From positions 1,116,001 through 1,180,000 of the forward strand of contig NZ_CP011310.1 in assembly GCF_001077815.2 (NCBI RefSeq): 64,000 bases of DNA, read 5' to 3'. The stretch is from Aurantiacibacter atlanticus (GTDB lineage: Bacteria; Pseudomonadota; Alphaproteobacteria; Sphingomonadales; Sphingomonadaceae). Made by a program: the position numbers and the translations under genes. Shown here one piece after another: positions 1 to 64,000 of the stretch; the first letter of the stretch is position 1; each line of letters begins with the position of its first letter. The notes beneath the pieces are model-generated. The model saw only the letters and a program-made list of their open reading frames with translations. It did not search any database and had not been told where the DNA came from.

Positions 1-772
1 TTGACAAACTGATTTGTCCAGAGGCGGACGGCTGCGATATGTATGAAGCCGAGATAGCTTGCTGAGGTTTTGTCGTATCGGGTTGCGAGGCGGCGCGAGC
101 ATTTGAGCTTGGCGAAGCACCGCTCTATGCGGTTCCGCAAGGCGTAGGTGACGGTGTCGTGCGGGATCGGCTCTTTGCGATTGGCCTTGGCCGGGATCAC
201 TGGTGTTCCGCCACGCTCAGCGATCGTTTTGCGGATATGGTCGCTATCATAGCCCCGGTCGGCCAGGAATACGCGAGCGGTTGGCAGATCATCATCGACC
301 AGCGCATCAAAGCCCTTGAAGTCGGAAACCTCACCGCCGGTTACTTCCGCCCGGACAGGGAGGCCGTGAGCGTTGCTAATGAGGTGGATTTTGGACGTGA
401 AGCCACCTTTTGAACGGCCAAAACCCTGTCTTTGAGTCCCCCTTTTGCGCCCGCTGCCAAGTGGTGCGCGCGGATCACGGTGCTGTCGATCATCTGGACG
501 CTGTCTGGCGCTGCGCCGCTATCGTTGAGGGCATCGAGCACCAGTTCCCAAAGTCCGGCTAGGGTCCAGCGCCGGAACTGGCGATACACGCTCGACCACT
601 TGCCGAACTCTTCAGGCAGATCACGCCAGGCAGCACCAGTGCGAGCAATCCAGAAAATGCCATCGAGAACAAGGCGGTGGTTGGAGGCCGGGCGACCGCC
701 TTGCCCCCGGATCGCCATCAAAAAGGGTTCAAAGAATGCCCACTCGGTATCCTCCATCAGCAACCGCGCCAA
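1..772 (-). CDS. IS5-family transposase, two-frame (orfA/orfB), 3' end at window edge
   Basis: The first frame (772 down to 341) encodes a DUF4096-type N-terminus with the motifs GAAWRDLPEEFGKW and MIDSTVIRAH, the first catalytic Asp region of the DDE domain. The second half is in another frame, from about 430 to base 1. Read on the minus strand it contains GGFTSKIH, FLADRGYDSD and RNRIERCFAKLK, which carry the second Asp and the Glu of the DDE triad. The frames meet at an AAAAGGGGG run near 437-446, a plausible programmed -1 frameshift site. The stop codon lies just outside the window. Nothing suggests damage, so the element may be active. Confidence 0.8.
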
Positions 773-845
773 GATAACCTCCGCAAAAGCTATCTTGAAT
801 CACAACTCAGCCCGTTTGTGAATCCTGTTTGTCAACAGGGCCTAG
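1..845 (-). mobile_element. IS5-family insertion sequence (IS427-like), left end cut by window
   Basis: The right terminus (about 827-845) reads GTTTGTCAACAGGGCCTAG. Its reverse complement continues into the first bases of the window (TTGACAAAC), so the left terminal repeat is only partly present and about ten bases lie outside. The transposase is on the minus strand and is split over two frames, as in the IS427 group of IS5. The right end ends in CTAG, which is also the start of the next element, so the two elements abut with no spacer. Confidence 0.85.
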
Positions 846-923
846 GTCCTGTTGACAAAAGCTTGGTAGGGATTCCCAAAACCGCCATCGGGTGATTCAA
901 GGCTGCTTTTTGCAGGAGCAGGC

Positions 924-1705
924 ATGGCGCGCGGAGATTTGACGGACGCGGAATGGGAACTGATCGGGCCACTGTTGCCGTCAGAACGGGGCCGCTGGGC
1001 ACGACCGGCGCAGGATAATCGGCGCTTTCTCGATGGCATGCTCCATGTTCTGCGGGTCGGTTGCCCCTGGCGCGACATGCACGAGCGATACGGCAAGTGG
1101 AACTCGGTCTACGTCCGCTTCCGACGATGGGCCGAGCAAGGCGTATGGGATGCCTTGCTCGCCACGCTGGTCGAGCTGGGCCTGACGGACGATTGGCAAC
1201 ACATGATCGACAGCACCAGTGTCCGGGGCCATTCGCAGGCCGCCGGCGCAAGGGGGGGACTCATAAGGAGGCTTTTGGTCGATCACGCGGCGGTTTTACG
1301 AGCAAAATCCACGCCCGATGTGACAATCAGGGACGGCCTATCGGCTTCATCCTGACCGGCGGTGAGGCATCCGATTACACCGCCGCCGGACCGCTGATGG
1401 ATATACCGGTTGCCGCGCCCAAAGCGCTGCTGGCCGACAAAGGCTATGACGGGGATCGGTTCCGCGAAAGCCTGCTGATTCGGGGCATCCTGCCGATCAT
1501 ACCACCCCGCTCAAACCGCAAGGTTCCTGCGCATCCCGACTATCGTCGTTACAAGGATCGCAACCGCATCGAGCGCATGTTCAACAAGCTCAAACAGTCC
1601 CGCCGGATCGCCACACGATATGACAAGACCGCTCTGTCATTCGCCAGCTTCCTCAACCTCGCCAGCATCCGCCTATGGTTGAAGTCTTTTGTCAACAGGG
1701 CCTAG
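924..1705 (+). CDS. IS5-family transposase, two-frame with programmed -1 frameshift
   Basis: Frame A starts at ATG 924 (MARGDLTDAEWELIGPLLP) and carries the DUF4096 N-terminus and MIDSTSVRGH, the first catalytic Asp. Frame B continues from about 1255 to the TAG at 1703-1705, which lies in the terminal repeat. It carries GGFTSKIHARCD, LLADKGYDGD and RNRIERMFNKLKQ, supplying the second Asp and the Glu of the DDE catalytic site. Frame A runs out at 1355, so the full-length enzyme needs a -1 shift, most simply at the seven-G run 1252-1258. Function is transposition of its own element. Confidence 0.85.
1252..1258 (+). other. Likely programmed -1 frameshift site (G7)
   Basis: Seven consecutive G residues sit exactly where the two transposase frames overlap, between the coding for AGARGG and THKEAFGRSRGG. 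A -1 slip here joins the two halves of the DDE domain. The neighbouring element has a similar AAAAGGGGG run at the same place in its gene, which supports the reading. Confidence 0.6.
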
Positions 1706-1917
1706 GTTCCAGCGTCATGGCGCAGGATCGGATAGCCGACTATGACCCAACCTCAGTGATTGGAGTTTAATCGGTTTTATTTTTTAGGACCGCTGTACTA
1801 TTCTAAGAAATTCAGTCGTGATGGAAACTATGCGGACGGGGATTCATCGCCGTCCGCTTGGTGACAACATCACATTAAGACTTGTGATAAAATTTTTTGT
1901 GTCAACTTTCGTTTCAT
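1706..1917. other. AT-rich gap between IS element and efflux remnant
   Basis: These 212 bases show no convincing gene. They are more AT-rich than the surroundings, with runs such as TTTTATTTTTTAGG near 1775 and AAAATTTTTTGTG near 1890. The break that removed the 5' part of the downstream membrane-fusion gene must lie near the right edge of this stretch. Confidence 0.4.
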
Positions 1918-2766
1918 CTTGTTGGGGCGCCTGAACAGGCGCGTTCGGACAAGCGACTTGCGGACGCGGAACTGGCGCGCGAGCAGGAATTGTGGGAGTT
2001 GCAATCGACGAGCCGCGCTGCGCTCGATCTGGCAATACGCGATGCAGAAAACGCGCAGGCCGCGCTCGAATCCGCGCAATCCTCGGTCGCCATGCGCGAG
2101 GCCGAACTGGCTTAGGCGCGCGCGCGATTGTTGGGTAGTGCACCCGGAGCAAGTGGTGGCGCGATTGCTCTCCGGGCACCGGCATCGGGCCGAATCCTGG
2201 AAGTCATGCAAGAGAGCGCCGCCACGCTTGCGGCAGGAACGCCCATTGTCGAAATCGGTGATGTCGGCAGCGACCTGGAAGTGCTGGTCGAACTGCTCTC
2301 TACCGATGCCGTGACAGTTTCGCTGGGCGATCCGGTGTTGGTCGAAGGCTGGGGTGGAGATACGCCGCTGCGGGGCGCTGTCGTGCAGCTCGAACCGCAG
2401 GGCTTCACCAAGGTGTCCGCGTTGGGTGTCGAGGAACAACGGGTCAATGCGATCGTGCGCCTATCAGCCGATCAGCCGGAGAGCGCCGGCCTGGGCAGCG
2501 GGTTTCGCGTCGAGGCACGTATCATCGTCTGGCAAGACCGCGACGCGTTGATAGTGCCGGCAAGCGCATTGTTTCGTGATCAGGGCCGCTGGGCGGTGTT
2601 AGCCGTGGACGGCGGCGAGGCGGTGCTGCGGCGCGTCACAATCGGGCGCAATAACGGGACGCAGGCGCAAGTCCTCGAGGGACTGGAAGAGGGCGCGCAG
2701 GTCGTGCTCTATCCCTCTTCGGACCTGGCCGATGGCGAGTCCGTCGAGCAAAGGGAGGTAGGCTGA
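1918..2766 (+). pseudogene. RND/HlyD-type efflux membrane-fusion protein, 5'-truncated with nonsense codon
   Basis: The reading frame encodes the second half of a periplasmic adaptor. It has a coiled-coil hairpin arm rich in Ala, Glu and Arg (ADAELAREQELWELQS), then the lipoyl-like half motif (LRAPASGRILEVMQESAATL) and a beta-barrel with a membrane-proximal domain (DALIVPASALFRDQGRW). An in-frame TAG at 2113-2115 interrupts the hairpin. Changing it to CAG would restore a continuous AELAQARARL, so it looks like a point mutation. The signal peptide and first half are missing. The protein would bridge an inner-membrane pump to the outer-membrane factor encoded 2 bases downstream. A short product from TTG 2128 is possible but would not be functional. 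Confidence 0.75.
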
Positions 2767-2768
2767 TC

Positions 2769-4256
2769 ATGCGAACCCCCGAAGTCCGATTGAGCAGCCC
2801 TCGACGCGCAAGGCGAGCGATCGCGTTGCTAGCCCTGACAGCACTTGCCGGATGTACAACTGCTCAATCGACACCGCAGGCGAACCTCCCGGAACTTCCC
2901 GCCGCATTTATCGCGGCTGATAGTCTGCAAACCGAACCGGTCGACAGCGATTGGTGGACGCGGTTTGACGACCCGCAGCTTGCCGTCCTCGTCAACCGGG
3001 CCGTTTCAGACAACCCTTCCGTGGGCATGGCTCTGGCACGCGTAGCACAGGCACAGGCGCGCGCGCGGATCGCCGGTTCAGATCGCTATCCGCAACTCGA
3101 CCTTGCCCTGTCGGCTTCGCGCCAGCAGCAATCTCTCGCCAGCCTCGGCATCGTGCTGCCCGGAACGGAAGACGAAACGGACGAAACTTTCACCTACGAC
3201 ACATTCCAGCTTTCCGCACAGGTGAGCTGGGAGCTCGATCTGTGGGGCAAGCTTTCCTCGCAAACCGCGGCTGCGCGAGCCGATTTTCTTGCGAGCGAGG
3301 CCAATCTGCTCGCTGCCAGACAATTGATTGCAGCGCAGACAGCGCGCACATATTTCGAAACGATCGAGGCAAACCAGCAGATCGAACTGGCGCAAAGCAC
3401 CGTCGATGCCTTTGCGGAATCGGCGCGTCAGATCGGCAATCGCGTTCAGGTCGGCAGAGCCGCGCCGAACGAAAGCTATCTTGCCAATTCGAACCTGCAG
3501 TCCGCTCGCGCCGAACTCGAGCGCCGCAATCAACAGCGCGCTCGCGCACTTCGGAAACTCGACGCGTTGGTCCGGGCCTATCCCGATGGCGAAGTCGCTC
3601 TAGCCGAGGCTCTGCCCGAGATGCCCCCTGCTCCCCCCGTGGGGCTACCTTCGAACCTCCTCGAGCGCAGGCCGGACATCCTGGCGGCACGCGCTCGGCT
3701 CACTGCCGCTGGCTACAGACTAACTGCGGCGGAACGGTCGTTCCTGCCTCAGATCGCGCTCACCGGATCGGCGGGAACCGCCAGCACCGACATTGCAAAT
3801 ATCTTCGATCCCGATTTCTTCATTTGGTCGGTCGCCGGACGTCTGTTGCAGCCCGTTTTCCAAGGTGGGCGCCTGCGCGCGCAAGTTGCGGCGCGCGAAG
3901 GCGAGCGCGACGAAGCAGTGGAGGCGTTCGCCGATGTGGTTCTGACCGCGTTCTCCGAAGTCGAAATCGCGCTTGCGCTCGACGCCTATCTGGCGCGGCA
4001 GGAAGCGGCCCTGGCCGAAGCTGCGCGTGAAGCCGAGCGATCGGTCGAAGTGGCATTCAATCGCTATTACGTCGGGAAGGAACAGTTTCTGACCGTAATC
4101 GAAGGGCAGCAACGCGCCTATGACGCGCGCAGCACTCTCCTCAGTGTGCGACGGGCGCGGCTGGACAACCGGGTGGCGCTCCATCTGGCCCTGGGGGGTG
4201 GCTTTGCAGACGATCCGGACCAGAGCGCGAGCGGTAATAGTATTGGCAGTCGGTAG
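2769..4256 (+). CDS. NodT-family outer-membrane efflux lipoprotein (OprM/TolC-like)
   Basis: Length 495 aa, the usual size for the family. A signal peptide with the lipobox LAGC places the lipidated Cys at residue 29. Two outer-membrane efflux repeats follow; typical signatures are SWELDLWGKL (about residue 155), LLERRPDI (about 297) and LLQPVFQGGRLRAQVAARE (about 360). The protein forms the trimeric channel of a tripartite exporter. It starts 2 bases after the broken membrane-fusion gene and was clearly its operon partner. No RND inner-membrane pump is present in the window, so the gene is intact but orphaned. Substrate cannot be told from the sequence. Confidence 0.9.
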   Translation: MRTPEVRLSSPRRARRAIALLALTALAGCTTAQSTPQANLPELPAAFIAADSLQTEPVDSDWWTRFDDPQLAVLVNRAVSDNPSVGMALARVAQAQARARIAGSDRYPQLDLALSASRQQQSLASLGIVLPGTEDETDETFTYDTFQLSAQVSWELDLWGKLSSQTAAARADFLASEANLLAARQLIAAQTARTYFETIEANQQIELAQSTVDAFAESARQIGNRVQVGRAAPNESYLANSNLQSARAELERRNQQRARALRKLDALVRAYPDGEVALAEALPEMPPAPPVGLPSNLLERRPDILAARARLTAAGYRLTAAERSFLPQIALTGSAGTASTDIANIFDPDFFIWSVAGRLLQPVFQGGRLRAQVAAREGERDEAVEAFADVVLTAFSEVEIALALDAYLARQEAALAEAAREAERSVEVAFNRYYVGKEQFLTVIEGQQRAYDARSTLLSVRRARLDNRVALHLALGGGFADDPDQSASGNSIGSR

Positions 4257-4336
4257 ATTACGGATCGCTAGAGCATTGGCCGAAGACTACGCTAGGCTAC
4301 ATGCAACGGAGTTGGTCGGCTAATCGGCGTATCGAC

Positions 4337-4745
4337 CAATCAAAGTTCGATAACGATGCGGCCCTTGACCTTGCCGGCTTCAAGATTCGCGAAAACATCG
4401 TTGATGTCCTCCAACCGGGCCTTGCTGATGCGCGTCTTGACCGGCCTTCATTCGCAAACTGCACGGCTTCTGCCAGATCCCTGCGATTGCCGACAATCGA
4501 TCCGCGCATGGTAATCCGCTTCAGCACGACATCGAATATCGGCGTGGGAAATTCTCCGGGCGGCAGTCCGGTCAAGGCGATGGTTCCTTTTCTGCGAACC
4601 ATTTTCAGGGCCTGCGCAAACGCGGGGACCGAAACGGCCGTGACCAGCACGCCCTGAGCCCCTCCATCTGTTGTAGTATTCACATGTTCTGCGGCGTTGT
4701 CGTCCAGCGTATTGATCGTTAGGTTTGGGCCCATATCCTTGGCGG
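4337..4745 (-). pseudogene. Truncated zinc alcohol dehydrogenase, C-terminal fragment
   Basis: Minus-strand coding for the C-terminal third of an AdhP-like enzyme: GGAQGVLVTAVSVPAFAQAL, KGTIALTGLPPGEF and RGSIVGNRRDLAEAVQFA. It is close to identical in long stretches to the C-terminal part of the alcohol dehydrogenase gene at 14775-15195. It has its own 1-bp deletion after QFANEG (around 4442), which shifts the frame and destroys the last 40 residues. The N-terminal zinc-binding half is absent. Homology stops at about 4745, where an IS3-end relic begins, suggesting that an IS event removed the 5' part. Not functional. Confidence 0.85.
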
Positions 4746-4756
4746 TCGCGGGCTCT

Positions 4757-4839
4757 AACCGCCCAAAACACATCAACCAGACGAGGCCCACGTCCGCTAA
4801 TCTACTCCGCGAGTTGTTCCAATGTTCTGACGACGGACA
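4757..4839 (+). mobile_element. Relic of an IS3-family element terminus
   Basis: About 80 bases resemble the reverse complement of the left end of the IS3 element at 20491. They include the region that encodes the end of its orfB, the sequence GACGAGGCCCAC, and a perfect 20-base match AATGTTCTGACGACGGACAC at 4821-4840. The match ends at the terminal ACA of the IS. No transposase is left. The relic lies between the truncated alcohol dehydrogenase and the start codon of the cation ATPase, so it forms the 5' region of that gene. Confidence 0.7.
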
Positions 4840-4849
4840 CCTGAGATTT

Positions 4850-7507
4850 ATGACACCGACGAAAGTTTACGAGTGGCACGCGCTCGACATTCTTGACGCG
4901 CTGGAGGCGCAGAATTCGCAGGCAGAAGGCCTGAACGAAGACACTGCCAGGGACAGGCTCGCCGAATACGGCCCGAACAGCCTGCCTGAAACCAGGTCCA
5001 CACATCCGCTGCTGCGCTTTCTCGAACAGTTCAACAATCCGCTGATCTATTTCCTGCTGGCTGCGTCGGTCGTGACGTTCCTGCTCGACCACGCGATCGA
5101 TGCCGCCGTGATCCTGCTGGTGGTGCTGGTCAACGCCGTGGTGGGTTTCGTCCAAGAGGGACGGGCGGAGACGGCGCTGCAGGGAATGAGCAGTCTGATA
5201 TCGCAGCACGCCATCGTCCTGCGGGATGGAGAGAAGCGCGACATCGACGTTGCCGATCTGGTACCCGGCGACGTTGTTCTGATCGAGGCGGGTGACCGCG
5301 TCCCGGCGGATCTGCGGATCCTTCGCGCGCGCGGGCTCGCCATCGAGGAGGCGGCGCTTACCGGCGAATCGCTCGCAGCCGAGAAGCAGCAGGAACCTGC
5401 ATCGATCGCTGCCCCGCTTGGCGACCGAAGCTCGATGGCTTTTTCCGGCATGCTGGTCGTCCGCGGCCAGGCGACCGGCCTCGTCGTGAATACCGGCATC
5501 AGCACCGAGATCGGCAAGATCAGCGGCATGCTGCAACAAGTGCCGCCGCTGGTGACACCCCTGCTGCAACAGATCAATTCCTTCGCCCGTCTGCTGACTT
5601 TCGTCATCCTCGGCTTCGGGGCAGCGCTGTTCGCTTTTGCGGTCCTGATACGCGGCTTCGATCCGACCGAAGCTTTGATTGCCGTTGTCGCCGTTGCCGT
5701 GGGCGCGATCCCCGAAGGTCTGCCTGCCGTGATCACCATAACCCTCGCCATCGGCGTCCAGCGCATGGCCAGCCGCAGGGCGGTGATCCGCAAGCTGCCT
5801 GCGGTGGAATCGCTTGGAGCGACTAGCGTCATCTGCAGCGACAAGACTGGCACGCTGACCCGCAACGAGATGAAAGTCGTGCGCCTCATCACCGCCGAAG
5901 GCGAGTTTGGTGCAAGCGGCGTTGGCTATGCACCTGAGGGTACGGTGATGCCGATGAGGGGAACCCTTGCCGGCATTGATGTGCCTGACGCGTTGATTCG
6001 CTGCGGCGCGCTGTGCAACGACGCGCGACTGACGCAGCAGGACGGTCAGTGGAGCGTCGCCGGCGATCCGATGGAGGGCGCATTGCTGGCGCTTGCCGCC
6101 AAGGCGGAAACCGACACCGAGCGCCTTCGCGGCGAGTGGCCGCGGCTTGATCAGATACCCTTCGATGCCTCCTATCGATACATGGCTACGCTGCATCGCG
6201 GGCCGGACGAAGAGCATGTCGTCTATATCAAGGGCGCGCCCGAGGCGGTGCTGGCGCTGTGCGAAGAGACTGCCCAGGAAATTGAATGGTCGGGACGTGT
6301 CGAACGCGCGGCCGCGCAAGGCGAACGCCTGCTGGGTTTCGCCATGCTCCGGCTCGAACGGCCAAGAGAGCGCATCACCCATGCAGACCTGAAGAATGCG
6401 CGGATGCTGGGGTTGATGGGTTTCGTCGATCCGCCGCGCGAGGAGGCGAAGCGGGCGATTGCAGAATGTCGCTCGGCCGGTATCGCGATCAAGATGATCA
6501 CCGGCGATCATGCCGCGACCGCCGTGGCGATCGCCGGGCAGTTGAACCTTGCGGACAATCCGCAGGCTTTGACCGGCACCGAGATCGAGGCACTGGACGA
6601 CGACGAGCTGGCTCGGCGTGTGGAGCAGGTTTCGGTGTTCGCGCGCGCCAGCCCCGAGCACAAGCTGCGCATCGTGCGCGCGCTGCAATCGCATGGCCAT
6701 ATCGTCGCGATGACCGGGGACGGGGTCAACGATGCCCCCTCGCTCAAACAGGCCGACGTCGGCACCGCCATGGGCGTCGCGGGGACCGAGGCCGCGCGCG
6801 AAGCCTCCGAAATGGTGCTGCTCGACGACAATTTCGCATCGATTGTAGCCGCCGTACGCGAAGGCCGCACTGTCTACGACAATATCCGCAAGGTTATCGC
6901 CTGGACCCTGCCAACCAGTGGAGGCGAGGCGGTTGTGATCGTGCTCGCCATCCTCGCCGGCTTCGCGCTGCCCATGACTGCGACGCAAATCTTGTGGATC
7001 AATCTTGTGACCACGGTGACGCTAGGCCTCGTTCTTGCCTTCGAGCCACCCGAGCCGGGCGTCATGGAACGGCCTCCGCGCAGGCGCGATACGCCGCTGC
7101 TGACGCCGCTCCTCGTCTGGCGCGTGGCACTGGTTTCGGCATTGTTCGCGGCCGTATCGCTGTTGATTTTCTTCGGCGCGCAATCACAGGGCGCCAGCGT
7201 GGAAAAGGCCCGTACGATGGTGGTCAACATGCTGGTGGTTGCCGAGATCGCCTATCTTTTCAATGTTCGCTTCCTGCACATGCGTTCACTCACGTTAAGG
7301 GGGGCGCTCGGCACCAGACCCGTACTGGTCGCGCTGGCGATTGTGATCGTCGCGCAGATCGCCTTTACTTACCTGCCGTTCCTGCAACTGGTTTTTGAAA
7401 CAGAGTCGCTTACCATCGGCGAAGGAGCAATTATCATTGTGATCGGCTTCATATTGTTGCTGCTTCTGGAAGCCGAGAAGCGGATCACCCGCAGATATGC
7501 GATGTGA
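4850..7507 (+). CDS. Cation-transporting P-type ATPase (P2 type, Ca2+/H+ ATPase-like)
   Basis: Length 885 aa from ATG 4850. The frame is open further upstream but runs into the IS relic, and the family N-terminus (YEWHALDILDALEAQ) begins here. Signature elements are all present: actuator TGES (Glu 173), PEGLPAVITITLAIG in the membrane, phosphorylation motif CSDKTGTLTRNE (Asp 331), MITGDHAATA, and the hinge MTGDGVNDAPS (Asp 624). The C-terminus has the extra transmembrane segments of P2 pumps. It uses ATP to move a cation across the inner membrane; the substrate is unresolved. A GH65 phosphorylase gene follows 45 bases downstream, probably in the same transcript. No clear Shine-Dalgarno is visible. 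Confidence 0.9.
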   Translation: MTPTKVYEWHALDILDALEAQNSQAEGLNEDTARDRLAEYGPNSLPETRSTHPLLRFLEQFNNPLIYFLLAASVVTFLLDHAIDAAVILLVVLVNAVVGFVQEGRAETALQGMSSLISQHAIVLRDGEKRDIDVADLVPGDVVLIEAGDRVPADLRILRARGLAIEEAALTGESLAAEKQQEPASIAAPLGDRSSMAFSGMLVVRGQATGLVVNTGISTEIGKISGMLQQVPPLVTPLLQQINSFARLLTFVILGFGAALFAFAVLIRGFDPTEALIAVVAVAVGAIPEGLPAVITITLAIGVQRMASRRAVIRKLPAVESLGATSVICSDKTGTLTRNEMKVVRLITAEGEFGASGVGYAPEGTVMPMRGTLAGIDVPDALIRCGALCNDARLTQQDGQWSVAGDPMEGALLALAAKAETDTERLRGEWPRLDQIPFDASYRYMATLHRGPDEEHVVYIKGAPEAVLALCEETAQEIEWSGRVERAAAQGERLLGFAMLRLERPRERITHADLKNARMLGLMGFVDPPREEAKRAIAECRSAGIAIKMITGDHAATAVAIAGQLNLADNPQALTGTEIEALDDDELARRVEQVSVFARASPEHKLRIVRALQSHGHIVAMTGDGVNDAPSLKQADVGTAMGVAGTEAAREASEMVLLDDNFASIVAAVREGRTVYDNIRKVIAWTLPTSGGEAVVIVLAILAGFALPMTATQILWINLVTTVTLGLVLAFEPPEPGVMERPPRRRDTPLLTPLLVWRVALVSALFAAVSLLIFFGAQSQGASVEKARTMVVNMLVVAEIAYLFNVRFLHMRSLTLRGALGTRPVLVALAIVIVAQIAFTYLPFLQLVFETESLTIGEGAIIIVIGFILLLLLEAEKRITRRYAM

Positions 7508-7552
7508 CATCGGCATTCGTCCATCCATTCCCCCTACGATCAGGAAAAATCC

Positions 7553-9955
7553 ATGTTGCGCCCACGCCTTACCCCTCCCAGGGACATCTTCCCCGTCGAC
7601 CCGTGGGGAGTGGGGGTGGCGCGCTTCGACCTCGACCTTCTTCAGGCCTATGTCGGGCAAGCGGAAACGATGTTCGCGCTCTCCAACGGCTATCTTGGCA
7701 TCCGCGGCACGATCGACGAGGGACAACCGGTGGAGGAGCCGGGTACCTATCTGAACGGCTTCTACGAAACGCGGCCGATTACCTACGGTGAAAGCGCCTA
7801 CGGTTTTCCTGACACTGGGCAGAGCATGCTTGTCTGCCCCGATGGCACCCCCATACGCCTGACCGTCGATGATGAAATCTTCGATCTCGCCAAGGCCGAG
7901 GTGCTGGAGTTCTCTCGCCGCCTCGATCTGGCGAAAGGCGTGCTCACGCGCAACGTCACGTGGAGAACGCAGCGAGGGCGGCGTCTTACGCTGAAAACGA
8001 CACGTCTGGTCTCGTTCGACATGAAGCACGTCGCTGCGATCCGCTGGGAACTCGTGCCCGAGGACGACGTGGACCTGGTGATCTCGTCGGAGATCGTGGA
8101 GCGCGCTCCGTTGCCACTCGAAGACTTCGACCCGCGACTGGCCGAAACTCCGGACGGCAGCATTCTGTGCCCCACCGGCGGCTCGGTGGACGGCTTGCGA
8201 GCCGTGCTGGGCTTTGTGACCTGCGGTTCGCGGCTCGCGCTCGGCTGCGCGATGGATCACGTGCTCGAAACGTCCTCACCGTGCGAGACGGTCGCGGAAC
8301 GCAAGGAGACCGGCGCCGCGGTGACGATGCGAATAGCTGGACGTGCGGGCGTGCCGGTCCGGCTCACCAAGTTCATGGCCTATCATTACGGGGCCGAAGA
8401 CGGCGACGACATGGTTGCCGCTGCCAGAGCGAGTCTCGACAAGGCCATCGCACGCGGTTTCCCCGCCTTGCTTGCAAGACAGGAGAAGAACGTGGCGCAA
8501 TTCTGGGCCGGTGCGGACGTGGAAGTGGAGGGCGACCTTGCGATGCAGCAGGTCATACGCTGGAACCTGTTTCAGCTCATGCAAGCGTCTTTCCGTGTGC
8601 ATGGTCATGGTATCGGCGCGCGGGGCCTGACGGGGCGCAGCTACGAAGGCCACTATTTCTGGGACACCGAGATCTACGTGTTGCCGTTCCTGAACTACAC
8701 CGCGCCCGATACCGCGCGCGCGGTGCTCAAATTCCGTTACGATATGCTTCCCCAGGCACGGGCGCGCGCGCGCGAACTGGGTCATCGGGGCGCAACCTTT
8801 CCCTGGAGGACAATCAACGGGAACGAGGCCTCGGCTTATTACGCGGCCGGCACCGCGCAGTATCACATCAACGCCGACATCGCCTATGCATTAAATAGAT
8901 ATGTCGAAGTGTCCGGGGATGATGGCTTCATGATCCGCTACGGCGCCGAGATCCTGGTCGAGACGGCTCGCTTCTGGCTCGACCTCGGCTTCTTTTCAGC
9001 CCGCCGGGAGGGCAGGTTCTGCATTAACGCGGTGACCGGCCCGGATGAATACAACGCGGTTGTCGATAACAATTACTTCACCAATCTGATGGCGCAGGAA
9101 AACCTGCGCCTCGCAGCCAAAGTCGTACTCTCTCTCGGCAGCGAGGCGCGCGCAGCGCTGATCGAGAGGACAGGCCTGGCACCCGAAGAGCCTGGGGCAT
9201 GGAGCGAAGCGGCAGATCGCATGTACCTGCCTTATGACGAGCGGCTCGGCGTCCATCCGCAGGACGACAGCTTCCTGGACAAGGAGGTTTGGGATTTCGA
9301 GAACACGCCGGAGGAGAATTATCCCCTTCTGCTGAACTATCATCCCCTGAATCTCTACCGATCGCAGGTTATCAAGCAGGCCGATACGTTGCTGGCCATG
9401 TTCCTGATGAACGGTAGCTTCGCCGATGCCGAAAAGAAGCGGGATTTCGACTATTACGACCCGATCACCACTCATGACAGTTCATTGTCTGTCTGCATCC
9501 AGTCGATTATGGCGAGTGAGATCGGCTATAGTCGAAAGGCCTTCGACTACTTCAATTTCGCCGCCTCGATGGATCTCTCCGACGTGGGCGGCAATGTAAA
9601 GCACGGCGCACACGTCGCCTCAATCGGAGGCACCTGGATGGCGCTCGCCTACGGGTTCGCCGGTCTGCGCGACGGAAGTGGCAAAACAAGGTTCCGCCCC
9701 CGCCTGCCTGCCGAATGGACACGCTTGCAAATTCCGCTCACGATCCGCGGGCGGCGCCTTCGCATGTCGATCGATCACCAGGAGACGGTCTACCGGCTGG
9801 AAGCCGGCGATGCGATCGAGATCATGCACGAGGACGAAACCGTGCAGATGGGCCCCGCCGTTCCGGAGGCGCGACGACCGACGACGAAAGCGCCGCCCGA
9901 TCCGGAATTGGACTCCGGGGCAGTCGATCCCGCCGAACCCGACGATATCATGTGA
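7553..9955 (+). CDS. Glycoside hydrolase family 65 disaccharide phosphorylase
   Basis: 800 aa, the usual size for GH65 maltose, trehalose or kojibiose phosphorylases. The N-terminal beta-sandwich begins with PVDPWGVGVARFD and SNGYLGIRG. The (alpha/alpha)6 catalytic domain has GHYFWDTEIYVLPFL, TFPWRTINGNEAS and the general acid in VTGPDEYN (Glu 499). A C-terminal jelly-roll (RLPAEWTRLQIPLTIRGRRL) follows. ATG 7553 has AGGAAAAA upstream. The reaction is phosphorolysis of an alpha-linked disaccharide to beta-glucose 1-phosphate plus glucose; exact linkage cannot be read. The convergent gene downstream encodes a beta-phosphoglucomutase-like enzyme, which would convert the product to glucose 6-phosphate. 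The enzyme is cytoplasmic, with no signal peptide. Confidence 0.92.
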   Translation: MLRPRLTPPRDIFPVDPWGVGVARFDLDLLQAYVGQAETMFALSNGYLGIRGTIDEGQPVEEPGTYLNGFYETRPITYGESAYGFPDTGQSMLVCPDGTPIRLTVDDEIFDLAKAEVLEFSRRLDLAKGVLTRNVTWRTQRGRRLTLKTTRLVSFDMKHVAAIRWELVPEDDVDLVISSEIVERAPLPLEDFDPRLAETPDGSILCPTGGSVDGLRAVLGFVTCGSRLALGCAMDHVLETSSPCETVAERKETGAAVTMRIAGRAGVPVRLTKFMAYHYGAEDGDDMVAAARASLDKAIARGFPALLARQEKNVAQFWAGADVEVEGDLAMQQVIRWNLFQLMQASFRVHGHGIGARGLTGRSYEGHYFWDTEIYVLPFLNYTAPDTARAVLKFRYDMLPQARARARELGHRGATFPWRTINGNEASAYYAAGTAQYHINADIAYALNRYVEVSGDDGFMIRYGAEILVETARFWLDLGFFSARREGRFCINAVTGPDEYNAVVDNNYFTNLMAQENLRLAAKVVLSLGSEARAALIERTGLAPEEPGAWSEAADRMYLPYDERLGVHPQDDSFLDKEVWDFENTPEENYPLLLNYHPLNLYRSQVIKQADTLLAMFLMNGSFADAEKKRDFDYYDPITTHDSSLSVCIQSIMASEIGYSRKAFDYFNFAASMDLSDVGGNVKHGAHVASIGGTWMALAYGFAGLRDGSGKTRFRPRLPAEWTRLQIPLTIRGRRLRMSIDHQETVYRLEAGDAIEIMHEDETVQMGPAVPEARRPTTKAPPDPELDSGAVDPAEPDDIM

Positions 9956-9976
9956 AATCTGTCTCGAAGCCGAAGC

Positions 9977-10705
9977 TTAGACAACTTCCGCAGCGGATAG
10001 ATCGGGCACCACCATGTCCGCACCTGCTGCAAGCAAAGCCTCGGCATGCTGTCCACGACCGACGCCGATAACGGTATGGAAACCGGCTTTCCGACCCGCC
10101 GTGATACCAGCGATCGCGTCCTCGAAGATCGCCGCCCGTGCCGGCTCGACTTCCAGCCGCTTCAGAGCCTCGCGAAACAGCGCCGGGTCCGGTTTGCTCG
10201 GCAGGTCAAGTCGAGCGGAGTCGACCCCGTCAACCCGGATCTGGACAAAGCGGTCCAGCCCGGTGGCCTTGAGTACCGCCCCTGCGTTAGCACTGGAGGA
10301 AGCGACCGCCACCCGGATATCTGCTTGTCGCAAAGCGTGAAGCAGGGCCCTGGCACCCGGCAGCGGCGCAGAATCGCGCCGCAGTCGCTCCTGTACCGCC
10401 TCGTTCTTGCGCCGGGACAACCCTTGTACCGTTTCAGCATTGGGCGGGTCGGACTCCGATCCTTCGGGTAATTCGATGCCGCGCGAGGCAAGGAAGGCGC
10501 GCACGCCGTCCTCGCGGCGGCGTCCATCGACGAACGCCCGGTAATCTTGTTGGCTGAAATAGGCCAAGGGAGGGCGTCCTCGGCGCAGGAAGGCATCGAA
10601 GGTCTCCTTCCACGCTGCTTCGTGCAGGCCAGCCGTGTCGGTAAGCACACCATCAAGATCGAACACCGCTGCGTCGAGGTGTTCGGGCGAAAGCGAAACT
10701 TCCAT
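9977..10705 (-). CDS. HAD-family beta-phosphoglucomutase-like protein
   Basis: 242 aa from ATG 10705; the frame extends upstream, but homology begins at AAVFDLDGVLTDTAGLHEA. Motif I is FDLDGVLTD, with the nucleophile and acid Asp pair. Motif II is in VAVASSSANA, motif III in PSKPDP and motif IV in AAIFEDAIAGI. A helical cap domain with the HEAAWK signature of beta-phosphoglucomutases lies between. The expected reaction is beta-glucose 1-phosphate to glucose 6-phosphate. It converges on the GH65 gene with 21 bases between them, and bacterial GH65 loci commonly pair the two activities. It is divergent from a PfkB kinase gene. Confidence 0.85.
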   Translation of the reverse strand: MEVSLSPEHLDAAVFDLDGVLTDTAGLHEAAWKETFDAFLRRGRPPLAYFSQQDYRAFVDGRRREDGVRAFLASRGIELPEGSESDPPNAETVQGLSRRKNEAVQERLRRDSAPLPGARALLHALRQADIRVAVASSSANAGAVLKATGLDRFVQIRVDGVDSARLDLPSKPDPALFREALKRLEVEPARAAIFEDAIAGITAGRKAGFHTVIGVGRGQHAEALLAAGADMVVPDLSAAEVV

Positions 10706-11036
10706 GCGGGTCAACTGTAATCTCCAGGCGGCCCCAACACCTGGGCGGGGCTTTCGGCATGCTGCGGTTCGACCTTGATATACTACCAGCCACAGGATGC
10801 CTGCAAACCTTCTAAACGCCCACAAGCCTCTGGCTGGCATTGACACCGCCAAGTTTGGGCCCCGATGCGTGGTGCATAGCGTACCGCCACGGCTTTTCGC
10901 GCAGTTCCCAGTGCAATAGGGTATTGAACTGCGCCTTGTTGCCAGTTCGCTGCTATGTAGTTTTTCTGGCCCGAACTGACACCTTGCCATGAAAAACACG
11001 TTTGCTGGTTAAAGCGGAACTGGAGATCAACGCCTG
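10706..11036. promoter_or_regulatory. Divergent intergenic region with candidate extended -10 element
   Basis: This 331-bp gap separates the HAD gene (leftward) from pfkB (rightward) and must hold both promoters. At 10951-10959 it has TGCTATGTA, an extended -10-like sequence, followed by GGCCCGA at 10968-10974. The same two words recur in the gap before the second pfkB locus (40221 and 40240). No matching -35 box and no good FNR box were found. No small gene is evident. Confidence 0.35.
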
Positions 11037-11975
11037 ATGCTAAGTATTGCGACGCTTACGATGAACCCAACCCTCGACGTTGCGTTCGAAATCGATCGCA
11101 TCCTGCCAGTGCACAAGATGCGCGGAGGCAATGAACGACATGACCCTGGCGGCGGCGGTATCAACGTTGCGCGAGTATTTGTGCGGCTGGGAGGCAACGC
11201 CCGTTGCTGCTACCTGAGCGGAGGCGCGGCTGGTGCTGCTCTCGATTGGCTAGTCGATTTGCATCAGCTGGTGCGCAACCGGATCGCGATCGCCGACGAA
11301 ACCCGGGTAAGCACATCGATATTTGAGCGGGACAGCGAGAGTGAATACCGCTTCGTAACCGACGGACCAATCATATCGGCTGCAGAGTGGCAGGAATGCG
11401 AAGCTGCCGTGGCGGAAATCAGCTGTGATTACCTCGTCGCCAGCGGTTCGCTCCCGCAGGGCGTGCCGAAGGATTTCTATGCCCGCATTGGCAGATTGGC
11501 TAAAGAGCGGGGCATACGGTTTGTCTTAGACAGCTCCGGAGCCGGATTGGCCCACGGCCTGGAAGGCGGCGGCGCCTTTCTGGTGAAGCCGAGCATTGGC
11601 GAACTGCGCGCGCTGACCGGCAAGCAATTGCAGGAAGAGGAAGCGATTATCGAAGCCGCAGAAGGCATAGTCCGGCGCGGAGAAGCCGAGCATGTCGCAG
11701 TGACCATGGGTCACGACGGCGCGATCCTGACGAATGGAAATGGAACAACCCGGCTCCCCGCGCTTCCCGTGGAAGCCATGAGTGCCGTCGGAGCAGGAGA
11801 CAGTTTTCTGGCGGCAATGGTCCATGCATTCTCGGCTGGGCGTGAGCCTGTCGACGCCTTGCGCTTCGGCATGGCGGCCGGCGCTGCCGCCGTGCTTACT
11901 CCCGGTACCGACCTTGCCCGGGCAGACGATATCCATCGGCTTTATGGAGATATGTCAAAACACCACAGCTTCTGA
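11037..11975 (+). CDS. PfkB-family sugar kinase (6-phosphofructokinase II / 1-phosphofructokinase type)
   Basis: 312 aa ribokinase-fold enzyme. The N-terminus ATLTMNPTLDVAFEID and the [10 protein letters not shown] substrate loop are typical of the FruK/PfkB/LacC branch. The anion hole and catalytic base are in [13 protein letters not shown] (Asp 255). CTGGAG lies upstream of ATG 11037. It would phosphorylate a fructose phosphate in the cytoplasm, linking the glucose 6-phosphate made next door to lower glycolysis. The window has a clear paralogue at 39016-39951. The gene is convergent with lctP. Substrate among phosphosugars is not certain. Confidence 0.88.
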   Translation: MLSIATLTMNPTLDVAFEIDRILPVHKMRGGNERHDPGGGGINVARVFVRLGGNARCCYLSGGAAGAALDWLVDLHQLVRNRIAIADETRVSTSIFERDSESEYRFVTDGPIISAAEWQECEAAVAEISCDYLVASGSLPQGVPKDFYARIGRLAKERGIRFVLDSSGAGLAHGLEGGGAFLVKPSIGELRALTGKQLQEEEAIIEAAEGIVRRGEAEHVAVTMGHDGAILTNGNGTTRLPALPVEAMSAVGAGDSFLAAMVHAFSAGREPVDALRFGMAAGAAAVLTPGTDLARADDIHRLYGDMSKHHSF

Positions 11976-12016
11976 CGCCGGCGGCCGGATTGAGGGTTAC
12001 GCCGTTCGCGGCGATT

Positions 12017-13507
12017 TCAGAACATCGGCAGCAAGGCAGACAGCGCAAGGAGCAGTGCGCCGCCAGCAACCGCATAAAGCAAGCAGACGGGCAGCGTCTG
12101 TTTCAGAACCTCCCCCTCCCGGCCAATCAAACCCACGGTTGCGGCGCCGGCGACAATGTTGTGCGGCGCGACGATATTGCCGATCGCTGCGCCGAAACCC
12201 TGGCCGGCAAGCGCCAGCAGCGGCGCGACATTGCCCGCAGACGCCGCGGACACCTGGAATTCGGCCAGGACGATGTTCGAGGTCGTGGCCGAACCGGTGA
12301 CAAAGGAACCCAGCGCTCCGGTCAATGGCGAAGCGAGCGGCCAGGCCGATCCCAGCAACTCGGCGGCAGCGAGGGCCAGTGCTTCTATCATTCCGCTATG
12401 CACCATGAATCGGGCAAGCAGCAGGACGGAAACGAGGGCCAGGGCGACCGGAGGCAACCGGCGGGCTGCGGCAACGAAGGTGACGTTCAGCATGCTTCGC
12501 CCGGTTGCATTTGCGGATGCGGGGATAAGCAGGGAAAGCATCAGCAACGTGCCCGGATGGTAAAGCGGCGCTAGCGAACCTCCAAAGTTCCGTCCCAAGG
12601 TCCATTCCAGAGTTGCTTCCTGCAATATACTTGTGATTGGCGGGACCAGCCGGGTAGCAAGAATCAGAACCAGTACTGCAAGATAAGGCATCGCTGCCAT
12701 TGCAAGCGTCCCCGCAGGGATGGAGCCAGCGGGGGCCATTCTTCGTCGCCGCACCACCACAACGAACAACAGCGCTCCGATCAATGCTCCGCCCAGCGTC
12801 GGCAACTCGGGCCCCGTCGCCCAGGCGAAGACCGCAGCCGGAACAAGGAACAGCAGTGCCGCGCCGATCGGCGCCAGCCAGCTGGCGCGCATCGCGGGAT
12901 CGTCGGGCCGAGCGAGGCGGAATACAAGCATGGCGAGCATCCAGCCGATTGCGCCATGCAAAAGCATGATAAGCAGGGACAGGGTCCGGGGGTCCGCCGC
13001 CATGGTTTCGACCAACGGTACGATCGGTGTGCCGACAGCTCCGAACGAAACGCCGGCGGCATGGCCGAACAACGCCAGCACGAGCGCGCGCAGCGGCGCA
13101 AAGCCAAGCCCGACAAGCATTGGCGCCACCAGCGCGATCGGCGTTCCGAAGCCCGCGGCCCCCTCGAGGAACAGACCGAAAAACCAAGCGAGCAACAATG
13201 CGTGGATTTGTGGCTTTGTCGATACGGAAGCCAGCCAGCGCCCTATCTCGGCGGTAGCTCCCGTGCGCTGCTGATATTCGTAGATGCAGAGCGCGGGGAA
13301 AATGATCCACAGGATCGTCGCCGAAGTAAACACAGCTTCCAGCGCGGGGCCGGCAAGTGCCAGCGAGTTCAAAGGGTAATCGAACACGAGAACAGCGATT
13401 GCGAGACCGCCTGCGGCACTCCAGACCCCGGCCTCCGCTGCCGAGCGGCGCAGGCCGACAAGAAGAACGACGAACGCGATGAACGGCAGGAGCGCCAGTC
13501 CCGCCAT
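12017..13507 (-). CDS. lctP: L-lactate permease (LctP family)
   Basis: 496 aa, about a dozen hydrophobic segments and no soluble domain. LctP signatures include FFGLFLEGAAGFGTPIAL, GAVGTPIVPL, TGALGSFVTGSATTSNIV and IGNIVAPHNIVAGAATVGL. It moves lactate or glycolate with protons across the inner membrane. The start codon is 3 bases after the ldhA stop, so the two are co-translated, an arrangement suited to lactate production and export or re-uptake. A second, diverged copy is at 41259-42887. Confidence 0.93.
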   Translation of the reverse strand: MAGLALLPFIAFVVLLVGLRRSAAEAGVWSAAGGLAIAVLVFDYPLNSLALAGPALEAVFTSATILWIIFPALCIYEYQQRTGATAEIGRWLASVSTKPQIHALLLAWFFGLFLEGAAGFGTPIALVAPMLVGLGFAPLRALVLALFGHAAGVSFGAVGTPIVPLVETMAADPRTLSLLIMLLHGAIGWMLAMLVFRLARPDDPAMRASWLAPIGAALLFLVPAAVFAWATGPELPTLGGALIGALLFVVVVRRRRMAPAGSIPAGTLAMAAMPYLAVLVLILATRLVPPITSILQEATLEWTLGRNFGGSLAPLYHPGTLLMLSLLIPASANATGRSMLNVTFVAAARRLPPVALALVSVLLLARFMVHSGMIEALALAAAELLGSAWPLASPLTGALGSFVTGSATTSNIVLAEFQVSAASAGNVAPLLALAGQGFGAAIGNIVAPHNIVAGAATVGLIGREGEVLKQTLPVCLLYAVAGGALLLALSALLPMF

Positions 13508-13510
13508 CGC

Positions 13511-14521
13511 TCAGGCAAGTTTCTCGACCGAGACCTCGTGGAGCGCAGTGCCGTCCTCTTCGAAGCGGGTTATGTTGGCTATCGTCGTTTCGGCAATCGC
13601 CGTCATGGCTTCGCGCGTGAAGAAGGCCTGATGACCTGTGATCAAAACGTTGGGGAAAGTCAGCAACCTGGCAAAAACATCGTCCTGGATCAGCTGGTTC
13701 GACAGGTTTTCGAAAAACAGATTCTCTTCTTCCTCGTAAACATCGAGGCCAACCGACCCGATTTTTCCGCTCTTGAGGCCGGCGGTCAGCGCCTTGGCAT
13801 CGACCACTCCGCCACGGCTCGTGTTGATCAGCATGACGCCCTCCTTCATCTTGCCAATGGCTTGATGGTCGATCAGGTGATGGGTCTGCGGAGTCAGCGG
13901 ACAGTGAAGCGAAATGATGTCCGATCTCTCGAAAAGCTCGTCGAGATTGACATATCGACCTCCAAGATTCTCCATTTGCGGATCAGGTTGCGGATCGTGC
14001 GCGAGCAATTGGCAGCCGAAGCCTCTCATGATCCCCGCCATGCAGAGCCCGATATTGCCGGTTCCGACAATGCCGACGGTGCGTCCGCGTAAATCGAACC
14101 CAAGCAGTCCTTCTAGTGCGAAATTACCTTCCCGCACACGCGCATAGGCCTTGTGTATTTTGCGATTGAGCGAAAGGATCAGAGCGGCCGTGTGCTCGGC
14201 GACAGCGTCGGGCGAATAAGCCGGTACGCGCGCCACTGTCAGCCCTTCCATCCGGGCAGCTTCCAGATCCACATGGTTGAAACCGGCGCTGCGAAGTGCG
14301 ATCAACCTGACCCCTTCCCGAGCCAAAATCTCTAGAACTTGACGATCGAGCCTGTCGTTAACGAAGGCGCAAACCGCATCGTGATCCTTCGCGAGCAGTG
14401 CGGACTGCTTGTCCAGCTGTCCATCCAAATAGGTGAACTGATGCTTTCCATCTGTCCTCTCGGCAGCCGCATCGAGAAAAGTACGGTCATAGTTCTTCGA
14501 ACTGAAAACGGCGATCCTCAT
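13511..14521 (-). CDS. ldhA: D-lactate dehydrogenase (fermentative LdhA type)
   Basis: 336 aa from ATG 14521 (MRIAVFSSKNYD). An upstream in-frame ATG at 14563 adds 14 residues with no family match. The NAD-binding motif is VGIVGTGNIG. Catalytic Arg, Glu and His are in INTSRGGVVD, YEEEENLFFEN and VLITGHQAFFTREA; the last is the LdhA hallmark that separates it from glycerate and phosphoglycerate dehydrogenases. It reduces pyruvate to D-lactate with NADH oxidation under low oxygen. It overlaps functionally with lctP, encoded 3 bases downstream. A distinct 2-hydroxyacid dehydrogenase is at 46663-47676. Confidence 0.9.
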   Translation of the reverse strand: MRIAVFSSKNYDRTFLDAAAERTDGKHQFTYLDGQLDKQSALLAKDHDAVCAFVNDRLDRQVLEILAREGVRLIALRSAGFNHVDLEAARMEGLTVARVPAYSPDAVAEHTAALILSLNRKIHKAYARVREGNFALEGLLGFDLRGRTVGIVGTGNIGLCMAGIMRGFGCQLLAHDPQPDPQMENLGGRYVNLDELFERSDIISLHCPLTPQTHHLIDHQAIGKMKEGVMLINTSRGGVVDAKALTAGLKSGKIGSVGLDVYEEEENLFFENLSNQLIQDDVFARLLTFPNVLITGHQAFFTREAMTAIAETTIANITRFEEDGTALHEVSVEKLA

Positions 14522-14774
14522 AGTAAGGTTTCTTATAACCTCCCCTTGGGTATGGCGCGACAAAGTTCCTGCAAACTCAGAACTGGCATGCGCAACCGAC
14601 TGGCTCGCACTCAGGTGGCCAATGATATGTCAGACCTGTTTCTAATGGAGCGCTACTTTTCGTATACGGTGAAATGATCCTGTGTTGATACCAGCATCGA
14701 AGATAAATGTGGTTCGAGTTTTTGCTTTTGCAGTTTTAGGCAGGCTGGCGAGATAAGCGCGGACTGACAGACGA
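14522..14774. other. Intergenic region upstream of ldhA
   Basis: This 253-bp gap lies between the start of ldhA and the 3' end of the alcohol dehydrogenase, both leftward. No open frame with family features and no TTGA-N6-TCAA box was seen. TTATAACCTCCCC at about 14533-14545 gives a purine-rich GGGGAGG on the minus strand, 18 bases from the ldhA start, too far to be an ideal ribosome binding site. Confidence 0.35.
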
Positions 14775-15798
14775 TCAAAGCTCGATAACGATGCGGCCCT
14801 CGACCTTGCCGGCCTCGAGATTTGCGAACACATCGTTGACGTCCTCCAACCGGGCCTTGCTGATGCGCGTCTTGACCTTGCCTTCATTTGCAAACTGCAC
14901 GGCTTCTGCCAGATCCCTGCGATTGCCCACGATTGAACCTCGCGTGGTAATCCGCTTCAGCACGACATCGAATATCGGCGTGGGAAACTCACCGGGCGGC
15001 AGTCCGGTCAAGGCGATGGTTCCTTTTCTGCGAACCATTTTCAGGGCCTGCGCAAACGCGGGAACCGAAACAGCCGTGACCAGCACGCCCTGGGCCCCTC
15101 CATCCGTAGCTGTATTCACCTGCTCGGCCGCGTCGTCATCCAGCGTTGATCGCCACGTCCGCGCCCAGCTCCTTGGCGAGCGCGAGCTTTTCGTCGGCGA
15201 CATCTAGCGCCACCACGTGCAAACCCATTGCCTTGGCATATTGCACCGCGACATGGCCCAGGCCGCCGATGCCGGAAATCGCCAGCCATTCGCCGGGCCT
15301 GGCCTCGGTTTCCTTGATGCCCTTGTAGGTGGTGACGCCCGCACACAGTATCGGTGCCATAGCGGCGAAATCGACATCGTCCGGGAGCCGGGCCACGAAA
15401 GGTGCCGCGCCGATCGCATATTCTGCGAATGTGCCGTTGACCGTGTATCCGCTCATATGCTGGGCTTCGCAAAGCGTTTCCCAGCCGGTTTCGCAATATT
15501 CACAGTTGCGGCAAGCATCGTGCAGCCACGCGATCCCGACCTTGTCGCCTTCTTTCAAATCAGTGACGCCTTCTCCAAGTGCGCTGACGATGCCCACCCC
15601 CTCATGGCCTGGGATGAATGGCAGGTTCGGTTTGACCGGCCAGTCCCCGGCGGCGGCGTGGAGATCGGTATGACATACGCCCGATGCCACGATTTTCACC
15701 AGCACTTCGCCCGGGCCGGGCTCTGGAACAGGGACCTGTTCGATGACCAGCGGTTTGCCAAACTCGTGTACAACCGCCGCTTTCATTGTCTTGGTCAT
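14775..15798 (-). pseudogene. adhP: Zinc-dependent alcohol dehydrogenase (AdhP/AdhA-like), frameshifted
   Basis: The first frame, from ATG 15798 (AGGAG 8 bases upstream), has catalytic zinc ligands in [16 protein letters not shown] and GHEGVGIV, the structural-zinc loop [15 protein letters not shown], and the cofactor motif [13 protein letters not shown]. It stops after GADVAIN. The rest (LDDDAAEQV to GRIVIEL) is in another frame and ends at 14775. Compared with the duplicate fragment at 4337-4745, which reads smoothly here, two bases are missing near 15145. The intact enzyme would interconvert acetaldehyde and ethanol with NAD. A sequencing error cannot be excluded, since the rest of the gene is perfect and the promoter is well preserved. 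Confidence 0.85.
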
Positions 15799-15833
15799 CG
15801 TCGTCACTCCTCTTCCCGCACTTTCGCCAGCCA

Positions 15834-15875
15834 GCTATAGGGCGCTCGACACGGGCACGCGTTGATAAAGGTCAA
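15834..15875 (-). promoter_or_regulatory. FNR/FixK-type class II promoter of adh
   Basis: TTGATAAAGGTCAA at 15862-15875 matches the FNR/FixK consensus TTGAT-N4-(G/A)TCAA at all ten defined positions. On the minus strand it is followed after 22 bases by TATAGC (15839-15834), the right place for a -10 element when the activator is centred at -41.5. Transcription would start near 15827, giving a leader of about 30 bases that contains AGGAG before ATG 15798. This is the only clean FNR box seen in the window. Confidence 0.7.
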
Positions 15876-15956
15876 TCTTCATGATGGTAGCGGAACCGAG
15901 AGACCATCTTATCATATCTCGGCGGTTCTGCGGAGAGCGGCAGCAAGGGACCAACC

Positions 15957-17273
15957 CTACGTCATTCGTCCCGCTGCCAGGCTTTCGGCAAGCTCCCCGC
16001 GGAACTTCGGATGGGCGATGCTGATCAATGCCTCGGCCCGTTCGCTTAAGGTTCTGCCCTTGAGATCAACCCACCCGTATTCCGTGACGATTATCTGAGT
16101 GTCGTTGCGCGGTGTCGTCACCGGACCCTCCAGTTTCGGCACAATCCGCGAGACCGTCCCGCCCTTGGCGGTGGAGTGGCAGGCAATGATCGATTTGCCG
16201 CCCTTCGAGGCCGCCGCGCCACGGACGAAATCAAGCTGCCCGCCCGAGCCGCTGTATTGCCGCCCGAATAGATGCTCCGAATTGCAGGCGCCGCCGAGGT
16301 CCACTTGAAGTGTGGCGTTCACCGACACGACGTTGTCGTTTTTCGATATGTGGCGCGGATCGTTGACGACCTGCACCGGCGCGCTGTGCATCGACGGATT
16401 ATCGTCGAGAAAGTCGTAAAACCACCGGTCGCCCATCGCGAAGGTGAAGACGCTCCTGCCCGGATAGGTGCTCTTGAACCGATTCGTCACCACCCCGCAC
16501 TCGATAAGCTTCGCCAGTCCGGGCGTCATGAGCTCGGTGTGAATGCCAAGATCCTTGTGCCCGGTCAGCATTGCGCAGACGGCATTCGGCAGCGTGCCGA
16601 TCCCCATTTGCAGGCATGCACCGTCGTCGATCATGTCGACGATTGTCCGCGCAATAGTCTCGTCGTCACGGTCGCTGTCCGGAAAGACGAGTTCGGGCAG
16701 CGGCGCCTCGTTTTCGATGATCGCGTCTACCTCCGATATGTGCAGCAACGAGTCGCCAAACACTCGCGGCATGTTCGGGTTGACCTCTACGATCACCCGC
16801 TTGGCAGTCCGAGCGACCGTACTGGCATAGTCATTGTTTGTTCCGAAGGTGAGCCAGCCGTGCCGGTCCATAGGTGACACGGCAGTGACGATCGCTTCCA
16901 CCGGTACCTGCTCGGCCAGCAGCCGAGAGGATTCGCTGAAAGCGACGGGCACGAACTCGATCGCCGTCCGGCCCTCTGCATCGCCGCGCCTTAAAAGTTC
17001 GCGTTCAATGCGCGTCAGGAACATGCAGTGAGGCCGCACCCTATCAAGCAGGTCGTACCGCAGGACCGTCCGGCCTGCGTGTTCCATCGAATGAAAGTAC
17101 CAAAGATTTAATTGCTCAAATCTACCGTCTTCCGCGCGGACCGCCAGAGCATCCAAGAGCGCCGGCGGCTGAGCGACCGCCATCCCCATGGCCAGATGTG
17201 CGCTTGAGGGGATCATCTCGATGGCGTTTTTTGCGCTCATGAGCCTGGATCGATATTCAACGGTCGGATTCAT
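15957..17273 (-). CDS. Acetyl-CoA hydrolase/CoA-transferase family protein
   Basis: 438 aa, matching the acetyl-CoA hydrolase / 4-hydroxybutyrate CoA-transferase family (Cat1/Cat2-like). The catalytic Glu is in DLGIHTELMTPG, preceded by LQMGIGTLPNAV. The C-terminal domain has GSGGQLDFVRGA and TEYGWVDLKGRTLSERA, also typical. AGGGAAAGG precedes ATG 17273. Probable role is transfer of CoA between acetate and another acid, or release of acetate in fermentation. It lies in the same orientation as adh and ldhA. The upstream region is cut at 17351 by an IS3 element 77 bases from the start, so the original promoter may be partly lost. Confidence 0.87.
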   Translation of the reverse strand: MNPTVEYRSRLMSAKNAIEMIPSSAHLAMGMAVAQPPALLDALAVRAEDGRFEQLNLWYFHSMEHAGRTVLRYDLLDRVRPHCMFLTRIERELLRRGDAEGRTAIEFVPVAFSESSRLLAEQVPVEAIVTAVSPMDRHGWLTFGTNNDYASTVARTAKRVIVEVNPNMPRVFGDSLLHISEVDAIIENEAPLPELVFPDSDRDDETIARTIVDMIDDGACLQMGIGTLPNAVCAMLTGHKDLGIHTELMTPGLAKLIECGVVTNRFKSTYPGRSVFTFAMGDRWFYDFLDDNPSMHSAPVQVVNDPRHISKNDNVVSVNATLQVDLGGACNSEHLFGRQYSGSGGQLDFVRGAAASKGGKSIIACHSTAKGGTVSRIVPKLEGPVTTPRNDTQIIVTEYGWVDLKGRTLSERAEALISIAHPKFRGELAESLAAGRMT

Positions 17274-17376
17274 GCCCTTTCCCTAAAGAACGAAAGCGGC
17301 CAGCGAAACCTCGGGACGACTGCCCGGCACGCGTACCTTGATAACGTCAGTGACGTGCTCCCCTGATTGTTACCAT

Positions 17377-18267
17377 TCAGAGGTAGAGTCTCGCTCCTTC
17401 ATGATTGATGTTTGATGGGATGGCAACGTGTCTGGGGGCATGCCCCCAGACACGTTCGCCGGCGATCTCGGCGGGGGTCTTCCCGCCCAGTTTCGAGTGT
17501 GGCCTGACCGTGTTGTAATCGTGCCGCCATGCAGTGAGCACGAACCGGGCATGAGCCAGTGAGGTGAACAGCGTCTCGTTGAGGCATTCGTCGCGCAGAC
17601 GGCCATTGAAGCTTTCCACGAAGCCATTCTGCATCGGCTTGCCGGGCGCAATGTAGTGCCACTCGACGCGCCGCTCCTGCGACCAGCGCAGGATGGCCGA
17701 CGAGGTCAGTTCCGTGCCGTTATCGCTGACCACAGTGTGCGGCTTGCCGCGCATCCCGATCAGGCTGGTCAGTTCCCGGGCCACCCGTGCGCCTGACAGC
17801 GACGTATCAGCCACCAGCGCCAGGCATTCCCGCGAGAAGTCATCGACCACGCACAAGATGCGGAAGCGTCGGCCGCAGATGAGGCTGTCAGAGACGAAGT
17901 CGAGCGACCACCGCTGGTTCGGACCATCTGGCAGCACCATTGGCCTGCGCGTGCCCAGCGCCCGCTTGCGACCGCCACGGCGACGCACCCTGAGGCCTTC
18001 CTCGCGATAGATGCGCAGCAGCTTCTTGTGGTTGGGCTTTATGCCTTCCCGCGCCAGCAGGTAGCCCAAGCGGCGATAGCCGAACCGACGACGTTCCGCC
18101 GCCAGCTCACGCAACCGTTGCCGCAACGCCCCGTCATCCGGCCTCGTCGGCTCGTAACGGATCACCCTGCGGCTCACACCAACCAGACTGCACGCCCGAC
18201 GCTCGCTCAGCCCGTGCTGTTCACGGGCATGGGCGACGGCTTCCCGCTTCGCGCCGGGCGTTACCAT
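17377..18267 (-). pseudogene. IS3-family transposase orfB, separated from orfA
   Basis: From the ATG at 18267 ([19 protein letters not shown]) the frame encodes an HTH_21 segment ([18 protein letters not shown]) and an rve integrase core. The DDE residues lie in [21 protein letters not shown] and [17 protein letters not shown]. In an intact copy orfB is made as a fusion with orfA; here the IS110 insertion sits exactly at the junction, so no fusion can form. The catalytic domain itself looks undamaged. A 28-base perfect palindrome lies in the 3' end of the coding region. Confidence 0.85.
17427..17454. repeat. 28-base perfect palindrome inside transposase gene
   Basis: The left half is CGTGTCTGGGGGCA and the right half is its exact reverse complement, with no loop. 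It codes for residues [10 protein letters not shown] of orfB. As RNA it would fold into a very stable hairpin (a few central bases must open as loop). No U-run follows, so it is not a standard terminator. It may limit read-through or transposase translation. Confidence 0.7.
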
Positions 18268-19620
18268 TAATGGGATGACCCGCCCTGTCCTTCCATGCAC
18301 ATTCGGCGGACTGAGAAGGAGGTAATTATGAGCATACGCAACCAACCAAGAGATGCAGCCGTCTTCGGCATCGACATTGGCAAAACAGTCTTTCACGTTG
18401 TCGGCCTCGATGCGGCCCATGCACCGATCCAGAAGGCGACATTCAGGCGGGAGACGTTGCTGCAGTTTTTCGAACGCGCGTCGCCGGTTCTGGTCGGGAT
18501 GGAAGCATGCCCCGGTTCGCAGTGGCTGGCGCGCAAGCTGCTAGGGATGGGGCACACAGTTAGGATCGTGCCGGCACAATTCGTGAAGCCCTTCGTAAAG
18601 TCGAACAAGAACGACATCATCGACGCGGAAGCCATTGCGGAAGCCGTCACTAGGCCGACGATGCGCTTCGTAGAGATAAGGACACCGGAGCAGATCGACC
18701 TGCAAGCACTCCACCGGGTGCGAGACCGGATGATCGCCCATCGAACGAGGCTGATCAGCCAGATGCGCGCCTTCTGTCTCGAGTATGGTATCGCGATCCA
18801 TCAGGGCGCAGGCAAGTTCAAGGCCGAGATACCGCGCGTGCTTGCGGATGAGACCAACGAGCTCACCCCTTCGATGCGCCGGATCCTGACGGAGGTTCAC
18901 GGCGAGATGATGGAACTCGAACAGCGCATCACAGCCATGAACCACGAGATCGAAGCCATCGCCGCGCGCAGCGATACCGCACGGCGCCTGATGACTGTGC
19001 CGGGCATCGGACCGCTGGCCTCGACCGCTCTGCTGGCGGCGGCAGGGTCGGGACGTCAGTTCCGCAGGGCACGTGATCTCGCTGCCTGGCTCGGTCTAGT
19101 GCCGCGCGAACACTCGACCGGCGGGAAGACTAAGCTGCTTGGCATCAGCAAGCGCGGCAATAAATACCTGCGAAGGATGATCGTCCATGGTGCTCGATCC
19201 TGTGTTACACATCTCGATAGAAGCAGGGACCGCTTGGGCCCATGGCTCGACGGGCTTGAGAGCAGGATGCACAAGAACAAGGTCACGGTCGCCCTGGCTG
19301 CCAAGATCGCTCGCGTTGTCTGGGTGATTCTGACCAAGCCGGGCGCCACCTACGAGCGGCGCGTTCCAGCGTTCGGCTGAACGGCGCCGCCACCAACTGC
19401 GAGGTTCGTAAGAGTGATGACGAGACAGTGGACCAGCGCATCGTAAGCCCCGTCAAAAAAGCGGGCAGAAAGCCCGAAGCATTTATCTGGGAACGAGGCG
19501 CGCGGATCTCATCAAGGCCTGGCCGCAACAGCGGCCCACTCGCGAGAGGCCGGATACATTTGTGCAGACTGGCACCGTCAACACCAATCGACCCTTGCAT
19601 GGACAGGGCGGGTCATACAT
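18268..19620 (+). mobile_element. IS110-family (IS1111 group) insertion sequence
   Basis: The boundaries are set by rejoining the split IS3 gene: GTTACCAT on the left and TTTTTGATGCC on the right become continuous coding (ASKM-VTPGAK) when this segment is removed. Near both ends is the subterminal inverted repeat ATGACCCGCCCTGTCC (18275-18290, and as complement near 19600-19615), the feature that separates the IS1111 group from other IS110 elements. CAT is present at both junctions. It encodes one transposase. Confidence 0.85.
18328..19380 (+). CDS. IS110-family DEDD transposase
   Basis: 350 aa from ATG 18328, preceded by a strong GAAGGAGG. The N-terminal DEDD_Tnp_IS110 domain has [15 protein letters not shown] with the first Asp, [13 protein letters not shown] with the Glu, and [13 protein letters not shown] with the Asp pair. 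The C-terminal Transposase_20 domain has [18 protein letters not shown] and FAAWLGL-like [19 protein letters not shown]. It catalyses site-selective insertion through a RuvC-like active site. The frame is intact and the element may be mobile. Confidence 0.92.
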
Positions 19621-19878
19621 TTTTGATGCCAGATCCTTCAGCACGACGTTGTCGAGCATCGCCTCGGCCAGCAGCTTCTTCAGCCGACTGTTCTCCTGCT
19701 CGAGCGTCCGCAGCCGACGGGCATCGGACACCTCCAGACCACCGAACTTCGACTTCCACTTGTAGAACGTGGCAGAACTGATCCCGTGACGGCGGCACAC
19801 TTCCGCCGTCGGCATCCCAGCCTCCTGTTCCTTCAAAACCGCGATGATCTGCTCTTCGCTGAACCTGCTTCGCTTCAT
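19618..19878 (-). pseudogene. IS3-family transposase orfA, 3' end interrupted
   Basis: The minus-strand start MKRSRFSEEQIIAVLKEQEA opens a Tnp_1/HTH_8 domain with RRHGISSATFYKWKSKFGG, then a leucine-zipper-like segment LEQENSRLKKLLAEAMLDN. Coding matches the family to LKDLASKM at about 19618, then runs into IS110 sequence. The protein binds IS ends and, fused to orfB, makes the active transposase. Confidence 0.85.
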
Positions 19879-19942
19879 TCGAATCCGACTCCTTTGCGTC
19901 GGACTCTACCAAAAACCGGTCACATTTCAGGGGAGCACGTCA

Positions 19943-20031
19943 ATGTTTATCTCGATGAAACGGATATCGACTTGATTGCTGATCATATCATCAGTTTGCA
20001 ATCTGCAGACTATGTGAGACGACCATCTTGA
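19943..20031 (+). pseudogene. C-terminal gene fragment, possibly a c-type cytochrome
   Basis: Immediately right of the IS3 end an open plus-strand frame encodes VNVYLDETDIDLIADHIISL, then QSADYVRRPS and a TGA. The pattern resembles the last helix of class I cytochromes c (LTDEEIDALADYI...L). No haem motif is present because everything upstream has been replaced by the insertion sequence. Assignment is a guess from about 30 residues. Confidence 0.22.
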
Positions 20032-20076
20032 GAAACGCCAATAAAGCCCTGCAAACCGAGGTCAAATCGCTGAGCG

Positions 20077-20490
20077 CTACTCGTTATCTGTGACCACCAG
20101 GGTATCGATCGGAAGGCTTCGTAACAATTCATTGGCTGTGCTTCCGATCGTCGCGTGCCGAAGAGCGGACTCCCCGTGCGTGCCGAGGACTAGTAAGTCG
20201 GCTTCGCTTTCTCGAATGTCCTTGCGCAGCGCGCCCCCGGGGCTGCCATATGCAAGATGCGTCGTGACCCGCTTTCGCGTTTCGGGATCAATTTCTTCCA
20301 AGAACTCATTGAATGCCTTGCGCTCGGCTTTTTCAATGTCCTTGCGAACATACTCTGCCTTCTGCCAGCCTTCGAACGGCACATGATAAGCATGGATTAA
20401 CTGGAAATCCGCATTCGGGAACAGTTCCGCGGCTTTCTCGAGCGCCTCGCGTGACGGTGGATAGAAATCCGTCGCGCACGCGATGCTGCG
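20077..20490 (-). pseudogene. Universal stress protein, N-terminally truncated by IS3
   Basis: Read on the minus strand from 20490 the frame gives SIACATDFYPPSREALEKAA, LIHAYHVPFEGW and then the UspA ATP-binding loop LLVLGTHGESALRHATIGST, followed by LPIDTLVVTDNE. The G-2x-G-9x-G(S/T) loop is intact. The first part of the gene is missing: the coding starts exactly at the end of the neighbouring IS3 element. An internal ATG at 20382 could only give half a domain. A complete tandem Usp is at 61567-62640. Confidence 0.85.
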
Positions 20491-20564
20491 TGTCCGTCGT
20501 CAGAACATTTGGCACAACTCGCGGCGTAGATCAGCGGAGTGTGGGCCTCGTCTCGGATTGATGT

Positions 20565-21545
20565 TTAGGCGGCGAGCTTGCAGTGTTGCAAGCGCCGATG
20601 TTCGAGTGTCTTTCGCTTGATCCTTTCTCTTCGTTTGATGATGGCGGCAGCCCTGCCGAAGTAGGCATCGGCGGGTGTCACATTGTCCAGGCTCTCGTGG
20701 TAGCGCTGGTGGTTATAGTGCTCGACGAAGGCCTCGATCTGCTGTTGGAGATCGCCGGGCAGGAAGTAGTTTTCCAGCAGCACGCGGTTCTTCAGGGTCT
20801 GGTGCCAGCGTTCGATCTTGCCCTGCGTCTGCGGATGGAAGGGAGCGCCGCGCACATGGCTCATCCTGTTTGCCTCGATGTATTCGGCTAGTTCCCCGGC
20901 AATGTAGCTGGGGCCATTGTCCGACAGCAGGCGGGGCCTGTGCAGCACGTTGGCGTGGTTGCAGCCTGAAGCTGCCAGCGCCATATCGAGCGTGTCAGTG
21001 ACGTCCTCGGCTCGCATGGTGGTGCAGAGCTTCCAGGCGATGATGTAGCGTGAGTAATCGTCGAGCACGGTCGAGAGATAGACCCAGCCCCATCCGATGA
21101 TCTTGAAGTAGGTAAAATCCGTCTGCCACATCTCATTGGGTCGAGAGGTCTGCGTGTGGAACGCCTCTGCCGCCTTGATCACCGTGTAGGCCGGGCTGGT
21201 GATCAGATCATGGGCCTTCAGCAGCCGGTAAACCGTGGCTTCGGACACGAAGTAGCGCTTCTCGTCGGTGAAGCGCACCGCCAGCTCGCGGGGACTGAGA
21301 TCGGTCTGCTCCAGAGCCATCTCGACGATCTGGTCCTGCACCTCGGGCCCAATACGGTTCCACACCCGGCTCGGCGCTGAAGGACGGTCCTGGAGCGCCT
21401 CCGGCCCACCTTCGAGGTAGCGGTCATACCAGCGATAGAAGGTCCGCCGTGCCACGCCGAGCTGGTCCAGCGTACGCTTGGCGGGCAGGTGCGACTGCTC
21501 GACGATCCTGATGATCTCCAGCTTCTCGGATGCGGGATACCTCAT
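20565..21545 (-). CDS. IS3-family transposase orfB
   Basis: 326 aa from ATG 21545, whose first bases overlap the orfA stop as ATGA. An N-terminal helix-turn-helix (RTLDQLGVARRTFYRWYDRY) is followed by the rve core with catalytic residues in MWQTDFTYFKI, RLLSDNGPSY and QGKIERWHQTLK. The frame is intact. Its 3' terminal sequence is the one found as a relic upstream of the cation ATPase at 4757-4839. Confidence 0.88.
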   Translation of the reverse strand: MRYPASEKLEIIRIVEQSHLPAKRTLDQLGVARRTFYRWYDRYLEGGPEALQDRPSAPSRVWNRIGPEVQDQIVEMALEQTDLSPRELAVRFTDEKRYFVSEATVYRLLKAHDLITSPAYTVIKAAEAFHTQTSRPNEMWQTDFTYFKIIGWGWVYLSTVLDDYSRYIIAWKLCTTMRAEDVTDTLDMALAASGCNHANVLHRPRLLSDNGPSYIAGELAEYIEANRMSHVRGAPFHPQTQGKIERWHQTLKNRVLLENYFLPGDLQQQIEAFVEHYNHQRYHESLDNVTPADAYFGRAAAIIKRRERIKRKTLEHRRLQHCKLAA

Positions 21546-21916
21546 TCGTCGTCTCCCCCATCCGCGATCATGCTTTTTTTGAGCAGACGGTTCTCCAGCG
21601 TCAGGTCCGCCACGCATTCCTTCAGATCGCGCGCTTCACGGCGCAGATCCTTTACCTCGTCGGTGGTAGCAGCACGGGCTGTATCGCCAGCAAGCCTGCG
21701 CTTGCCGGCCTCCATGAACTCCTTGGACCAGGTGTAATACAGGCTCTGTGCGATCCCTTCACGGCGGCACAGCTCGGCAATGGAGTCATCGCCGCGTAGG
21801 CCATCGAGCACGATGCGGATCTTGTCTTCAGCAGAGAAATGCCGACGGGTCTTGCGGCGGATGTCCTTCACCACCTGCTCGGCAGGCAATTTGGGCTTTG
21901 AGGATTTGGGCTTCAT
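21542..21916 (-). CDS. IS3-family transposase orfA
   Basis: 124 aa. Transposase_8 (HTH) domain: RRHFSAEDKIRIVLDGLRG, ELCRREGIAQSLYYTWSKEF. A C-terminal coiled coil follows (DLRREARDLKECVADLTLEN). The stop overlaps the orfB start by ATGA, allowing coupled translation or a frameshift fusion. Confidence 0.87.
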   Translation of the reverse strand: MKPKSSKPKLPAEQVVKDIRRKTRRHFSAEDKIRIVLDGLRGDDSIAELCRREGIAQSLYYTWSKEFMEAGKRRLAGDTARAATTDEVKDLRREARDLKECVADLTLENRLLKKSMIADGGDDE

Positions 21917-22001
21917 CTTCGTTCCTTCGTCACTACGACGAAGCCCAAATCCTCCTTAAATCACAACCTCTAATCTGTGCCATAGGTGCTGACGGGGGAC
22001 A

Positions 22002-22366
22002 CTCACACCGGGCACACCATCGAACTGAAACGGCACAAGCAGGCCGTGCCAGTGGATCGAGCTGTCTTCGTCCAGCGCGTTGGCCACGTTGAGATTGACT
22101 GGCTCGCCTTCCTTCAGCCGCACCAGCGGGCCGGGGACACTGCCATTGACGGCGATCCCCATTCCGCGCCGACCTTGAACCGCGAACGGACCCCGTGCGA
22201 TGGTAAGATCGATATTGCGGCCGGAGACTTCATCGAAACCCTGACGGATCGTCGCGCCATTCATGTTGCCGCCGCGCGCCCAGGCAGGAATCGCGGCAGT
22301 GGCACCCAACAGGCCACCGGCCACGATACTCGAGCCCAGGAATTTGCGTCGATTGATTGCTTGCAT
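22002..22366 (-). pseudogene. copA: CopA-type multicopper oxidase, N-terminal fragment cut by IS3
   Basis: 121 residues from ATG 22366. A twin-arginine signal (NRRKFLGSS plus a hydrophobic stretch, AWA cleavage region) is followed by the first cupredoxin domain, with IHWHGLLVPFQFDGVPGVS, the first copper-ligand HxH. Coding stops matching at 22001, where the IS3 element begins, so the remaining copper sites are lost. The intact protein would be a periplasmic copper oxidase for copper tolerance. It is last in the leftward operon of the CnrYXH-like genes, 58 bases after the sigma gene. Confidence 0.88.
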
Positions 22367-22424
22367 GAGAAGGCCCTGTTTGAAGGAGGTTTGCCCTATC
22401 CTACGCGGCCGGAGGCTTTTCCCC

Positions 22425-22984
22425 TCACGCGCGCGGCACTTTTTCCTTCAGAGCCTTTCGGGCACGGTAAAGCAGCGATTCCACCGCCTTCTCCGAAACA
22501 CCCATTATGTCGGCAACCTCGCTCTGGCTTCGACCATCGAAGGCAACGAGAATCAGTGCCTCGCGCAGCCGCACGGGAAGCCGTTGAATTTCGGTATGGG
22601 TCTTTTGCAGAAGCTGCCGATCGACTGTCTCGGTTTCCGGGGAGGGAGACGGATCGGATGCAAGCTCCGGCATTGAATCCTTTCCGAACCCCAGGAACTG
22701 CGCTGCCTTCCGCCTGCGGAGTTTGTCGCGGCATTTATTAAGGGTGATCGTCGTGAGAAACGGGAGGAGGGGGGCGCCGGATCGAGCCGCGTGCGCGCGA
22801 TCCACGCCGAAGCGAGGGCATTCTGCACGACGTCTTCGGCTTCATCACGCGCGCCAACCATTCGCAATGAGGTTGCGAGCAAGCGAGGTATGAGCGGCTC
22901 TACAAGTTCCGTGAATGCGCGGCGGTCACCAGCGGCGACTCTTGCAACAAGCGCCTGCTCCTGACTATCCGGCTGCCCCTGCAC
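22425..22984 (-). pseudogene. ECF sigma factor, CnrH-like, frameshifted
   Basis: Region 2 is read from GTG 22984: RLLATSLRMVGARDEAEDVV, then QNALASAWIARTRLDP. The frame changes at a six-G run (22769-22774, C6 on the coding strand). Region 4 is in the next frame: LPVRLREALILVAFDGRSQS, EVADIMGVSEKAVESLLYRA, ending at 22425. One base more or less in the homopolymer would restore a protein of about 187 aa. It may be a true mutation or a sequencing error. Position third behind the CnrY- and CnrX-like genes implies it is released from the membrane on metal sensing. Confidence 0.8.
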
Positions 22985-22991
22985 TCCGCGA

Positions 22992-23432
22992 TCATTCCGA
23001 AGGCGAACCGGTCAGTGACCGGGCAACCTGCTGATCGAATTCGCGTTGCTGGTCTTCGTCGAGGATGCTGCGCATCGCAAAGACATGCCGGACCGTCGCC
23101 TTCTGCAATTCGCCCATACTGGCATGCACCTCGTCGATCGCGGCGCTGACCTCGGGGCCGTATTCATGCTCCTTGTCCATCGCGGCGGCCAGATTGGCGT
23201 TCGCACGGCGAACCGCCAGTTCGCGCTGGGAGTTCTCGATTGCGTAGCGCTCCTCGAGACGGTCGAGCCGATCTTCCTGTTGGGCGTCGAGGTCCAGCTG
23301 TTCGTGAACGAATTCGTGAAGGCTGCCCGGCTGGGTTGGCGCGAACCATCGCTCGGCTGCGATCGCTCCCAGAAATCCCGCCAACGCGGCGAGCAGGACG
23401 GCGAGCGCGATATACAGTTTGGGACTTTTCAT
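22992..23432 (-). CDS. CnrX-like periplasmic heavy-metal sensor
   Basis: 146 aa from ATG 23432, overlapping the upstream stop by one base (TGATG). One N-terminal membrane anchor (residues 6-26) is followed by a helical periplasmic domain. His 39, His 43, Glu 60, His 116 and Met 120 have exactly the spacing I recall for the nickel/cobalt ligands of Cupriavidus CnrX (His42, His46, Glu63, His119, Met123). The expected role is to bind a divalent metal in the periplasm and signal through the CnrY-like protein to the sigma factor. The gene starts 8 bases before the sigma gene in the usual Y-X-H order. Confidence 0.8.
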   Translation of the reverse strand: MKSPKLYIALAVLLAALAGFLGAIAAERWFAPTQPGSLHEFVHEQLDLDAQQEDRLDRLEERYAIENSQRELAVRRANANLAAAMDKEHEYGPEVSAAIDEVHASMGELQKATVRHVFAMRSILDEDQQREFDQQVARSLTGSPSE

Positions 23433-23707
23433 CAATCGACGTGCAGCAGCGCGGCGGGCGAAAGACGGGCGTCGCTGAACACGGGGTAGGTGCGTTCCTG
23501 AGCGTAGACAGGAGCCTGAACCGTGAGGGCGCCCGCTCCGAGTCCGACTGCGAACAGGCCGGCAAACAGCATGCTGCGCATGGCCCTGTCCCTCCGCGCA
23601 CTCATGTCACCGACCCGTTCCCAGACGCCTTCCATGAAGCCGCCGGGCACGCTCGGTGAAACATCGTGCGCAAGAGCGCTCAAAATAGGGTCCAGATCCT
23701 GTTCCAT
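23432..23707 (-). CDS. CnrY-like single-pass membrane anti-sigma factor (putative)
   Basis: 91 aa from ATG 23707; an upstream TTG (23728) is possible. It has a short acidic cytoplasmic N-terminus (MEQDLDPILSALAHDV), one transmembrane helix (about residues 47-66, MLFAGLFAVGLGAGALTV) and a short periplasmic tail. Size, topology and first position in the operon fit CnrY/NccY, which hold the sigma factor at the membrane. Sequence similarity alone is weak; the call rests on gene order and topology. Confidence 0.55.
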   Translation of the reverse strand: MEQDLDPILSALAHDVSPSVPGGFMEGVWERVGDMSARRDRAMRSMLFAGLFAVGLGAGALTVQAPVYAQERTYPVFSDARLSPAALLHVD

Positions 23708-23859
23708 CGGTGCGGGTCGATCCTTCAACTGCTCTTCGTTCTTCCCATACGCGCGGCGCGTGCGCTACCCGCACAAATATTTTGTGAGGGGAGGCGGCTC
23801 GGGACGCGTAACAGGCAACATAGCTCTCGTTAATCTGCGGTGAAAGGGCACGCGCCTCC
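23708..23859. promoter_or_regulatory. Divergent promoter region between metal-signalling and accessory genes
   Basis: This 152-bp gap contains a local AT-rich patch CACAAATATTTTGTGAG near 23775-23791, with an imperfect dyad CACAAA...TTTGTG that could be an operator. GGCAACATAGCTCTCGTT upstream of the plus-strand gene resembles ECF promoter words (AAC and CGTT), but the spacing is too short for confidence. Confidence 0.35.
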
Positions 23860-24519
23860 ATGAAAGCAGTCCATTTCTTTATTCTTGTCTGCGCAGTGTT
23901 CCTGGCAATCGGTCCTGTCTATGCGCATGGCGACGAGGCACATGGTTCCGATGCAAACGTCGCCGCCTCTTCCGAGCCGAGCCAGGAAGCGCCTGGCATG
24001 AACGGGATGCAAAGCGCCTCGGGTCAGTCTGCCGAAGCCGGTCACGGCTCCGACGAGCATGATGACGCATCCGGCGGACACGAGAGCGCCAGCGAGGGTG
24101 ACTTCGTCACTGTCCTCAAGAAGCTGCATCCCGCGACGATCCATTTCCCGATCGCACTGTTCCTGATGGCGGCGCTGGCCGAGTTGTTCGTCATGGCCGG
24201 GAGAGGCGCTGCGGCCGAACCCGCCGTCCGCGTGCTGATCTATGGCGGAGCGGCCGGTGCCGTCGTCGCAGCCCTGTTCGGTTGGATACATACGGGCGTC
24301 TGGTTTGGCGGAGACACAGTCATGCAGCTCCACCGCTGGAACGGAATGCTGATCACCGCGCTCGGTCTTGCTCTGGCCGGACTTGCCTACCGGCCGCGTG
24401 AAGGCAGAGCCCTTCTACGTAGCGGACTTTTCGTCATGGGCGCGCTCATTCTGCTCCAGGGTTTTCTCGGCGGAGAGCTTGCGCACGGACCGGATCACCT
24501 TGGTCTCTCCTGGACCTGA
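23860..24519 (+). CDS. DUF2231-domain membrane protein with His-rich linker
   Basis: 219 aa. A signal peptide (cleavage near VYAHGDEA) is followed by a 70-residue His-, Ser- and Met-rich region (HGDEAHGSD, GHGSDEHDDASGGHE). The DUF2231 membrane domain begins at LHPATIHFPIALFLMAALAE and has four predicted helices and a conserved HRWNG. The His-rich stretch after the signal sequence suggests periplasmic metal binding. It is divergent from the CnrYXH-like operon and probably belongs to the same metal-response set. The domain has no biochemical function known to me. Confidence 0.75.
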   Translation: MKAVHFFILVCAVFLAIGPVYAHGDEAHGSDANVAASSEPSQEAPGMNGMQSASGQSAEAGHGSDEHDDASGGHESASEGDFVTVLKKLHPATIHFPIALFLMAALAELFVMAGRGAAAEPAVRVLIYGGAAGAVVAALFGWIHTGVWFGGDTVMQLHRWNGMLITALGLALAGLAYRPREGRALLRSGLFVMGALILLQGFLGGELAHGPDHLGLSWT

Positions 24520-24556
24520 AGGACAAACATGATGCAGCATTTTCACGCCAAAGAAG

Positions 24557-24922
24557 ATGATTGGAACGCTTTTCCTCGGGACCGCGCTGGCGGGCCTGGC
24601 GGCATGCGATCAACAACCCGAGCCCATGACGGATTTCGGAGCTACGGTTGATATCGAGACAGCCTCGGCGAGCGCGCCGTCGCCCTTTGAGGCTGCTTCC
24701 GAAAGTCCGACAGATACGGATGTAGAAACCGTGCCGGTCGCCAGCGTACCTGCGACCCAGCGCAAGCCGACGGGTCCGGCCATAGCGCGACCATCGCGCA
24801 CGCCGACAACCGGTTCGACGCCGACACGTGCTCCGACGACCTCGGATGTCGCGGAACCGGCCGATCCGCATGCTGGCCACAACATGGAGTCCATGTCAGA
24901 TCACGACATGGAAGTAATGTAG
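24557..24922 (+). CDS. Small lipoprotein with His/Met-rich C-terminus
   Basis: 121 aa. The signal sequence ends in LAGLAAC (lipidated Cys 17). The middle is low-complexity Pro/Thr/Ser. The tail DPHAGHNMESMSDHDMEVM carries three His and four Met residues, a pattern common in copper-handling proteins. It starts 37 bases after the DUF2231 gene and is probably co-transcribed. No family name is recognised; copper or silver binding is inferred from composition. Confidence 0.6.
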   Translation: MIGTLFLGTALAGLAACDQQPEPMTDFGATVDIETASASAPSPFEAASESPTDTDVETVPVASVPATQRKPTGPAIARPSRTPTTGSTPTRAPTTSDVAEPADPHAGHNMESMSDHDMEVM

Positions 24923-24933
24923 GAGATTTGAGC

Positions 24934-25047
24934 ATGAAATTCAGATTTGCGGGCGAGTACATATGCCGGACGCGCGCGACACTCGCTACTCTCGTGTCGA
25001 CTTTCAACGTAGGTGACCATATAGGTAAAGATTCATGGCCGGCCTAA
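24934..25047 (+). CDS. Short open frame of 37 codons, possible truncated gene
   Basis: AGGAGATTTGAGC precedes ATG 24934, a good ribosome binding site. The peptide MKFRFAGEYICRTRATLATL continues for 17 residues and stops at 25047, overlapping the kinase start by 13 bases. It looks like the start of a former gene in the metal cluster that was cut when the kinase was joined to it. A coding role is unproven. Confidence 0.22.
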   Translation: MKFRFAGEYICRTRATLATLVSTFNVGDHIGKDSWPA

Positions 25048-26447
25048 ACCATCCTGCATCAGCAGCTTCGGGATCGGATATTCTTGCGCTGATTGGGGAT
25101 GGTGTCGTGAGCACAGACGAAAGCGGACGCATCCTGCTTTTCAATCGTGCGGCTGAAGAGATTTTCGGCTACGGGGCTGACGAGATACTTGGCGAAACGG
25201 TCGAGATCCTTCTCCCTCGTCGCTTCCGCTCGAGACATGTGAGCGACGTGAAGGCGTTCGCGGTGGATCCGGAGGCAACCCGCCGCATTATGGGGCATCG
25301 CAGGGAAGTGCTCGGGCAACGCAAGACGGGCGAAGAATTCCCCGTCGAAGCCACGGTATCCCGGCATTTGCTCAATGGGAACACTACCCTCACGGTCGTG
25401 ATCCGCGACGTCTCGGAGCGCAGGCGTTTCGAGCAGGAGCTCGAAATGCGTAACCGCGAGCTTGCAGCGAGCGAAAGCCGCCTGCGCCTGGCGCTCGAGG
25501 GCGGGCGCATGGGCACGTGGGAATGGAACCTCCAGAACGACGAACTCTTGGGCGACGACGCCTTGCGGCACCTATGGGGGTTGAGCGAACAGGCACGAGT
25601 CCATGTCGATGATGCTTTTGCGAGGGTTCACCCGGAGGATTTGCCCGGGCTGCGTCGAGTGCTCGATAACGTCATTGCCAGGACCGAAGAGTTTGCCGAT
25701 GAATTCCGGATTCGCGATCGCGAGGGATCATCTCGCTGGGTAGCCGCGCGGGGCACGGTCTTGCGGGGAGGGGAAGGAGAAGCCAAAACCATTGTTGGCG
25801 TCTCCTTCGATGTGAGCGAGCGGCGTGAGCTTGACGAACAGCGACGCCTACTCGCCGCCGAGTTGAATCACCGCATGAAGAACATGATGGCGTTGGTTCA
25901 ATCCGTCGTGAGTCTTTCCTCCGGTGGCACCCAATCCGTAGATGCCTACAAGCAAGCGCTGCAGGGGCGGCTTGGGGCGGTCGCCAAGAGCCTGAACCTG
26001 ACGCAGGACGGCGAGAGCCGCGTCGCTCTGCTTGATCAGCTCCTTCGCGAGTTGGAGCCCTACCGGAACGCGAACGGCACCAATATCGTGCTTGCGGGCC
26101 CAACTGTCCCACTTGATGCGAGGACAGGTCTTTCAGTCGGGTTGGTTCTCCACGAATTGGCTACCAATGCTGCGAAATACGGAGCCCTGAGCCTTGCGAC
26201 AGGAACCGTCTCGGTAGAATGGACCCTTGAGGACAGTGATGGGGGCTGTCGGCTGACGCTGGAATGGAGAGAGAGCGGCGGACCGCCCGTATCTCCGCCA
26301 ACGCACCGCGGTTTTGGCAGTACCCTGATCGAGACAACTCTTACGCGATCTTTGCGCGGGAAAGTCGAAATTGACTATCTTCCCCAAGGATTGCTCTGCC
26401 GTATGGCCTTGCCGCTCGAGAACAAGGAAAAGCGGTCGAGTCTCTGA
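25035..26447 (+). CDS. PAS-PAS sensor histidine kinase, HWE family
   Basis: 470 aa, no membrane segment. PAS 1 (about 12-130) has STDESGRILLFNRAAEEIFG; PAS 2 (about 150-262) has ALEGGRMGTWEWNLQND with a PAC segment. The HWE/HisKA_2 dimerisation box is LNHRMKNMMALVQSVV (His 279), and the ATPase domain has VLHELATNAAKYGALS and LEWRESGGPPV with the Trp-x-Glu that names the family. Cytoplasmic stress or light/redox sensing is typical; HWE kinases often feed the alphaproteobacterial general stress response. No response regulator is adjacent. PAS 1 resembles FixL-like PAS domains, but haem ligands were not verified. Confidence 0.9.
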   Translation: MAGLNHPASAASGSDILALIGDGVVSTDESGRILLFNRAAEEIFGYGADEILGETVEILLPRRFRSRHVSDVKAFAVDPEATRRIMGHRREVLGQRKTGEEFPVEATVSRHLLNGNTTLTVVIRDVSERRRFEQELEMRNRELAASESRLRLALEGGRMGTWEWNLQNDELLGDDALRHLWGLSEQARVHVDDAFARVHPEDLPGLRRVLDNVIARTEEFADEFRIRDREGSSRWVAARGTVLRGGEGEAKTIVGVSFDVSERRELDEQRRLLAAELNHRMKNMMALVQSVVSLSSGGTQSVDAYKQALQGRLGAVAKSLNLTQDGESRVALLDQLLRELEPYRNANGTNIVLAGPTVPLDARTGLSVGLVLHELATNAAKYGALSLATGTVSVEWTLEDSDGGCRLTLEWRESGGPPVSPPTHRGFGSTLIETTLTRSLRGKVEIDYLPQGLLCRMALPLENKEKRSSL

Positions 26448-26649
26448 GTTGGGCATTTCCCAAATATTGGATCAGCGATAAACCTCTTAGCAGGAAGGAC
26501 CGCTGCCTTTTGGGCAATCGATTGTCGCCTTTCGCCATGCTTGCCCTGTGTTCCTGTATTTTCTGGTCGTGCTCAACCATCAGACGCTGGCGCTCGGCCG
26601 GGTCGGTGGCAGTGCGCGCCTTTTGTATCGCCTGGGACCCCATCGTCAT
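26341..26649 (-). CDS. Small hypothetical protein, possibly frameshifted at its end
   Basis: 102 aa from ATG 26649 with AAGGGGAA just upstream. The N-terminal part QAIQKARTATDPAERQRLMV followed by EHDQKIQEH resembles short alphaproteobacterial proteins with DPAERQRLM repeats. After about residue 45 the sequence (KRQRSFLLRGLSL...) no longer looks conserved and overlaps the kinase gene antisense by about 107 bases. The real protein may be shorter or broken. Confidence 0.35.
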   Translation of the reverse strand: MTMGSQAIQKARTATDPAERQRLMVEHDQKIQEHRASMAKGDNRLPKRQRSFLLRGLSLIQYLGNAQLRDSTAFPCSRAARPYGRAILGEDSQFRLSRAKIA

Positions 26650-26747
26650 TTCCCCTTCATTTTTGTGGGTTGGTCGTAAATATTTCCCTGCATAGGCATC
26701 CTCCTTGGAACGTTTCTTAGGAGGTGAACAGGCCGATTGAGCCGCTG

Positions 26748-27137
26748 TCAGAGCGCCGCTGTCACCGCTTTCAATTTATTCGTCACGCTCGCAGCGACCT
26801 CTGCTAGCGCCTCGTCTTCGACCGCTTGCACCGAGGCGACCGGATCGACCGCAGCGACTTCGAACACTTCGGGGGCGACCTGCTGGATAATGACGTTGCA
26901 GGGCAGCATGGTTCCGATCTTGTCCTCGGCCTGCAACGCCTTGTGCGCCAGGCTTGGATTGCACGCGCCAAGGTTACGGCAGGGCCGAATGTCCACGCTG
27001 ATCTTTTCCTTTAGCGTTGTCTGCAGGTCGATCTCAGTGAGAATGCCGAACCCATGTTCTTGCAGCGCCGCTCTCACGCGCTCCAGCACAGCTTCGATGT
27101 CTCCTGCTTCGATGGTCTTGGCAAAATAGTAGCTCAC
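26748..27137 (-). CDS. DUF302-domain protein
   Basis: 129 aa from GTG 27137 with CAGGAGACACG upstream. The whole length is one DUF302 domain: SYYFAKTIEAGDIEAVLERV, GFGILTEIDLQTTLKEK, RNLGACNPSLAHKAL and MLPCNVIIQQV. The two conserved Cys (ACNP and LPCN) are present. The family is small, soluble and common near thiol/redox and stress genes; biochemical function is unknown. It is transcribed away from the sigma gene. Confidence 0.8.
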   Translation of the reverse strand: MSYYFAKTIEAGDIEAVLERVRAALQEHGFGILTEIDLQTTLKEKISVDIRPCRNLGACNPSLAHKALQAEDKIGTMLPCNVIIQQVAPEVFEVAAVDPVASVQAVEDEALAEVAASVTNKLKAVTAAL

Positions 27138-27548
27138 GTCCGTGTCTCCTGTGTTGTTGCGGCCGGCCTAGGTGCCGAATAGTGCCGGATCATGCCGATG
27201 GAGGTACTCATGCACGTGTGGCGCACAGAGCCATCCGTCATCCGGTCCGACGACGCTACGCCAGAACCCGGCGACGGTTCGGCCAGCTCCACCAATCCTG
27301 GCCGCCAAATTCGCGCAACAAAGCTACCTGCTGAGAGGCTCGCCGGAGCGAACTCTAAGTTGCCGCGAGCTCCGCACCAGGCTGGTTTGGGGTGCCCAGT
27401 TCGAAATCTGAGGTCAGTCCGGTTGATAACAACGCTCAAGTTGCTCTTTGAACGTATCAATGCCATGAAAGTAACAGCTTCAAATCGCGATTGGTTCCAA
27501 GAGAAGGCAGCGGCGTCAGGTTTCAGCGCGCAGCCGACAGGACAGTGC
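27138..27548. other. Intergenic region before ECF-like sigma gene
   Basis: This 411-bp gap lies between the divergent DUF302 and sigma genes. The sigma frame is open through much of it, but the codons show no family match before residue MNDSD, and the best ribosome binding site is just before 27549. TTGATAACAACGCTCAA near 27423 resembles a half-site pair but the spacing is wrong for an FNR box. No RNA gene is recognised. Confidence 0.35.
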
Positions 27549-28178
27549 ATGAACGATAGTGATAACGTTACGACAAACGAGCCCGAGGAGGCTTTGCGGC
27601 CAATGGATGAAGCGGTGCGCCGGGCCCTGGTGGAAGGCCATGAGGGGATGCTGCGGTTTCTTATCGGACGGCTGCGCAATCGCAATGATGCTGAAGAAGT
27701 TCTTCAGCGGTTCATGCTGCGCGCTATTGAGCGTGCCAATGACTTGCGAGACGTTAAGTCGGTCAAGGGGTGGCTTTCGAAAGTCCTCGCGACGACATTG
27801 ATCGATTTCCATCGCCAAGCGACACGTAGCCGCATGAAGGAAACCGTTGTCGACCCGCAGGAGCTTGCCGAGCTCGCGGAAGCCGAAGGCCCGAGCGACG
27901 ACGACATCGAAGCGGCGATTTGCAATTGCTTGTACCGCCTCCTGCCGACGCTCAAGTCGGAATATGCGGAAATCATCTGGCGCGCCGACTTGCTCGAAGA
28001 ACCGCGCGAAAGCATTGCAGAAAGTCTCGATACGACGGTCAACAACATCAATGTACGCCTTTACCGCGCCCGCGGCGCTCTCAAGCAGCGCCTGCTCCAG
28101 ATGTGCCGAACCTGCGTAATTCACGGTTTTCTTGATTGTGAGTGCCAGCACGAAACGGTCGACAGCGGCGCTTCGTAG
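27549..28178 (+). CDS. ECF-like RNA polymerase sigma factor with Cys-rich C-terminal tail
   Basis: 209 aa from ATG 27549 (AGGACAG upstream). Region 2: MLRFLIGRLRNRNDAEEVLQ with RAIERANDLRDVKSVKGWLS. Region 4: LLPTLKSEYAEIIWRADLLE, then SIAESLDTTVNNINVRLYRA. After region 4 is the tail CRTCVIHGFLDCECQ, a C-x2-C-x7-C-x-C arrangement that could hold zinc or respond to redox. No anti-sigma factor is adjacent. It is a paralogue of the factor at 50906-51499, which lacks the tail. Likely role is transcription of stress genes in the island; this is inference. Confidence 0.82.
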   Translation: MNDSDNVTTNEPEEALRPMDEAVRRALVEGHEGMLRFLIGRLRNRNDAEEVLQRFMLRAIERANDLRDVKSVKGWLSKVLATTLIDFHRQATRSRMKETVVDPQELAELAEAEGPSDDDIEAAICNCLYRLLPTLKSEYAEIIWRADLLEEPRESIAESLDTTVNNINVRLYRARGALKQRLLQMCRTCVIHGFLDCECQHETVDSGAS

Positions 28179-28214
28179 CGGTCTGTGAGGCGAGACGAGA
28201 GCCTATCCTTCCCT

Positions 28215-28409
28215 CTAGTTCCGCAAGCTGGATTTCGCTTTGCATTTGGTATTGGCCGGTCGGGGCGGGGGCTCCATCCCCAAAGTCCAGGCGGGCGGGT
28301 CGCTTGCAGGAAAGGACTCTTCCCCAGCCTCGTCGACCGAATTTTCGCGCCCGCGCGCATCCTTTTCAGCTTCGAATGCGGAACTTGGCTTTTTATGATC
28401 GCCACGCAT
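28215..28409 (-). CDS. Small conserved protein with ESFPASDPPAW motif
   Basis: 64 aa from ATG 28409 with GAGGAG 8 bases upstream. The core VDEAGEESFPASDPPAWTLG is a motif I recognise from many short, uncharacterised alpha- and gammaproteobacterial proteins. The rest is charged and probably disordered. It starts 14 bases after the type II GAPDH stop and is the last gene of the leftward operon. Function unknown. Confidence 0.65.
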   Translation of the reverse strand: MRGDHKKPSSAFEAEKDARGRENSVDEAGEESFPASDPPAWTLGMEPPPRPANTKCKAKSSLRN

Positions 28410-28422
28410 TTTTCGGTCTCCT

Positions 28423-29469
28423 CTAGCCCTGTAGGACATCACCAATACCGAGCGTCTCGTTGGTGAGTTGCATCGATGCAGCGGGACTGTCCTCGCTCGA
28501 AGTCAGCGCACGGATCGCATCGATCGTTTCCGGGATCACGATCGCCTGATTGTCGACCATATAATTATAGCAGAGCTCGGTCCCGTCGACGGAGAGAATA
28601 TTGCTCCACAAGGCCACTTCGTACAGATCGGAATTGGGTCGCCCCTGCATCGCCATCGCTTCCTTCACACTGTTGAGCGCAGACAGTCCGCTGCGTCCAT
28701 CGATCAGCAGAATTCGAGGTGATGAGGCGAACGCCTCAAGCACTTCCTGTTTCGAAGATGGCCGCGTAAGCTCGACATACCAGCTATGCAAATGGGCGAT
28801 GGTTTCTGGGACCTTGACGGCGATCGTGACGACGTCGAGATCAGGGTCGACAAGGCGCGCGTCGGGCCCCTGATGGCTCGGTACGCTTGGCTCTGGCACC
28901 AGGGTATTCATGATTCCGCCGAGATGGCTTTCCCACGGATCGGTCGCACGCCTCATAAGCGTACCGCGCGCCTTTTTGAGAAGTCCGGCCCGCTTCAAAG
29001 TTCCTAATGTGCGCACGATCGAAGTGGTGTTGCACGAAACCACTCGGGTCGCATCGCGCCCCAAGGCGCTTTCATAGGTCGCCTCAGCGACGAAGGAGTG
29101 ACCTGCAACATCGTGCTTTTCGCCGCCCTGCACGATAAACGGCTTGCCCGCGCGCCGGTAAGCCTTCGCATTCTCGGCGCCGATATTTTTCGGTGTGCAA
29201 TCGACGATGACGTCGCTCGCGGCAATCAGGTCATCGAGCGATCCTGCCGCGCTCACGCCCGCTTCTGCAAAGGCTTCACTGGCGTTCGCGCTTGCGGCGA
29301 ACAGCGGAATCTCGCGTTCTGTCAGCATCCGGATCCGCCAATCCGCCGACACATCCGCGAAACCGGAGAGCGACATGTCGGGCTGCAGCGTGATTGCATC
29401 GATCACCCGGCGTCCAATGACACCGGCGCCGACTACACCGACTGACGTTTTTTCTTGCTTGGTTGTCAT
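28423..29469 (-). CDS. Type II (archaeal-type) glyceraldehyde-3-phosphate dehydrogenase
   Basis: 348 aa from ATG 29469 (GGAG 9 bases upstream). N-terminal Rossmann motif VGVVGAGVIGRRVIDAI. Catalytic Cys 146 lies in RVVSCNTTSIVRTL, the type II signature rather than the bacterial SCTTNC. VPEPSVPSHQGPD and the C-terminal IVIPETIDAIRAL are also type II features. The enzyme oxidises glyceraldehyde 3-phosphate with NAD(P). Such enzymes are standard in Archaea and rare in Proteobacteria. It sits 56 bases after PRPP synthetase in the same orientation. An alternative dehydrogenase substrate is conceivable, but all key residues fit GAPDH. Confidence 0.85.
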   Translation of the reverse strand: MTTKQEKTSVGVVGAGVIGRRVIDAITLQPDMSLSGFADVSADWRIRMLTEREIPLFAASANASEAFAEAGVSAAGSLDDLIAASDVIVDCTPKNIGAENAKAYRRAGKPFIVQGGEKHDVAGHSFVAEATYESALGRDATRVVSCNTTSIVRTLGTLKRAGLLKKARGTLMRRATDPWESHLGGIMNTLVPEPSVPSHQGPDARLVDPDLDVVTIAVKVPETIAHLHSWYVELTRPSSKQEVLEAFASSPRILLIDGRSGLSALNSVKEAMAMQGRPNSDLYEVALWSNILSVDGTELCYNYMVDNQAIVIPETIDAIRALTSSEDSPAASMQLTNETLGIGDVLQG

Positions 29470-29525
29470 CGTGTTTCACTCCATTCAAACGTCTTGGCGC
29501 ATTGCCCGCACAACAGCAGCCGAGG

Positions 29526-30443
29526 TCAAACGCCTGCGCCGATCAATTCGTCATTTTGGGCGCTCCATTCGCACAGCGCTTCTGCGATCGGTCGGGAGAT
29601 ATCGATTGTGTTGGTTTCATGCTCGATGGCGTTGACACTGATCACGCGCGCTACGCCGGCAGCGAGTAAATCCTGATAGGCGTCGCCTGCGAAGATCGGG
29701 TGCACAACGATGCAAATGGGCGCCTTAGCGCCTACTTTGAGAAGCATTTTGACCGTTTCGATGAGCGTGCGCGCACTCGATGCTATATCGTCGATAATAA
29801 CCGGCTGCCTGTCGCCGATACCGCGAAGACTCCCTCCGCTGATCGCCACATCGAAATCCCCCCAGCGCTGTTTTTCCAGGACAGCGGAAGGCACTTTTGC
29901 CCTCTCGGCAACATCGCGCACCCACTGCTCGCTTTCCTCGTCGGGGCCGATGAGAAACGCGTCGGGGATATGGGTCTCGATCCATTCTGCGATCGATGGA
30001 GCTGCAGGGATGACCTTGGCGGGCACGGTATAAATCTCGTCCAATCTCGTGATGCGGTGAAGGTGGGGGTCAACCGTCACCAGGAAATCGAAGTAAAATG
30101 AAAGAAGGCGCGCGAACGATCTCGAAGTGACCGCTTCGCCGGAATGGAAGACCTTGTCCTGGCGCATATAGGCCAAATAGGGCGCGGCAAGCGCGACGCT
30201 ACGCGCGCCCTGGTCGCGCAAGGCGTCAACCGCAAAGAGAAGCGGTGCAAGCTTTGCGTCAGGTCGATCGAGGGTGGCGAGTAAAACAACATCGCGACCG
30301 CTGACCGGGGTCAGCAGACGCAGATAGGTTTCGCCGTCGGGAAAACGGCGCGTCTCCAGCTCGCCGAGATCGGCGTCGAAATGACGGGCGAGCCCTTCTG
30401 CCATCTCCGCTGGCTCGCTGAGAGAAAATACAATTCTGTTCAT
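29526..30443 (-). CDS. prs: Ribose-phosphate pyrophosphokinase (PRPP synthetase)
   Basis: 305 aa from ATG 30443, overlapping the previous stop as ATGA and with GGAGG in that overlap region. N-terminal FPDGETYLRL; the ATP-side loop is YLAYMRQDKVFHSGEAVTSR; divalent-metal motif TVDPHLHRI; PRPP-binding loop VIIDDIASSARTL. It lacks the extra flexible segment of class I bacterial enzymes and looks closer to the archaeal type, but this needs an alignment. Reaction: ribose 5-phosphate + ATP to PRPP + AMP. The AMP made could be a substrate of the phosphorylase encoded directly upstream. Confidence 0.87.
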   Translation of the reverse strand: MNRIVFSLSEPAEMAEGLARHFDADLGELETRRFPDGETYLRLLTPVSGRDVVLLATLDRPDAKLAPLLFAVDALRDQGARSVALAAPYLAYMRQDKVFHSGEAVTSRSFARLLSFYFDFLVTVDPHLHRITRLDEIYTVPAKVIPAAPSIAEWIETHIPDAFLIGPDEESEQWVRDVAERAKVPSAVLEKQRWGDFDVAISGGSLRGIGDRQPVIIDDIASSARTLIETVKMLLKVGAKAPICIVVHPIFAGDAYQDLLAAGVARVISVNAIEHETNTIDISRPIAEALCEWSAQNDELIGAGV

Positions 30444-31978
30444 GGGGCCTCCATTCGGACAACGTCCTCGTTTCGTGCTGCATAGGTATATGCGTAGTCG
30501 AGTTCGCCGCGGCTCTCGCTGTGGATCGTAAAGAGAGGCTCTCCCCTTTCGACCATCTGGCCGACGCGCGTGTGAAGAACGATACCGGCCGCTGCGCGTT
30601 GCGGCGCGCCAGCCAGCTTCGCGATGCGCGCCAGACGACGATTGTCGAAGGCGGCGATACGTCCTGGCCTGGGCGCAACAATATCACGGGTTTGCCGCGC
30701 CTTGCCAGGCGTTCTGAAGCCCCCTTGCGCCTCGCATATCCGCAGGAACTTGGCTTCCGCATGGCCCTCGACGAGCAAGCTGGTAGCAGCAGCGCGCGCA
30801 TCGTTGCGGCTGGTTCCTTCCAATTCGAGAAGACCGGCGGCGAGTGCTAGCGCCCGCTCCCTGAGGTCCGCGGGACCACTATCCTTGTTTCCCAGTACTG
30901 CGAGAACGTCATGCGCCTCGAGCGCAGGACCGATACCACGTCCTACGGGCTGGGTGCCGTCAGTCTGCATTGCTGCGATCTTCAGGCCACATTGTGTTCC
31001 AACCGTTTCGAGCAAGTGTGTCAGGGCGTCTGCGCCTTGCGAATTTCTGATCTTGGCCGTGGGGCCGACGGGTAGATCAAGCAACACATGGGTCGACCCT
31101 GCTGCCAGCTTCTTTGAAAGCACCGAAGCGACGAGCTGGGCATCGCTGTCGATGTCAAGCGCGCGCTCGATGCGGATCAGCACGTCATCTGCGGGGCTCA
31201 GATTGACGCTGCCTCCCCAAACGATACAGCCGCCTTCGCGTTCGACGACTTTCTGCATTGCAGGGATATCGAGCGCCACCGGAGCCATGGTTTCCATTGT
31301 GTCGGCCGTTCCGGCGGGCGAGGTAATGGCTCTCGAGGACGTCTTGGGCATGGAGAGCCCGGCCGCCGCGACAATTGCCACGACTATGGGTGTTGTGCGG
31401 TTGCCGGGCAGCCCGCCGACGCAGTGCTTGTCCATCACCCGGTCCGCTGGCCATTGCATCCGGTCTCCGGCGGCAAGCATGGCCCGTGTGAGCGCGGCCG
31501 TTTCCTCCACATCGACCGGCTGCGCTGCGAAACCGGACACAAACGCAGCGATTTCGACATCGGAATACCGCCCGCCTGCAATATCGGAAATTATTGCCTG
31601 AAGGCCCGGTTCGGCAAGCCGGTGACCGTAAAGCTTACCCCGCACATTGCTCAGCGACGAAAGGGGCTGGGGATGCCTGACCGTCAGCTCTTCGCCATCT
31701 TCAAGCGAAAGCCGATCGAGCAAAGAATGCGGAATGCCGACCTCATCGTCGGCAAGCAGTTCGCCTGTCGCCCGATAGAGGGTTGCAAGCAGCGTATGCC
31801 CATTTGCAACGATTTCCACCCGGGCCCGCGCGCGAAATCCTTCCGACCGCGCGACCGGGCAATCCTCATGCATGAAGACCATTGCCTCGCCGCCTGTCTC
31901 GATCGGGAGGGCGCGCGCGCGCAAAGGATGGGAAGTCCCCGTATTGTGAACGCTCGCGGTGTCAGAAGCGCTCCCCAT
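30440..31978 (-). CDS. AMP/thymidine phosphorylase (archaeal-type DeoA family)
   Basis: 512 aa from ATG 31978, overlapping the upstream stop by one base. About 90 N-terminal residues form the extra domain found in AMP phosphorylases and absent from ordinary DeoA. The phosphate/substrate core is MDKHCVGGLPGNRTTPIVVA (about residue 182), followed by KTSSRAITSPAGTADTMETM. The C-terminal domain has GGFRTPGKARQTRDI and AGIVLHTRVGQMVERGEPLF. Characterised archaeal relatives convert AMP (also CMP, UMP) plus phosphate to base and ribose 1,5-bisphosphate. No RuBisCO or ribose-1,5-bisphosphate isomerase is in the window, so the fate of the product is open. Confidence 0.85.
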   Translation of the reverse strand: MGSASDTASVHNTGTSHPLRARALPIETGGEAMVFMHEDCPVARSEGFRARARVEIVANGHTLLATLYRATGELLADDEVGIPHSLLDRLSLEDGEELTVRHPQPLSSLSNVRGKLYGHRLAEPGLQAIISDIAGGRYSDVEIAAFVSGFAAQPVDVEETAALTRAMLAAGDRMQWPADRVMDKHCVGGLPGNRTTPIVVAIVAAAGLSMPKTSSRAITSPAGTADTMETMAPVALDIPAMQKVVEREGGCIVWGGSVNLSPADDVLIRIERALDIDSDAQLVASVLSKKLAAGSTHVLLDLPVGPTAKIRNSQGADALTHLLETVGTQCGLKIAAMQTDGTQPVGRGIGPALEAHDVLAVLGNKDSGPADLRERALALAAGLLELEGTSRNDARAAATSLLVEGHAEAKFLRICEAQGGFRTPGKARQTRDIVAPRPGRIAAFDNRRLARIAKLAGAPQRAAAGIVLHTRVGQMVERGEPLFTIHSESRGELDYAYTYAARNEDVVRMEAP

Positions 31979-33339
31979 CAAAGATCGACCACTTCCGCAT
32001 GTCCCGGAACACGTGCAGGCCAGCCAAAGCGCTCTGTAATGAGATGCCGGAATGTATCCGAAGCTGCCGCCTCGCCATGCGTGACGAAAACCTGCCGCGG
32101 TGCTGAGCCGAACCCTTCGAGCCAGTGCAACAGCTCGCCCTGATCGGCATGTGCCGACAGCATGTCGAGTTGAGCAACTTCAGCCCTGATCGGTATGTAG
32201 CTACCGTGAATCTTCAGTTCAGTGGCTCCATCGCGCAGCGCCGCCCCGCGTGTTCCGCCGGCCTGATAGCCTGCAAGAATGATCGTGTTGCGATGGCTGG
32301 GGGCGTTGTGCTTCAAATGATGGAGGATGCGGCCGCCTGTTGCCATGCCGCTCGCCGAGATAATGATCTTCGGCATGGCGTTGCGGTTCAATGCTTTGGA
32401 CTCTTCGGCTTCGCGGACATATTCGGCAATACCGCAGGCTTCCCGGCATTGCTCTTCCGTCAGACGATGCTCGCCGAGATGGTCGCAGAATATCGAGCTC
32501 GCATTCACCGCCATGGGGCTGTCGAGATAGATCGGGATCTGGGGGAGCTTGCCTCGCCGCCGCAATTGGCTGAGATGGTACAGGAGCGACTGCGCGCGGC
32601 CCACGGCGAACGATGGAATGATGACCGATCCACCCCGCCTGACGGTTCTTCCGATCACATCTTCAAGCACGCTTTCAGGGTCTGCTTCGCCATGATCGCG
32701 ATTCCCATATGTCGATTCGGTAACGATATAATCGGCCTGGGGCACGGGTTCGGGATCGACCATGGTCGCGCTGCCATACCGGCCAATATCGCCAGAGAAT
32801 GCAATACGAAGATCGCCACATTGCAGCTCGATGCTGGCGGCGCCGAGAATATGGCCCATTGGACGAAAGACCGCCGTGCAGTCGGGCGTGATCTCTACTG
32901 GTTCTGAAAATGGTGCAGGCTTGAACGATTTAAGCGCGGTCTTCGCATCCTCCTGAGTATAGAGTGGGCGCGGCGATTTGTGGCGGCTGTATCCCTTCCT
33001 TTTGGCATAGCGGGCATCAGCTTCCATCAAATACCCGCTATCCGGGAGCAGCAGCTCGCACAGCCTGAACGTCGCATGCGTGCTGATTACTGGCCCTTTG
33101 AATCCATCGCGGACCAGCGCCGGAACATAGCCCGAATGATCCAGATGCGCATGCGTGAGCAGCACCGCATCGAGCGACGCCGGATCAACTGGAAAGCTTT
33201 GCCAATTGCGCTCGCGAAGCTGCTTGTATCCCTGGAACAGGCCACAATCGACCAGAATCCGGTGCGTGGGCGTCTGGAGCAAATATCTCGATCCGGTAAC
33301 CGTGCCGGCCGCCCCTAGAAAACTCAGTTTGTAACTCAC
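31978..33339 (-). CDS. Beta-CASP metallo-beta-lactamase-fold hydrolase (RNA-processing exonuclease family)
   Basis: 453 aa from GTG 33339 (AAAGG 6 bases upstream); an ATG 42 bases further up gives a less likely N-terminus. The zinc site has THAHLDH (His 63, His 65, Asp 67, His 68), with GDIGRYGS and later LSAHADQ. The beta-CASP domain includes SFAVGRAQSLLYHL, YLDSPMAVNASSIF and IIISASGMATGGRILHHLKH. RMMBL-type end: VFVTHGEAAASDTF. Relatives are CPSF73/YsnA-like RNases acting on RNA 5' ends. Nuclease activity is inferred from family. It is coupled by overlap to the AMP phosphorylase gene. Confidence 0.88.
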   Translation of the reverse strand: MSYKLSFLGAAGTVTGSRYLLQTPTHRILVDCGLFQGYKQLRERNWQSFPVDPASLDAVLLTHAHLDHSGYVPALVRDGFKGPVISTHATFRLCELLLPDSGYLMEADARYAKRKGYSRHKSPRPLYTQEDAKTALKSFKPAPFSEPVEITPDCTAVFRPMGHILGAASIELQCGDLRIAFSGDIGRYGSATMVDPEPVPQADYIVTESTYGNRDHGEADPESVLEDVIGRTVRRGGSVIIPSFAVGRAQSLLYHLSQLRRRGKLPQIPIYLDSPMAVNASSIFCDHLGEHRLTEEQCREACGIAEYVREAEESKALNRNAMPKIIISASGMATGGRILHHLKHNAPSHRNTIILAGYQAGGTRGAALRDGATELKIHGSYIPIRAEVAQLDMLSAHADQGELLHWLEGFGSAPRQVFVTHGEAAASDTFRHLITERFGWPARVPGHAEVVDL

Positions 33340-33408
33340 ACTGCACCTTTCCCATCTTGCCAAAGGGTTTGCCAAGCCCAATGAAAAGACGGGACTTCGG
33401 GCAGAGGA

Positions 33409-34644
33409 TTACAGTTTGGAGCTAGCGGCAGACTCATCTGCCCCAATGTCGGCATCGCCGAGTGAAAGAACCGGCGCAAACCCACCTCCGGGAGTTCGCA
33501 TATTGGTCGCTTGACCCTGATAGAGACGCGCTGCAGTCATCAGGATCTGCCCGGCGTAAGTGTATAGCCTCACATCGACCTTGAGATCGACCACCTCTCC
33601 ATCCAGGCGCACTTTCCGAACGCTCGGCGGAGTAAAAAGTTGAGCGACATAATCGCCCGCGACGATTTGCTCCCAAACCTTCTTTGTCAGCTTCGCACCG
33701 CGATAGACACCTTTGCTACCATGGCCGCGTGAGGGCTTGAAGAACCACTTGCGTCGTTCGGCCCAGAAGCGTTCGGCATTGCCCGCATCCACTCGCCGCG
33801 TCTTAGGTATAGCTGCGAGCAGCGTGTCGATTTCACTACTCTTCAGCTCCGACCTCGCGAGCCAATCTGCATCGGATAATAGGCAGAAATTGCGTTTGTC
33901 GGCAAACAGAGCATGGATGTGCGGGTTTGGGGTAAGAACCACTTTGTTGGCCAGATAGGCTTCGCGCAAGGTCGCACTCTCTGCTCGTTCGAGGGAAAAA
34001 TCGACGAGACGGTTATAGACGAGGTCGATCTTGCGCTTGCCGCAAAACAGCCCAGTGGGTGTCACAGCAAGTTGTTCAGGTCCTGCGATAATTGCGTCAA
34101 AGCCAGATCTTTCAAGAAGGGACCGCGCGGCGAGGAATTCCGGATAGAGCGGCTGCGCTTCGGGTTCTTCGTCGATGATCGCGATGGACTTCAGTTGGCC
34201 TTCCCGGCCCTTGGCTTGCCATTCGTCCTCGAACATCGCGACGATCCTCTTGCGGAACGCCTCGCCTTTATCGTCTGCGACAAGGGCGGGGTGGAATGTC
34301 TGGCAGCATTGCGCCTGGGCTTCCGACAGGACGGCGTTGAGGAAGGCGCCGCCGGCATTCGTGTTGATTTCAATAAGCCGTGGGCCGTCGGCGGTGAGGT
34401 GAAAGTCATATCCCATAAAGGCACCCCGGGGGCCGAAGTCCGGTTCTGCAATGGTCGGCGCCCAGCTCATCACTGCCGAACGGAATTGAGGGGATCGGGA
34501 AACCTTCTCGATTGCTGCCACAACCTCCATCATTGCGGTCAACGTCTTCTGATCGACAAACACCGGAGAGTTGGCGAACAGATGGGGCTGCGCATTCAGA
34601 AGTTCTTCCCCGAATCCGACCTGGCCGACTGTCACATCGAGCAT
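33409..34644 (-). CDS. ATP-grasp-like protein with permuted motif order
   Basis: 411 aa if started at ATG 34644; matching-looking sequence (RINAECLCITLDRAKLTEML) continues upstream to about 34740, so the true start is unclear. The metal-binding motif IEINTNAGGAF comes early (about residue 90), and the nucleotide-binding Lys motif FFKPSRGHGSKGVYRG comes late (about 300), with VDLKVDVRLYTYAGQI and ARLYQGQATNMR after it. In normal ATP-grasp enzymes the Lys motif comes first. This order fits circularly permuted ATP-grasp proteins, which make peptide-like bonds. Substrate unknown. It ends 69 bases before the metallo-hydrolase and probably leads the operon. Confidence 0.65.
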   Translation of the reverse strand: MLDVTVGQVGFGEELLNAQPHLFANSPVFVDQKTLTAMMEVVAAIEKVSRSPQFRSAVMSWAPTIAEPDFGPRGAFMGYDFHLTADGPRLIEINTNAGGAFLNAVLSEAQAQCCQTFHPALVADDKGEAFRKRIVAMFEDEWQAKGREGQLKSIAIIDEEPEAQPLYPEFLAARSLLERSGFDAIIAGPEQLAVTPTGLFCGKRKIDLVYNRLVDFSLERAESATLREAYLANKVVLTPNPHIHALFADKRNFCLLSDADWLARSELKSSEIDTLLAAIPKTRRVDAGNAERFWAERRKWFFKPSRGHGSKGVYRGAKLTKKVWEQIVAGDYVAQLFTPPSVRKVRLDGEVVDLKVDVRLYTYAGQILMTAARLYQGQATNMRTPGGGFAPVLSLGDADIGADESAASSKL

Positions 34645-34849
34645 CTCCGTCAGCTTTGCCCGGTCCAGAGTGATGCACAGGCACTCCGCATTTATCCGCC
34701 CGGCGCTCTCGCTGCCTTCAAGCGTCCCCTTGCATGCCGAACGCGTATTACGTGATGGCGGTTTGATAGGCCCCTCCTGATCGGCGCTGATGATGCATAT
34801 TGCCGAAGCGAACAGTTGCAGTTTTCCTTTGTGTGGGCGACAAACAGCT
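34645..34849. promoter_or_regulatory. Divergent start region of ATP-grasp operon and aidB
   Basis: On the minus strand AGGAGGGGCCTATC lies near 34770-34783. It is a near-perfect Shine-Dalgarno in frame with the ATP-grasp coding, but the codon 5 bases downstream is ATC, not ATG/GTG/TTG. No consensus FNR or EcfG (GGAAC-N16-GTT) promoter was seen on either strand. Confidence 0.35.
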
Positions 34850-36505
34850 ATGCCGCCTATCCGCCCCTGTGACCAGCTTGCGTCCCACGAGGTGTTCAAC
34901 CAACCTCCTCCATTGGCCGATTTCGATGCGTTTGACCGGGATTTGCCATTGAAAGCCGCGCTTGTGCGAGCGGGCGGCGGAGTGCATAGCGACCGTCTCT
35001 CTACGTTCGGCAAGAAGGTGGGCAGTGCCGAGACGATCGAGTGGGGGAGGCTTGCCAATGAGAACCCGCCAAGACTCAAATCCTTCGATCGCTACGGCCA
35101 TCGGCTTGACGAGGTGGAGTTTCACCCCGCCTATCACGACCTCATGCGCCTCGGCATCGAGGGCGGGGTGTCTTCCGCCGCCTGGACCACCGAAGATGCC
35201 GGTCATCCGCTCCATGCCGCACTGCTCTATCTGATGACGCAGGCCGATGCGGGGACAGTGTGTCCGATGTCCATGACCTATGCCGTGGTCCCGGTCCTGC
35301 GCGCCGAGCCAGGTGTATCCGCCGAATGGGAACCGCGCGTTGCCAGCGGTCGCTACGATCAACGTTTCATCCCCGCTCACGAAAAATCCGGAGCGACGAT
35401 GGGCATGGCGATGACGGAAAAGCAGGGAGGGAGCGACGTGCGTGCGAATACGACCCGCGCGCATCCTCTCGGCAACGGAGAGTACGAGCTGACCGGCCAC
35501 AAGTGGTTTTGCTCGGCGCCGATGTCGGACGCCTTCCTCACGCTCGCATATGCAGAGGCCGGGCTGACCTGCTTCCTCGTGCCGCGCTGGCGACCGGACG
35601 GCTCGCGCAATGCGCTGCACATCATGCGGCTCAAAGACAAGCTCGGAGATCGCTCGAACGCCTCGTCCGAGATCGAGTACCATGGCGCCTGGGCGCGGCG
35701 CATCGGCGAGGAGGGCCGCGGCATCAGGACCATTATCGACATGGTGCAGGGGACCCGTCTCGACTGTATCGCGGGTTCTGCGGGCGGCATGCGCGCAGCG
35801 CTGGTGCAGGCTATTTGGCATACGCGTCATCGCAGCGCCTTTCAGCGGTTTCTTAGCGATCAACCGGCGATGCGCGGTGTGCTTGCCGACCTCGCGCTCG
35901 AATCCGAGGCGGCAACCGCAGTGATGATGCGTGTCGCTGCGGCTTTTGATGCCGCCCGAAGTGGTAAGGAAGATGAGGCTACCTTTGCCCGGCTCGCGAC
36001 ACCCATTGCAAAATATTGGGTGTGCAAGCGGCAACCCGGCTTCGTCTATGAGGCGCTCGAATGCCTGGGAGGAGCGGGTTTTGTAGAAGAAGGCCCCATG
36101 CCCCGGTTGTTCCGCCAGAGCCCCCTCAACGCGATCTGGGAAGGTTCGGGCAATGTTATTGCGCTCGACGTGCTTCGCGCTCTCACCCGCGAACCTGAAG
36201 CATGGGACTTGTTCCGTGCGGAACTCAATCAGGTCGCCGGTGCGCACCCGCTGCTTGATGCTGCGGCAGGGCACCTTGATGCTGATCTTGCTGAGACCGC
36301 ACTGACCGAGTCCAGCGTGCGCCGCTTCGTCGAAGCTGCTGCGCTCGCTCTTCAGGCCGCCTGTCTCAGTCATGCGCACTCGGCGGTCTTTTCCGGTTTT
36401 TGCGAAGCGCGCCTGGATCCCGAGAATCGGGCATTTCAATATGGTGCGAGCAGCGCTGCAATCGATATAGCCGAGCTTCTGGCCCGCGCTTTGCCCATCG
36501 AATAA
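34850..36505 (+). CDS. aidB: AidB-like acyl-CoA dehydrogenase
   Basis: 551 aa from ATG 34850; an ATG at 34790 adds 20 residues not found in E. coli AidB. The AidB hallmark HEVFNQPPPLADFDAFDRD is at the N-terminus, then AETIEWGRLANENPPRL and DEVEFHPAYHDLM. The FAD/substrate region is GMAMTEKQGGSDVRANTT. C-terminal: ALECLGGAGFVEEGPMPRLF and NAIWEGSGNVIALDVLRAL. AidB proteins are flavoproteins of the adaptive response to alkylation and low oxygen; their reaction is unresolved. It is divergent from the ATP-grasp operon and convergent with the P1B ATPase. Confidence 0.92.
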   Translation: MPPIRPCDQLASHEVFNQPPPLADFDAFDRDLPLKAALVRAGGGVHSDRLSTFGKKVGSAETIEWGRLANENPPRLKSFDRYGHRLDEVEFHPAYHDLMRLGIEGGVSSAAWTTEDAGHPLHAALLYLMTQADAGTVCPMSMTYAVVPVLRAEPGVSAEWEPRVASGRYDQRFIPAHEKSGATMGMAMTEKQGGSDVRANTTRAHPLGNGEYELTGHKWFCSAPMSDAFLTLAYAEAGLTCFLVPRWRPDGSRNALHIMRLKDKLGDRSNASSEIEYHGAWARRIGEEGRGIRTIIDMVQGTRLDCIAGSAGGMRAALVQAIWHTRHRSAFQRFLSDQPAMRGVLADLALESEAATAVMMRVAAAFDAARSGKEDEATFARLATPIAKYWVCKRQPGFVYEALECLGGAGFVEEGPMPRLFRQSPLNAIWEGSGNVIALDVLRALTREPEAWDLFRAELNQVAGAHPLLDAAAGHLDADLAETALTESSVRRFVEAAALALQAACLSHAHSAVFSGFCEARLDPENRAFQYGASSAAIDIAELLARALPIE

Positions 36506-36574
36506 GACAGGCCCCGAGGTCACCAGAAGCATGTCGCTTTGGGCTTGCGCCCCGGGCTATCCAAACCCTGCCCC

Positions 36575-38953
36575 TCAACCCGTAGCCTGCTCCGGGACCA
36601 ACTGCGGGGAAGCCGATGGCGACCGGCTTTCAGGCAAGAACCCGTCGAGCCGCGCGCGTTTCAATAGCAGGGCATTGACCGCCACGAGCACCGAGCTTCC
36701 AGACATTGCCAGCGCGGCAACCGCCGGGCTGATGATGAACGGATAAAACACCCCGGCGGCAGCCGGAAAGGCGATGACATTATAGGCCACCGCCCAGAAC
36801 AGGTTCTGGTGCATCTTCCTGAGCGTGGCGCGAGAAAGTTCGACCGCTCCGACGACATCATAGGGATCGCTGCGCATGAGGACGACGTCGGCGCTTTCCA
36901 TCGCTACATCGGTGCCCGCGCCAATTGCAAAGCCTACATCGGCCTGCGTCAAGGCAGGAGCATCGTTGATCCCATCACCAACCATGCCAACCCTTTTGCC
37001 CTGTGCCTGGAGCTCCTTCACCTTTTCCGCCTTTTGCCCGGGCAGAACATCGGCGAGTACGATATCGATACCGAGCTCTTCGGCAACGCGGCGAGCGGTT
37101 CCTTCATTGTCACCGGTGAGCATCGCGACGTCGATGCCTTTCTCATGCAATTTGCTGATAGCGGCGAGCGCCGTGGGACGCGGAGCATCGGCGATTGCGA
37201 TCAAGCCGATGAGAACCCCCTTGTGAGCGACGTGGACCACGGTCCGGCCAGCGCCTTTGAGTTCCTCGGCCCTGTCTTCCAGATCATCCATGGAAATGGA
37301 CTCTTCGTCCATCAACCGGCGGTTCCCGAGAAAAACGGCGACTCCATTCACCTCTGCCCGGGCTCCCTTACCGTCAAGGTTGAGGAAGTTCTTCGCCTCG
37401 GGAACCTTGAGCGCATCTGCCTTGTCGAGAATGGCAAGGGCGAGCGGATGCTCGGATCCGTGTTCGACTGCGGCCGCTAGCATGAGTACCTGTTCGGGCA
37501 TGCGCCCGGTCGAAGCCACGATGTCGACAACGCGCGGCTCGCCCATCGTCAGCGTGCCGGTCTTGTCGAAAATGATGATATCCAGCTTGGTCGCATCCTC
37601 AAGCGCTGCAGCATTCTTGAAGAGCGTTCCATGCGAAGCGCCCAGTCCTGTCCCGACCATCACAGCCATGGGTGTGGCAAGGCCAAGTGCATCGGGACAG
37701 GCGATGACAAAGACCGTGATCGTGAGTGTCACGGCAAAAAGCAGCGTCGCACCAATCCACCAGAACCAGACAGCAAAAGTCGCCAAACCGATAACGATCG
37801 CGATCAGCACGAGCCATTGCGATGCCCGGTCGGCCAGCAATTGTGCCGGAGCCTTGGAATTCTGCGCTTCCTGCACCAGCTTGACAATCTGTGCGAGCGC
37901 CGTGTCCGCCCCCACCTTGGTCGCGCGGTAGCGGAAACTGCCGCTCTTGTTGATGGTTGCACCGATGACTTCATCGCCCGGGCTTTTGCCAACTGGCATG
38001 GATTCTCCGGTCAGCATCGATTCATCGACCTCCGAGCTGCCTTCGACAATTTCACCGTCTACGGGGATTTTGTTGCCGGGCCGGATAATGACGATGTCGC
38101 CCTGAAGCACGTTGGCCGTTGGGACTTCCTGCTCTACCCCGTCGCGCAGCACCACCGCCATTGGCGGGGCGAGGTCCAGCAAGGCGCGGATGGCCGCCGA
38201 CGCGCCCGCGCGGGCGCGCATTTCCAACCAATGGCCGAGCAGGATGAAAACCAGCAATATGGCCACCGCCTCGTAGAATTGAACGCCGGGAAAGAAGAAG
38301 GTCGACCCGACGCTGAAAAGGTAGCCGGTCCCAACGGACAGCACGACGAGAACGGCCATGTTGAGGACGCCATTGCGCAGCGCTCGCCAGGCGGCGACCG
38401 CAAAAGGCCATGCCGGGTAGAGCACGGCGGCGCTTGCGAGACCGAACAGCCATAGTTCGAGATCTATCCCGAAGGGCGGCGCTGGCGGCGTGAAGAAACC
38501 ACCCATCGGGGAATAGATGAAGATCGGCAGGGTGAAGATGAACGCAATCCAGAAACGGTTGCGCATGTCGCGTACCATTTCCTGCATATCGCTGCCCGCA
38601 CCGTGCCCCATTTCATGAGCCATCTCATCCCTGACAGCCGCAGCGCCATGTTTGTGACTCTTGATCTTCTTTTCCTTTGCGGGAACCTTTGCATCCTCCC
38701 CTGAGCCGGCCGCAGGGCGCGCGCAAACATGTGCAGGCATGATGCCGCCGCGGCAGCGGAAGCCGCAGCTCTGGATCAATTTCTTCAGTCGAGCCGCATC
38801 GGTCTGCGCGGGGTCATATTCCAGAGTTACGCTGCCTCCGGCGGGATTCGCCGTAGCGCGGCCTACACCGCGTTCGCGCATGAGCTGCTTTTCAACTCCG
38901 AGATGATCAAGTGCCTCGAAGAGACCACCGACTTCCAGGGTAAGTGTTGCCAA
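36575..38953 (-). CDS. P1B-type heavy-metal ATPase with CPD motif
   Basis: 792 aa from TTG 38953 (AGAGGGAATTC upstream, [10 protein letters not shown]); an ATG at 38986 is the alternative. The N-terminal domain looks like HMA ([20 protein letters not shown]) but has no CxxC. A His/Met-rich linker follows ([20 protein letters not shown]). Actuator: [13 protein letters not shown]. The membrane metal site is [11 protein letters not shown] (Cys 419, Asp 421) instead of CPC or CPH. Phosphorylation Asp 463 is in [14 protein letters not shown] motif EHPLA; hinge [12 protein letters not shown]. It exports a soft or transition metal; the CPD motif makes the ion uncertain. It is 62 bases after the second pfkB gene, likely the same operon. 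Confidence 0.9.
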
Positions 38954-39015
38954 TTTGAATTCCCTCTTGGCTGAACCATGTATCATTGAATCCAGACGGT
39001 GCGCCGCCGCAGCTC

Positions 39016-39951
39016 TTACACCTCGGTTCCCTTGTCTCTCTGAAGCTCCGCGTAAAGCCGCTCGACATCGCCGCGCTCGCACAGCGCCGTCCCCGGCGTC
39101 AGGGCGGTGGCGGCACCGGCCGCCATTCCATAAAGAAAGGCCGTCTCGGGCGTGTCTCCGGCGGCGAGGCGAAGGGTCATCGCCGCCAGAAAGCTGTCGC
39201 CCGACCCGACCGCGCTTTTCGCCTTTATCTTCGGCGCCGCGCGCTGGAACGTGCGCTCGCCGGTCATGAGCATGGCGCCGCCTGCCCCGCGGGTTAGAGC
39301 GAGCAACTCGATCCCATCCTCGTACATCAATTCCCTTGCAGCCGCCTCCTGCGCTTCGGGTGACGGCAATTCCTGGCCAACCAGTGTTTCAAGTTCGCCG
39401 AGGCTCGGTTTGGCCAGATGTACGCCGCCGGCGAGCCCCTGCCGCAGGGCTTCGCCTGAACTGTCCAGCACAAGCTTGATGCCCTGTTGGCGGCAGATCG
39501 CTCCGATCATCGCGTAGATGTCCGTCCGCAACCCCCGAGGGATACTGCCGCTGGCGACGAGGTACTCGCAATCCAAGGTGCGCAAGGCTTGAAGGAGGGC
39601 CCCGCAATCGCGTTCGGTCACCTCTGGCCCTTCTGGCACAAAGCGGAACTCGAGCGCAGTGGACCGCTCGTAGATCGTATGGCTGATGCGCGTTAAGCCG
39701 GGTATTGCGAAACGCTCGGCCCGAACTCCGGTTTGTCTTAAAAGATCCTGCAATATGCTTCCGGTCGCTCCGCCGCCCAGATAAAGGGCGAATGCCCTGC
39801 CGCCGAGTTCCTTGATTACCCGTGCTACATTGATGCCGCCGCCGCCGGGGTAATATTGCTCTTCGGCCGTGCGTATTTTGTGCACAGGCACGACTTTCTC
39901 TGCCTGCGCGGAACCATCGATAGCGGGATTGAGCGTAAGGGTTGCAATCAT
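39016..39951 (-). CDS. PfkB-family sugar kinase, second copy
   Basis: 311 aa from ATG 39951 ([20 protein letters not shown]), chosen because it lines up with the paralogue at 11037; ATG 39969 adds six residues. The [17 protein letters not shown] loop and [13 protein letters not shown] (catalytic Asp 252) are intact. The C-terminus [19 protein letters not shown] matches the paralogue. It would phosphorylate a fructose or tagatose phosphate. Two diverged pfkB copies in one island suggest an ancient duplication or two sugar phosphates. Same orientation as, and 62 bases before, the P1B ATPase gene. Confidence 0.88.
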
Positions 39952-40285
39952 AGGAGCAAATTTTCTCATATTATTAGAGTGAGGCAGATAAGAAGGACGC
40001 TGCAGTCGCGCCGCGCTTACGCAAGGCCTGCCGGTAGAGAGGCCAAAGCATTGGTCAGGATGGGGCTTTCTTAGGCAGGTCTCGCGCCGCGCGACACGTA
40101 AGGGAATCGCGAAGACGCCTGCGCCTTTTCGGTGAGTGTTTGGTCAGTTCTCGCGCAGCGCTCCGACATTCGGCGAATTGATCAGGCAATTTCGCATGGG
40201 CGCGGGCTTTAATGCTGTATTGCTATGTAATCCGCTTTAGGCCCGACCGTCTGTTCTCATCGTGCGCACAGGAGACGGCAGAAGA
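39952..40285. promoter_or_regulatory. Divergent intergenic region with candidate extended -10 element
   Basis: This 334-bp gap lies between pfkB (leftward) and an alpha/beta hydrolase gene (rightward). TGCTATGTA at 40221-40229 followed by GGCCCGA at 40240-40246 repeats the word pair seen before the first pfkB gene, here with a spacing two bases longer. TTGATCAGGCAA near 40178 is not a proper FNR box. No gene is visible. Confidence 0.35.
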
Positions 40286-41137
40286 ATGACGCAAAAATTC
40301 CGATTTTCTCCCAAGTCGCGCCGTGGCGATGGTCTGTACACGAAGGTTTTAGGCACCGGCCCGCGTACCTTGGTGTTCATAGCGGGTTTGGGCGGGACCA
40401 CGAGATATTGGGAGACCCGGATCGGCCCCTTGTCCTGTTACTACAGGATCGTTCTGGTGGATTTGCTGGGTTTTGGCGACTCGCCGAAGCCTTGGGCGAA
40501 GTATGACGTCGTGCGGCATGTAGATGCCCTTGACAGCGCTTTAGCCAAGTTCGGCCCGATAACGATCGTCGGACATTCGCTCGGCGCCTTGCTCGCCATT
40601 GCCTATGCCGCGAGACATCCTGAGAGGATTGATAACATAGTGCTTATCAGCCTGCCGTACTTCGGTTCCCAGGACGCAGCGTATGAATATATGCGCGCAG
40701 GGCCAGTTAAGGGCGGGTTCGTCTACACCAACTTTGTTCTCACGATGCTGGCGTGCATCATTTCGCGCCGCGTCTTGGGAAAGGCGTTGCCGTACGTCAT
40801 TCGCGACATGCCTCGCGACGTAATCGAGGACCTCGTCAAGCATACCTGGAGATCATCGACGTCCTCGCTCTGGGAAGTGGTCTATCGCTATGATGCCGCA
40901 GCGGATTTGCAGGCGATGGTTCGCGCTACGAAGGTGCTCTGCATTCATGGAGGCGGCGACCTCATGGCTCCGGTCAGATCGGTACAGGATCTTGCCGCGC
41001 GCTTCCCGAACCTGGATCTGCGCATTCTCGATAATGTTGACCATCATCCATTCATAAGAGAACCCGAAAAGTGCTGCGACCTAATTGCGCATTTTGTCGA
41101 GGGGACTTCGCGCGCGGCGTCCGCAGAGCAACGCTGA
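40286..41137 (+). CDS. Alpha/beta-hydrolase
   Basis: 283 aa from ATG 40286 with AGGAGA 11 bases upstream. Oxyanion region VFIAGLGGTTRYWE; nucleophile elbow GHSLGALLAIAYA (Ser); acid in IHGGGDLMAPVRS (Asp); catalytic His in NVDHHPFIREPEKC. No signal peptide. Related to serine esterases, lactonases and peroxidases of the Abhydrolase_1 fold; substrate unknown. It is followed by the second lactate permease, with 121 bases between, and may be co-transcribed. Confidence 0.85.
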   Translation: MTQKFRFSPKSRRGDGLYTKVLGTGPRTLVFIAGLGGTTRYWETRIGPLSCYYRIVLVDLLGFGDSPKPWAKYDVVRHVDALDSALAKFGPITIVGHSLGALLAIAYAARHPERIDNIVLISLPYFGSQDAAYEYMRAGPVKGGFVYTNFVLTMLACIISRRVLGKALPYVIRDMPRDVIEDLVKHTWRSSTSSLWEVVYRYDAAADLQAMVRATKVLCIHGGGDLMAPVRSVQDLAARFPNLDLRILDNVDHHPFIREPEKCCDLIAHFVEGTSRAASAEQR

Positions 41138-41258
41138 ATGCGGCCCTCTCGCACCGGGGTGATCGCCAAAACCGAACGCCTATCGATCAAATGTGCCCTT
41201 CGCAGCCGTAATCGACCGGCCTGCGTTCCGTCGGATAAAGAGTGCACCACATGGAAGA

Positions 41259-42887
41259 GTGCACGGTCAGCCGGAGGTGCGCATCTCTTTCATCCTATTT
41301 GCCGCAGCGCTGTCGCCCTTGCTCGGCGTGCTCGTCCTTCTGGTCGGACTGAGGCTGCCGGCGTCGCGTGCCATGGCTTTGAGTTACCTCATAACGCTCG
41401 GCGCCGGTCTCTTCCTGTGGCAAATGCCGCCCGTTACAATCCTCGCCGCTTCCATTGAGGGTCTGGCGATTGCGGCATCGGTGCTATGGATCATCCTTGG
41501 CGCGATCCTTCTTCTAAAGCTCCTGAGCGAAGGCAAGGCGATGGAGCGGATACGAACAGGGTTCGCTGCACTATCGCCGGAGCCGCGCGTGCAGCTTGTG
41601 GTCATAAGCTGGACCTTCGGTGCCTTTCTCGAAGGCGCCGCCGGTTTCGGAACGCCTGCGGCGATTACAGCACCGCTTCTGGTTGCGCTTCGATTTTCGC
41701 CGATCGGGGCCGTGACGCTCGCGTTGGTCGCGAACAGCAGCCCAGTGGCATTCGGAGCGATCGGCACGCCGGTCGCGATCGGTTTGCAAGAGGGATTGCG
41801 CCAGTCGAATGCTCCCGCAGGTGGGTTCACGCTTATCGAAGGTGCCGCCAGCACGGCCGCTGCGATCGACCTGCTCGCCGGCTCCTTCATCCCTTGGGTA
41901 CTTGTCCTGCTCTATTCTCGATTTTTTTCCCAGGAACGCAGCTGGAAAAGCGGCTTGGCCTATTGGCGCTTCGCGCTATTTGCAGGATTTGCCTATACAG
42001 TTCCCACGTTCGCCGTCGCCTTGCTCCTTGGCCCTGAGCTTCCCACGCTGCTCGGCGCCCTTGCCGCCATCATGCTCGTGATTCCCGCTGCGCAGCGTGG
42101 CTGGCTTGTGCCTCGCTCTGACAAAGCCGCTCCTGGACCGCCCGCCATAACCCGGTCATCGCCCCTTTCGCTGCTGCGAGCCTGGGGGCCCTATCTCATT
42201 CTTGCTGCCCTCCTGCTCGTGACCCGGACCGATCTCCTGCCGATTAAACACGCATTGCAGAGCGCGTCACTCGGATGGGATCGCGTACTCGGCACCACGA
42301 TAAACATCGCCCTGGCCCCTCTTTACCTGCCCGGCACGATGTTTCTCATTGCCGCCATATCGGCCCTCTTCCTGTTGCCGTTCGACCACCAGAAAATACT
42401 TCGTGCCGGCCGCGACACAGTCAAAATCACCGCCGCGAGCGCGATGACCCTTGCCGCCGCCGTGCCGATGATCCGCGTCTTCGTGCATTCCTCCGACAAT
42501 ATGGCGGGGTTGCCGAGCATGCCGATGTCTCTCGCCAGTCTCGCTGCCGATGCGGCTGGCAGCAGCTGGATGATCTTCGCGCCATTCATCGGTGCATTGG
42601 GGAGCTTTCTGTCGGGAAGCGCAACCTTCAGCAACATGACCTTCGCACTGTTTCAGGTCACGGCAGCCGAACAGGCCTCTTTGCAGCCAGAAATCGTCCT
42701 GGCAGCGCAGATTCTCGGCGCGAGTGCGGGCAATATGGTTTCGGTCGTGAACGTCGTGGCCGCTGCGGCCGTAGTAGGGCTCGTCGGGCGCGAGGGAACG
42801 ATCATCCGTTTCACGCTCGTTCCTATGCTCGCTTATACGTCCACAGTAGGACTTCTGGCGATCGCCTTTGCGAGCGTGCCGGGATGA
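41259..42887 (+). CDS. lctP: L-lactate permease family transporter, second copy
   Basis: 542 aa from GTG 41259; the start is uncertain (GTG 41193 and GTG 41277 are in frame; no ATG is available before the first helix). It is strongly hydrophobic with LctP signatures: FGAFLEGAAGFGTPAAITAP, GAIGTPVAIGLQ, FIGALGSFLSGSATFSNMTF and ASAGNMVSVVNVVAAAAVVG. It diverges from the copy at 12017-13507, notably in the HN to VN change in the last motif, so it may prefer another 2-hydroxy acid. Its stop overlaps the next start as ATGA, so it is translationally coupled to a cation/proton antiporter. Confidence 0.87.
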   Translation: MHGQPEVRISFILFAAALSPLLGVLVLLVGLRLPASRAMALSYLITLGAGLFLWQMPPVTILAASIEGLAIAASVLWIILGAILLLKLLSEGKAMERIRTGFAALSPEPRVQLVVISWTFGAFLEGAAGFGTPAAITAPLLVALRFSPIGAVTLALVANSSPVAFGAIGTPVAIGLQEGLRQSNAPAGGFTLIEGAASTAAAIDLLAGSFIPWVLVLLYSRFFSQERSWKSGLAYWRFALFAGFAYTVPTFAVALLLGPELPTLLGALAAIMLVIPAAQRGWLVPRSDKAAPGPPAITRSSPLSLLRAWGPYLILAALLLVTRTDLLPIKHALQSASLGWDRVLGTTINIALAPLYLPGTMFLIAAISALFLLPFDHQKILRAGRDTVKITAASAMTLAAAVPMIRVFVHSSDNMAGLPSMPMSLASLAADAAGSSWMIFAPFIGALGSFLSGSATFSNMTFALFQVTAAEQASLQPEIVLAAQILGASAGNMVSVVNVVAAAAVVGLVGREGTIIRFTLVPMLAYTSTVGLLAIAFASVPG

Positions 42888-44110
42888 TCGAACATGTCCT
42901 CCATCTCGTCGTCCTACTACTTGCAGCGAGAGCGCTGGGGGAGGTTGCCACACGGCTTGGTCAGCCAGCCCTGGTTGGCGAGATCGTAGCGGGGTTGGTG
43001 CTGGCGTTAGCGGCCGCATATACTGACGCCGCATTCCTCGCCGACCTCTCGCAAAGCGCCCTTCTCGATCTGGCCGCGGAATTCGGCATTTTTTTCCTCC
43101 TGCTGCTTGCTGGACTGGAAATCGCTCCTGGCGAAATTCTGCGTCATTCCGCGCGCTCGCTCGCCGTCGCAACTGGAGGTGTAGTGCTTCCACTGCTGCT
43201 CGGCGTCACGCTCGCCTGGTTGGTAATTCCCGACAACCCGGCAAAAATCATTCAGAGCCTGCTGGTAGGCGTGGCCCTCTCCATATCCGCTGTCCCGGTC
43301 GCGGTCGGCGTGTTTATGGACCTGGGCATGCTGCACACACCGACGGGCCGAACTGTCGTCGCTGCCGCGATCCTCGATGACATTGCCGGGCTCATCCTTC
43401 TCGCACTTCTGACGGGCGCGATTGCAGTCGGGACCGTCCCGGACCCTACGGCTTTGCTGCCGCTCCTTGCCAAAACGAGCGTTTTCTTCCTCGTCGTGGC
43501 TGGCGCTGGCTTGCTGGGCACGCGAAGAATAGCCAGACTCATTGCGGCAGTGCGGATTCCGGCATCGGAATTTTCCGCACTTGTTCTTACCGCACTGGCG
43601 TTTTCAGGCCTAGCCGAGCTTCTCGGATTGGATTTCATTGTCGGTGCTTTTGTCGCAGGCCTGCTGTTCGACGCCAAAAGCCTCGGAGCAGCGCGCTTCG
43701 CACGTCTCAAAGCGTCGGTGAGCGATCTCACGCTGGGCCTGTTGGCGCCGCTTTTCTTTCTGTCGATTGGGTTCCGGGTGGATTTGAGCGCCCTCGCGGT
43801 AATTCCTGGCGTTGTCCTATTGCTCATCGTGGTCGCACTAATCGGAAAAATCCTGGGAGCTGGTCTGCCGGCCTTACTCCTCGGCCACACCCGCAGGGAG
43901 GCGTTAGGTGTCGGCATCGGAATGAGCGGCCGCGGCGCCGTTGAACTTATTATTGTGAGCATCGCCTTTGAAGCGGGGCTGTTCGCCGGACCTCTGCCGG
44001 TTGTAGCTAACCTCTTCTCGGCGCTTGTTATTATGGCGCTGGTGACGACGATCCTCACGCCCATCGGGCTGCGCTGGCTCTTCCGCAAGCGTACGCGCGA
44101 GACTCTGTAA
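42884..44110 (+). CDS. Cation/proton antiporter, CPA2 (KefB/NhaS-like), no regulatory domain
   Basis: 408 aa from ATG 42884. About a dozen transmembrane helices; the family motif is ARALGEVATRLGQPALVGEI at the N-terminus, with FFLLLLAGLEI, the AAAILDDIAGLILLAL helix carrying the Asp pair region, and GMSGRGAVELIIVSIA near the end. The soluble TrkA-N/RCK domain of KefB/KefC is absent. It exchanges Na+ or K+ for H+. The 4-bp overlap with lctP implies that proton-coupled lactate movement and pH or ion balance are made together. Confidence 0.88.
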   Translation: MIEHVLHLVVLLLAARALGEVATRLGQPALVGEIVAGLVLALAAAYTDAAFLADLSQSALLDLAAEFGIFFLLLLAGLEIAPGEILRHSARSLAVATGGVVLPLLLGVTLAWLVIPDNPAKIIQSLLVGVALSISAVPVAVGVFMDLGMLHTPTGRTVVAAAILDDIAGLILLALLTGAIAVGTVPDPTALLPLLAKTSVFFLVVAGAGLLGTRRIARLIAAVRIPASEFSALVLTALAFSGLAELLGLDFIVGAFVAGLLFDAKSLGAARFARLKASVSDLTLGLLAPLFFLSIGFRVDLSALAVIPGVVLLLIVVALIGKILGAGLPALLLGHTRREALGVGIGMSGRGAVELIIVSIAFEAGLFAGPLPVVANLFSALVIMALVTTILTPIGLRWLFRKRTRETL

Positions 44111-44245
44111 TAGGGCGGCTCCCCTCACGTCTCTTATATTGAGAAAACGCAAGGACGCACCAGAGTTTCGCGCGTATTGCACCGGTCATTGCGGTGGCAG
44201 CGCATGACCTTCGTCTTAAGATGCACGACGGATCCGGAGATTTCG
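44111..44245. other. Gap before PEP synthase
   Basis: 135 bases. TTGAGAAAACGCAA near 44139 is only a weak FNR-like match (three mismatches in the half-sites). CGGAGATTTCG directly before ATG 44246 is the ribosome binding site. The ppsA frame is open upstream to 44177 but shows no conserved residues there. Confidence 0.35.
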
Positions 44246-46666
44246 ATGAGCAATACCCATACTGTCTGGTTTGAGGATATCGGCCGGGGTGACGTTCCCC
44301 TCGTTGGCGGGAAGAACGCTTCCCTCGGTGAAATGGTCGCTGCGCTGTCCAGGCGCGGGATCAAGGTCCCGGGCGGCTTTGCCACCACCGCCGACGCGTA
44401 TCGCTACTATGTCTCCGCGAACGGAATCGAACCCGAAATGAGGCGATGGCTCGAGGCACTAGATACCGGACATGCCTCGCTGCAGGAAACAGGTGCGGCT
44501 GTCCGTCAGGCTTTTCTCGAGGGTGTATTTCCATCGGACCTCGAGGCGTCAATCATAGAGTCCTATACGAAGCTTTCGGCGCGTAACGGGCAGGAGGCCC
44601 TCAGCGTCGCCGTTCGCAGCAGCGCCACAGCCGAAGACTTGCCGGATGCCAGCTTCGCCGGCCAACAAGAGACGTTTCTCAATGTCACAGGTCAGCGGGC
44701 GCTGCTTGACGCCTGCCGGCGCTGCTACGCTTCGCTCTTCACCGACCGCGCGATCAGCTATCGGCAAGCGCAAGGCTTCGATCATATGGACGTTGCGCTC
44801 TCGATCGGCGTCCAGCAAATGGTCCGTTCGGATCTGGCGGGTTCCGGCGTCATGTTTTCCGTCGATACGGAAACGGGCTTTCCCGACGTGGTCGTGATCA
44901 GTGCCGCGTGGGGTCTTGGTGAAACCGTCGTCCAAGGTGCCGTCGATCCCGATACCTACCGTGTCTTCAAACCGTTCCTTGGGCAGGAGGGTAAGACCCC
45001 GCTTGTCGAGCGTAGTCTGGGCGCCAAGGAGCGTAAGATGATCTACGCAACAGGAGGAAGTGTGCGGACCCTGACCAAGCGGACGACACGGCGCGAACGC
45101 GAGACGTTCGTATTGTCGGACGCCGAAGTCCTGGAGCTGGCCCGCTGCGCAAAGACTATCGAAGACCATTATGGCCGCGCCATGGATATGGAATGGGCGA
45201 AGGATGGCGAGAGCGATGAACTCTTTATCGTCCAGGCCCGGCCGGAAACCGTGCAAACGCAAAAGGAAGCGGGAAAACTCGTCAGCTACCGGCTGAAGGG
45301 GAAAGCTGAGCCGATTCTCACAGGTGCCGCTGTCGGCGAGGCGATCGCCAATGGCGAGGTCTGCGCAATCCGCGACGCCTCGCAGATCGACGCATTTCGC
45401 GATGGCACCATCCTCGTTACCGGCATGACCGATCCGGACTGGGTCCCGATCATGAAACGCGCGGCAGGTATCATCACCGACCACGGCGGCACGACCAGCC
45501 ATGCCGCGATCGTCAGCCGCGAGCTTGGGGTTCCGGCAATTGTCGGCACGCAGACCGCGACCCGCGTTTTGCAGGATGGCCAGGCGATTACGCTTTCATG
45601 CGCAGAGGGCGATCGGGGTGCCGTCTACGAGGGAACGCTCGACTACGAAGCGACCGAAGTCGATCTGGCCGGGCTTCCTGAAACCACAACCGATGTCATG
45701 CTGAACATTGCCAGCCCGGCCGCAGCCATGCGCTGGTGGCGGCTTCCCGCCCATGGGGTTGGCCTTGCGCGCATGGAGTTTGTCATCAACAATCTGGTAA
45801 AAGTCCATCCGATGGCGCTGATCGAGCCTCACCGCGTGAGCGATGAAGGCGCTCGGCAGGCGATTGAAGACCTCACGCGCGGCTATGACAATCCGGCTGA
45901 ATATTTCGTCGACACCTTGTCGCTCGGCCTTGCGAAACTCGCGGCGCCCTTTCATCCGCAACCCGTGATTGTGCGCCTCAGCGATTTCAAGTCGAACGAA
46001 TATGCCCATCTGCTTGGCGGCGAGTCTTTCGAGCCTGAAGAGGAGAATCCGATGATAGGTTGGCGCGGTGCGTCGCGCTATCACAGCGAAAGCTACCGGC
46101 CCGGCTTCGAGCTCGAATGCCGTGCGCTGAAACGTCTGCGTGAGGAGATTGGATTCGACAATGTCGTTATAATGGTGCCTTTCTGCAGGACTCTGGCAGA
46201 GGCCGATCGGGTTCTCGAGGTGATGGAGGAAAACGGGCTTAAACGCGGGGAGAACGGCCTCCAGATTTACATGATGTGCGAAATACCTTCGAATGTATTC
46301 CTCGCCGAAGAGTTTGCGAGAAAGTTTGATGGTTTCTCCATCGGTTCGAACGACCTGACGCAGCTCATCCTCGGGATCGACCGCGATTCCGACATTCTGG
46401 CCGATCAGTTCGACGAACGCGATGAGGCGGTCAAACGGGCGATTGCGCAAGCTATCGCGAAAGCGCACGACGCCGGCATAAAAATCGGCATCTGCGGTCA
46501 GGCCCCGAGCGACCATCCCGAATTCGCCGCCTTTCTGGTCGAGCAGGGCATCGATTCCATTTCGCTCAACCCCGACAGTTTTGTCTCCACCATGAAAGTG
46601 GTTGCTGAAGCAGAGGCGCGCGCGGCAAGAACGCGCGCGCCTGCTGGAGTAGGGCCGAGCTCATGA
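44246..46666 (+). CDS. ppsA: Phosphoenolpyruvate synthase
   Basis: 806 aa from ATG 44246. N-terminal PEP/pyruvate-binding ATP-grasp domain: VPLVGGKNASLGEMVAAL, AVRSSATAEDLPDASFAGQQ. Swivelling phosphohistidine domain: ITDHGGTTSHAAIVSRELG (His 419). C-terminal PEP-binding barrel: GLARMEFVI, MCEIPSNVFLAEEF, GSNDLTQLILGIDRDS and GICGQAPSDHPEFA with the catalytic Cys. Reaction: pyruvate + ATP + water to PEP + AMP + Pi, the entry to gluconeogenesis from lactate or pyruvate. The stop overlaps the next start (ATGA). Confidence 0.95.
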   Translation: MSNTHTVWFEDIGRGDVPLVGGKNASLGEMVAALSRRGIKVPGGFATTADAYRYYVSANGIEPEMRRWLEALDTGHASLQETGAAVRQAFLEGVFPSDLEASIIESYTKLSARNGQEALSVAVRSSATAEDLPDASFAGQQETFLNVTGQRALLDACRRCYASLFTDRAISYRQAQGFDHMDVALSIGVQQMVRSDLAGSGVMFSVDTETGFPDVVVISAAWGLGETVVQGAVDPDTYRVFKPFLGQEGKTPLVERSLGAKERKMIYATGGSVRTLTKRTTRRERETFVLSDAEVLELARCAKTIEDHYGRAMDMEWAKDGESDELFIVQARPETVQTQKEAGKLVSYRLKGKAEPILTGAAVGEAIANGEVCAIRDASQIDAFRDGTILVTGMTDPDWVPIMKRAAGIITDHGGTTSHAAIVSRELGVPAIVGTQTATRVLQDGQAITLSCAEGDRGAVYEGTLDYEATEVDLAGLPETTTDVMLNIASPAAAMRWWRLPAHGVGLARMEFVINNLVKVHPMALIEPHRVSDEGARQAIEDLTRGYDNPAEYFVDTLSLGLAKLAAPFHPQPVIVRLSDFKSNEYAHLLGGESFEPEEENPMIGWRGASRYHSESYRPGFELECRALKRLREEIGFDNVVIMVPFCRTLAEADRVLEVMEENGLKRGENGLQIYMMCEIPSNVFLAEEFARKFDGFSIGSNDLTQLILGIDRDSDILADQFDERDEAVKRAIAQAIAKAHDAGIKIGICGQAPSDHPEFAAFLVEQGIDSISLNPDSFVSTMKVVAEAEARAARTRAPAGVGPSS

Positions 46667-47676
46667 AGGTCGTCATTTTCGAGGCCGAGGAATGGGAAGC
46701 GGAGGCGTGCCGGGCGCTTTCCGGGGCGCATGAGCTTACCTGTGTAAATGCCCGCCTGACGCCTAAGGAAGCAGCCCTTCATCGCGATGCGGAAGCGATC
46801 AGTACCTTCGTCAACTCGCGGCTCGGCGCGGATGTGCTGACAGAGATGCCCAAGCTGAAATTGATTGCGACGCGTTCGACCGGCTATGATCATATCGATC
46901 TGTCATGGTGCGCTGCGCATGACATCGCAATCGCCAATGTTCCCGATTATGGCGATGTGACAGTTGCCGAACACAGTTTTGCCCTCATGCTTGCAGCCGC
47001 TCGGCACCTGGTGGATGCAGTCGAGCGCACGCGGCGCGGTAATTTCGCTCAGGAAGACCTGAGAGGCATAGAACTGCGCGGCAAGACGCTCGGGGTCATA
47101 GGCACGGGCCGGATCGGTCGCCGGGCAATCGAGATCGCGCGCGGCTTCGGGATGAAAGTTGTGGCCTTTGACGTGATGCCGGACGAGCGTGCGGCAACAG
47201 ATCTGGGGTTTCGATACCTTTCCTTCAGCGACGTCCTTGCGGCAGCCGACATTCTGACACTCCATCTTCCCGCGACTGCGGAAACCGAGGATCTTATTTC
47301 CGATGCGCAGTTCGAACAGATGAAGCCCGGAGCGCTGCTTATCAATACGGCGCGCGGTAACATCGTAAGCGTCCCCGCGCTGGTCCGCGCTTTGGCCGGC
47401 GGAAAGCTGCGCGCAGCCGGTCTCGATGTGCTGCCGAACGAGCCCCTGGTCCGGGAAGAGGCGGAAGTCTTTCGCGGGCCACCACTTGAGAAGGAAAATC
47501 TGGAAGCCTTGGTTGCAAACCATGTGCTGCTGCGGTTCCCAAATGTCATCGTAACGCCTCATGTGGCCTACAACACGCATGAGGCCGTGGCGCGTATTGT
47601 CAAAACTACGATTGCCAATATCGAGGCCTTTGCCGCCGGCGCGCCGCAAAACCTGGTGAAGCTACAAGGCTCATAG
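46663..47676 (+). CDS. D-isomer-specific 2-hydroxyacid dehydrogenase
   Basis: 337 aa. NAD-binding motif TLGVIGTGRIGRRAIEIARG; catalytic residues in INTARGNIVS (Arg), LDVLPNEPLVREE (Glu) and VIVTPHVAYNTHEAV (His). It belongs to the LdhA/VanH branch but differs from the ldhA at 13511-14521 in the HVAYNT motif. It overlaps ppsA by four bases, so its product is made with PEP synthase. Most likely it oxidises D-lactate or a related acid to pyruvate or works in the reverse; direction and substrate are inferred. Confidence 0.87.
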   Translation: MKVVIFEAEEWEAEACRALSGAHELTCVNARLTPKEAALHRDAEAISTFVNSRLGADVLTEMPKLKLIATRSTGYDHIDLSWCAAHDIAIANVPDYGDVTVAEHSFALMLAAARHLVDAVERTRRGNFAQEDLRGIELRGKTLGVIGTGRIGRRAIEIARGFGMKVVAFDVMPDERAATDLGFRYLSFSDVLAAADILTLHLPATAETEDLISDAQFEQMKPGALLINTARGNIVSVPALVRALAGGKLRAAGLDVLPNEPLVREEAEVFRGPPLEKENLEALVANHVLLRFPNVIVTPHVAYNTHEAVARIVKTTIANIEAFAAGAPQNLVKLQGS

Positions 47677-47728
47677 GGCACGCAAGAACCGATGTCGGGG
47701 CGAGCGATCTACGAGATCCGGTCGGTAT

Positions 47729-49624
47729 CTATTGCGCTGCATAGGCGACCGTCTCGCGGGCCATTCTTTCCTCGATCCCGCCGCCCCAATCCTTTTCATG
47801 TTCCGCCAGACGCTCCATCGCCAGCTCCTTGTCGAACAGGTGGAGAAGAACATCACTCGCAATCGGATAGGCTGCCGCAGACCCTCCACCATGTTCAATG
47901 ACAACTGCCACAGCGTAACGGGGCCTGTCGATCGGCGCATAGCCAATGAACAATCCATGGTCGCGCAGTCTCCAGGGGAGCGAGGCGTTGCTGCGAACGC
48001 CGCGACGCCTTTCCGCCATAGTGATGCGGCGCACCTGAGCGGTCCCGGTCTTGCCGGCAAGTTTGATGTCGGCCAAGGGAAGTCTGGCGCGGGTAGCGGT
48101 CCCCCGGCCATTGACGACATCGCTCATCCCCTGACGCACGATCGCAAAATGTGCGGGGTCAATTCGAAGCGATGGTGCCTGTGTTTCTTGCTCCGCCAGC
48201 AGTTCAGGAGCGACCGCTCGACCACTTGCGAGACGGGCTGTCATGACGGCCAATTGTAGAGGGTTTGCAAGCAAATACCCCTGTCCGATAGTGGCATTGA
48301 CGGTGTCATAGACCTGCCATGGCTCTCCGTAGCGCCGCTGCTTCCATTCCGGATCGGGCACCGTGCCGTAATATTGGTAGGGGACCGGGAGATCAGGATA
48401 GCGGGCCCCAAGACCGAAGCGCCTAGCCATATCGGCGATCGGTTGCATGCCGATCCGCACACCCATCAGGTAAAAGTAGATATCGCAGCTTTCGGCAATC
48501 GCGCGGTTCATATCCACCACGCCATGACCGCTCCGGCGCCAGCAATGAAAGGTGCCTCCGCCAATTCGCACTCGTCCCGTGCATACGACCGTTTCTTGAG
48601 GGGCGACACCTTCTTCCAGAAGGGCGAGCGCTGTAATCGGCTTGATGGTCGACCCCGGCGGATACAGACCTTGCAGCGACTTGTTCCTGAGCGGAACGCG
48701 CTCGTCCTGGGAGAGCATATCCCATTCCGATTGGCTGATGCCGTCCGAAAAGCTGTTGGGGTCATAAGCGGGCATCGACGCCATCGCGAGAATACCGCCG
48801 GTCTCGAGATCAAGCGCCACCACCGATCCTGACTGTGGACCCAGACGCCGCGCGGCGTAGGTCTGGAGGTCACGGTCCACAGTAAGCGTGACCGTCTCCC
48901 CAATTTCGTCGGGCCGGATGTCAAGTTCGCGTATCACTTTTCCTCGGGCGGTCACTTCCACCCGGCGCGCGCCTGGTTTTCCCGCCAGGCGGTTCTCCAA
49001 CGTCTTCTCGAGCATATCCTTGCCGATTTGAACGCCGGGAACCATCAGGAATTGGTCACCCGTCTCTTCGTATTCCTCGCGGCTTGGCGCGCCGACATAA
49101 CCCAGAAGATGAGACCCCGCAGCACCCAAAGGATAATCACGAACGAAGGCCCGGGACAGTGCGACCCCTTTAAGCTCGGGCAAATGCACACTGATGGCAG
49201 CGTAATCTTCCCACGCGATGCCGCTTGCGACGCGGACCGGTTGATGGCCCCTGGCCAAATTCAGGTCGCTCCGAAGTCGCTCCAGGTCCTCAGTGTCAAG
49301 CTCGAGTATCGCCGCAAGTTTCGCCATGACCGAACTGGCATCTTGCAGTCGATCCGGAATGAGATCGACCGTGAATTGGGATTTGTTCGTGGCAAGCAGT
49401 TGGCCCCGTCTGTCGAGGATCAGACCGCGTCGAGGGGGGATCAAACTCAGCTGCAGCCGATTGCTTTCCGACAGAAGCTGCCATTTTTCGTTTTCCGCAA
49501 TGGTCAGCCAGGCGAGACGCCCCGCGAGCAAGCCGGCTGTGCCAAGCTGTAGTCCTGCAAAGAACAATGACCTGCGAGAAAACTGCCGTTTCAGCTGATT
49601 TTGGCTAGTGGGTGAACGGCCCAC
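47729..49624 (-). CDS. mrdA: Penicillin-binding protein 2 (elongasome transpeptidase)
   Basis: 631 aa. One N-terminal transmembrane anchor (SLFFAGLQLGTAGLLAGRLA), PBP dimerisation domain (LIPPRRGLILDRRGQLLATN) and transpeptidase domain with the active Ser 325 in YPPGSTIKP, the SxN region in AESCDIYFY, and the KTGTAQ box. It crosslinks peptidoglycan during lateral growth. The usual partners mreC, mreD and rodA are not in the window, so this is probably an accessory copy rather than the housekeeping one. A regulated extra PBP2 would fit an envelope-remodelling role. Confidence 0.92.
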   Translation of the reverse strand: MGRSPTSQNQLKRQFSRRSLFFAGLQLGTAGLLAGRLAWLTIAENEKWQLLSESNRLQLSLIPPRRGLILDRRGQLLATNKSQFTVDLIPDRLQDASSVMAKLAAILELDTEDLERLRSDLNLARGHQPVRVASGIAWEDYAAISVHLPELKGVALSRAFVRDYPLGAAGSHLLGYVGAPSREEYEETGDQFLMVPGVQIGKDMLEKTLENRLAGKPGARRVEVTARGKVIRELDIRPDEIGETVTLTVDRDLQTYAARRLGPQSGSVVALDLETGGILAMASMPAYDPNSFSDGISQSEWDMLSQDERVPLRNKSLQGLYPPGSTIKPITALALLEEGVAPQETVVCTGRVRIGGGTFHCWRRSGHGVVDMNRAIAESCDIYFYLMGVRIGMQPIADMARRFGLGARYPDLPVPYQYYGTVPDPEWKQRRYGEPWQVYDTVNATIGQGYLLANPLQLAVMTARLASGRAVAPELLAEQETQAPSLRIDPAHFAIVRQGMSDVVNGRGTATRARLPLADIKLAGKTGTAQVRRITMAERRRGVRSNASLPWRLRDHGLFIGYAPIDRPRYAVAVVIEHGGGSAAAYPIASDVLLHLFDKELAMERLAEHEKDWGGGIEERMARETVAYAAQ

Positions 49625-49898
49625 GATCCTCTCCTGCTAACAGCTCCAAAGCAAACGCCGCTTGGCGCTTGGTGAAGCGGTCGCAGCTGCATCATGCTGT
49701 GCTTCAACAGCAATGTGAGTTTTCGTTCAAGAGACGCGGGAACGAATAATAACTTACAGGCATTTTGAGCGGCAGGCTGCAATCACACTGGGCATTGCCA
49801 ACGCATGCGCAGGTGTGCGTTGCCGGATAATCAGCGGCACATTTAAGCGACCCACCCGCTTCCGAAGGCAATCTCTACCAGTGAGTTGCAACGCTGAG

Positions 49899-50606
49899 TC
49901 ACCGCGGAGCAAGTGCGATGACTTCTTTGTTTAGCGCATCTTGCGCGTCCTTTATGAACCCGGCTGGATCGGACATGCTGGCTATTGGGGGGAGGATCGA
50001 GACGGTGATCACACCTGGAGAAAGGGTCATATTTTCGTGCCACAGGCAGCCCGCATTGTGGGCTACGACTAGCGCGGGGATCTGAAGGCTCCGATAAAGA
50101 AGCTCAACCCCGCGCTTGAATTCAACGACACTTGCGGGCGGCCTGCGTGTACCTTCCGGGAAAATCAGGACGGAGCGTCCAGCAGCCACTTCCCTGCGGC
50201 AATCAGCGAGCATTTTTCGCATCGCGCTGGTCGAGCGCGTACGGTCGATAGGTATCATAGGGGAATGGCTCAGGAACCATCCGATGACCGGTGTGGCCAA
50301 CAGTTCCTGCTTGGTCACGATCGCGACGTCGGGAAAGAGCACGAGCGCCGCAATTGTCTCCCAGGCCGATTGGTGATTGGCAATGATCAGAACTGGCCCA
50401 TGAGGCACATTGGCTCGGCCTCGCACTGTATAGCGAATTCCACCCAGCAGCGATGAAAGTGCAAGAACACCTCGCGCCCACAAACGGGTGAGCGGTCTGA
50501 TCAGGGCAGCAGGCGTTCCAGCCACCCACAGGAGCGGGATCAACGGCGCGAATAGTAGCGTCCAGAGCGCGAAGGCGGCCCTGAAGATCGTATTGCGAAC
50601 AAACAA
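49899..50606 (-). CDS. plsC: 1-acyl-sn-glycerol-3-phosphate acyltransferase (PlsC-like)
   Basis: 235 aa from TTG 50606 with AAGAGG 9 bases upstream. An N-terminal hydrophobic segment (ALWTLLFAPLIPLLWVAG) anchors the enzyme at the inner membrane. Motif I is ANHQSAWET, an HX4E version of the usual HX4D, as seen in several alphaproteobacterial PlsC proteins. Motif II lies in PMIPIDRT and motif III in LIFPEGTRRPP. It transfers an acyl chain to lysophosphatidic acid. It is separated from mrdA by 274 bases, with no gene in the gap, and probably is an additional copy. Confidence 0.85.
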   Translation of the reverse strand: MFVRNTIFRAAFALWTLLFAPLIPLLWVAGTPAALIRPLTRLWARGVLALSSLLGGIRYTVRGRANVPHGPVLIIANHQSAWETIAALVLFPDVAIVTKQELLATPVIGWFLSHSPMIPIDRTRSTSAMRKMLADCRREVAAGRSVLIFPEGTRRPPASVVEFKRGVELLYRSLQIPALVVAHNAGCLWHENMTLSPGVITVSILPPIASMSDPAGFIKDAQDALNKEVIALAPR

Positions 50607-50905
50607 TGACTGCGCCTCTTTTCGGGAATTCCCCAGTTGGGGAAGACTGGTTTCAGCTGGGTCATTCTAGAGACGGAGCGGCGGAGGAAGCCTTACAGAT
50701 ATCGCTTCCGATCGGCATCTCTTGCCCGCTGTCACCGGGGATCTCAGGTGCGCGCAGCGCTCCGGGAGATTCTCAAATTGACGCGTCGCGCCATGCCATG
50801 CGCGCATCGAGGGCCGACACCATCACAATTTTTCCGAGGCTTTTTGAGGGGTCGCCTCTCTCCGAACGTATTCCCTGTAGGTGGAACTTAGGTAGGGGAA
50901 GAACA

Positions 50906-51499
50906 ATGCTCTCTTCACGCGGTGACGAAACAAGCGCGTTGCTCATCGACGACGAGGGGCCTCCTGACACTCGAAACCGACCACCCAATAACAGGGCAAT
51001 CGTCGAACACGTGCTTGTAGCCGACTACTCAATCTTTCAGCGGATCGCACTCAAACGGCTTGGCAATCGCACCGACGCCGATGACGTGCTCCATGCCTTT
51101 TGCGTTAAAGCCCTGGAGCGTGCGCACCAATTGCGCAGTGCCGACGCCGTTCATGGTTGGCTGCGCCGCCTTTTTGAAACCACGTTGCTCGACCATTTCC
51201 GACAGGCTGCAAGGTTGCGAAGACGGATAGTGAGCTCCGAGCAGTCGCCCCCTGCGGAGGATGACATAATTGGCGGTACCTTGGCCGATGATGAGACGGA
51301 AGTGATCGAAGGTGTCCTCCCGCGGCTGCGTCCCAGCTATGCGCAAATCATCCGCCGTATGGACCTCTCTCGTGAGGAACCCTCGACTGTCGCCAACGCG
51401 CTTGGCATTTCGCAGAACAATCTTGCGGTGCGCTTGCACCGTGCGCGAAGGGCCTTTCGAGCCGTGCTGGCTGATACGCCCGTTGTCCTGCAAGAGTAA
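50906..51499 (+). CDS. ECF-like RNA polymerase sigma factor
   Basis: 197 aa from ATG 50906 (AGGGGAAG upstream). Region 2: FQRIALKRLGNRTDADDVLH with KALERAHQLRSADAVHGWLR. Region 4: VLPRLRPSYAQIIRRMDLSR and ANALGISQNNLAVRLHRARR. It is a clear paralogue of the factor at 27549-28178 but ends at LADTPVVLQE and has no Cys tail. No anti-sigma factor is adjacent. The 299 bases upstream hold no gene; GGAACTTAGG lies just before the ribosome binding site. Confidence 0.8.
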   Translation: MLSSRGDETSALLIDDEGPPDTRNRPPNNRAIVEHVLVADYSIFQRIALKRLGNRTDADDVLHAFCVKALERAHQLRSADAVHGWLRRLFETTLLDHFRQAARLRRRIVSSEQSPPAEDDIIGGTLADDETEVIEGVLPRLRPSYAQIIRRMDLSREEPSTVANALGISQNNLAVRLHRARRAFRAVLADTPVVLQE

Positions 51500-51849
51500 A
51501 ACCGGCTCCGCCGCGAGCGGCGAATTCGAGCAATGATCAAGCCGGTATGGCGTGCCTCGGGAATGCGATCGCTTTGTTCCGGGCAAAACCCAAATTTGGG
51601 GCCGCACTGTAATGGACTGTGCTCCAGCACGTCTTTTTGGATATACAAGCCCTACGGGTCGAAATGGCGGTATAAATTGACCGGTTCAATGCGCCAAAGC
51701 CGCCAAACTCGTTGCCGCGGCGAAGTTTCCAACCCCTTCGCCTCGGCACGGCGGCACGTCGTTCCTCCTCCTGCCCCTGTGAAGGGCGTGCCGCCATTGC
51801 CGATTGATAGAGGATATATAAGATACTGCCGGATGCTCTGCTCGTCTAT
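51500..51849. other. Intergenic region before cardiolipin synthase
   Basis: 350 bases without a recognisable gene. ATTGACCGGTTCAAT at 51677-51691 is an imperfect dyad (halves ATTGA and TTCAAT) that could be an operator, but it is one base too short for an FNR box. AGGATATATAAGATACT near 51809 is AT-rich and could hold a -10 element for the downstream gene. Confidence 0.35.
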
Positions 51850-53247
51850 GTGATCATCGATTGGCTGGCTCGGCTCGCCGTCCTCGTGGCGATCGTAATC
51901 CGCAAACCTTCGGCCGTGGCACAGGCGTGGATGCCTCTCCTCCTTGTCTTTCCGATACCCGGAATCCTTGTATTTTTTTGGGGTTATCGTCCGTTCGCCA
52001 GCGTGCGGAGGCGGAGGCGTCTCACGGAGGCTCGCCGGCAGCTGAAGGCTGCGCGCCGACGAATCGTAATGTCCCGGCACTGCGTGCCACCCGAGCTTCC
52101 CCTACATCTTGAGCGCACGGCGAAGCTGGTCGAAAATATCAACATGTTTCCTGCCGTCGGAGGGAACTCGATCGAACTGCTCGCTGACTATAAGGAAGTG
52201 ATCAACCGCCTGGTGGCTGACATCGCCACAGCCCGCCATCATATCCATCTCACGACCTATATCTTTTCCGATGATGCGGTCGGAGGGCAGATCATCAATG
52301 CTCTTCGGGCAGCTGCGGCTCGCGGTGTCGAATGCCGCATCCTTATCGACGCGCTCGGTTCCTACTGGTGGTCGCGCCGCGTAATCCGTGAGCTAAGGGC
52401 GTGCGGGATCGAAGTGCGCCGCGCGCTGCCCGTTTCCATCACGAACATGGAAGCCTTGCGACCCGATCTGCGCAATCACCGCAAGCTCGTCGTCATCGAC
52501 GGAAAGCTAGGATATATCGGATCGCAAAACATCATCGGCGCGGTACAGACGGATGGCCGACAGAATAAGGAGCTCATGGTCCGGGTTCTCGGTCCCATCA
52601 TGCTTCAGCTCCAATCGTTGTTTGCCAATGACTGGTTCCTGGAAACAGGCGAGCTACTAGGCGATCCAGCCTTGTTTCCGGTCGAACATTCTCAAGGCAC
52701 AGTGCATGCGCAGCTGGTGGCCGGTGGGCCCGAATATAGGCATTTCGTCATGAGCTTCCTGCTCGATGCGATCGTTCATGCAGCAGAACACAGCCTGGTC
52801 ATAACGACTCCATATTTCGTGCCGGACGAAGCGCTCGTGCTCGCCTTGGAAAGCGCTGCCCTGCGGGGGGTGAACGTCTCGCTCATCTTACCGGAAAAAA
52901 GCGACCACCGCGTGGTTGATCTGGCTCAGCGATCGTTCTTTGTTAGGCTGCTGGAATCCGGGGTCGTAATCCATCTTTATGGGGGCGGTTTTCTTCATGC
53001 CAAGCATGTCCATGTGGATGACGAACTCAGCCTCGTTGGGTCGATGAACATCGATCTGCGCTCGCTTAAATTGAACGGCGAGGCGGGACTACTCATTTAT
53101 GATCGCAGCTTCTCCTCCCGTCTTGGCGCGCAAGAGCGGCAGTACATGGCCGAAAGTCAGATTATTTCGCTCAAAGCCTGGCGCTCGCGGTCATCGCTAC
53201 AACGCCTCGCCGAAAACATCGCTCGCCTTTTCAGCCCGGTGCTGTGA
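51850..53247 (+). CDS. cls: Cardiolipin synthase (phospholipase D family)
   Basis: 465 aa from GTG 51850, the first possible start after an in-frame stop. Two N-terminal membrane helices (WLARLAVLVAIVI and WMPLLLVFPIPGILVFFWGY) are followed by two HKD catalytic motifs: NHRKLVVIDGKLGYIGSQN and HAKHVHVDDELSLVGSMNID. In the first the Asp is in VVIDGK; in the second in VHVDDE. It joins two phosphatidylglycerol molecules to give cardiolipin at the inner membrane. It converges with the glucan synthase gene. Confidence 0.92.
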   Translation: MIIDWLARLAVLVAIVIRKPSAVAQAWMPLLLVFPIPGILVFFWGYRPFASVRRRRRLTEARRQLKAARRRIVMSRHCVPPELPLHLERTAKLVENINMFPAVGGNSIELLADYKEVINRLVADIATARHHIHLTTYIFSDDAVGGQIINALRAAAARGVECRILIDALGSYWWSRRVIRELRACGIEVRRALPVSITNMEALRPDLRNHRKLVVIDGKLGYIGSQNIIGAVQTDGRQNKELMVRVLGPIMLQLQSLFANDWFLETGELLGDPALFPVEHSQGTVHAQLVAGGPEYRHFVMSFLLDAIVHAAEHSLVITTPYFVPDEALVLALESAALRGVNVSLILPEKSDHRVVDLAQRSFFVRLLESGVVIHLYGGGFLHAKHVHVDDELSLVGSMNIDLRSLKLNGEAGLLIYDRSFSSRLGAQERQYMAESQIISLKAWRSRSSLQRLAENIARLFSPVL

Positions 53248-53368
53248 TCAGACGCTGTCAGTCCAGCGCGAACCTGTGCCAAATTCTCTACCTCGTGATA
53301 GGCGAGACGACTTTCAGCAGGCGGGCGTGATCGCCGGAGCATCGCGCTTCGAAGCGAGTGGGCAAGTT

Positions 53369-56300
53369 TCAGCGCTCGACGATCAGCGCCACAACCTCGA
53401 CCTGTTCACCGTCCGCTGGAAGCGCGATCGTATTGCCCGGATGGGGGCGACCATTGACAGTGAGATGGACGCTCCCGCACCCAAGGCCCTGCGGATCATC
53501 GACCGTGAGATCGATCGTACCGCCATTTGCCCGGATACGTGCCCTGAACCCGCCCCAGGAAGGCGGGATACAAGGACGCACAGTCAGCGTCTCATGGCTT
53601 TGCCGCAAGCCCAGGATATTCCTGGTCGCAAGCTGCCAGGCCCATCCTGCAGCTCCGGTATACCCGCTCCACCCCCCTTCTGCGGAGTGAGACGCCCCTG
53701 ATGAGATATCCCCTGCAACGGAATAGGGCTCCAGACGATAGTGCCAGGCCTTGGCCGCGTCATCCGAGCGTCCGACCGGGTTGATCATATCGAAGATCGC
53801 AAAAGCCTTCTCGGGATCACCTTGCTCAGAAAACGCCATCGCCAGCCATGCAGCGGCATGCGAATATTGCCCTCCATTTTCACGCACCCCCGGCGGGTAG
53901 GCCTTGATGTAGCCAGGATCGAGAAGCCCCTTATCAAATGCCGGCCAGAGCAACCGGGCAAGGCCGTCCTCTTGTGACACGAGCAGGTCCCATGCAGATT
54001 GAAGAGCTTCGCTCACCCGCGCGCCATCCGCCGAAGCGAAAGCCGCCCAGGATTGGGCGATGGAGTCGATTTGGCACTCGTCGTTGGCCGCTGAGCCCAC
54101 CGGGCGGCCGTCATCGTCGAAAGCGCGCCGGTACCAGGCACCGTCCCAGGCGACCGCTTCTGCACTGCGCCGCATTTCGGCGGCGTGGTTCATCCATTCT
54201 TCTGCTTCGGCTTCCCGGCCACTCTTGCGGCACAGGCCCGCGAATCTTTCGGATGTCACAACGATGAACCACGCCAGCCAAACGCTCTCACCCTGGCCGC
54301 GCGCACCCAAGCGATCCATTCCGTCATTCCAGTCGCCCGAACCGATCAGCGGAAGCCCGTGTGCTCCGACTCTTGACGCGCGTTCCAATGACCGCTCGCA
54401 GTGATCGAAAAGCGAGCTTGTCCATTCGGTCGTTTCGAACTGCCCATATCGGCTATGCTCGTCAGCGGCGAGTTCGTCTGCATCGAGAAACGGCACTTCC
54501 TCCTTGAGAATGGCAACATCGCCGGTCGCCTCGACATAGCCAGCGACAACATAGGGGAGCCAGAGCAGATCATCGGAGAACCGCGTGCGCACGCCCCGGT
54601 CCGATGGCGGATGCCACCAGTGCAGCACATCGCCCTCGACGAACTGGTGGCGTGCACTCTCCAGAATATGGCTGCGCGCAAGCTCGGGAGCCGTATCCAG
54701 CAGCGCCAGCACGTCCTGGAGCTGGTCGCGAAAACCATAGGCGCCGCTAGACTGGTAAAAGCCCGAGCGGGCTAAAAATCGCGATGACAGCGTCTGGTAC
54801 AAGAGCCAGCGATTGACCATCAGGTCGAAAGCAGGGTCCGGTGTCGAGACTTGGATCGCCCCAAAAACGTCATCCCAGCGCTCTCGGAGCGCTGTGCGCG
54901 CCACCTCGACGGCTTGCACCTCACGCCAGTGCCGTGCCAGACTTATTGCTGCTTCCTTGTCGGATCCTTGCCCGAGAACGAAGATTAGCTCTTCCGTTGC
55001 GCCGGGCGCAAGATCCAGATGGACCTGGTAGGCCCCGCAGGTATCACCGCCTGTGCATATACGGTCCGACAATCCCCAGCGCCGAAGCGCTTCGGGTTCT
55101 GATTGGTCGCCGCGCTTACCGATGAACTCGCTACGGTCGGTGGTAAACCCGTGTGGCGAGCGGCTCGAGGCGAGAAAGGCCACCCGGCCAGAAAAGTCGT
55201 CGTTCCAGTGGCTTGTCGCCATAATGACATGGTATTCATCATCATAGTCGCAGACGATGTGCGGCCGTGAAATGCTGGGAAGAGAGCCGAGCAGCCATTC
55301 GGCAAAATAGGTCGCGGTAATGCGGCGATGACGGCTTTCGAGATTCTCGACGCGAAGCTGAATGATCTTTACCGGGGCATCAGGGGGAACGAAGATCTTT
55401 ACCTTTTGGCCAAGACCGGCGGACCGTTTTGTCCAAGTCGAGTACCCCGTTCCATGCCTTATCTCGCATGGCGCCGCCTGACCGGCCGGAGCTGGCGTTA
55501 TCGTCCAGACTTCGCCGGTTTCCTCATCGCGCAGATAGAGCGATTCAGAGGGGCGGTCGCTGACCGGATCATTCGACCAGGTCGTCAGCCGGTTCTCACC
55601 GCTGTTGATCGACCAGGTAAATCCCCCGCCGGCCTCGCTTACAAGAGTCCCAAATTCGCGATTGGCGAGGATGTTGCACCACGGGGAGGGGGTGGATTCG
55701 CCCGGCCCCAGATAGATGACATATTCCGCCCAGTCAGGAGAAAACCCGCCCACACCATTGTCGAAGTGCAAGCCAGTTGGACGACTAAGCGGCTCCGTTG
55801 GAGAGTGCCGGGCTGCTCTTGCGGCGCTAAAGAGTGGCAGCTGACGTGGCTGCCGCGGCGCGTCGGCCAACTGGGTGGTGAGGCTTCCCTTCGCGTCATC
55901 GAGGATAAGCAGTGCGGTGCTCTCCAGAAGGCGCACCTGATCCGCGCCGATCTGATCGGCAAATACGACGTGCACGCCGGCCTTGTGGCCGAGCAGCTCG
56001 GACATGTCTGCGCGCTGCAGTGAGGCTCGCAACTGTTCGAGCACCGGTTCGACATAGCTGGAACCTGCGACCTGAAGGATCACCAGGTCCACCTGCAACC
56101 CCTGCCGCCGCCACCACCGATGGGCGGCAAGCAACCGGTCGAGAAGCGCGCTCGGCTCGCCGGCAGAGCGCAGCAGGAGAATGGGGTGGTCGCCCGACAG
56201 ACCCATACCCCATAGCCCCGACTGTCCGAGCCTATTCGACGCCGCAGCTGATCGCTGTGGCGTATCAGAGCCGACCGGGTAGACGAGCTTTGAGGTGACC

Positions 56301-59300
56301 TGCTGTAAGCCAGGCAGATCACCTGGATTGATGCCAAAATCTGCAATAATGCGGGCATTGTCGCTGGCTGTATCATGCATTGCCCACTCGACGGCATCGA
56401 GGGTCGCGTGGCGTTCTGCCAGCTCGACTGCGGTGTCCCGGACTGCTGCGGCGATGGTTAGAAAACAGATTTCCCTCGTCTCAAAAGGCTCAAGGACAAT
56501 CTCGCGCTGGAGCGCCATTATAGGATCCAGAGTCCAGCCCTGCGTATCGGAAAGCGGAGATTTCGCCCCGGGCGGAGAGCGAAGACTTCCGTTTCTCCCG
56601 ACAAACTTTCTGCGATCCGTTTCGAACCCGGCGCCGCGAATTGGACCATCTTCATCGATCGCTGCATGAAGCAATACGGGCGGTGTCTCATGCGCGCCGC
56701 GCGCGCGACGTTGGAACAGGAGACCACCCAACGCAGGAATGTGTTCGCTGCTCACAAACAGCTTGCTGAAGGCAGGGTGGCGTTCATCTTCCAGGGGATC
56801 GCCGAGCACGACTTCTGCATAGCTGGTTACCCGCAGGGTTCGCGTGCGCGGCATTTCGTTGATGAGACGCAACCGCCGAACCTCGATATCGCTGCCCGCC
56901 AGCACGCCAATCTCGAGGCGCGAGGCAACGCCATGATCTCGTCTGTGATACTCCGCCATATGCGCGTGGCAGGTGACCCGATATTCCTGCGGTTCCAAGG
57001 CGGTTGGTTGCAGTGTTGCCGACCACAGCTCTCCGTCTTCCTCATCGGCAATGTAAATCCACGACCCATCGGCATCGCGCGTGGCGTCGGAAGCAAAGCG
57101 TGTCAGCGCCCGGTGATGCCAACGCAGCGTGCCGCTGCCCGAATCCGAGTTCCAGGCGGAGAGTGGGCCGTTCCCCAGAAGAAGCATTTGCGGCACAGAT
57201 GCGTCGGGTCTCGGCTGCCACGATGCCGGCAAGCGCACCGGCGCGCCCCGGACCGTTGGCGCACTGCGATCGGCAAGGCGTTCGATTTCCGGGGGAATCT
57301 CCTTCGGAACACGCTCGCTCAGCAACAGGAGCGTCGAGCGCATGCGCGCATCCTGTGTGAAACGGCGGACCAGGATGTCCGACGATAGCGCGTTGACAAT
57401 TGCTGATAGCAGCATCCCCTGGTGATGCGCCATATAGGCGTTGACAGCGTTGGATCCGTTTGCCTCGGACCGCTCGCGGGTGAAGTCCAGCGCTTCGATT
57501 ACGCCATAGCGTCCCTCGGCGCCTTCCTCTGCCAGGCGAATAAGGTTTTGGGTCGCCCGTTTCGGATAGATGGCCAATGCCAGCGCGGCGGCATAGGGCG
57601 CGACCACCATGTCTTCGGCAAGTCCGCGCTTGAACCCTAGCTCGGGTACGCCGAACCCCTGATATCTGTAGCGATGTTCCGGATCGCGTGCGGCATATGC
57701 CGATTCGGAGATGCCCCATGGGACACGATGTTTGATACCGTATTGCCGCTGCACTTCGACCGCAATGCGCTCGGTCTCACCCAGCAGCGTATCGGCGTCC
57801 GGCTTCAGCAGCAGGCGCGGCATCAGATATTCGAACATCGAGCCATTCCACGACACAAGAACAGTGCCGCTACCAACGCGTCTGAGCGGACGACCCAGAT
57901 GAAACCAATGCTCTGGAGGCACGTCGCCTTGTGCGATCGCAAAGAAACTCGCCAAACGCGCCTCGGAAGCCAGCAGGTCATAGTAATGCGGATCTGGCCG
58001 GCCCGAGCTGACGTTGATACCGATACGCAACAAGCGCCGCTGCTTGTCATAGAGCGGGCCGAATGCCATCGCATCGGCATAACCGCGTGCCTTGTCGGCA
58101 AGCTCCAGCAATTCCGGCGCGGCCCTGCGCCCATTCTTGATGTCGCGACACATGGAGCGCGCCTGGTACAGCAGCCGGTCGGCGAACAGTTGCAGATCTC
58201 CAACATGAGTTGGGACCGCAGACCCGTTTTGTCCGGCACTCGGGCCGAGCGCGGCTTCCAGATCGGGGATCAATGTTTCGCAGAACTTTTCGAGGTCGCC
58301 TCCCCAGTGGTCAGGATTGTTCACGATCTCCTCTAGCCGGCCTCTGAGCGCTCCGCTCCAAGACACCAGTGTCGGATTGTCCGAAGCATCAGTAATGTCG
58401 TCTATCACGCCGATGACATCACCGAGGCCCGTCCAGCGCTGTTGCTCGATACCCTCGCTGTTGTGCGCCTCCCGCAGCGCTGATGCGTAGCTCACAAACG
58501 CCGCCGCGAGGTTGCCACTGTCGACTGTCGAGACATAACGCGGCTCGAGCGGTGCCAATGTGCGCGTGTGGTACCAGTTGTAGAAATGACCGCGATAACG
58601 TTCGAGGCGGTCAAGCGTGGCGAAGAGATTGGCTGTCCGGGCGGCGAGTTCTGCCCGACCGATATATCCCAAATCCCATGCCGCCGCCGTCGACAAAAGG
58701 AGCATGCCGATATTTGTCGGCGATGTCCGCTTGGCGATTTCCTCGTGCGGCGCGCCCTGGTAGTTATCGGGAGGCAGCCAATTGTCTTCGGGCCCGGCAA
58801 ATGTCTCAAAGAAAAGCCATGACTTTCGTGCCAGTTTCCGAAGAAACTGGCTCTCATGGGCAGCGAGTGGCTCTATTGTCTCTTCGCGTTGCCGAGCCAT
58901 TGCTAGCGTGATCTCAGGCGCAACGATCCACAAGACGAGAAGCGGGAGAGCTGCAACAAGGGCAGCGGGTTCAAACCAAGCCAGTGCGAGAACCAGCACC
59001 GATGTGATCGCCGGCCCGGCCCACATTTTGCGCCAGACACCGCTTCGTCCCTGATTGGCGCGGAAGTGCGCGGCGGAATGCGCCGCACTTGTCCATTCGA
59101 GCAACTTCCTACGGCTAACCAGGACCCGCCAAAGGGTGAGCCCGATCGCATGAGCTGACACAAGGGCGTCGTTGAGGAGGTAGACGAGCGCGAGAAACCA
59201 GCGTCCTGCCTGGTCGCGCAGCTGCGGCACGAGGCTTCGGGACGACCCGCGCCGTCGGCCTTGCGCGAGACCAGACAAGATGTCCGTGAACAGCTGGCCG

Positions 59301-61567
59301 GCCGGCATGAAGAATGCGAGCAGGCTCCAGAACCACGCCTGGCCCGGCAGGACCAACCAACCCGACACCGCCAGCAACACCGTGGTTGGCGCAACAAGGC
59401 TGCGCCGCAGATTGTCGACGATCTTCCAGCGCTCGATGCCGCGGATGGGGTTTCGGCTCCGAACCCCGGCGGAGCCTTGCACCTTGCGCGCGAGCCACGG
59501 CAAGAGCTGCCAGTCTCCCCGGATCCAGCGGTGGGCGCGGCGCGCATATTCGAGGTAGCTGCCAGGGAAACGCTCAAACAGAACTATGTCGCTCGCCAAT
59601 CCGGCGCGCCCATGTGCCCCTTCAAACAGATCGTGGCTGAGGATCGTGTTTTCCGGAACCCGTCCAGTCAGGCTCCGGTGGAAGGCGTTGAGATCGTAAA
59701 TACCTTTGCCGACAAATATTCCGGCACCGAACAGGTCCTGATAGACGTTGGAGACAGCGCGGCTGTAGATATCGATGGATGTGTCGCCGGCGAACAAACG
59801 TGCAAAGAGGGTGCGAGAACCGCTTTCGGGAGAAATTTCCACCCTGGGCTGAATGATCGTGTAACCAGCCCGCAGCTGCCCCGTAGCAGGATCGAAATCC
59901 GGCTGGTTCAACGGGTGGGCAAGGGTGCCGACGAGCTTCTTTACCACGTCTGTGGGCAATGTCGTATCTGCGTCGAGAGTAACCACAAAGCGCGTGGTCC
60001 GTGGCAGTTCGTGCGTGCCGACGTGCCGGTGAAACGCTGAGCCGTCACCCTGGATGAGCATCCGGTTCAGCTGCTCGAGCTTGCCGCGTTTGCGTTCCCA
60101 GGCCAGCCAGCAGCCCTGTTCGGGGCTGAACTGCCGTGGCCGCAAGAGCAGGTGAAAGGGTCCATATTTCTTGTCGCCATAGCGCGCATTCAGCGCCTCG
60201 ATCTCGCTCTCGAGGGCTTGTTCGATCTTCTCGTCTGCGGGTGTTCTCTCGCACGGCGCATCGGCGAGATCGGCCAAGAGGGCAATCTCCAGCGACGGAT
60301 CGCGATTGGAGAGCCAGTGGTTCTCCAGCTTTTCAACCAACGGCGGTATTTCTTCTATCCCGGCAAGCACCACGGGAACGGCAACCAGAGTCTGGCAATC
60401 TGGCGGCAAGCCACTGCGGCAATCGAGCTTGAAGAGGACGCGCGGCGGAAGAGCGCGCGTAATTGCCCAATGCAATAGGGTTATCGCGAGAACCGAAGCC
60501 GGGACGAGCGACAGCGATAACCCCGCCAACCATCCCAGCAGATCCGCGCCGATGGCGCGCAAGTAGATTGCCGGCAGCAGAAGGGCTCCCGCCAAAAGCG
60601 CGAACAGCAATGTGAAATAGACCAAGCTTGCATGCTCGAGAACCCATCCGCGAAGCTTGACGGTTGTTGGCACGATCGTCTCAATTTGGCCCTCGAGGAT
60701 GCGCCGCCCTTCGCCCACGAGCCAGTATCCCACATGACCCGTGCGTTCGTGGCTCGCAGAAGTCCGGCTTGCCTCAACCGCGCGCTCGGCAATTTCTGTT
60801 TCCGACGTTCGGCTATATTGGGCCAGCTCCTCGACCGCGCGCCGATATCGGTCGCGGCTATCGAAATCCATCCGCGCGTAGAAGCCGGACGGGTCGCCGG
60901 ACAAGATCTGTTCCACCGAGCTGACGCTGTCGAAGAAATCCTCCCAGGAAATCGCGTCGACGATGCCGAGGTTCGCAATCGCGCGAGCAACACGCTCATT
61001 CTCTTCGAGCCCGTGCGTCTCCTGCGCCCAGGGTGTCGTGTGAACCGGCGGCTCGAGATGGTCGCAAAGAAGCATGGACAGCGTTTCGACGAGGATCTCG
61101 ATACAGGCTATGCGGAGCATGGTGGGGAATGCCCACAGTTCGCCGATCCTCAAGGGAGCCTCTTGCTGATAGGCAATCATAAACTGGCTCAAGGCGGGCG
61201 CCGATATCTGCATCCGGCTGAGCTCGAGGCAGCGATGGGCAAGGACGAATATGCGCGGGAGATTTTCTGGCGTCCCCTCGCTGAGCGCTGGCAGTTTGCG
61301 GTAGAAACCTGCCGGCAAATCCTGCTTGATCTGTCTGAGTGCGCGGTGAACGATGTAGTCATTGTCCAGCAGCCACTCGGCAGCTTTTCCCGCCTCCGCG
61401 TCGGCCTTGCTGCACGCAAGACATGCCGCCCGCAGCCAGTCCAGGATTGCGTCAATGCTACCTCGCACGGGAATGTCGCGGGCAGTGAGACCAGAGATAG
61501 TGTCGGTTCGCGCGAACAGCGCGGCTGCATGATCCAGCGCCGAGGAATCGGTGTCTATATCAGCCAT
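53369..61567 (-). CDS. ndvB: Cyclic beta-1,2-glucan synthase (NdvB/ChvB)
   Basis: 2732 aa, slightly shorter than ChvB and Brucella Cgs (about 2830-2870). Membrane segments are near residues 309-362, 722-755 and 852-888. The GT84 glycosyltransferase domain between the first two has VVTLDADTTLPTDVVKKL (Asp near 532) and RAHRWIRGDWQLLPWL. A central glycoamylase-like region has HHQGMLLSAIVNAL. The C-terminal GH94 phosphorylase domain has GSGDWNDGMDRLG (near 2414) and ENGGQYSHAAAW. It makes cyclic glucans from UDP-glucose for the periplasm, with GH94 controlling chain length. ATG 61567 overlaps the Usp stop by one base. The frame is uninterrupted over 8.2 kb. Confidence 0.95.
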   Translation of the reverse strand: MADIDTDSSALDHAAALFARTDTISGLTARDIPVRGSIDAILDWLRAACLACSKADAEAGKAAEWLLDNDYIVHRALRQIKQDLPAGFYRKLPALSEGTPENLPRIFVLAHRCLELSRMQISAPALSQFMIAYQQEAPLRIGELWAFPTMLRIACIEILVETLSMLLCDHLEPPVHTTPWAQETHGLEENERVARAIANLGIVDAISWEDFFDSVSSVEQILSGDPSGFYARMDFDSRDRYRRAVEELAQYSRTSETEIAERAVEASRTSASHERTGHVGYWLVGEGRRILEGQIETIVPTTVKLRGWVLEHASLVYFTLLFALLAGALLLPAIYLRAIGADLLGWLAGLSLSLVPASVLAITLLHWAITRALPPRVLFKLDCRSGLPPDCQTLVAVPVVLAGIEEIPPLVEKLENHWLSNRDPSLEIALLADLADAPCERTPADEKIEQALESEIEALNARYGDKKYGPFHLLLRPRQFSPEQGCWLAWERKRGKLEQLNRMLIQGDGSAFHRHVGTHELPRTTRFVVTLDADTTLPTDVVKKLVGTLAHPLNQPDFDPATGQLRAGYTIIQPRVEISPESGSRTLFARLFAGDTSIDIYSRAVSNVYQDLFGAGIFVGKGIYDLNAFHRSLTGRVPENTILSHDLFEGAHGRAGLASDIVLFERFPGSYLEYARRAHRWIRGDWQLLPWLARKVQGSAGVRSRNPIRGIERWKIVDNLRRSLVAPTTVLLAVSGWLVLPGQAWFWSLLAFFMPAGQLFTDILSGLAQGRRRGSSRSLVPQLRDQAGRWFLALVYLLNDALVSAHAIGLTLWRVLVSRRKLLEWTSAAHSAAHFRANQGRSGVWRKMWAGPAITSVLVLALAWFEPAALVAALPLLVLWIVAPEITLAMARQREETIEPLAAHESQFLRKLARKSWLFFETFAGPEDNWLPPDNYQGAPHEEIAKRTSPTNIGMLLLSTAAAWDLGYIGRAELAARTANLFATLDRLERYRGHFYNWYHTRTLAPLEPRYVSTVDSGNLAAAFVSYASALREAHNSEGIEQQRWTGLGDVIGVIDDITDASDNPTLVSWSGALRGRLEEIVNNPDHWGGDLEKFCETLIPDLEAALGPSAGQNGSAVPTHVGDLQLFADRLLYQARSMCRDIKNGRRAAPELLELADKARGYADAMAFGPLYDKQRRLLRIGINVSSGRPDPHYYDLLASEARLASFFAIAQGDVPPEHWFHLGRPLRRVGSGTVLVSWNGSMFEYLMPRLLLKPDADTLLGETERIAVEVQRQYGIKHRVPWGISESAYAARDPEHRYRYQGFGVPELGFKRGLAEDMVVAPYAAALALAIYPKRATQNLIRLAEEGAEGRYGVIEALDFTRERSEANGSNAVNAYMAHHQGMLLSAIVNALSSDILVRRFTQDARMRSTLLLLSERVPKEIPPEIERLADRSAPTVRGAPVRLPASWQPRPDASVPQMLLLGNGPLSAWNSDSGSGTLRWHHRALTRFASDATRDADGSWIYIADEEDGELWSATLQPTALEPQEYRVTCHAHMAEYHRRDHGVASRLEIGVLAGSDIEVRRLRLINEMPRTRTLRVTSYAEVVLGDPLEDERHPAFSKLFVSSEHIPALGGLLFQRRARGAHETPPVLLHAAIDEDGPIRGAGFETDRRKFVGRNGSLRSPPGAKSPLSDTQGWTLDPIMALQREIVLEPFETREICFLTIAAAVRDTAVELAERHATLDAVEWAMHDTASDNARIIADFGINPGDLPGLQQVTSKLVYPVGSDTPQRSAAASNRLGQSGLWGMGLSGDHPILLLRSAGEPSALLDRLLAAHRWWRRQGLQVDLVILQVAGSSYVEPVLEQLRASLQRADMSELLGHKAGVHVVFADQIGADQVRLLESTALLILDDAKGSLTTQLADAPRQPRQLPLFSAARAARHSPTEPLSRPTGLHFDNGVGGFSPDWAEYVIYLGPGESTPSPWCNILANREFGTLVSEAGGGFTWSINSGENRLTTWSNDPVSDRPSESLYLRDEETGEVWTITPAPAGQAAPCEIRHGTGYSTWTKRSAGLGQKVKIFVPPDAPVKIIQLRVENLESRHRRITATYFAEWLLGSLPSISRPHIVCDYDDEYHVIMATSHWNDDFSGRVAFLASSRSPHGFTTDRSEFIGKRGDQSEPEALRRWGLSDRICTGGDTCGAYQVHLDLAPGATEELIFVLGQGSDKEAAISLARHWREVQAVEVARTALRERWDDVFGAIQVSTPDPAFDLMVNRWLLYQTLSSRFLARSGFYQSSGAYGFRDQLQDVLALLDTAPELARSHILESARHQFVEGDVLHWWHPPSDRGVRTRFSDDLLWLPYVVAGYVEATGDVAILKEEVPFLDADELAADEHSRYGQFETTEWTSSLFDHCERSLERASRVGAHGLPLIGSGDWNDGMDRLGARGQGESVWLAWFIVVTSERFAGLCRKSGREAEAEEWMNHAAEMRRSAEAVAWDGAWYRRAFDDDGRPVGSAANDECQIDSIAQSWAAFASADGARVSEALQSAWDLLVSQEDGLARLLWPAFDKGLLDPGYIKAYPPGVRENGGQYSHAAAWLAMAFSEQGDPEKAFAIFDMINPVGRSDDAAKAWHYRLEPYSVAGDISSGASHSAEGGWSGYTGAAGWAWQLATRNILGLRQSHETLTVRPCIPPSWGGFRARIRANGGTIDLTVDDPQGLGCGSVHLTVNGRPHPGNTIALPADGEQVEVVALIVER

Positions 61568-62640
61568 CAGCCGGCAGATTCAGCACCTGGGGCGCGGTCC
61601 CGAAACATCGGGACGGTTTGCTCATCGTCGGGCGACGCAATGCGCAGATCCGGCCTTACGATGAACACAGGGCAGGCGGAGTTCTTTGCCAGAAAGGCGG
61701 TAACACTGCCATAGGGTACACTCCGCAGATTGGTACGACCGTGCGAGGAGACGACGATCAGATCTGCGCCGAGACGCGCTGCGATCACACTCAACCGTTC
61801 CTGCGGGCCGGGATCGCTCTCAAGGCAAAGGCGCGCATCGATACCCTGGCGCACCAAACGCGATTTCCATGTTTCCAGATAGCCGCGATCGACTGCTCCG
61901 GTTCGCGATGCGCTGTTTCTATCCCAGTGTTCGGCGACAGCTTGCGCCGTGCTGGAGCCTCCCGATGACAATGCGTCCGGATGCTGCGCGATGTGAGCCA
62001 ATGTGACCTGCGAATTCCGGGCCTTCGCCAACCGTGCCACGATCGGCAAGACACTTTCGGAGTTGGGTGAGCCGTCGAGCGGGACCAGGATTTTTCCATA
62101 TTCGGGCAAACATTCTCGCCCGTTTCGAGGTGGCAGCAGAAGGACCGACGCCGCTCCACGCTCGAGCACAGCTTGAGCTGTTCGGCCCAGGTCGACGCGG
62201 CTTCCCACGCCGCTGTGCTTAGAGAGGACGAGCACCGATCCGTGATGATCTTTGGCCCAATCGTTCAAACGTTCGTGAGCGATTCCCGGAAGGACGACGG
62301 CCTTGGCCGCAGATCCCTGCTCCCCGTCGTATCCTGGCAATTCCTCCAGACCTCCGCGGCATTCGGCCAAGCGCAGATTCCACTCAAGCGGATCTGCAGG
62401 GAATGCCCCATGGGGAGCGATTTCAAGTATTTGGGCGAAGGCAAGCTCTAGACCAAAGACCTGTGCGATTGCCCGCGCGTGCAAGGCGACCTGACGACGA
62501 TTTTCGTCCTCACCAAGACATGCAAGCACCTGTGCTTCCTGTCTAAGAGAAGTAGAGGCTTCGCCTTGCGAAGGGACGCGCGGACCCAGGAGCGGTCCGA
62601 CCGGAGGTTTCAGCGCCATGGCATTGCTGTGCGTCATCAT
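61567..62640 (-). CDS. Tandem-domain universal stress protein
   Basis: 357 aa from ATG 62640 (a second ATG follows directly). Two UspA domains. The first (about 25-185) has a degenerate nucleotide loop, LVLSKHSGVGSRVDLGRTAQ. The second (about 195-330) has KILVPLDGSPNSESVLPIVA and a good ATP loop, LIVVSSHGRTNLRSVPYGSV. Its stop overlaps the ndvB start (TGATG), so the two are translated together. A role in stress survival is typical; why it is coupled to a glucan synthase is not known. Confidence 0.88.
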   Translation of the reverse strand: MMTHSNAMALKPPVGPLLGPRVPSQGEASTSLRQEAQVLACLGEDENRRQVALHARAIAQVFGLELAFAQILEIAPHGAFPADPLEWNLRLAECRGGLEELPGYDGEQGSAAKAVVLPGIAHERLNDWAKDHHGSVLVLSKHSGVGSRVDLGRTAQAVLERGAASVLLLPPRNGRECLPEYGKILVPLDGSPNSESVLPIVARLAKARNSQVTLAHIAQHPDALSSGGSSTAQAVAEHWDRNSASRTGAVDRGYLETWKSRLVRQGIDARLCLESDPGPQERLSVIAARLGADLIVVSSHGRTNLRSVPYGSVTAFLAKNSACPVFIVRPDLRIASPDDEQTVPMFRDRAPGAESAG

Positions 62641-62958
62641 CTTCGTTTCCCACTGGTGACCATACGGCACGCGCCCGAGGATGGATTGTCCGCCCGACCG
62701 GTCGCTACGAGTGCGGGAGGCGGGCATGAGCCAAGCATTGCGGCGCAAGGTCTAGAGTACGTGCTCCATCGCCGACCGAGTCAACTCGGCCGATGCCCAG
62801 TTGGACGCGCGGAGCGCTGATCGATTACACCTTGTGCCGCGCGCAGCGAGACGCCACCGGGCTGGTCCGCGGAACATTCCAGAGCGCCGCACCCTGCCGC
62901 TGAGTGCGCTCGACCGCGCAGGTAAACCCGGCTTTGAATGCGCGCCGTCAAATTTCTC
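62641..62958. other. Intergenic region upstream of usp-ndvB
   Basis: 318 bases; the usp-ndvB promoter should lie here on the minus strand. GGAACATTCC near 62870 is a short dyad (GGAA...TTCC). No FNR box, no EcfG-type promoter and no gene could be supported. Confidence 0.35.
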
Positions 62959-63144
62959 TCAGCGACCTGCATCGACTGAAGGCGGGCCGCCGGGTCGATC
63001 CCCAACATAGGCATCGGGGTTTTCCCGGAAGCATTTCGCGCATTCGGCCGAGCAGAAGAAGTAGGACCATCCTGCGAACTCTTCATGAGCTCGGACGATC
63101 TCAAGGGGAATGCGGCCGCCGCAAACGGGATCGGTTACCTCCAT
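62959..63144 (-). CDS. Small YHS-domain protein
   Basis: 61 aa from ATG 63144, which lies 2 bases after the stop of the upstream reductase gene, so translation is probably coupled; an ATG at 63180 would overlap that gene. The YHS/TRASH-like motif is DPVCGGRIPLEI, then GWSYFFCSAECAKCFRENPD. The four Cys could bind copper, zinc or haem. Such domains are common in metal ATPases and as stand-alone proteins. Confidence 0.75.
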   Translation of the reverse strand: MEVTDPVCGGRIPLEIVRAHEEFAGWSYFFCSAECAKCFRENPDAYVGDRPGGPPSVDAGR

Positions 63145-63146
63145 CC

Positions 63147-64000
63147 TCAGGTTTTCGTCCCGTGTTCGCACCAGACGCATGTGCAATCCCGATGGTCACA
63201 GCTTGGATCGCGCAGGCTGGCGCGAAACCGTTGTCTTGCCAGCGGGAAAAGCGCTGTGTGGGGCGCCGATGGAGAATAGAGCTTGTGAAGCCTGCCGGAG
63301 GTGTTGGATTGCATCAGCTTTCTTGTCACCCAGTGGCGCCCTCGGGACCCGATACCGTTGAACAGAAAGCGGTTGACGATACCTGTCTTCATCCTCGGCA
63401 AGAGCTGCTGCCGCCACAAGTCTTCATAGTCGCCTTCTTCAAGAATGCTGTGGGCGGCAAGCACGCCCGAGGCGATCGAAAAGCGCAGGCCAAAGCCGGC
63501 CATGGCGTCCTGGAATCCGGCCTGTTCGCCGACCACCGGATGGTGTCCCTGAACTGCGCGGCGCGGCAAGCGCAAATTGCCAAATCCGCCGAATGATCGC
63601 TTGTTGCGCATGACAATCCCCGTCTTTTGCTGGAAGAATGCCGCTGTGAGATTGACGTAATGCCGCTGTTGCTTGAAGCCCGAAAAGAGGCAACTCGCCA
63701 TCGTTCCGCGCCCTTCGTGGACAAGCAGATAGGCGTAGCCGCGCGGCGCCAGACGGTCGTCGAACGCGATATAAGCTCCGTTTTCATGGTCGGTATCGAA
63801 AATATATCCCGACGCGATAATATCCGCGCGGCGCGGGCCTGCAGCAAGAATTGCCGTGCCAGAGGTCTTGTCGATCCTGCTGTTGAAATGGACTTCAACG
63901 CCAAGATCGCTGGCTTGCCGAAGCAATCCCTGCTCGAGACTTTGCGGCCCGCCACCGCGTTCGACAAGGTAAAAAAGCGGTCTGTCCGAGGTCATCGCAT
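63147..64000 (-). CDS. FAD-dependent oxidoreductase (geranylgeranyl-reductase-like), C-terminal part
   Basis: Only the last 285 or so residues are in the window; the N-terminal FAD-binding motif lies outside. TAILAAGPRRADIIASGYIF is typical of the FixC/GGR group, as are RRAVQGHHPVVGEQAGFQDA and RFSIASGVLAAHSILEEGDY. The C-terminus ends in the Cys-rich CDHRDCTCVWCEHGTKT, unusual for the group. Substrate is unknown; relatives reduce isoprenoid or other hydrophobic compounds. It is followed immediately by the YHS protein gene. Confidence 0.75.
   Translation of the reverse strand, partial: AMTSDRPLFYLVERGGGPQSLEQGLLRQASDLGVEVHFNSRIDKTSGTAILAAGPRRADIIASGYIFDTDHENGAYIAFDDRLAPRGYAYLLVHEGRGTMASCLFSGFKQQRHYVNLTAAFFQQKTGIVMRNKRSFGGFGNLRLPRRAVQGHHPVVGEQAGFQDAMAGFGLRFSIASGVLAAHSILEEGDYEDLWRQQLLPRMKTGIVNRFLFNGIGSRGRHWVTRKLMQSNTSGRLHKLYSPSAPHTALFPLARQRFRASLRDPSCDHRDCTCVWCEHGTKT

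Follow-up and report, generated by a model that had tools for sequence, protein, structure and literature searches.

A mobile operon joining NMP-phosphorylase-like and PRPP-synthetase-like enzymes in Aurantiacibacter atlanticus may serve ribose catabolism at low oxygen

Aurantiacibacter atlanticus carries a compact operon whose core is a triad: a beta-CASP RNase-type enzyme, an AMP-phosphorylase-type enzyme and a distinct subfamily of PRPP synthetase. We predict, giving the reading an even chance, that this operon is a low-oxygen module for ribose catabolism. The case is built on what the sequences show: a conserved order of genes, similar active sites, additional paralogues and mobility.

Results

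Layout of the operon

Within the window, i.e., the whole 64,000-nucleotide stretch analysed, the order of genes read from the sequence shows a leftward run of six genes packed with overlaps of 1 and 4 bases, which bears out the compact six-gene arrangement described in an earlier note on this DNA. In comparison with other genomes the triad emerged as the core, and the type II GAPDH and ATP-grasp genes turned out to be optional members. The genes of the operon and its surroundings are:

28215..28409, minus strand: small 64-aa protein with the motif SFPASDPPAWT (from the translation)
28423..29469, minus strand: type II GAPDH, the genome's second GAPDH (NF003251 and TIGR01546 over cut-off)
29526..30443, minus strand: PRPP-synthetase-like enzyme of subfamily NF005537, the genome's second PRPP synthetase (NF005537 over cut-off)
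30440..31978, minus strand: NMP-phosphorylase-like enzyme annotated as 'thymidine phosphorylase family' (NF003338/TIGR02645 over cut-off, PDB match, discriminating residues)
31978..33339, minus strand: beta-CASP/RMMBL metallo-hydrolase of the RNase TTHA0252 type (Pfam, 2dkf match)
33409..34710, minus strand: putative ATP-grasp ligase with a glutathionylspermidine/glutathione synthetase fold (predicted structure, fold matches)
36575..39082, minus strand: copper-type P1B ATPase adjoining the operon (TIGR01511 over cut-off)
39016..39969, minus strand: PfkB-type hexose kinase (TIGR03168 over cut-off), a possible entry point of F6P into glycolysis

The phosphorylase gene starts at ATG 31978, with TTG 31981 as an alternative, and the beta-CASP gene probably at GTG 33339; the start of the ATP-grasp gene is uncertain, as position 34710 only bounds the stretch that was modelled. 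Relatives of the small protein were found in 2 of 120 loci (L073 and L077). An ORF at 28121-28405 on the minus strand, which starts 4 bases downstream of the ATG of the small protein and may lie in a different frame, had no match in Pfam or NCBIfam. No structured RNA exceeded its gathering score within the window, and the counts of promoter-like and terminator-like sites were 4 (2.4 expected) and 7 (6.8 expected).

Conservation, linkage and mobility of the triad

A search of genomes for the MBL-phosphorylase-PRPP synthetase neighbourhood, as the earlier note had proposed, found the triad genes adjacent in many, across Proteobacteria and Bacteroidota and often with 4-base overlaps. The PRPP-synthetase family was present in 80 and the MBL in 74 of 120 loci. 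As the named loci comprise the top 80 among at least 571 phosphorylase matches, they favour near relatives; removal of 12 of these 80 at 90% identity left 68, and among the 62 with enough flank the PRPP synthetase lay directly downstream in 39, the MBL directly upstream in 37, and both in 24. The phosphorylase-PRPP synthetase junction showed a 4-base overlap 21 times, and protein distances correlated across 45 loci (r 0.73, 0.72 and 0.54). Linkage was matched by co-occurrence: in 289 Alphaproteobacteria, the phosphorylase was over cut-off in 20 of the 21 genomes with the PRPP subfamily (E 1e-60) and in 41 overall (Fisher p 1.5e-18). The sole exception, G051, which has the PRPP subfamily without the phosphorylase, was also alone among the 21 in falling below the PRPP cut-off. 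Conversely, 21 of the 41 genomes had the phosphorylase without the PRPP subfamily. Among the 40 alphaproteobacterial loci that were fetched, which include short contigs, 26 had no PRPP subfamily member nearby.

Movement of the gene set between bacteria is supported, the triad being found on plasmids and in a 21-kb block that is 98-99% identical in several genera. Acquisition as a unit from archaea, suggested earlier, was not supported in a comparison by match titles, in which the best 80 named matches, of at least 571 matches in all, came from bacteria. A P-type ATPase cluster accompanied 46 of the 120 loci, and efflux-pump families were also common neighbours; when two plasmids were opened, P-type ATPases adjoined the triad on one, and F-type ATPase genes lay nearby on both. 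These neighbours, together with the variation between loci in the side of the MBL and in gene order, speak for the possibility that the genes merely travel together on low-oxygen and metal-resistance islands, the beta-CASP enzyme acting in RNA processing and no pathway being shared. We regard this as quite unlikely, given that the phosphorylase and PRPP synthetase genes overlap by 4 bases in 21 loci and co-occur in 20 of 21 genomes, figures that are not directly comparable with the counts for metal pumps.

The phosphorylase resembles NMP phosphorylase at most discriminating positions

Against PRK04350/TIGR02645, the putative thymidine phosphorylase family, the phosphorylase scored 646.5 and 574.1, over the respective cut-offs of 434 and 434.6; the AMP phosphorylase model TIGR03327 gave 462.8 bits, below its curated cut-off of 535, and the DeoA model TIGR02643 (T_phosphoryl) gave 138.3 bits with a cut-off of 570.7. 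The best PDB match was 4ga5. Glu272 occupies the position at which thymidine phosphorylase has an Arg, presumably the base-binding one, and the T. kodakarensis enzyme also has Glu there; the motifs GG[LV]PGN[RK]T and SSRAITSxAGTAD are common to the family and the T. kodakarensis phosphorylase. At 34 columns that separate the family from 9 DeoA-type proteins, in an alignment that left out L044, L045 and L052, the T. kodakarensis NMP phosphorylase carried the family's residue in 23, that of DeoA in 6 (one of them outside the typed T. kodakarensis piece) and neither in 5. By sequence, the phosphorylase thus groups with NMP phosphorylase and not with thymidine phosphorylase at most of these positions. 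The earlier assignment as an archaeal-type AMP phosphorylase holds for the residues, most of which match the archaeal NMP phosphorylase instead of DeoA, and fails at the cut-off of TIGR03327.

These data bear on ordinary nucleoside salvage, in which a thymidine or pyrimidine nucleoside phosphorylase would release ribose for the PRPP synthetase to use in nucleotide synthesis. The curated family name, putative thymidine phosphorylase, agrees with it, as does the homology of thymidine and pyrimidine-nucleoside phosphorylases to the present enzyme. A thymidine phosphorylase is, however, made less probable by the shortfall against TIGR02643 (138 against 571) and by the residue pattern, including a Glu in place of the base-site Arg, and the genome has no DeoB; we consider nucleoside salvage decidedly unlikely.

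The beta-CASP enzyme, type II GAPDH and ATP-grasp protein

The metallo-hydrolase has beta-CASP and RMMBL domains in Pfam, carries the MBL HxHxDH motif as THAHLDH and matched the RNase TTHA0252 structure 2dkf at 261.5 bits, and is a putative enzyme of the beta-CASP RNase type. Identities as Cas14 or aCPSF1 were both under cut-off. The type II GAPDH retains the SCNTT cysteine of 1cf2, which we take to be the active-site cysteine; a type I GAPDH domain was found elsewhere in the genome, and GAPDH-II occurred in 2 of the 289 Alphaproteobacteria, one of them lacking the phosphorylase. The model of the ATP-grasp protein (pLDDT 87) has a fold of the glutathionylspermidine/glutathione-synthetase type, and a search for sequence relatives in the PDB gave a single match (E 0.36).

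The PRPP-synthetase-like enzyme and its partners

The operon enzyme scored 392.9 against the ribose-phosphate diphosphokinase subfamily NF005537 (cut-off 322); the other PRPP synthetase of the genome is at C1:547128. In an alignment of 71 family members and the window protein, from which 10 of 81 sequences outside 270-330 aa had been dropped, H127, D168, K191, R193, D219 and T226 were kept in 72 of 72 and D218 in 71. We take these to be the catalytic Lys/Arg loop, the Mg-binding His/Asp and the DD of the ribose-phosphate loop. The residue before the last Thr of that loop is Arg in 46 and His in 13 of the 72, and Gly in the genome's paralogue and in 1u9y; H129 and R130 also differ from the canonical residues, and the family has invariant residues of its own. 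The earlier call of PRPP synthetase is kept for the family and changed to a separate subfamily, which may run towards ribose 5-phosphate.

Related loci hold phosphoketolase, acetate kinase, GAPDH-II or D-2-hydroxyacid dehydrogenase. The phosphoketolase family was present in 21 of the 68 dereplicated named loci, and phosphoketolase or acetate kinase in 24. Two unrelated-looking versions of phosphoketolase have joined the triad: 25 of 28 members are of a divergent type, to which the other 3 show only 25-28% likeness, and one of those 3 scores over the cut-off as an ordinary phosphoketolase (1164 against 962). An obligatory partnership was rejected, as phosphoketolase is absent from the A. atlanticus genome and from all 40 fetched alphaproteobacterial loci (as are GAPDH-II and ATP-grasp from the latter) and, of the 20 sampled genomes that carry the phosphorylase as well as the PRPP subfamily, only 1 has it.

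The preserved catalytic residues would permit the ordinary forward reaction, and the phosphorylase-PRPP synthetase pair is linked in many loci without phosphoketolase or GAPDH-II. Both points fit a role in nucleotide homeostasis, whereby under energy stress the phosphorylase would clear accumulating AMP and the PRPP synthetase would remake PRPP for salvage, tuning adenylate and PRPP pools. We hold this to be rather unlikely: the genome already has another PRPP synthetase, and sugar breakdown is indicated by the partners that recur in linkage, namely phosphoketolase, acetate kinase, GAPDH-II and a D-2-hydroxyacid dehydrogenase.

Alternative routes missing from the genome

The archaeal route through R15P isomerase was rejected, as that family (IF-2B, PF01008) is absent from the A. 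atlanticus genome and TIGR00511 was over cut-off in 0 of the 289 sampled Alphaproteobacteria; family proteins below cut-off (E 1e-30) occurred in 125. The genome also has no DeoB, no DeoA-type paralogue (TrpD is its only other Glycos_transf_3 protein) and no true PhnN, the only PhnN-like match being guanylate kinase. It is by this elimination, together with gene linkage, that the conversion of ribose 1,5-bisphosphate is assigned below to the PRPP-synthetase-like enzyme.

Low oxygen and regulation

In Bradyrhizobium diazoefficiens, the adjacent genes bll3115-bll3117 encode an MBL fold hydrolase, a ribose-phosphate pyrophosphokinase and a thymidine phosphorylase family protein, a set equated with the triad by annotated names and order, not by sequence, and were upregulated at 0.5% O2 (PMC6515984). 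Table 2 of that paper gives log2 2.9 in protein and 15.4-fold in RNA for the MBL, 4.4 and 7.7 for the PRPP synthetase, and 2.1 and 5.1 for the phosphorylase. The three genes bear no FixK2 or NifA target mark there and stand in the looser list, outside the 62-protein core; section 18 lists them without treating them as a system, and their order by locus number differs from that of the present operon. FNR-like boxes were found upstream of the operons of 9 of 40 relatives, against 3.4% of 800 random pieces. None was found upstream of the present operon, and FNR control of it was rejected. The earlier idea of ribose salvage under low oxygen is partly supported, by the induction of the same-named Bradyrhizobium genes and by sugar-breakdown partners in related loci; the next step known from archaea, R15P isomerase, is missing.

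Discussion

The ribose-catabolism module that we predict would work in four steps. The beta-CASP enzyme, judging by its fold and solved relatives, would help degrade RNA. The phosphorylase, which shares active-site residues with NMP phosphorylase, would convert NMP and phosphate to free base and ribose 1,5-bisphosphate, and since phosphate is used no ATP would be spent on phosphorylating the sugar. The PRPP-synthetase-like enzyme would then turn ribose 1,5-bisphosphate into ribose 5-phosphate, directly or via PRPP, the phosphate being passed to an adenine nucleotide; by our own estimate this step is uphill at standard conditions. Finally, gene linkage suggests that ribose 5-phosphate would enter the pentose-phosphate route, with sugar phosphates reaching PfkB and the type II GAPDH here, and that elsewhere the linked phosphoketolase and acetate kinase would yield acetyl phosphate and ATP. 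In a more specific version, which we advance tentatively and think rather improbable, the PRPP-synthetase-like protein would be an enzyme of a new kind that transfers the phosphate at C1 of ribose 1,5-bisphosphate to AMP or ADP to give ribose 5-phosphate and ADP or ATP; bacteria would then draw energy directly from RNA breakdown by substrate-level phosphorylation, through a mobile low-oxygen operon.

Among the closest known systems is the archaeal pentose bisphosphate pathway or NMP shunt of Thermococcus kodakarensis, described with NMP phosphorylase TK0352, R15P isomerase and Rubisco (PMC9700705). The present operon has a related phosphorylase with common motifs and, as we infer, the same first step from NMP to R15P; it differs in that the R15P isomerase family is absent and a PRPP-synthetase-like gene stands in the operon instead. 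In Mycoplasma hominis, nucleoside phosphorolysis is reported to lead through ribose phosphate to phosphoketolase and lower glycolysis and so to ATP; that account works with DeoA/DeoD/DeoB on nucleosides and, in the portion concerned, mentions neither a beta-CASP enzyme nor NMP phosphorylase nor a PRPP synthetase of a special kind (PMC8895549). The low-oxygen lxa locus of Burkholderia cenocepacia includes a metallo-beta-lactamase superfamily protein, a phosphofructokinase and a zinc alcohol dehydrogenase, as around the present operon (PMC6127331), and the main text of that paper on the locus has no occurrence of thymidine phosphorylase or phosphoketolase. Of the 30 proteins of the window that were compared with Pfam, none matched a universal stress protein (Usp) family. 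An account of the triad as one system was not found in openly licensed PMC papers; phosphoketolase, thymidine phosphorylase and ribose-phosphate pyrophosphokinase co-occur in PMC6515984 and PMC8895549, neither of which, in the parts concerned, joins the triad as a system.

If the prediction is true, the large 'putative thymidine phosphorylase' family would gain a defined function, as would a PRPP-synthetase subfamily to which the curated model assigns no special role, and the specific phosphotransfer would be another outlet for ribose 1,5-bisphosphate in addition to isomerisation and PhnN. Many aerobes would then turn their own RNA into ATP once oxygen runs out, which would help explain their survival without fermentable substrate.

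Conservation of the Operon and Its Core

Between about 34.7 and 28.2 kb, in leftward order, the operon encodes an ATP-grasp protein, a beta-CASP metallo-hydrolase (MBL), a phosphorylase, a PRPP synthetase, a type II GAPDH (GAPDH-II) and a 64-aa protein, and the 1-base and 4-base overlaps claimed in the earlier note for these six genes were confirmed on re-reading the sequence. Four of the six are backed by curated models or Pfam; the ATP-grasp gene gave no family match in the Pfam and curated-model scans, and its product is predicted to adopt a glutathionylspermidine/glutathione-type ATP-grasp ligase fold. Since the 3.23-Mb genome has another PRPP synthetase at C1:547128 (176 bits to PF13793, where the operon copy scores 78) and elsewhere a type I GAPDH domain, the operon copies are additional enzymes. 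The sole other Glycos_transf_3 protein of the genome is TrpD (339.7 bits, cut-off 199), and no DeoB, IF-2B family member or phosphoketolase was found in this genome. The single weak PhnN match (42 vs. 156 bits) was a guanylate kinase.

We compared 120 phosphorylase loci, of which 80 were the best of at least 571 matches listed, so that near relatives are favored. The other 40 came from a sample of 289 Alphaproteobacteria genomes, 41 of which exceeded the NF003338 cut-off; 39 of these supplied loci (the genome under study and G230, with a contig <4 kb, were left out), and the remaining locus is from G038, which scored just below the cut-off. The closest locus among the matches listed (L073, Qipengyuania sp., phosphorylase 71%) has two P-type ATPase genes, a divergent acyl-CoA dehydrogenase and then all six operon genes in the window's order. 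PRPP-synthetase family genes were present in 80/120 loci (66/80 best-match and 14/40 alphaproteobacterial-sample loci) and the MBL in 74/120 (57/80 and 17/40). Phosphoketolase-like (28/120), acetate-kinase-like (14/120), GAPDH-II (13/120) and ATP-grasp (10/120) genes all fell among the best 80 of at least 571 matches listed, and phosphoketolase, GAPDH-II and ATP-grasp were each found in 0/40 alphaproteobacterial-sample loci. After 12 near-duplicates were dropped from the best-match set, 62 loci had enough flank; the PRPP synthetase lay directly downstream of the phosphorylase in 39, with a 4-base overlap at 21 junctions, and the MBL lay directly upstream in 37, the upstream counts being approximate because ORF start positions are rough. 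Both were direct neighbors in 24/62, bearing out the expectation that the three genes are adjacent in other genomes. Divergent phosphorylases (32–42% identical) of Alphaproteobacteria (L037–L051) stood apart as a group with a context of their own; no PRPP-synthetase or MBL match was found in these loci.

Among the 289 genomes, the PRPP subfamily (NF005537) was detected in 21 at E 1e-60, and 20 of these also carried the phosphorylase, the exception (G051) being the one genome below the PRPP cut-off; the phosphorylase occurred in 21 of the 268 remaining genomes (Fisher p 1.5e-18 for co-occurrence). GAPDH-II was found in two genomes, the one under study and G095, the latter with no phosphorylase match. 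Protein distances of the triad members correlated across 45 loci (r 0.73, 0.72 and 0.54; 0/2000 permutations as high). The genes described earlier as a six-gene operon are real and the direction of that claim was largely right, but the unit is the triad of MBL, phosphorylase and PRPP synthetase rather than six genes.

Mobility of the Triad

A block of up to ~21 kb (L125, L129, L142, L146, L152), in which the triad is accompanied by GAPDH-II and a D-2-hydroxyacid dehydrogenase, is 98.3–99.5% identical among Pigmentiphaga, Pseudomonas rhodesiae, two Burkholderiales assemblies and Hydrogenophaga, whose copy is missing about 1.7 kb. Contamination of single assemblies among these is possible. Phosphorylase relatives (E 1e-60 or better) were found on 114 of 72,556 plasmid records, 45 of the 114 conjugative. 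On both plasmids opened, the triad genes were consecutive: pCME4A9II (L166) also carries P-type ATPases, an L-lactate permease and fructose bisphosphate aldolase, with atpD at the edge, and pSAMIE_3 (L167) has, close to the triad, an F-type ATPase operon that includes AtpZ/AtpI-family genes and might be of the N-ATPase type.

Predicted Reactions of the Triad Enzymes

The closest solved structure to the phosphorylase was that of the AMP phosphorylase of T. kodakarensis (326 bits, with a shorter construct at 312), the next different solved protein being a pyrimidine nucleoside phosphorylase (146 bits). We aligned 80 phosphorylases from PRPP-gene loci, 37 others, a T. kodakarensis piece and nine DeoA-type (thymidine phosphorylase) proteins. 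At the 34 columns separating the family from DeoA, T. kodakarensis sided with the family at 23, with DeoA at six (one of them outside the typed T. kodakarensis piece) and with neither at five. One such column is Glu272, which is Arg in the DeoA-type proteins, an Arg that holds the base in thymidine phosphorylase. Because the curated AMP-phosphorylase cut-off was missed, we say that the enzyme probably works like, not that it is, an AMP phosphorylase.

In an alignment of the PRPP-synthetase-like protein with 71 relatives, the catalytic residues were conserved among the 72 sequences. L128-H129-R130, G166, E170-S171 and D196 were invariant and differ from the genome's other PRPP synthetase and from the solved PRPP synthetase 1u9y, and the Gly of the ribose-phosphate loop was replaced by Arg in 46/72 and by His in 13/72, making a distinct reaction or substrate plausible on sequence grounds. 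A ribose 1,5-bisphosphate (R15P) isomerase over the cut-off was found in 0/289 Alphaproteobacteria sampled (125 had a family member below it), so the linked PRPP-synthetase-like enzyme is the best candidate R15P user. Reversal of PRPP synthesis is known chemistry; with one phosphate fewer, it would convert R15P to ribose 5-phosphate, a step that by our own estimate would be slightly unfavorable, requiring low ATP together with high AMP. That the protein is a new enzyme moving the C1 phosphate of R15P to AMP or ADP, yielding ribose 5-phosphate, we consider rather unlikely.

Linked Energy Enzymes

In Haliea (L109) the MBL gene is followed by phosphorylase, acetate-kinase-like, phosphoketolase-like and PRPP-synthetase genes, and these four are connected through 4-base overlaps. 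Sphingopyxis NORP11 (L077) carries, on one strand, acetate kinase (TIGR00016, 318 vs. cut-off 293.4), one further ORF, phosphoketolase, the triad and GAPDH-II. The phosphoketolases of L109 and L077 are divergent, scoring at best 148 and 130 bits where the cut-offs are 777 and 962, although the L109 copy exceeds the Pfam XFP cut-off. The motifs of this type can be aligned with those of solved phosphoketolases. Of the 28 cluster members, 25 are 51–100% identical to the L109 copy, whereas those of L089, L097 and L128 are just 25–28% identical, and the L097 copy is of the ordinary type (1164 bits, cut-off 962). That two phosphoketolase versions are tied to one triad raises the likelihood of a shared pathway; on the other side, phosphoketolase was present in 12/289 genomes and, of the 20 with phosphorylase and PRPP subfamily, in G230 alone.

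Possible Low-Oxygen Setting

Further fermentation or glycolysis genes of the window encode PfkB kinases, lactate permeases and D-2-hydroxyacid dehydrogenases (two of each), a GH65 family enzyme, an alcohol dehydrogenase, an acetyl-CoA hydrolase/transferase and a PEP synthase family protein, and there are two integrase-core transposases as well, a setting that suits a low-oxygen energy cluster:

7553-14563: consecutive genes for a GH65 family enzyme, a HAD hydrolase, PfkB, a lactate permease and a D-2-hydroxyacid dehydrogenase, possibly a second phosphorolysis and fermentation set
14775-15807: zinc alcohol dehydrogenase split between two frames that overlap (N part at 15136-15807, C part at 14775-15203), and therefore apparently frameshifted
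15862-15875: single exact FNR-like box of the window (chance mean 0.15), upstream of the alcohol dehydrogenase
17377-18420 and 20565-21617: integrase-core transposase genes, about 7-11 kb from the operon
41193-42887: lactate permease, near the following pair
44177-47676: PEP synthase family gene and D-2-hydroxyacid dehydrogenase, 4-base overlap
53369-61567, minus strand: 2732-aa open reading frame

This setting recalls the low-oxygen-activated lxa locus of Burkholderia cenocepacia, among whose listed proteins are an MBL, an alcohol dehydrogenase and a phosphofructokinase (PMC6127331).

FNR-like boxes with at most one mismatch lay upstream of 9/40 relatives' operons vs. 3.4% of 800 pieces drawn at random from those loci (p 6e-6), and exact boxes upstream of 2/40 vs. 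0.25% (p 0.005), the random pieces containing coding DNA that may lower the control rate; none was found upstream of the window operon. In Bradyrhizobium diazoefficiens, the adjacent bll3115 (MBL), bll3116 (ribose-phosphate pyrophosphokinase) and bll3117 (thymidine phosphorylase family), equated with the triad by name and order only, were up at 0.5% O2 as protein and RNA, in a table that also lists phosphoketolase, a 1-phosphofructokinase family kinase and PEP synthase (PMC6515984, Table 2). There they stand in the looser list of 71, outside the core of 62, and bear no FixK2 or NifA target mark.

The finding of the earlier note is real and its ribose-salvage reading points largely in the right direction, with the triad replacing the six-gene unit. 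We put the chances at about even that the triad is the core of a low-oxygen pathway of ribose catabolism. Use of nucleoside ribose via phosphoketolase is already known in Mycoplasma hominis (PMC8895549); what is probably new about the triad is the step that links ribose 1,5-bisphosphate to ribose 5-phosphate.
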